Shown here: piece by piece, positions 1-20,283 of the stretch | How the letters are laid out: each line of letters starts with the position of its first letter | Position numbering within the stretch: position 1 is the first letter of the stretch | Source of the DNA: Paracoccus zhejiangensis | Lineage (GTDB): Bacteria; Pseudomonadota; Alphaproteobacteria; Rhodobacterales; Rhodobacteraceae | DNA: 20,283 nt | Assembly (NCBI RefSeq): GCF_002847445.1 | Contig: NZ_CP025434.1 | Coordinates: forward strand, 1 to 20,283 | Direction: 5' to 3' | Position numbers and translations under genes: made by a program | Notes under the pieces: generated by a model | Seen by the model: the letters and a program-made list of their open reading frames with translations, nothing else | Database searches by the model: none | What the model was told of the DNA's origin: nothing

Positions 1-1123
1 CCATCATGACGATCGACCAGGGCTGCGGCAGATCGGCCGCGGCCTCGATCAGATGGCCGATCCCGCGATGGGGCGAAAATCCGCCTTGGAACAGCAGAAT
101 CTTGCGGTCGGGCGACAGCCCCGCGGCACGGTGCAACCGGCCGTCATCCTCGACCGCGCCGGCATTGCGGGTGGCGTTCATCACCACCTGCGCGGGCGGC
201 AGCCGCGGATAGTCGCGGGCATAGATGTCGCGGAAGCTTTCGCTGATGGTGACGAAGCCGTCGACATATCCTTGGGCATCGCCGATCACCTCGCGCATCA
301 GGAGACGGTCCTCTTCCGTGCCGGAGGCGACCTCCTCGTAGAACTCATGCGCGTCCCAGATCAGGAACAGCTTGGAATGGCGCTTCTTCAGCCGGGTGCC
401 GGCAATCAGGGCGATGATATCATGACAATGGACGATCTCGTGGCGCGTCGGATCGACCCGGTCTGCCAAAGCCCGGGCAATGGCGTGATAGCGTTCCTTG
501 CGATGGCTGGACAGTCGCCGGTCGCGCAGGCCGTTGACCACGCGGAACAGGACCCGTCGCAGGTTCAGCTCCAGTCGCTGGACCGCGAACAGGGCCGAAA
601 ACACCAGCATGAACAGCACCAGCCCGATGGCCCCCGAGACGATGCCATAACCGCCCACGATGATCAGGGTCAGGGCAAAGACGGCCATGGCCAGCCGCGC
701 AATCCGCTTGCGGTCGGAACTGTTGGTCTTCAGCGACCGGATCCCCAGCAGCACGAAGGGCGAGACCAGAACCAGCGCCCGGGCAAAGCCCTGCGGCGTC
801 TGCGGCAAGGCCAGCAGGAAGAAGACCGGCAGGACCGCCACCAGCAGGATCGCGTAATCCAGAACCAGCGGATAGATCTTGTCGGCCAGCGAATAGAACC
901 GCCCCTGCAGGGATTTCGGCGCGATGTCGACAATGGTCAGCGACCGGGCCCCGGGAACCGTCGCAGGGTAGGTCCCGGGCTTGGGCGAGGCGCCGATGAC
1001 ATCGACGACATACCCGGCCGCGCCCAGTGTTTCGACCTCTTTCAGGACGCGGGCATCTTTCAGGACATCGTTATGAACCAGAACTGCGACATGGCGCTGG
1101 CGGGCAGGGTCCGGGCTCGCCAT
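1..1123 (-). CDS. Glycosyltransferase (GT4-like) with internal membrane segments, 3' end cut by window edge
   Basis: The frame is open from an ATG at 1123 to the window edge, 374 codons with no stop. The start shares one base with the wbpE stop (TGATG), so translation is probably coupled. The N-terminus (residues about 10-45, HVAVLVHNDV then LKDARVLKEVETL) resembles the first Rossmann half of a GT-B enzyme. Hydrophobic stretches follow at about 86-106, 113-129 and 143-181. The soluble part resumes with HCHD (232-235), WDAHEFYEE (256-264) and FQGGFSPHRGIGHLIEAA (345-362), which match GT4-type sugar transferases. It probably transfers a sugar of the exopolysaccharide at the inner face of the cytoplasmic membrane, perhaps the diamino-uronate made by the upstream genes. 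Donor and acceptor cannot be read from the sequence. The missing 3' part should hold the rest of the nucleotide-sugar site. Confidence 0.85.
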   Translation of the reverse strand, partial: MASPDPARQRHVAVLVHNDVLKDARVLKEVETLGAAGYVVDVIGASPKPGTYPATVPGARSLTIVDIAPKSLQGRFYSLADKIYPLVLDYAILLVAVLPVFFLLALPQTPQGFARALVLVSPFVLLGIRSLKTNSSDRKRIARLAMAVFALTLIIVGGYGIVSGAIGLVLFMLVFSALFAVQRLELNLRRVLFRVVNGLRDRRLSSHRKERYHAIARALADRVDPTRHEIVHCHDIIALIAGTRLKKRHSKLFLIWDAHEFYEEVASGTEEDRLLMREVIGDAQGYVDGFVTISESFRDIYARDYPRLPPAQVVMNATRNAGAVEDDGRLHRAAGLSPDRKILLFQGGFSPHRGIGHLIEAAADLPQPWSIVMM

Positions 1124-2241
1124 CAAATCGCCTTGCGGATGGTGTCGATGACCCGGTCCTGATCGGCTTCGCTCAGATAGGGGTGCATCGGCAGGCTGAA
1201 GACGCGGCCGGCCAGATCCTCGGCCACCGGCAGTCCAGCCGGATCCTTGGGGTAACTGGCATAGGCGGTCTGGGTGTGCAGCGGACGCGGATAATAGACC
1301 ACACTGGGAATTCCCGCATCCTTCAGCGCCGCCATCAATCGGTCGCGTTCGGCACCGTCCCTGGCCTTCAGCGTGTATTGCGCCCAGACAGACTGGCAGT
1401 CATCCGGCACATGCGGGGTGGCGATGACATTGGACAGCCCCGCCTGATAGCGCTGCGCGACGCGCTGACGGGCGGCGATTTCATCCTCGTAAATCGCCAG
1501 CTTTTCCAACAGGATGGCCGCCTGCAACGTGTCCAGCCGCGAATTCAGCCCGATGCGCACATTGTCGTATTTGTCCCCGCCCTTGCCATGGACCCGCAGC
1601 GAATCCATCAGCTTGGCCAGATCATCGTCATCGGTAAAGACCGCACCGCCATCGCCATAGCAGCCCAAGGGCTTGGCCGGGAAGAACGAGGTGGTGGCAA
1701 TGGTGCCGATCGATCCGGTGCGGCGGCCACGATAGGTGGCGCCATAGCCCTGGGCGCTGTCGGCGACGATCCACAGGCCTTCCCGCTCGGCGATCTCCTC
1801 GATGGCATCGTAATCGGCGGGCAGGCCGAACAGATCGACGGGGATGATGCCCCTGGGCGTCAGCCCGGCCTCTTTTGCGGCGGCGATGGCGCGTTCCAGG
1901 CTGGCCGGGTCGATGTTGAAGCTTTCTTCCTGCACATCGACGAAGACCGGAGTGGCGCCAAACAGCGGCACGATCTCGGCCGTGGCGGCAAAGGTGAAGG
2001 TCGGGCAGAACACCGCATCCCCCGGACCCGCCTTCAGGGCCATCAGGGCCAGTTGCAGCGCATCGGTGCCATTGGCACAGCCAAGCGCATGCTTGACACC
2101 CGACAGCGCGGTCAGGCCGGCCTCGAACTGCTTGACTTCGGGCCCCATGATATAGGCGCCATGGGCCAGCACCGCCTGAATGCGGGTATCAATCCGGTCC
2201 TTGATGCGGGCCTGCTGGGCGCCGAGGTCGATGAACTGCAT
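1123..2241 (-). CDS. wbpE: DegT/DnrJ/EryC1 aminotransferase, WbpE type
   Basis: A 372-residue PLP-dependent sugar aminotransferase of normal family length. It starts MQFIDLGAQQ and ends IRKAI. The expected PLP lysine is K190 in SFFPAKPLGCYGDGGA. The DSAQ motif (161-164) and the GTDALQLAL phosphate-binding region (58-66) are present. In the known pathway WbpE transfers an amino group from glutamate to the 3-keto group of UDP-2-acetamido-3-oxo-glucuronate. The neighbours wbpA, wbpB and an acyltransferase fit that role. A run AAGGG lies just before the ATG at 2241 as a moderate ribosome binding site. The upstream acyltransferase ends 9 bases earlier, and the next gene overlaps the stop, so this is a mid-operon gene. 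The family is confident; the exact substrate rests on context. Confidence 0.9.
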   Translation of the reverse strand: MQFIDLGAQQARIKDRIDTRIQAVLAHGAYIMGPEVKQFEAGLTALSGVKHALGCANGTDALQLALMALKAGPGDAVFCPTFTFAATAEIVPLFGATPVFVDVQEESFNIDPASLERAIAAAKEAGLTPRGIIPVDLFGLPADYDAIEEIAEREGLWIVADSAQGYGATYRGRRTGSIGTIATTSFFPAKPLGCYGDGGAVFTDDDDLAKLMDSLRVHGKGGDKYDNVRIGLNSRLDTLQAAILLEKLAIYEDEIAARQRVAQRYQAGLSNVIATPHVPDDCQSVWAQYTLKARDGAERDRLMAALKDAGIPSVVYYPRPLHTQTAYASYPKDPAGLPVAEDLAGRVFSLPMHPYLSEADQDRVIDTIRKAI

Positions 2242-2250
2242 GGGGAACCC

Positions 2251-3156
2251 TTATCTGTAATCGCGGAGAATGTTGAGCCATCGGTCATGGGGCATCGCGA
2301 AATTGCCGGTGACGCGGCTGTCGTCGGGCACGTCGCGGGTGACCGCGGCGCCCAGGGTGACGGTCGAGCGGGTGCCGATGCGCAACCCGTTCGAGATGGT
2401 GCAGTTCGGCCCCAGATAGGCGTCGTCGCCGATCACGACCCGCCCGGAAATATCGCAACAGGCGCAGATGGTGACACGCTGGCCAATCAGGCAATCATGG
2501 GCGATGTAGGTCTGGGCATCGATCTTGGTCTCGTTGCCGATCTGGTTGAAGCCGCCAAAGGTCGACCGCGCCACGGTGCAGCCGGGCAGAAGGGTGACAT
2601 GATCCCCGATCCGGACCCCGCCGGCCTGCCGCAGCAGGGCCTTGGGCGAGGCGCCGGATTTCTGCTCGAACGCCTCCATCCCGATCACGCAGGTCGCGCC
2701 GATCTGGCATCCCGCACCGATGATCGAGCGTTCAAAGATGACGGCGTTGGGGCCGATCACGCTGCCGGCGCCGATGCTGACATTGCGTTCCGGGACATAG
2801 GCCCCCGGCATGATGATGGCCGAGGGATCGATGCGGCTGTCGAAATCGGTCCACAGAAAGCCCGGCATCGCGGCCAGATGTTCATGGATGGCCATGGCGG
2901 TGACAACGGGCTTTTCGGCGATCACCACCCCGGCCCCCCCGGGCACGGCATCGGCCAGATCTGCCGGGACGACGAAGGCGGCGATGCCGGTTTCCCCTGC
3001 CGCCTCGTCCAGATGGTTCTGCTTGCCGCATGGCACCAGCCGGCCATCCAGCCGGGTCGGGACCTTGCCGACACAGGCAATCTCCGCGTCACGGCGAACA
3101 TCCAGCCCCAGGATGGGCGCCAGTTCCGATAGCGCGATGCGATTGCCGGTGAACAT
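2251..3156 (-). CDS. LpxD-like hexapeptide-repeat N-acyltransferase in the WbpD position
   Basis: A 301-residue protein with a mixed N-terminal domain (about 1-105) followed by a left-handed beta-helix of isoleucine-rich hexapeptides (about 106-275, for example IGAGSVIGPNAVI). The segment KIDAQTYIAHDCLIGQ (211-226) matches the LpxD catalytic block, with H220 as the likely general base. The operon position between wbpB and wbpE suggests that it acylates the 3-amino group of the UDP-diamino-uronate, the step done by WbpD in Pseudomonas. WbpD is much shorter (about 190 residues) and uses acetyl-CoA. This protein has the two-domain architecture of LpxD, an acyl-ACP enzyme, so the acyl group may not be acetyl. 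It could also be a second LpxD-like enzyme unrelated to this sugar. The start ATG overlaps the wbpB stop (TGATG). Confidence 0.85.
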   Translation of the reverse strand: MFTGNRIALSELAPILGLDVRRDAEIACVGKVPTRLDGRLVPCGKQNHLDEAAGETGIAAFVVPADLADAVPGGAGVVIAEKPVVTAMAIHEHLAAMPGFLWTDFDSRIDPSAIIMPGAYVPERNVSIGAGSVIGPNAVIFERSIIGAGCQIGATCVIGMEAFEQKSGASPKALLRQAGGVRIGDHVTLLPGCTVARSTFGGFNQIGNETKIDAQTYIAHDCLIGQRVTICACCDISGRVVIGDDAYLGPNCTISNGLRIGTRSTVTLGAAVTRDVPDDSRVTGNFAMPHDRWLNILRDYR

Positions 3157-4124
3157 CAGCCGGCGCTCATCGCCGCGCTGGCGCGCTCCAGCACCTCGAC
3201 CACGGCCAGTCCTTCGGCCCCGTCAGTGCGCGGCTGGCGACCGTCACGGATGGCCGCCACGAAATGTTCGCATTCGGTGCGCAGCGGTTCGCCCTGAGGC
3301 ACGTCGATGAATTCGGCCTCGGCCTTGTGCGGGACCGGCACCGGGCCGGCGGTGTCGATGCGGTGGCGATAGATGGCCAGCTTCTGGCCCCAGTCGGGCA
3401 GGGTGTCGTCGAAGACCGCCATGCCGGCATCGCCCACCGCCACCAGCCGCTGTTCCTTGAACGGATGGCACCACGAGGTGAACACATGCCCGCGCAACCC
3501 GTTTTCAAAGCCGATCTGCACGGTGGCCATATCGGCGATGTTCGGCGTCACGAAGGCCGCCCCCTGGGCGCTGACATGGCTGACCGGGCTGTTCGCCAGC
3601 GCCAGCAGCATCGAGATGTCATGCGGGGCAAAGGACCACAGCACGTCTTCCTCGGTCCGGAATTTACCCAGCGACAGGCGGTTGGAATAGACATAGCGCA
3701 GCGTTCCGATATCACCAGCGCCGACCAGATCGCGCAGGGCCGCGAAGATCGGGTGATATTGCAGCAGGTGCCCGACCATCAGGATGCGGCCGGTATCGCG
3801 GGCCGTGTCGATCATCGCCCGGCAATCGGCCATGGTCAGCGCCAGCGGCTTTTCGACATAGACATGCTTTCCGGCCTGCAGCGCCGCGATGGCGCCCGCG
3901 GCATGGGTTTCGGCCGGGGTGGCAAAGGCCACCCCCTGGATCGCCGGATCGGCCAGAACCTGATCCAGCGTCCTCGCCGGCACACCGAATTCGGCCGACA
4001 TCTTTTCGGCCGTGGGCGCGTGCGGATCGACGATCGCGCCCAGGGCCCCGATCTGGGCAAAATTGCGGGTCAGGTTCTTGCCCCAGTGGCCGCAGCCGAC
4101 CTGTGCGATACGGATCTCAGCCAT
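3156..4124 (-). CDS. wbpB: Gfo/Idh/MocA-family sugar dehydrogenase, WbpB type
   Basis: A 322-residue NAD-dependent oxidoreductase. The N-terminal Rossmann fold carries the GCGHWG dinucleotide loop (10-15). The family EKP motif is at 91-93 with K92 as a likely catalytic lysine, and FAPHDISML (166-173) supplies the conserved histidine H168. WbpB oxidises the 3-hydroxyl of UDP-N-acetylglucosaminuronate to a ketone, the substrate for the WbpE aminotransferase; the order wbpA-wbpB-acyltransferase-wbpE here supports that. The ATG at 4124 has a good upstream purine run (GGAAAGAAG). The gene begins 18 bases after the wbpA stop and its own stop overlaps the next ATG. The family is certain; the assignment to WbpB comes from context and length (about 316-320 residues is usual). 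Confidence 0.9.
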   Translation of the reverse strand: MAEIRIAQVGCGHWGKNLTRNFAQIGALGAIVDPHAPTAEKMSAEFGVPARTLDQVLADPAIQGVAFATPAETHAAGAIAALQAGKHVYVEKPLALTMADCRAMIDTARDTGRILMVGHLLQYHPIFAALRDLVGAGDIGTLRYVYSNRLSLGKFRTEEDVLWSFAPHDISMLLALANSPVSHVSAQGAAFVTPNIADMATVQIGFENGLRGHVFTSWCHPFKEQRLVAVGDAGMAVFDDTLPDWGQKLAIYRHRIDTAGPVPVPHKAEAEFIDVPQGEPLRTECEHFVAAIRDGRQPRTDGAEGLAVVEVLERASAAMSAG

Positions 4125-4142
4125 CTTCTTTCCGGTCTCTCT

Positions 4143-5450
4143 TCAGGCGCGGGCCAGATTTTCGGCGCTCTGGCCGCGGAATTTGCCGCGTGTGTCGATC
4201 AGCAACTGCGCATTGTCGCGGATCATGTCGTAATCGAAATCACTGTGATCGGTCAGCAGCACAACGGCGTCGAATCCGGCCACCACCTCGGGGGTCAGAT
4301 CGACCGAGCCGAGATCAAAGTGATGTTCGCGCATTTTCGGGAAGACCGGCACGTTGCTGTCGGAATAGGACACATCGGCGCCCCAGTCACGCAGCCGTTC
4401 CATCACGAAGACCGAGGGACTTTCGCGCATGTCGTCGACATCGCGCTTATAGGCGATCCCGAGCGCCAGGACGCGGGCGCCCGACAGCGACTTGCCGCGC
4501 GCGTTCAGCGCCGAAACCAGCCGCGAGACGACATAATCCGGCATGCCGGCATTGATCTCTCCGGCCAGCTCGATGAAACGCGTGTGCAGCCCGTATTCGC
4601 GCGCCTTCCAGGTCAGGTAGAAGGGATCGATCGGGATGCAGTGCCCACCGATCCCGGGACCGGGATAGAAGGCGGTAAAGCCGAAGGGCTTGGTCGCGGC
4701 GGCATCGACGATTTCGAAGATATCCATGCCCATGCGGTCGGTGACCAGCTTCAGCTCGTTCACCAGTCCGATATTCACCGCGCGATGGATGTTTTCCAGC
4801 AGCTTGACCATCTCTGCCGCGCGGGTCGAGCTGACCGAAACCACCTTGTCGATGAAATGGCCATAGAGCGCCAGCCCGGCCGTCAGACAGCCCGGCGTCA
4901 TGCCGCCCACGACCTTGGGAATGGTGCGGGTGTCGAAATTCGGATTGCCCGGGTCCTCGCGCTCGGGCGAATAGACCAGAAAGAAATCCTGCCCCGGGGT
5001 CAGACCGGCCTTTTCGACATAGGGGGCCAGAACCTCGTCGGTGGTGCCCGGCCAGGTCGTGCTTTCCAGCGACAGCAGCTGGCCGGCCCGAAGCGAGGGG
5101 GCGATCTGGTCCATGGTGGCGACGATGAAGCTGAGATCGGGCTCGCGATATTTGTTCAGCGGCGTCGGCACGCAGATGATCAGCGCATCGCATTCGCCAG
5201 CGCGGGAAAAATCGGTGGTGGCCTCGAAACCACCTGCGCGCATCCCGGCGATGCTGGCATTCGAGATATGCTTGATCGGGCTGCGGCCCGCATTCAATTC
5301 CTCGACACGTCCGGCATCGATGTCAAAGCCAAGAACCGGCAGCCCTGTCTCGACAATGCGCAACGCCAGCGGAATACCGACATAGCCAAGGCCGAGAATC
5401 CCGACCCGAGCCTGCTTCGTCGTAACCCTTGCCACGAAATCTGCTGGCAT
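4143..5450 (-). CDS. wbpA: UDP-N-acetyl-D-glucosamine 6-dehydrogenase, WbpA type
   Basis: A UDP-sugar dehydrogenase of 435 residues from the ATG at 5450. This start is chosen because AGGA lies about 8 bases upstream and the Rossmann motif [13 protein letters not shown] follows within 20 residues. The open frame runs further upstream to 5537, but that extension is low-complexity basic sequence. Visible marks are the GxGxxG loop, CVPTPL, the ESTTWPGTT segment, and the active-site region [17 protein letters not shown] with its catalytic cysteine. The enzyme oxidises C6 of UDP-GlcNAc twice with NAD to give UDP-GlcNAcA, the first committed step of the diamino-uronate pathway. It is the first gene of a five-gene minus-strand operon. 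UDP-ManNAc dehydrogenase (WecC) is the main alternative, but the wbpB/wbpE neighbours favour WbpA. Confidence 0.92.
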
Positions 5451-5994
5451 ACTGTTTTTCCTGTCCCTGTCCTTGTCCGCCCCGGCCTGCGGGTGGCGGT
5501 TACGCCCCCGCGCCAAGTGCGCATCTTCTTTACTCAATTCATCAGAGGGTCAAGGGTGGCCCTTGGGGAAAATCAGCGCGGCAGATTGACATTTGCTCAT
5601 AATCATACTCGTGCCTCCCTTTCCCGAATCTTCGGGGCACTTGCCCCCTATTGCCGGACTGCCAGACCCGCTTTCCCGCGGGCAAGAACTTCAGCCTCGC
5701 GATGACAGCCAGACAGCACGGTCTTCCGGGAAGAAGCACGCAAAGGACCGGATTGTCGCGCGCCTGGAGCATCGGCAAAGGACCGGACCAACGCCGGGCG
5801 AACCGCCCATCTACGCATCAAGAGCAAATTAAAATACATTAATATCAACATTATAAAGAAATATTCCTTCCCGTATGCACGAGGATAGGCCTTGAAACGA
5901 CCCTTCACCGGGACCGCAGTGTTGATCCGGCAATGTCGGCGCCTGCCCGAGTTGACAGCGGTCAACTTCACCGGCCATGCACCATGCATCCGCA
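5451..5994. other. Intergenic region between repC and wbpA: likely promoter area, AT-rich block, hairpin
   Basis: No convincing gene is seen; the short frames here lack ribosome sites and protein-like composition. The region should hold the promoter of the wbpA operon and the end of the rep transcript. An AT-rich block at 5820-5870 stands out in this GC-rich window and contains an exact TATAAT on the minus strand (5855-5850), but no good -35 box precedes it. A short perfect inverted repeat, CCCGAA at 5623-5628 and TTCGGG at 5631-5636, is flanked by GTGC and GCAC and could form a hairpin in the wbpA leader. It lacks a T-run, so it is not a clear terminator. A near-palindrome, CTTTCCCGCGGGCAAG, sits at 5671-5686. 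A parS-type palindrome (5951-5966) is listed separately. Confidence 0.4.
5951..5966. other. parS: parS-like centromere palindrome downstream of repC
   Basis: GTTGACAGCGGTCAAC has perfect 6-base arms (GTTGAC and GTCAAC) and differs at one base from the fully palindromic copy at 7204-7219. Both fit the 16-base pattern known for repABC plasmid centromeres, GTT-2-C-1-GC-1-G-2-AAC. Such sites are bound by RepB (ParB-like) and drive segregation together with RepA. It lies 29 bases beyond the repC stop, a location known for parS in some rhizobial repABC plasmids. No other match to the pattern was noticed in the window. Confidence 0.75.
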
Positions 5995-7155
5995 TCACAC
6001 CGCCCGTTCATTCTCGGCCCGCAGCAAGGCCATCACCATCGGACCGGGCGAGAAGGCCCCCTGCCCCGCCTTCTCCGTGAGCGCCCGTAAATAGCCGCCC
6101 GGACACGCGATTGTCTCGGCGCGCTGCAATATGCAGGCCAGCGTCACTGCGGCGACTGCGTCACCCATACTCTGCCGTGCCTGTGTCCAGGCATCGGCGC
6201 TGATGCCCAACATGGGCCGCACGAAGTTTGCCACCGCGACCAGAGCCCGCCAGTCATGGATGCCCTCGGTCGCATAGTCACGAATATCTGGGGCGGCTTT
6301 CAGCACCAGAGCCAAGGGGATCGCCGGTTCGGCTCTTTGCGTGGGTGTCGCTTTTTGCTGTTCACAGCAAGGATCAGATTCAGAGGAGTCTGGGTTTGAA
6401 TTCTGTTGGTGCCGCTCATTATCGGCGTCACTGCCGCCCATTTTTTCTGTTTTAATGAGAGCGCGGGCCCGGTCCAGCAGGATATCGGCCTCGGCCGCGA
6501 ACTGCGCCATGATGCCGATATCCAGTTTGCGCCGCAGCGCGCGCTGCAGCGACGCCACCGCCTGCAAAAGGCCGTCAGGGACGCGCCCGCCGGTTTCCTC
6601 GGCCCAGACAATCAGCTTGCTGGCGTCACGCAGGCGGACCACCACCATTTCGCGCAGGCGGCGCAGGGCCAGAGCGTCTCGGCGGGCGGTTTCGGCGGCG
6701 GCGGCAATACGCGGGCTGAGGACCAGCAGGGGCCGCAGATCGAAGCCGAAAGCCCGATCCAGCACACCCGAACGGTCCCGGGTGGCATAGCGCTTGCCGT
6801 TCGGGCTGTCGCGGCGCAGGATCAGCCCCGCCGCCGTCAGCGCCGCCAGGTGCCGCCGCAGCGTGCTTTCGGCCATGCCATGCGCCCGATCCGACAACGC
6901 AGCGTTTGACGGGAAGACGATCAGCTTCTCATCATCGGCCAGAACCTTGCCCGGGTGGAAGCTGAGCAGGGCCGAGAGCACCACCAGATCACGATCGCTG
7001 ACAGCAAAACTGGCACGGGCGGTGGTCAGGTCGCGCAGCAGAGCCCATTTGTCTGGTTCCGCCTGCAGGGCAGGGGCCTCGGCAAGGGCCTGGGTTGCCA
7101 GAAGGCCAGCCGTTACCGGCTGCCGCCCGAAGGGCGTCATTGAAATATGTCGCAT
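5995..7155 (-). CDS. repC: Plasmid replication initiator RepC
   Basis: A 386-residue protein of usual RepC length. The N-terminus MRHISMTPFGRQPVTAGLLA is typical of the family (TPFGRxPVT). A winged-helix DNA-binding region is visible at about 75-125 (LSDRAHGMAESTLRRHLAALTAAGLI is its core). A polar linker at about 238-275, rich in S, N, Q and E, joins a second helical domain near the C-terminus (290-380). RepC is the initiator of repABC plasmids and acts on an origin inside its own gene. It is the last gene of repA-repB-repC. The ATG at 7155 is taken; an in-frame ATG at 7140 is possible, and neither has a strong ribosome binding site. Weak initiation fits control by the counter-transcribed RNA encoded just upstream. 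Confidence 0.93.
   Translation of the reverse strand: MRHISMTPFGRQPVTAGLLATQALAEAPALQAEPDKWALLRDLTTARASFAVSDRDLVVLSALLSFHPGKVLADDEKLIVFPSNAALSDRAHGMAESTLRRHLAALTAAGLILRRDSPNGKRYATRDRSGVLDRAFGFDLRPLLVLSPRIAAAAETARRDALALRRLREMVVVRLRDASKLIVWAEETGGRVPDGLLQAVASLQRALRRKLDIGIMAQFAAEADILLDRARALIKTEKMGGSDADNERHQQNSNPDSSESDPCCEQQKATPTQRAEPAIPLALVLKAAPDIRDYATEGIHDWRALVAVANFVRPMLGISADAWTQARQSMGDAVAAVTLACILQRAETIACPGGYLRALTEKAGQGAFSPGPMVMALLRAENERAV
6345..6465. other. AT-richer segment inside repC, candidate oriV
   Basis: This stretch is clearly less GC-rich than the rest of repC and includes runs such as CTTTTTG (6351-6357) and ATTTTTTCTGTTTTAATGA (6440-6458). It encodes the polar linker of RepC. In repABC plasmids the origin lies within repC and is associated with an AT-rich segment, so this is the best local candidate. 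No iterons are visible. The low GC could also simply reflect the linker's amino acid composition. Confidence 0.4.
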
Positions 7156-7203
7156 ATTGTCAGTTCACGCGGGCAGAAAAGATCGTTCGCCGGAACAGAC
7201 GTT

Positions 7204-7219
7204 GTTGACAGCTGTCAAC
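7204..7219. other. parS: parS-like centromere palindrome between repB and repC
   Basis: GTTGACAGCTGTCAAC is a perfect 16-base palindrome and fits the known repABC centromere pattern GTT-2-C-1-GC-1-G-2-AAC exactly. A copy differing at one position lies downstream of repC at 5951. RepB is expected to bind it. Its left half supplies the TTGACA -35 hexamer of the predicted plus-strand ctRNA promoter, so RepB bound here could influence that promoter. Confidence 0.85.
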
Positions 7220-7234
7220 TCTTGCCGCTATCTT
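7205..7234 (+). promoter_or_regulatory. Predicted promoter of the counter-transcribed RNA
   Basis: A perfect -35 hexamer TTGACA (7205-7210) is followed after 18 bases by TATCTT (7229-7234, 4 of 6 to consensus), which predicts a start near 7241 on the plus strand, antisense to the rep operon. This is where repABC plasmids carry the promoter of the small antisense RNA. The -35 box lies inside the parS palindrome. Confidence 0.65.
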
Positions 7235-7240
7235 CGGGGT

Positions 7241-7295
7241 GTGAGAATGAAAGAGCGGCCTTTCGGGATGTCATGTCCTGGGGGGCTTCTTTTTT
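7241..7295 (+). ncRNA. Counter-transcribed RNA (incompatibility RNA) of the repABC module, predicted
   Basis: Between the predicted start near 7241 and the T-run ending at 7295 lies a transcript of about 55 bases, the usual size of repABC antisense RNAs. It is encoded opposite to repC in the repB-repC gap, the standard place. It would pair with the repC leader and reduce RepC synthesis, which sets copy number and incompatibility. Its 3' half folds into a 12-base-pair hairpin that relies on five G-U pairs. These pairs exist only in the plus-strand RNA, so the strand assignment comes from the sequence itself. The exact 5' end is an estimate. Confidence 0.7.
7258..7295 (+). terminator. Rho-independent terminator of the ctRNA
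   Basis: Bases 7258-7269 pair with 7275-7286 around a 5-base loop, giving 12 continuous pairs, five of them G-U. The stem is followed directly by TTCTTTTTT (7287-7295). The minus-strand equivalent would have A-C mismatches, so the signal belongs to plus-strand RNA. The stem doubles as the hairpin of the ctRNA. Confidence 0.75.
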
Positions 7296-7342
7296 GCCTG
7301 TTTCGTGCCTCCTTGCTGGTTCTATACCTGTTCTCGCCGCCG

Positions 7343-8257
7343 CTAACCGTTTGATTCCAGCCAGTTGCGGTGAACCTCTTCAAGGTGATCGACCAGCCAT
7401 TCGCCGAATTCACGGCCTTCACCGGACAACTCGATCACCGTTTTGGTCTTGCCTCTGCGCGTCTCGCCAAGGACCTGGCCAGACAAGCCTGTCAGCTTGC
7501 GCGGTCCGGGCAGGACCGAGCGCGCCGGCGCCGCGGCAGCAAAGACCGCCTCGAAGCGCTGATCCGAACTGTCGCCACGCGCCGCCCTTGCGAGGGCCGC
7601 CAAATCGCCGCCGCGCGCGCGCTTGACCAGCGACAGCCAGCGGTCGCGGCCGACCGAGGGGGCGCTTCCGATCGCCTGAATCAGCTTCACCGGCAAGGTG
7701 TCGGCCACCGTCAGCATGCGGGAAATCACCGTCTTGTCGATGCTGAGCGCGTCGCAGACGATCTTGCGGTCATATCCGGCCTTGACCATCTGCTGCGCGA
7801 ACAGCGCCTTCTCGATGAAGGACAGATCCTTGCGGGCCGTGTTTTCCTGACCCTGGGCGATGACCAGATCGCGGTCGTTCAGCGTCCGCACCATGGCCTT
7901 GACCGGCTGGCGCAGCGCCTTCAGCGCCGCGACGCGGCGGCGGCCATAAACCACGTCATAGCGTCCCTCGTAATTCGGGCTGTGGCGCAACAGGACAGGC
8001 ACCTGCTGGCCATAGTCACGGATCGACTTGGTCAGCGCCGCCAGACCCTCGGGGTCCTCGTCCAACCGGTCTTTCAACCCGGCATTGTCGATCATGTCGG
8101 GGGCCACATCGATGATCGCCCTGCGCTTCAGATCGTCGATGGATTTCGAGACCGCGCCGATGGCACCACGCTCATAACGGGGCAGGGCGGGCGTATCCTC
8201 ATCCGGCGCCGCCGGCGCACTGTCCATCAAGCCCTGCAGCAGGTTCTTCCGCGCCAT
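7343..8257 (-). CDS. repB: Plasmid partitioning protein RepB (ParB family)
   Basis: A 304-residue ParB-type protein starting MARKNLLQG. This ATG overlaps the repA stop (TGATG) with GGGGACGAG upstream, so it is preferred to the in-frame start at 8281. The ParB nuclease-like domain shows YGRRRVAALKAL (104-115) and QENTARKDLSFIEKA (137-151). A helix-turn-helix follows at about 163-182 (DRKIVCDALSIDKTVISRML). The basic C-terminal region should dimerise. RepB binds parS, here probably the palindromes at 5951 and 7204, and works with RepA to segregate the plasmid and regulate the operon. The 187 bases between its stop and repC hold a parS copy and the ctRNA gene. Confidence 0.95.
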   Translation of the reverse strand: MARKNLLQGLMDSAPAAPDEDTPALPRYERGAIGAVSKSIDDLKRRAIIDVAPDMIDNAGLKDRLDEDPEGLAALTKSIRDYGQQVPVLLRHSPNYEGRYDVVYGRRRVAALKALRQPVKAMVRTLNDRDLVIAQGQENTARKDLSFIEKALFAQQMVKAGYDRKIVCDALSIDKTVISRMLTVADTLPVKLIQAIGSAPSVGRDRWLSLVKRARGGDLAALARAARGDSSDQRFEAVFAAAAPARSVLPGPRKLTGLSGQVLGETRRGKTKTVIELSGEGREFGEWLVDHLEEVHRNWLESNG

Positions 8258-9447
8258 CAGCTCGTCCCCTTGCGGCCCCATGCCGCCTGCACCAGACCTT
8301 CGATCTCGCCATTGACGGCGTTCAGGCTTTCCAGCGCGCGCTCGTAGGTCGCGCGGGTGAATGCCGATTTTTCAACCTCATACAGGGTCTGCTTGGTAAT
8401 TCCGGCATCCGAGATCGCGGTGGATTTCAGTACCGAATGGTTCAGCACATGATCCCCGAACATCGAGCGCATGAAGCTGACCATCTGGTTTTGCGGCCCG
8501 TCGCCGGGCTCGTAGCGGGTAATGACATAGCGCATCCAGTCGTAATCCATGTCGCCCCCGGCTTCGGCCACCACACCCAACAGGTTCGAAGTCATCAACA
8601 GGAACTGGCACATCGACATCACATCCAGCATCTGCGGATGCACCGTCACCAGGATCGCCGTCGCCGCCGACAGGGCCGACATCGTCAGAAAACCGAGCTG
8701 CGGCGGGCAGTCGATCACCACCACGTCATAATCCGATTCGACCTCGGCCAGAGCATCGCCAATCCGGGTAAAGAAAAACTTTCCCGAGCGTTCGGCCAGC
8801 GCGCGCGGCGTGTCATGCTCGAACTCCATCAGCTCGAGATTACCGGGAATCAGGTCGAGATTGGTGAAATAGGTCTTCTGGATCATCCCGCGGATCGGCA
8901 GCGGGTCGTTGTAGCGGATCGCATCATAGATGGTGCCGCCATCGCCCAGGTCGAATTCCGGCTGCACACCATGCAGGGCCGACAGGCTGGCCTGCGGGTC
9001 GAGATCGATCGCCAGCACGCGATAGCCGTCCAGCGCCAGCTTCTGCGCCAGATGTGCGGCCGTCGTGGTCTTGCCCGACCCGCCCTTGAAGTTGATGACA
9101 GTGATGACCTGCAGGTGATCGCCCTCGCGCCGGCCGGGCAGATAGGTTCCCGGTGTTTTCGCTCCCTTTTCAAGCGTTTGGCGCAGGGCGAGGATATCGC
9201 CCGGGCTATAATAGCGCCGACCGCCTGCACGCGTTTCCGGGCTGGGGCCCTTGCCCTCCAGATCCAGCTTGCGCAGATAGGCGTCTTTCACGCCCAGCAG
9301 GTCGGCGACCTCGCCACTGGTGAACTTGCGCAGCTCCCGCCGCGCATCCGGTGGAAACAGCTGGGCGCGATGCGCCTGCAGCCGCTCGGACAGGGCCAGC
9401 GCATGGCCGCCCACCAACTTGTCGATGCGCATCTTTGGCTGCATCAT
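8257..9447 (-). CDS. repA: Plasmid partitioning ATPase RepA (ParA family)
   Basis: A 396-residue ParA-type ATPase. An N-terminal MerR-like helix-turn-helix (about 41-85, FTSGEVADLLGVKDAYLRKL) is typical of RepA and autoregulatory ParAs. The deviant Walker A is KGGSGKTT (121-128), Walker A-prime is DLDPQASLS (148-156), and VVVIDCPPQLGF is the Walker B region. RepA drives segregation with RepB and represses the repABC promoter. Two consecutive ATG codons occur at 9447 and 9444. GAGGG lies immediately upstream and spaces slightly better to the second. It is the first gene of the operon and overlaps repB by one base. Confidence 0.95.
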   Translation of the reverse strand: MMQPKMRIDKLVGGHALALSERLQAHRAQLFPPDARRELRKFTSGEVADLLGVKDAYLRKLDLEGKGPSPETRAGGRRYYSPGDILALRQTLEKGAKTPGTYLPGRREGDHLQVITVINFKGGSGKTTTAAHLAQKLALDGYRVLAIDLDPQASLSALHGVQPEFDLGDGGTIYDAIRYNDPLPIRGMIQKTYFTNLDLIPGNLELMEFEHDTPRALAERSGKFFFTRIGDALAEVESDYDVVVIDCPPQLGFLTMSALSAATAILVTVHPQMLDVMSMCQFLLMTSNLLGVVAEAGGDMDYDWMRYVITRYEPGDGPQNQMVSFMRSMFGDHVLNHSVLKSTAISDAGITKQTLYEVEKSAFTRATYERALESLNAVNGEIEGLVQAAWGRKGTS

Positions 9448-9669
9448 GCCCTCATGGTTTGCGGCCTTTTGTCGCGCACTGTTACGCTTGAGGCCGTCTT
9501 ATTCTGTTTATTCCGTAAATGAATGCGGCAGTTCGCCGATTCTCGCAAGTGTTTTCTGGGCTGTCACCCCAGATTTGGGAGAGCGAGCAAGAAAGGGCAC
9601 AAGACTGACCCGGCAGAGGCCATCCTGAAGCAGGCCCCATATATCAGCGGCAGGTGCCGACCACGGCGA
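9448..9669 (-). promoter_or_regulatory. Leader and promoter region of repABC
   Basis: This 222-base gap lies between the resolvase stop and repA. The promoter of repABC should be here and reads on the minus strand, but no hexamer pair close to consensus could be fixed; the AT-rich part at 9505-9525 is the likely area. A perfect 6-base inverted repeat, TCTGGG (9555-9560) and CCCAGA (9568-9573), with a 7-base spacer could be an operator or structural element. It has no T-run on either strand, so a terminator is unlikely. Confidence 0.35.
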
Positions 9670-10389
9670 TCAGGGCGACGAACAGACCCACTTGGCGGCG
9701 CCGGCGCATCCCGCTTGGGCCGCGATCCCGTTTTCCCGCGCCATAGCATTGCGCACTGTCGCGGCATACCACAGGCCACCCCGCGCCGTCCTTATGCCCC
9801 GCATGTTCAACTCGGCCGCGATCTGGCGAAGGGATGCGCCGCGGGCCGCGATCTGGCGAATGACCGGCAAGACGTTCGCCGCATGCTGATCGGCCTTCCT
9901 TGCGTTACACTCTGCCCCTTTGCGGGCCGCTTGGCGCTGTTCCCCCGCCCTTCCCGGCATGGACCAGCCCAAGGCCACGCCACGGGCCTTGGCCGCTGCC
10001 AGCGCCGCGCGGGTGCGATCTGAAATGGCTTGGGCCTCATGCTCTGCGACCGCCGCCATGACGTGCAGCAGGAAGCGGTTCGCCTCCGGCATGTCCGCCG
10101 CTGCGATCTCGACACCGGCTTCCAGCAGGTTGGCAATGAAGGCCACATTGCGGGCGAGGCGATCCAGTTTGGCGATCAGAAGAACCGCGCCGATCCGCTT
10201 GGCCTCTGCCAGGGCACGGGCGAGTTGGGGGCGGTCATTCTTCTTGCCGCTTTCGATCTCGACATACTCTGCCGCGATCTTCCCTTTGCCCGCGACGTGA
10301 TCCAGAACCGCCGCCCGTTGGGCTTCCAGGCCGAGGCCGCTCTTGCCCTGGCGATCCGTGCTAACCCGCAGATAGGCGACAAAGAGCAT
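9670..10389 (-). CDS. Serine recombinase (resolvase/invertase family)
   Basis: A 239-residue small serine recombinase, complete in outline. The catalytic serine is S10 in YLRVSTDRQG, with R8 beside it. LDRLARN (75-81) supplies the conserved arginines, and the long E helix runs through about 104-135. A short helix-turn-helix follows (SLRQIAAELNMRGIRTARGGLWYAATVRNAM, about 186-216; core SLRQIAAELNMRGIRT). The role is probably resolution of plasmid multimers or past integration of the neighbouring cargo. It lies between repA and the divergent glycosyltransferase gene. An imperfect inverted repeat at 10439-10472, just upstream of its start, is a possible target or operator. The ribosome binding site is weak. 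A DNA invertase role cannot be excluded. Confidence 0.9.
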   Translation of the reverse strand: MLFVAYLRVSTDRQGKSGLGLEAQRAAVLDHVAGKGKIAAEYVEIESGKKNDRPQLARALAEAKRIGAVLLIAKLDRLARNVAFIANLLEAGVEIAAADMPEANRFLLHVMAAVAEHEAQAISDRTRAALAAAKARGVALGWSMPGRAGEQRQAARKGAECNARKADQHAANVLPVIRQIAARGASLRQIAAELNMRGIRTARGGLWYAATVRNAMARENGIAAQAGCAGAAKWVCSSP

Positions 10390-10438
10390 GAGCGGCCGAG
10401 CCTCAATATTTCTCCACGAAGATCGGAGTCCATCAGAT

Positions 10439-10472
10439 GTATAAACACGCTACGACCGTTGTGTTTTTATAC
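10439..10472. repeat. AT-rich inverted repeat upstream of the serine recombinase
   Basis: GTATAAACAC (10439-10448) faces GTGTTTTTATAC (10461-10472) across a 12-base spacer. The arms match apart from two extra bases in the right arm. It lies about 50 bases upstream of the recombinase start, between two divergent genes. It could be a recombination (res-like) subsite or a regulatory operator. The AT-rich arms argue against a terminator. Confidence 0.5.
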
Positions 10473-10521
10473 AAGTCTGCGCATTTCCGTTATTCTTCGA
10501 TCTCGGCACCGCACCACTCAC

Positions 10522-11538
10522 ATGGCCCTGCCTTGTGAAACAGAGGCGCGCGGTCTAGCACTCGGCGAGGCACGAACCCATCCCAACCCCAGCCCAGGGC
10601 CGACGGAAGCGCAGATCTTGTTGACCAGCATCCTTATCCCGGTTTTCAATGAGGCCGACCATCTTGCAGATTGTCTGGGATCGATCCGGGCAATGCCGGA
10701 TTGCGAGATCGAGGTCATCCTTGTCGACGACCATTCGACCGATGCGACCTATCAGATCGCCTGCGACATTGCCGCGGCACGCGGCGATTTGCCGATCACC
10801 GTCTTGCGCAATCGAGGCCAAGGCAAGGCGGCGGCCCTGAACCTGGCCTATCGCCATGCCAAGGGGGACGGCTTTGTTCTGCTGGCCGGGGATGATCTGC
10901 TGGTCAGCGAGGTGCTGCCTGCCCGCATAGCTGCCGTCGCCGGCCCGCAACCGACCGTTGCCCTGTGCCGATATCGCAGCTTCTCTGACATTCCGGCCCA
11001 TGACGGCACCCTGTTTCCACGTCCCGGGCGCGAGGATCACCTGGCCGGCGGCGCGACCAGTTTCAACCGCGCCTTTGCCGAGCTGTATTTCCCGATCCCC
11101 GAAGAGCTGCCCAACGAGGACAGCTGGCTGCGCGCCATCGCGATCCTGTTCTGTCTGCCCGTCACCTTCATCGACCGCATCGGGCTGCATTACCGCATCC
11201 ATGATCGCAATTCGACCGGCCCTTCGCTGGACTTCGCCCTGACGAACGAAGGGCTTGCCCGGCGTCACGCCGCCTTCAGTCTGGCGCTTGAGCGATTTGA
11301 TGGCGCCACGGCGGCGGGGCGGGACCGGCTGGCCACGCTCGTCCAGGCCGAAGCCCGCCGATCGGCTGGGGACTGGCTGGGCGTTCTGCGGTTGAAGCAT
11401 CTGCCGGCCGGTGATCGCAGCATCTTTCTGGCCAATTCGACCCCGTGGCTGTTTTGGATCAAGGGGCAACTGCTGCAGATCCTGAACCGGAGGAACCGCC
11501 GGTCCCGATCCGCCGGCCGGAATGTCACGCCCCGGTAA
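10522..11538 (+). CDS. Glycosyltransferase family 2
   Basis: The GT-A core begins SILIPVFNEADHL, followed by VILVDDHSTDAT (UDP-sugar aspartates, about 65-76), NRGQGKAAALNLAY, LLAGDDLL (metal-binding pair at 124-125), PNEDSWLRA (197-205, probable catalytic acidic pair) and HYRIHDRN (223-230). All are hallmarks of GT2. It is a soluble cytoplasmic enzyme with no clear membrane helix. It probably adds a sugar to the capsule repeat. The start is uncertain: the ATG at 10522 gives 338 residues with a low-complexity lead of about 34 residues and no ribosome site. A TTG at 10618 has GGAAG 8 bases upstream and begins just before the GT2 core, and may be the true start. The frame is open further upstream through the recombinase, but that part is a shadow. 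Confidence 0.88.
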   Translation: MALPCETEARGLALGEARTHPNPSPGPTEAQILLTSILIPVFNEADHLADCLGSIRAMPDCEIEVILVDDHSTDATYQIACDIAAARGDLPITVLRNRGQGKAAALNLAYRHAKGDGFVLLAGDDLLVSEVLPARIAAVAGPQPTVALCRYRSFSDIPAHDGTLFPRPGREDHLAGGATSFNRAFAELYFPIPEELPNEDSWLRAIAILFCLPVTFIDRIGLHYRIHDRNSTGPSLDFALTNEGLARRHAAFSLALERFDGATAAGRDRLATLVQAEARRSAGDWLGVLRLKHLPAGDRSIFLANSTPWLFWIKGQLLQILNRRNRRSRSAGRNVTPR

Positions 11539-11893
11539 TTGCACAGGACCCTTTGCTTGGGGCAGCTGCGCGCGGATATGAATGGAGCGGCCATTCCAAG
11601 CGTGAGCCCCTGATCTGAACGCAGGTCAGCAAGCCGCCACGTCGCATCGCCGGATTGGTCAGGAGAGCTTTGGATGTTCAGCCAAGGGCAAGCCCGGCCG
11701 TGGCAACCGCGGCTAGAGAAAACCGCGCGAAATCAAAGGAAACGATATCCGCGATCAGGTCTTCCAACCACAAGATCAAGCGCAGGCCCCTGCCCCTCGC
11801 GGCCCCGGCGCGGCGCGAAAACGGGGATGACCCTCGCGCACAGTTGCCCTATGAAGACGCCAGTGTCGGGACCCGGTGAAGGAAAAAGACCAG
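11539..11893 (+). other. Intergenic region before the export operon
   Basis: This 355-base gap has no convincing gene; the short frames here have neither ribosome sites nor family-like sequence. Two small hairpins are visible: GAATGG (11580-11585) with CCATTC (11591-11596), and CTGATCT (11610-11616) with AGGTCAG (11623-11629, one G-T pair). Neither is followed by a T-run. The gap probably contains the promoter of the kpsE-kpsT-epimerase-kpsM operon, but no clear hexamers were found. AAGGA at 11879-11883 is the ribosome binding site of the next gene. Confidence 0.4.
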
Positions 11894-13039
11894 ATGCAGA
11901 TGATCGGCACCCCCGTTGTCGCTGACAAGGCACCGAAATCGCGACGCCGGCGCTATTTGGCGCTGGCGCCCGCGCTTCTGGTGGTCGGTGTGATCCTTCC
12001 GGTGGCGGCATTGGCAGCCTATCTTTATCTGATCGCCGCCGACCAATACGACTCGAAGGCCGCCTTCTCGATCCGCTCGGAGCAGTCTGGCGGGGTGGCG
12101 CAGGGGTTCCTGGGCGCGATTGCCTCGGTGGGCGGGACGGGATCGGCGCAGGATACCGACCTGCTGTTCGACTACATCCAGAGCCAGGCCATCGTCAAAA
12201 CCGTGGACGCCAAGCTGGATCTTCGCCATCTCTATCGTGAGCGCGAGGGTGACTGGGCCTTTTCTCTGGCCCCCGACGCACCGATCGAGGACGTCGTTCA
12301 CTACTGGAACCGGATGGTCTCGGTCTCCAACGAGTCGCGCGACGGCATCCTGCGCGTCGAGGTCCGCGCCTTTGACCCCGAGGATGCGCAGCAAATCCTG
12401 AAGGAAATCCTGGCCGCCAGCAGTGACCTGATCAATCAGCTGTCGCAGGATGCCCGGGCGGACAGTCTGCGGCTCAGCGGTGATCTGGTCACCGAGACGC
12501 GCGCAGATTTGCAGGAGATACGCCGGAAACTGACCGATTTCCGGCGCGAGAACAAGATCATCACGCCCGAGCTGGAAGCCGAGAGCCGCAGCACCTTGAT
12601 CGCGACCCTGCAGGGCAAGATCGCCGAGGCCGTGATCGAGCGCGATTCAATTCTGGCCTATTCGAACGAGAATGATCCACGGGTCCAGAATATCGACATC
12701 CGGCTGGACTCATTGCGCGCCCAGATGGAACAGGAACGCATCGACCTGTCGCAATCCGACAAGACGGCCGATCTTGATGTCTACGGGGTCTATGAAAGCC
12801 TGCTCCTGGAGCAGGAAATGCTGAACGTGGCCTATGGCCAGGCCCTGGCGAACCAGGCCAGCGCCCATGCCGAGACCCGTCGTCAGGCGCGCTATGTCAC
12901 GGTGCATGTGCCCCCGTCCTTTGCCGAGGTCCCGCTTTATCCGCAGAGGTTGAAGATCCTGCTCATCACCACGGTGATCCTGTTGCTGATCTGGTCGATC
13001 GTCACGGTGTTCTACAAGAACACCCGGGACAAGTTCTGA
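11894..13039 (+). CDS. kpsE: Capsule polysaccharide export inner-membrane protein, KpsE/CtrB/BexC type
   Basis: A 381-residue protein from the ATG at 11894, chosen because AAGGA lies 10 bases upstream; a GTG at 11876 overlaps that site. The layout is that of a type-3 polysaccharide co-polymerase: a basic cytoplasmic N-tail, a first membrane helix (about 22-48), a periplasmic region starting ADQYDSKAAFSIRSE, a long helical coiled-coil part (about 193-335), the proline-bearing PLYPQRLK, and a second membrane helix (about 354-374) near the C-terminus. No kinase or Walker motif is present. It should bridge the KpsMT transporter and the outer-membrane exporter. It is followed 17 bases later by the ATPase gene. 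Confidence 0.92.
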   Translation: MQMIGTPVVADKAPKSRRRRYLALAPALLVVGVILPVAALAAYLYLIAADQYDSKAAFSIRSEQSGGVAQGFLGAIASVGGTGSAQDTDLLFDYIQSQAIVKTVDAKLDLRHLYREREGDWAFSLAPDAPIEDVVHYWNRMVSVSNESRDGILRVEVRAFDPEDAQQILKEILAASSDLINQLSQDARADSLRLSGDLVTETRADLQEIRRKLTDFRRENKIITPELEAESRSTLIATLQGKIAEAVIERDSILAYSNENDPRVQNIDIRLDSLRAQMEQERIDLSQSDKTADLDVYGVYESLLLEQEMLNVAYGQALANQASAHAETRRQARYVTVHVPPSFAEVPLYPQRLKILLITTVILLLIWSIVTVFYKNTRDKF

Positions 13040-13056
13040 CGGATGGGACGCCGAAG

Positions 13057-14391
13057 GTGATCGAATTCCGTCATGTCAGCAAGCATTTCGACACGCCCCA
13101 TGGGCGCAAGGTGCTGCTGGACAATTTTTCGATGGTGGTGCCCTCCGGCGCCAAGATCGGGCTGCTGGGCCGCAACGGTGCCGGCAAGTCGACGATGATC
13201 GGCATGATATCGGGCACGGTATCGCCCAATTCCGGCCGGATCCTGCGCGAGGGCACGATGTCCTGGCCAATGGGCTTCACTGGCAGCTTCGCTGCCGACA
13301 TCACCGGGCGTCAGAACGCGCTGTTTGTCGCCCGCATCTACGGCGTCGATGCGGAATCGCTGTTAGGCTTCGTTCAGGAATTTGCCGAGCTGGGCGGGTT
13401 CTTCGACATGCCCGTCCGCAGTTATTCGTCCGGGATGAAGGCACGGCTGGCGTTTGGCCTGTCGATGGGCCTCGGCTTTGACTGGTATCTGGTCGACGAG
13501 GTCACGGCCGTCGGCGACACCGCCTTCCGCAAGAAGTCGCTCGAGATGTTCCGCAATCGCCTGACGGATGCAGGCATGATCATGGTCTCGCATTCGACCA
13601 GCACCCTGCGCGACTATTGCACCAGCGGCATCGTTCTGGAGGGCGGAAACGGCATCTTCTTCCACGACATCGAGGATGCGATCCGTCAGCACGAGCTGAA
13701 CATGGACAATGCCTTCGTCGCCGAGATCGAGGGCGGGGAAGGCAATGCCGAGCTTCTGTATCGGGAAGCCAAGAAACGCTATCAGAACGCCGACTATCTG
13801 CGCGCCGAGGAGTTTCTGTCGCGCGCCCTGGCCGAACAGCCGGAGAGGGCCGACTGGCACGCCCTGCTGGCAGAGATCAGCCGCCGGCTGGGGGTGAATG
13901 ACGCGGCGATCGATTCATACCGACGCGCGGTCGACCTGCAGAACGAACCGCGACACCGCGTCGGGCTGGCCCAGGTGCTGGCGGCAGCTGGCCGCGTCGA
14001 GGAAGCCGAGCAGGAATTCCAGCAGGTGCTGCGCGTCGATCCGAACAACAGTGCTGCCACCTACGCGCTTGGGCGTCACCGCTATCGTCAGGGGCAATTC
14101 GATGAGGCTGAAAGGCTGCTGATGCTGACCCTGGCCTCGGACCCTGAAAATGCCGGCGCACACCGGGTTCTTGCCCAGCTGTATGACGCGCGGGGCAATC
14201 ATCCGCAGGCGCTGTCGCACCATGCGGCGGTGGCCCGGCTGCTGCCTGAAAATACCAGCTTCCTGCTGGGCTATGCCCGCTCGCAACGTCGCAACGCCGA
14301 CACCTTCGGCGCCGAGGCAACCTATCGCCGCATCCTGTCGCTGGATCCAGACAACAGCGCGGCCCGCACTGATCTGGAGCGTCTGAAATGA
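13057..14391 (+). CDS. kpsT: Capsule export ABC ATPase (KpsT type) fused to a C-terminal TPR-like domain
   Basis: A 444-residue protein beginning with GTG at 13057. Residues 1 to about 215 are a KpsT/CtrD-like ATPase: Walker A GRNGAGKST (38-46), signature YSSGMKAR (123-130), Walker B WYLVDE (143-148) and switch H179. KpsT proteins are normally about 215-220 residues long. Here residues about 230-444 form a series of helix pairs with TPR character, for example YREAKKRYQNADYLRAEEFL, AAGRVEEAEQEFQQVLRVDPNN and RQGQFDEAERLLMLTLASDP (each at most one repeat). The ATPase half energises polymer export with KpsM. The TPR half may recruit a partner such as a glycosyltransferase, the epimerase-like protein or KpsE; that is an inference. 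Its stop overlaps the next start (ATGA). Confidence 0.92.
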   Translation: MIEFRHVSKHFDTPHGRKVLLDNFSMVVPSGAKIGLLGRNGAGKSTMIGMISGTVSPNSGRILREGTMSWPMGFTGSFAADITGRQNALFVARIYGVDAESLLGFVQEFAELGGFFDMPVRSYSSGMKARLAFGLSMGLGFDWYLVDEVTAVGDTAFRKKSLEMFRNRLTDAGMIMVSHSTSTLRDYCTSGIVLEGGNGIFFHDIEDAIRQHELNMDNAFVAEIEGGEGNAELLYREAKKRYQNADYLRAEEFLSRALAEQPERADWHALLAEISRRLGVNDAAIDSYRRAVDLQNEPRHRVGLAQVLAAAGRVEEAEQEFQQVLRVDPNNSAATYALGRHRYRQGQFDEAERLLMLTLASDPENAGAHRVLAQLYDARGNHPQALSHHAAVARLLPENTSFLLGYARSQRRNADTFGAEATYRRILSLDPDNSAARTDLERLK

Positions 14392-15794
14392 TCGGTCATA
14401 GCATTCGCAAGCGTATCGGCCTCGTTCGCCGGCCGGCGGCGATCCGCAGGTCTTTTCCGTCCTCGCTGCCGCCGCTGCCGGAAGCACGACAGGCGGTTTA
14501 CGAGTATTATCGGCTGGATTTCGATGCCAATGGCTGCCCGATGCGCCGCATGCCTGACGGGCGCCTGGTCTTCCATCCCATCCTGATCCCCTATCTCGTC
14601 GCCGATTATCTGAACCTCTACCGGACAACGAAGGATCCGGCCTGTCTGGATTATGCCCGCCAGGTCATGGACATGGCGCTGAGCCGAGCCGAGCCGGGGC
14701 GTGACGAATTGCTGTTCTACTACGAGCCTGAAGGCGGATTGACGGCAATGCCACATCGCTTCTATTCGGCGCTCACGCAGTCCTGGTATGTCAAGTCACT
14801 GGCACAACTGGAGAAAATTTGCCCCGGCGCGTATCGGGAACAATTGGCTCGCGCGTTTGCCAGCCTTCTGATCCCGATCGATCAGGGGGGCGTTCTCGTG
14901 CGCAGAGATTTCGGCTGGCTGGTCGAGGAATATCCGCACGAACCGCCGCTCTACACCCTGAATGGCTGGTTGACGGCAATCCGCTGGGTGCTTGAGGCCT
15001 TGCCCGAGCTTGAGCAGTGCAATCTCGATTGTCGCGAGTTCCTGCGCCGCAATCTTGACGCGGTCGAACATCTTCTGCCGCTTTACGATGCCGCTTTCTG
15101 CTGGAACACGCGCTATCAGTTGACCGGCTTCACCCGGCTGAAGATCGTGACCGACCGTCGTGCAGGCATGACCTGCGGCAGCTTTGGTATCGACATTCCG
15201 GGCGAGACGCCCCTGCAAGCCGATCTGTCGCCCCCAGCACAATCTCCCCGCTGGCACAGCCATCTTGAGCGTCAGGACGGGCGCTTGCTGCAGTTCAACA
15301 TCGTCCAGTCGATGATCAGCTATCCGCTGGCCAATCGCTATCGCGCCGAAATTCGCTGTGATCAGGATTGCACCGCAACCGTCTTCGTCGCCGATGGCGA
15401 TTACGACCCCGCGCTGACGGCGATGCCGACCACGCGCTGGCGCGAGATCGGTCGCCACGATCTGCGGACCGGCAGCAACCAGATCGACGGGGATATCCCC
15501 TTTGATGACCGCAACATTTTCGCCTATCCGACCAATTTCAAGAAGAAGATCGCCGGACGGTTCTACAACGCCTATCATATCGTGCATGTCATTGATCTGG
15601 CTGTCATGTATGCTGGAACCGGTCGCCAGATGTTTGCCGATACTGCCCGAAAATGGCTGAGTTACATGGACCATTGGCCCGAGATGCAAGTCTTGGCGGA
15701 CCCCCAAACTTCGAAAACCTCGCATGTGTACGGCGATGATCTGTCAGCAGTCGTCGAAAGATACCTGTCCAGGCCCGTCATACGCACGCTCTAG
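14388..15794 (+). CDS. D-glucuronyl C5-epimerase-like protein
   Basis: A 468-residue protein that resembles the C-terminal catalytic region of heparan/heparosan glucuronyl C5-epimerases. Matching blocks are YSALTQS (126-132), EEYPHEPPLYTLNGW (180-194, compare the animal EEYPTxPxxxVLNGF) and a C-terminal YNAYHIVHVIDL (393-404, in the place of the family's tyrosine-histidine segment). The N-terminal part (30-140) looks like the start of a helical toroid. No signal peptide or membrane helix is seen, so it should act in the cytoplasm. The known family flips C5 of uronic acid residues in a finished polymer (GlcA to IdoA). The substrate here is unknown; the diamino-uronate or a glucuronate are candidates. 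It sits inside the export operon, overlapping kpsT by 4 bases. A lyase-like or non-epimerase role is possible. Confidence 0.78.
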   Translation: MIGHSIRKRIGLVRRPAAIRRSFPSSLPPLPEARQAVYEYYRLDFDANGCPMRRMPDGRLVFHPILIPYLVADYLNLYRTTKDPACLDYARQVMDMALSRAEPGRDELLFYYEPEGGLTAMPHRFYSALTQSWYVKSLAQLEKICPGAYREQLARAFASLLIPIDQGGVLVRRDFGWLVEEYPHEPPLYTLNGWLTAIRWVLEALPELEQCNLDCREFLRRNLDAVEHLLPLYDAAFCWNTRYQLTGFTRLKIVTDRRAGMTCGSFGIDIPGETPLQADLSPPAQSPRWHSHLERQDGRLLQFNIVQSMISYPLANRYRAEIRCDQDCTATVFVADGDYDPALTAMPTTRWREIGRHDLRTGSNQIDGDIPFDDRNIFAYPTNFKKKIAGRFYNAYHIVHVIDLAVMYAGTGRQMFADTARKWLSYMDHWPEMQVLADPQTSKTSHVYGDDLSAVVERYLSRPVIRTL

Positions 15795-15813
15795 CCGCAA
15801 GAGTCATAGGCTG

Positions 15814-16638
15814 ATGGAACAAAATACCGCCACCGCCCCGCAGACGGACTTTCCCGTGCAACATGTGGGCGCGATCAGGTTTCAGGCATCGCGCATCATT
15901 GCTGCGCTGATCCTGCGCGAAGCATCGTCCCGCTTTGGCAAATCCGCAGGGGGATATTTCTGGTCCATCGCGGAACCGGCGGCCGGCGTTCTGTTGCTGT
16001 CCATCGCCTTTGGTTTTCTGCTGGCCAAGCCACCGATCGGCTCCAGCTTCTTCCTGTTCTATACCAGCGGCGTGGTGCCGCTGCTGTTCTTCAATACCCT
16101 GTCCAATGCGCTGGCACAGTCGGTCGCCTCGAACAAGGGGCTGCTCAGCTATCCGGTGGTGTCGATCCTCGAGGTGATCGTCGCGCGCACGCTCTTGGAA
16201 CTGATGACCTATTCGGCCGTTTTCGTGATCATCACCCTGTTCGTCGTCCAGGTCGACAATATCGTGCTGCATCCCGACCTGCTGCAGGTCATCGTCGCAC
16301 TCTTGCTGACCGCATTGCTGGGGATGGCCGTCGGCATGGCCAATTGCATCCTGTTCGTGCATTTTCCCATCTGGCGCAACATCTGGCGCATCTTGACCCG
16401 GCCGATGCTGATCATTTCCGGGGTCATGTTCACCTATGACCGGATGCCGGAAAGCCTGAAGGAATGGTTGTGGTACAACCCGCTCTTGCAGAATATCGGT
16501 GTCATGCGCGGCGGACTCTACGCGGTCTATAACGATTCCTACGTGTCCTACACCTATATCATCGGTGTCTGCCTGTTCATCATCGCCGTCAGTGCCGCGA
16601 TCATCCGGGCCGATCAGGGACGCCTGATCGAACAATAA
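15814..16638 (+). CDS. kpsM: Capsule export ABC permease, KpsM type
   Basis: A 274-residue ABC-2 type membrane protein. The amphipathic N-terminal stretch and ALILREASSRFGKSAGGYFWSIAEP (part of the KpsM/Wzm N-terminal signature around 31-55) are followed by about six hydrophobic segments (roughly 55-71, 84-104, 117-145, 157-183, 193-207, 247-265). The C-terminal YNPLLQNIGVMRGGLY (221-236) is typical of the family. It forms the channel powered by the KpsT ATPase. The ATG at 15814 is chosen because the preceding 30 residues of the open frame overlap the upstream gene and lack family similarity. AGG lies 5 bases upstream, a weak ribosome site. The gene begins 19 bases after the epimerase-like gene and is the last of the plus-strand operon. 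Confidence 0.93.
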   Translation: MEQNTATAPQTDFPVQHVGAIRFQASRIIAALILREASSRFGKSAGGYFWSIAEPAAGVLLLSIAFGFLLAKPPIGSSFFLFYTSGVVPLLFFNTLSNALAQSVASNKGLLSYPVVSILEVIVARTLLELMTYSAVFVIITLFVVQVDNIVLHPDLLQVIVALLLTALLGMAVGMANCILFVHFPIWRNIWRILTRPMLIISGVMFTYDRMPESLKEWLWYNPLLQNIGVMRGGLYAVYNDSYVSYTYIIGVCLFIIAVSAAIIRADQGRLIEQ

Positions 16639-16647
16639 ACGCTTTGG

Positions 16648-16688
16648 GCCGGCCTCGATCCCGGTGGGGCCCGTCAGGCCGGCGTTTT
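16648..16688 (+). terminator. Possible terminator after kpsM
   Basis: GCCGGCCT (16648-16655) and AGGCCGGC (16676-16683) form a perfect 8-base stem with a 20-base loop, followed by GTTTTG on the plus strand. It lies in the gap between the convergent kpsM and methyltransferase genes, and its right arm runs into the end of the latter. The T-run is short, so termination strength is uncertain. Confidence 0.4.
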
Positions 16689-17564
16689 GCGCAGGATGGC
16701 GAAATTGTTGCGGTGCACGGTTTCGTCCATCTTGGCAAAGGTGCCGGCCTCGACCTCACCCGCCGTGCCGATCTCGCGCTCGAGAAAGCGCAGCCAGCTT
16801 TCCGGGCTCCAGAAATTGACGTGATAGCGCGACCGGTCCAGCCGGCCCTGCGGCACCGTCAGCAACAGCGTTCCGCCCGGCCGCACCGCCCCGACCAGCG
16901 TCGCGAGGGCGCGTTCGGGATATTCCAGATGCTCCAGAACCTCCATGCACAGGACCAGGTCGAATTGTTCGGCCGTCGGCTGATAGATATCGGCAACCCC
17001 GAATTGGCCCCCGGGGATTTCGGCCGCCGCAATCTGAAGCGCATTTTCAGAGAAATCATATCCGACCACCCGCTTTGGCCGCGCCTCTCCGATCAGGGCC
17101 TTCAAGGCGAGACCGGGGCCGGTGCCAAAATCGAGCAGCTCGACCCCGTCCAGCGGCACCGCCTTGCTGTCCATCAATGCCCGCACGGCCAGACCGAACT
17201 GGGTGTAAATCTCGCGATCGTCGACCTGCTGGAAGAAGGCATTCATGCCCTCGGCTGAATTATGCGCCAGCGTCTGGAACTCCGCATCACGGCCTTCCCG
17301 CTCGTCGCGACTGGCGAGGCGGTTATTCAGCTTTCCGATCGCCTCGTCACGCCGGACGATCGCCTCGTCACGCCGGGCAACGATCTCGGCCTGATCGACA
17401 ATGCGCTGGTTCAGCTTGACGATCGCCTCGTCACGCCGGGCAATGATCTCGGCCTGATCGGCAATGCGCTGGTTCAGCTTGACGATCACCTCTTGTTTGC
17501 GCTGCACCATCTCGCGGGCTTCCACCAGCTTCTGCGCCGTGGATTTCGTTTCAGGTTGAACCAT
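16674..17564 (-). CDS. SAM-dependent methyltransferase with an N-terminal repeated coiled coil
   Basis: A 296-residue protein. The start at 17564 is fixed by a strong GGAGG 7 bases upstream; the longer open frame to 17594 is not used. Residues about 10-95 are a coiled coil with 21-residue units (KLNQRIADQAEIIARRDEAIV, nearly repeated directly after). A class I methyltransferase follows, with motif I LLDFGTGPG (143-151), an acidic D170 after VVGY, and LVLCMEVLEHL (203-213), common in polysaccharide and small-molecule methyltransferases. It may methylate a sugar or cap the chain; coiled coils measure chain length in some O-antigen terminators (WbdD type), which is only an analogy here. It is the last gene of the minus-strand cluster that starts beyond 20283. 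Confidence 0.85.
   Translation of the reverse strand: MVQPETKSTAQKLVEAREMVQRKQEVIVKLNQRIADQAEIIARRDEAIVKLNQRIVDQAEIVARRDEAIVRRDEAIGKLNNRLASRDEREGRDAEFQTLAHNSAEGMNAFFQQVDDREIYTQFGLAVRALMDSKAVPLDGVELLDFGTGPGLALKALIGEARPKRVVGYDFSENALQIAAAEIPGGQFGVADIYQPTAEQFDLVLCMEVLEHLEYPERALATLVGAVRPGGTLLLTVPQGRLDRSRYHVNFWSPESWLRFLEREIGTAGEVEAGTFAKMDETVHRNNFAILRKTPA
17337..17487. repeat. 63-base tandem repeat with a 21-base sub-repeat in the methyltransferase gene
   Basis: Units at 17355-17417 and 17418-17480 are nearly identical and a third begins at 17481. The subunit around GATCGCCTCGTCACGCCGG also recurs 21 bases apart at 17337 and 17358. The unit length is three heptads, so gain or loss of a copy keeps the coiled-coil frame. 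Confidence 0.85.
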
Positions 17565-17631
17565 CAGAAAGCCTCCGGAAAAGCGCGATGACAAAAAGCG
17601 ATTGATGTTAAATCAGTTATCCCATTCGCGA

Positions 17632-18783
17632 TCAAGCGCCCACACCTGTTCCTTGCCGGATTGCCGCCATGAACCGGGCCAGGCCAAATGCCGCATACAT
17701 GCGCTGTCGTGGATAAAGCGCCTCGCCATCGCCCGCCGCCAGGCGCATCAGCACGGCCTCGCAGACAGGGGCGGCATATCCACGCCAGCGATCCGATCGG
17801 CCGTCCACACGGTCAGCGATCCGCCCCGACAAGGTCACCAGCAATTCACCCAGCGACCACAACCGGGCAGGATTGGGCTTGATCGCCAGATAGGCATCGC
17901 CGACCCGGAGCAGGGCGGTGCCACCGGCGGGCGGCAATTCCGGCTTTGCGACCAGCGATGCGGTATCCAGAAATCCCGGCGCGGCCGAGAACAGCGACAT
18001 CGTCTCGACCAGTGCCAGATCCTCGGCCGCCCTGTCGCGCTGATCGGCGGGCAGGCCGGCTGACAGGCTGTTCAGGATGAAGCATTGATGCAAGAGGTCG
18101 ATCACCGGCGAGGCCGGATCGTCGGACCAGCCGATCCCGGGCTGGCGCAAGGCGCGGATCTCGCACAGCTGCGACCGGAATTCGTCGGCCATCAGACCGT
18201 CCGGCTGGCCCCGGAGGTGAACACTGATGGCATAGATGGCCGCATTCAGGATCGGACGGCGAACCGTCGGGGAATAGATCGGCAGCGCAATCCCCAGATC
18301 TGCATTCAGGACGCTTTCGGTCCTGCACCAGGTCTGGATCGCGCCCAGGCTACCGTCCAGAAGCTCTGCCGCCTGTGGCAGGTCGGGCAGCAGGGCTGTC
18401 AGTTCGATCAGCCCTTCGGCGATCATCGCGGTGGTAATCAGAAAGGGTTCGCGCGCATCCGTTGCCGCATAGTCGAAACCCAGCCCCCAGCCGATCCCGC
18501 CGGCAAAGGGCAGCGCGGCCTGGTTCAGCCGGGACAGCGCCGCCTCGGCCATGGCGCGCAATTGACTCTGGGAGATCAGCCGGGTCTGCGCCGCGATCGC
18601 CGCCGCCGCCAGAAACCGGCCTTCGGCCATCGGGTGGGCAAGCGGGGCTGCGTGATAGGCGTCAGGCCCGACCCCGCCGCCGTGATGATGCGCGTCCAGC
18701 AATGACATCAGGGCCGCGCGGGCCCGCCCGGCCAGATTCTGCGGCCTGCCGCCCTGCTCTGCCGGACGGTCGGCTTCGGTCAC
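17632..18783 (-). CDS. Unrecognised protein, probably an all-helical (alpha/alpha) fold, polysaccharide locus
   Basis: A 383-residue protein that I cannot assign to a family. The start is taken as GTG at 18783, which overlaps the stop of the upstream 2-epimerase (GTGA). The longer ATG frame from 18879 would run far into that gene. There is no signal peptide or membrane helix. The sequence alternates amphipathic helices with short aromatic loops: GIGWGLGFDYA (96-106), EPFLITTAMIAEGLIEL (112-128), YSPTVRRPILNAAIYAISVHL (170-190, given as its core YSPTVRRPILNA), and GWSDDPASPVIDLLHQ (218-233). This pattern resembles helical toroids of glycan-acting enzymes such as epimerases and lyases, but no catalytic motif is certain. 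It is located between a nucleotide-sugar 2-epimerase and a methyltransferase, so a role in polymer synthesis or modification is likely. Confidence 0.75.
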   Translation of the reverse strand: MTEADRPAEQGGRPQNLAGRARAALMSLLDAHHHGGGVGPDAYHAAPLAHPMAEGRFLAAAAIAAQTRLISQSQLRAMAEAALSRLNQAALPFAGGIGWGLGFDYAATDAREPFLITTAMIAEGLIELTALLPDLPQAAELLDGSLGAIQTWCRTESVLNADLGIALPIYSPTVRRPILNAAIYAISVHLRGQPDGLMADEFRSQLCEIRALRQPGIGWSDDPASPVIDLLHQCFILNSLSAGLPADQRDRAAEDLALVETMSLFSAAPGFLDTASLVAKPELPPAGGTALLRVGDAYLAIKPNPARLWSLGELLVTLSGRIADRVDGRSDRWRGYAAPVCEAVLMRLAAGDGEALYPRQRMYAAFGLARFMAAIRQGTGVGA

Positions 18784-19841
18784 AAGGTTTCCCGGATGAT
18801 GCTCAGGATCCGGTCGGCCGTATCGCCCTGGCCATAATCCTCGATCTCGCGCCGGGGCTTGTGGATCGGGTTTGTCCACAGGGCGTTCCAGCCTGCATCA
18901 ACGGTTTCCACCCATTCGGTTTCGTCGCGCAGCGTGATGCAGGGCTTGCGGTGGAAATAGGCCTCTTTCTGCAGGCCGCCGGAATCGGTCAGCACCAGAT
19001 CGGCAATCCCCAGCAGTCCCTGAAGCTGGATATAGGGCAGCGGATCGATCATCATCAGCCCGGCGGGCAGGTCCACATCCATCTGTGCCAGCTTCGCCCG
19101 GGTGCCCGGATGGATCGGAAAGACGATGTCGTGATCCTGCGCATAGCCTGCGACGAAATCCAGGATCTGGCGCGCCCGGCCGGGCCGGTCGAAATTTTCT
19201 GCCCGATGCAGCGTCAGCAGCGCCAGCTTGCGCCCGGGGCGGCGATAGGTTGCCGTCAACGCCTCGCGATCGGCCAGCGCGCCGAAACGCAGGGCGACAT
19301 CATACATGATATCGCCAACCATATGCACGCCGTCGCGGATATTCTCGTCGGCCAGATTGTCGACGCCGGTCCGGGTCGAGCAGAACAGCAGCCGGCTGAC
19401 ATGATCGGTCAGGATGCGGTTGATTTCTTCCGGCATGGCCTTGTTGAAGGACCGCAACCCGGCCTCGACATGGATCACCGGGATATGCAGCTTGGCCGCC
19501 GCCAATGCGCCGGCCAATGTCGAATTGGTATCGCCATAGACCAGTAGCGCATCCGGAGTCTCGGCCAGCAGGATGCGCTCGATTTCGGCCAGCATCTGGC
19601 CGGTCATGGCACCATGATGGCGATCCTCGATGGTCAGCCGATGTTCGGGTGCGCGCAGGCCCAGTTCCTCGAAGAAGACCCCGGACATGTTGGTGTCGTA
19701 ATGCTGGCCGGTATGGACCAGGATTTCATGGAAATCAGGTGCGGCGTCGAAGGCGGCGCGCAGCGCGGCCGCCTTGATGAATTGCGGCCGCGCACCGACC
19801 ACGGTCAGGATGCGGCGCGGAGTGGTCGCGGTCTGGTTCAT
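18780..19841 (-). CDS. Non-hydrolysing UDP-N-acetylglucosamine 2-epimerase family, WbpI-like
   Basis: A 353-residue protein from the ATG at 19841, which overlaps the upstream glycosyltransferase stop (ATGA). The longer frame to 19910 is out of context. Family marks are VVGARPQFIKAAAL (14-27), VYGDTNSTLAGALAA (101-115) with D104, HVEAGLRSFNKAMPEEINR (124-142) with E126 and E138/E139, LLTLHRAENFD (208-218) with H212, and LTDSGGLQKEA (284-294). The epimerase inverts C2 of the sugar in UDP-HexNAc substrates. The SFNKAMPEEINR version, rather than the GDLYSPWPEE type of classical WecB, and the length close to WbpI suggest that it acts on UDP-GlcNAc3NAcA to give UDP-ManNAc3NAcA. The presence of wbpA, wbpB and wbpE in the same window supports this. 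ManNAc production (WecB) remains possible. Confidence 0.92.
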   Translation of the reverse strand: MNQTATTPRRILTVVGARPQFIKAAALRAAFDAAPDFHEILVHTGQHYDTNMSGVFFEELGLRAPEHRLTIEDRHHGAMTGQMLAEIERILLAETPDALLVYGDTNSTLAGALAAAKLHIPVIHVEAGLRSFNKAMPEEINRILTDHVSRLLFCSTRTGVDNLADENIRDGVHMVGDIMYDVALRFGALADREALTATYRRPGRKLALLTLHRAENFDRPGRARQILDFVAGYAQDHDIVFPIHPGTRAKLAQMDVDLPAGLMMIDPLPYIQLQGLLGIADLVLTDSGGLQKEAYFHRKPCITLRDETEWVETVDAGWNALWTNPIHKPRREIEDYGQGDTADRILSIIRETL

Positions 19842-20283
19842 GCAGGATAGGCCCTCAGCAATGCGTCTTCGAAGCGATCCCAGGACATTGCATCCGAAAA
19901 CCGGCGGCAATTGGCGCGGGCCTGGTCCAGATCGGCCGGAGTGATCACCTCGAGCTGCTTCAGGATGTCATCCGCGCCAAAGTCGCGGGGCAGCAGGAAG
20001 CCGGTGCCCCATTCCGATATGATGCGCTCCATCTCGACCAGGCCGGTGGCCAGGATCGGAACCCCGGCATTGGGAAATTCCCACAGCTTGTTGGGCGTGC
20101 AGTAAAGATGGTTCATCCCGACATTCTCATAGGGGATGGCCCCCAATGCCGCGCCCGCGCTCCAGTAAGGCAGCTCGTCCTGCGGGGCAGCAGGGATCAT
20201 CGCCAGGGGCGCCTTTTCGGGATGGTCGGGATCGGTCAGCTGGTCGATGGCGGCGCTGATCTCGGGTTCCAGCTTGCCCCAGC
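19838..20283 (-). CDS. Glycosyltransferase, C-terminal part (5' end beyond the window)
   Basis: The frame is open from the right edge, and 147 codons are visible before the stop at 19838. The visible segment has MNHLYCTPNKLWEFPNAG, then VPILATGLVEMERIISEWGTGFLL, which matches the donor-sugar binding region of GT4-type (GT-B) enzymes: a PNKLxE motif followed by a conserved aliphatic-Gly-Pro segment. The last helix ends DRFEDALLRAYPA. It would transfer a sugar of the polysaccharide in the cytoplasm. The true start cannot be seen; the ATG at 20200 is internal, because the preceding 27 codons (WGKLEPEISAAID and onward) are protein-like. The stop overlaps the 2-epimerase start, so the two are coupled. 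Confidence 0.85.
   Translation of the reverse strand, partial: WGKLEPEISAAIDQLTDPDHPEKAPLAMIPAAPQDELPYWSAGAALGAIPYENVGMNHLYCTPNKLWEFPNAGVPILATGLVEMERIISEWGTGFLLPRDFGADDILKQLEVITPADLDQARANCRRFSDAMSWDRFEDALLRAYPA

Follow-up and report, generated by a model that had tools for sequence, protein, structure and literature searches.

A C5-epimerase-family gene within the export run of a small Paracoccus plasmid and its recurrent WbpI-type partner

The stretch of DNA analysed here (the window; 20,283 bp) corresponds to the entire contig C5 of its Paracoccus zhejiangensis genome. No exact overlap of 11-200 bases was found between the contig ends, and three frames stay open through the join, two on the plus strand (554 and 108 codons) and one on the minus strand (614 codons). 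The latter encodes a 522-aa glycosyltransferase spanning the join (at about residue 374), whose similarity was continuous at residues 227-520 with a protein of the related locus L003 and at residues 211-509 with one of locus L007. As this similarity runs unbroken over the join, the contig reads as a closed circle of 20,283 bp, and the window reads as a circular RepABC plasmid with the following features:

1..1123, minus strand: N-terminal part of the 522-aa GT4-type glycosyltransferase (Pfam GT4/GT1 below cut-off)
1123..2241, minus strand: WbpE-type 3-aminotransferase (PF01041; 373 bits to WbpE 3nu7, 459 bits to 4qgr)
2251..3156, minus strand: hexapeptide N-acyltransferase at the WbpD step, LpxA/LpxD-like, 301 aa (PF00132)
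3156..4124, minus strand: Gfo/Idh/MocA sugar 3-dehydrogenase at the WbpB step (PF01408)
4143..5450, minus strand: WbpA-type NDP-HexNAc 6-dehydrogenase (TIGR03026, 410 bits, above cut-off)
5995..9447, minus strand: RepC, RepB and RepA replication and partition genes, with nearest relatives on Paracoccus plasmids
9670..10389, minus strand: serine resolvase (PF00239)
10522..11538, plus strand: GT2-type glycosyltransferase (PF00535, 4.5e-24; start codon picked by eye)
11876..13039, plus strand: KpsE/BexC/CtrB-type polysaccharide export protein (TIGR01010, 196 bits, under the cut-off of 437.5)
13057..14391, plus strand: KpsT-type ABC ATPase with C-terminal TPR repeats (PF00005 and TPR families)
14388..15794, plus strand: PF06662 C5-epimerase-like protein, 468 aa (profile match, residue alignment and structure model)
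15814..16638, plus strand: KpsM-type ABC permease (PF01061; NF050053 KpsM 115 bits, under the cut-off of 300; in-frame ATG)
16674..17594, minus strand: methyltransferase (PF13489, 4.8e-17)
17632..18708, minus strand: 358-aa protein, predicted helical toroid (low-confidence model), with a relative in the Accumulibacter locus L007
18780..19841, minus strand: WbpI-type UDP-GlcNAc3NAcA 2-epimerase
19838..20283, minus strand: C-terminal part of the GT4-type glycosyltransferase, crossing the contig join (Pfam GT4/GT1 matches below cut-off)

The export genes form a single run, namely kpsE, kpsT with its TPR tail, the epimerase gene and kpsM. Homologues of KpsM, KpsT and KpsE thus co-occur on the plasmid, all of them under the cut-offs of the named NCBIfam models; for the ATPase, the best models were those of polysaccharide and teichoic acid exporters, likewise below cut-off. 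The position of the epimerase gene between kpsT and kpsM, as given in an earlier sequence-only reading, was confirmed by the gene order and by a 4-bp overlap (ATGA) with kpsT; downstream, the gap between the epimerase stop and the kpsM ATG is 19 bases. Four matches to KpsC/KpsS (PF05159), in two open frames, were found on contig C1 and none on the plasmid. Moreover, the C-terminal TPR extension of the ATPase also appears in a Limimaricola plasmid protein (56% over 440 aa). Taken as a whole, the 20-kb RepABC plasmid with its serine resolvase is a compact coat-sugar unit that carries a surface-polysaccharide locus along with export genes. For the 358-aa protein no Pfam family was found at E 0.1; it shares 38% identity with a protein of the Accumulibacter C5-epimerase locus L007 and may be a further polymer-acting enzyme of such clusters.

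The 468-aa protein scored 57.2 bits against PF06662, the C-terminal domain of D-glucuronyl C5-epimerases (curated cut-off of 23.3). In the alignment with human GLCE all five catalytic residues (E, Y, N, Y, Y) were kept, as E181, Y182, N192, Y243 and Y396. Furthermore, the confident model had GLCE as its best structural match and contains the GLCE helical-domain fold; when structurally aligned with 6hzz, the protein shows 19% identity. The sequence-only reading had assigned the protein to the C5-epimerase family, and the profile search, residue alignment and structure prediction that it had suggested as checks all agreed with that assignment. The feature is therefore a genuine and well-placed C5-epimerase-family gene, whose activity is predicted from sequence and model. 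A chance match was ruled out by the 120 homologues listed (87-34% identity over 56-100% of the query) and by the confident model.

The likeness to animal GLCE (PDB 6HZZ, 4PW2), which acts on glucuronic acid in heparan sulfate, comprises the PF06662 domain, the five catalytic residues and the helical-domain fold. However, animal GLCE is described in PMC13308652 as starting with a hairpin domain, followed by a central sandwich and, at the C-terminus, a helical domain, and the window protein has no counterpart of the hairpin domain and does not follow this three-domain order; its context also differs, as the gene lies in a capsule-type locus of a bacterium together with a diamino-uronate pathway. 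In the model the first helix starts at residue 32, and a strand-rich region lies inside the helical part (residues 240-393), with eight longer strands between Y243 and Y396. These two tyrosines are 153 residues apart (140-162 across the family, median 153), compared with 18 residues between Y560 and Y578 of human GLCE (PMC13308652). E181, N192 and Y396 were invariant across 121 family sequences, while Y182 varied in nine of them. Its equivalent is W, W, F and A in loci L003, L004, L005 and L006, respectively, and five of the proteins listed have H, A or F at this position, so this residue (human Y500) appears dispensable in parts of the family.

Genes for a 2,3-diamino-uronate had also been read from the window, and they were found there as WbpA-, WbpE- and WbpI-type enzymes together with candidates for the 3-dehydrogenase and the N-acyltransferase, on the strand opposite to the export run. 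The WbpA-, WbpE- and WbpI-type enzymes are those of the P. aeruginosa Wbp pathway to UDP-ManNAc3NAcA, whose order is taken here as general background, the Wbp proteins being compared as PDB entries only. The 2-epimerase scored 348 bits to 8sxv, a solved UDP-2,3-diacetamido-2,3-dideoxy-glucuronic acid 2-epimerase, and 141 bits to the WecB-type 1f6d; UDP-ManNAc3NAcA is therefore the expected end product. An ordinary WecB identity was ruled out by the same scores and by an identity of 36.5% to E. coli WecB. The closest solved structures to the WbpA-type dehydrogenase were Cap5O and a ManNAc-uronate dehydrogenase, not UDP-glucose dehydrogenase, and it scored 209 bits to part of E. coli WecC versus 61 to Ugd, P. 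aeruginosa WbpA not being among the comparators. Two steps are atypical. The acyltransferase, with 301 aa, is LpxA/LpxD-like and not of the short WbpD type (NF002060 LpxD 162 bits, below the cut-off of 207; top solved match an LpxA-type enzyme, 68 bits), and it may add a group other than acetyl. The 3-dehydrogenase belongs to the right superfamily but is nearer to UDP-GlcNAc 3-dehydrogenases (nearest named NCBIfam model NF040723, 136 bits, below the cut-off of 450). Given these nearest relatives, the order of the steps may differ. As the pathway ends in WbpI, the expected epimerised product would be L-gulo and not L-ido, so that the former of the two products named in the sequence-only reading is favoured. 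L-GulNAc3NAcA is already known from P. aeruginosa O-antigens; the earlier proposal of a new polysaccharide modification would thus not hold for the product, although the enzyme might be new.

The family was searched for in several sets of genomes. The epimerase homologue among 394 genomes of the taxonomic family, and PF06662 among 385 genomes of the class, were found in the own genome only, while PF06662 in 398 genomes of the phylum appeared in the own genome and two more. The family profile detected the own genome and G1482 among 301 genomes of the order, and only the respective centre genome in 151 genomes of the G1120 family and in 199 of the G1121 family. With so few occurrences at the levels of family, class, phylum and order, the epimerase gene is rare and scattered.

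A total of nine epimerase loci were compared: the window, L003-L007 from species genomes (scanned with the epimerase as a single-protein query, not an alignment), L008 from plasmids, L012 from viral contigs and L064 from the order search. A WbpI-type gene was located within about 3 kb of the epimerase in seven of the nine (the window and L003 to L008), and those of L003-L007 scored 294-314 bits to the window WbpI versus 116-152 to E. coli WecB. Candidates for all pathway steps were found in L003 and L006, the acyltransferase by weak matches of 35 bits only, and wbpI was the sole pathway gene in the examined flank of L004, L005 and L007. A WbpE of at least 46% identity was present in four of the five genomes of L003-L007, the remaining one (G1118) having only a 32% match. 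KpsT or KpsM matches were found in L006, L007 and L008; no KpsM/KpsT match was found in the examined flanks of L003, L004 and L005, so ABC export is not general to all loci. In L008 wbpI is interrupted by a transposon, the gene being split (8730-13296) by genes whose annotations are Mu-type transposase, TniB and TniQ, and therefore the Limimaricola strain may be unable to produce the D-manno sugar from that copy.

No WbpI was found in L012, a contig from a viral collection that was examined over 1.7 kb before the gene and some 10 kb after it (13 of 54 kb) and that by eye reads like a phage/host border. In the examined locus of L064, a distant relative (24.6% identity), there was neither WbpI nor a match to any other window pathway protein. 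Both proteins have a hydrophobic N-terminus by eye, with no polysaccharide pathway around them, and they look secreted and placed outside polysaccharide loci. The L064 gene (9348-10853) lacks the EEYP block and keeps LNGW and a late histidine block; by eye, it is an orphan next to an apparent restriction system. A general association of PF06662 proteins with WbpI was discarded, as L010/L029, L011/L030 and L064 had no window-pathway matches nearby; L010/L029 and L011/L030 were found by PF06662 alone, the latter barely above cut-off (26.5 bits).

For comparison, the window WbpI served as a query against 142 genomes of the class, with at least 47% identity counted as WbpI grade. Eight of the 141 other genomes had a match of this grade, reached by eight of the 50 other matches. 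At this 8/50 rate, the chance of six out of six nearby 2-epimerases being of WbpI grade is roughly 2 in 100,000, a figure that omits the two loci without any 2-epimerase and counts the related L003 and L004 separately; as these two loci are similar, the linkage sample is smaller than it looks. By their numbering, the eight WbpI-grade genomes fell within the class search in which PF06662 occurred only in the own genome. WbpI is therefore often present where the epimerase is not, which would be expected of an optional modification. The recurrent WbpI linkage is new evidence, and the diamino-uronate link is now based on more than one window.

The analysis shows the family membership of the protein, its catalytic residues and modelled fold, the order of the genes, the presence of the sugar-pathway genes and the repeated linkage to WbpI; from these we infer the activity, substrate, polymer action and cytosolic location of the enzyme. 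The neighbouring genes point to an unusual two-nitrogen sugar acid as the likely substrate. The GLCE-fold enzyme would be located in the cytosol and act on a finished or growing polysaccharide chain ahead of the KpsMT-type exporter, its targets presumably being residues of 2,3-diacetamido-2,3-dideoxy-D-mannuronate (ManNAc3NAcA), the diamino-uronate made by the same plasmid. Removal of H5 and re-protonation on the opposite face would give the L-guluronate form (L-GulNAc3NAcA). We consider it just probable that the protein is such a cytosolic polymer-level C5-epimerase, converting D-ManNAc3NAcA to L-GulNAc3NAcA before ABC export. Chains exported by ABC transporters are finished in the cytosol, which fits a cytosolic epimerase. 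A strongly hydrophobic N-terminus is absent from the window protein and from those of L005, L007 and L008, L006 being too short there to score. However, such a segment is present in the L003 and L004 proteins (seven of 121 sequences overall), so not all family members would be cytosolic.

An alternative substrate is D-glucuronate, which would be converted to L-iduronate at the polymer level, in a mixed polymer also bearing the diamino-uronate. Such epimerisation is what the family is known for (PMC13308652), and the window protein retains Y182, as in GLCE. Moreover, contig C2 of the own genome carries a gene for a UDP-glucose dehydrogenase (NF011631, 540 bits, below the cut-off of 757; 60.5% to E. 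coli Ugd) and the Limimaricola plasmid carries another (67%), which leaves glucuronate as a candidate, and the G1120 Ugd (71%) shares a contig with its epimerase; in both G1119 and G1121 there is a second dehydrogenase that is not clearly of WbpA or Ugd type. However, no Ugd was found among the window genes searched, whose one NDP-sugar dehydrogenase is WbpA-type. Nor was any found in G1117 and G1118, where the sole dehydrogenase above the PF03721 cut-off is WbpA-type; this argues against glucuronate in those two, although they are Betaproteobacterial MAGs, possibly incomplete, and the absence is not proof. The recurrent partner is WbpI, a linkage that glucuronate does not explain, and we regard this substrate as unlikely, though worth serious attention. 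Epimerisation of the sugar before it is polymerised, while still linked to a nucleotide or a lipid, would agree with the lack of a hydrophobic N-terminus and with the place of the protein among cytosolic enzymes. But the predicted fold and residues match those of a polymer-acting enzyme whose cleft takes about seven sugars (PMC13308652), and the overlap of the gene is with the exporter run and not with the genes for UDP-sugars, making an early step improbable. A lyase or hydrolase sharing the helical-toroid fold, which would trim or terminate the chain, is less probable still.

Among the closest known systems, the Limimaricola variabilis plasmid NZ_CP139697.1 (L008) shares the C5-epimerase (58.5%) with KpsM beside it, KpsT-TPR and KpsE, as well as WbpA, WbpB, the acyltransferase and WbpE at 65-77%. 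It differs in its size (51 kb), in having kpsT apart from the epimerase, in its own Ugd and in its transposon-split wbpI. PMC13308652 states that only one bacterial D-glucuronyl C5-epimerase has been identified so far, and describes that of Bermanella marisrubri (Raedts 2013) as GLCE-like in mechanism, with activity demonstrated on O-desulfated heparin; the likeness to our protein is one of described mechanism. According to the same paper, Agl32 of Halobacterium salinarum is a C5-epimerase whose substrate is a uronate with sugars on either side, and it has none of the GLCE catalytic residues at the corresponding positions.

For the family as a whole, the corresponding proposal falls just short of an even call. 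It would be a GLCE-fold bacterial family, scattered over plasmids and surface-polysaccharide loci in several classes of proteobacteria, that has shifted from glucuronate to 2,3-diacetamido-D-mannuronate and makes L-GulNAc3NAcA within chains that are complete or still being extended. It would do so in the cytosol next to ABC exporters and, in those members whose N-terminus is hydrophobic, possibly at or across the membrane. If true, the GLCE-type family would gain a second substrate class, and with a named gene it would become testable where the L-guluronate-type diamino sugars of bacterial surface polymers come from. Alginate epimerases are periplasmic or secreted; in contrast, this would be a cytosolic polymer epimerase acting before export. 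Finally, such enzymes could yield new charged polysaccharides.
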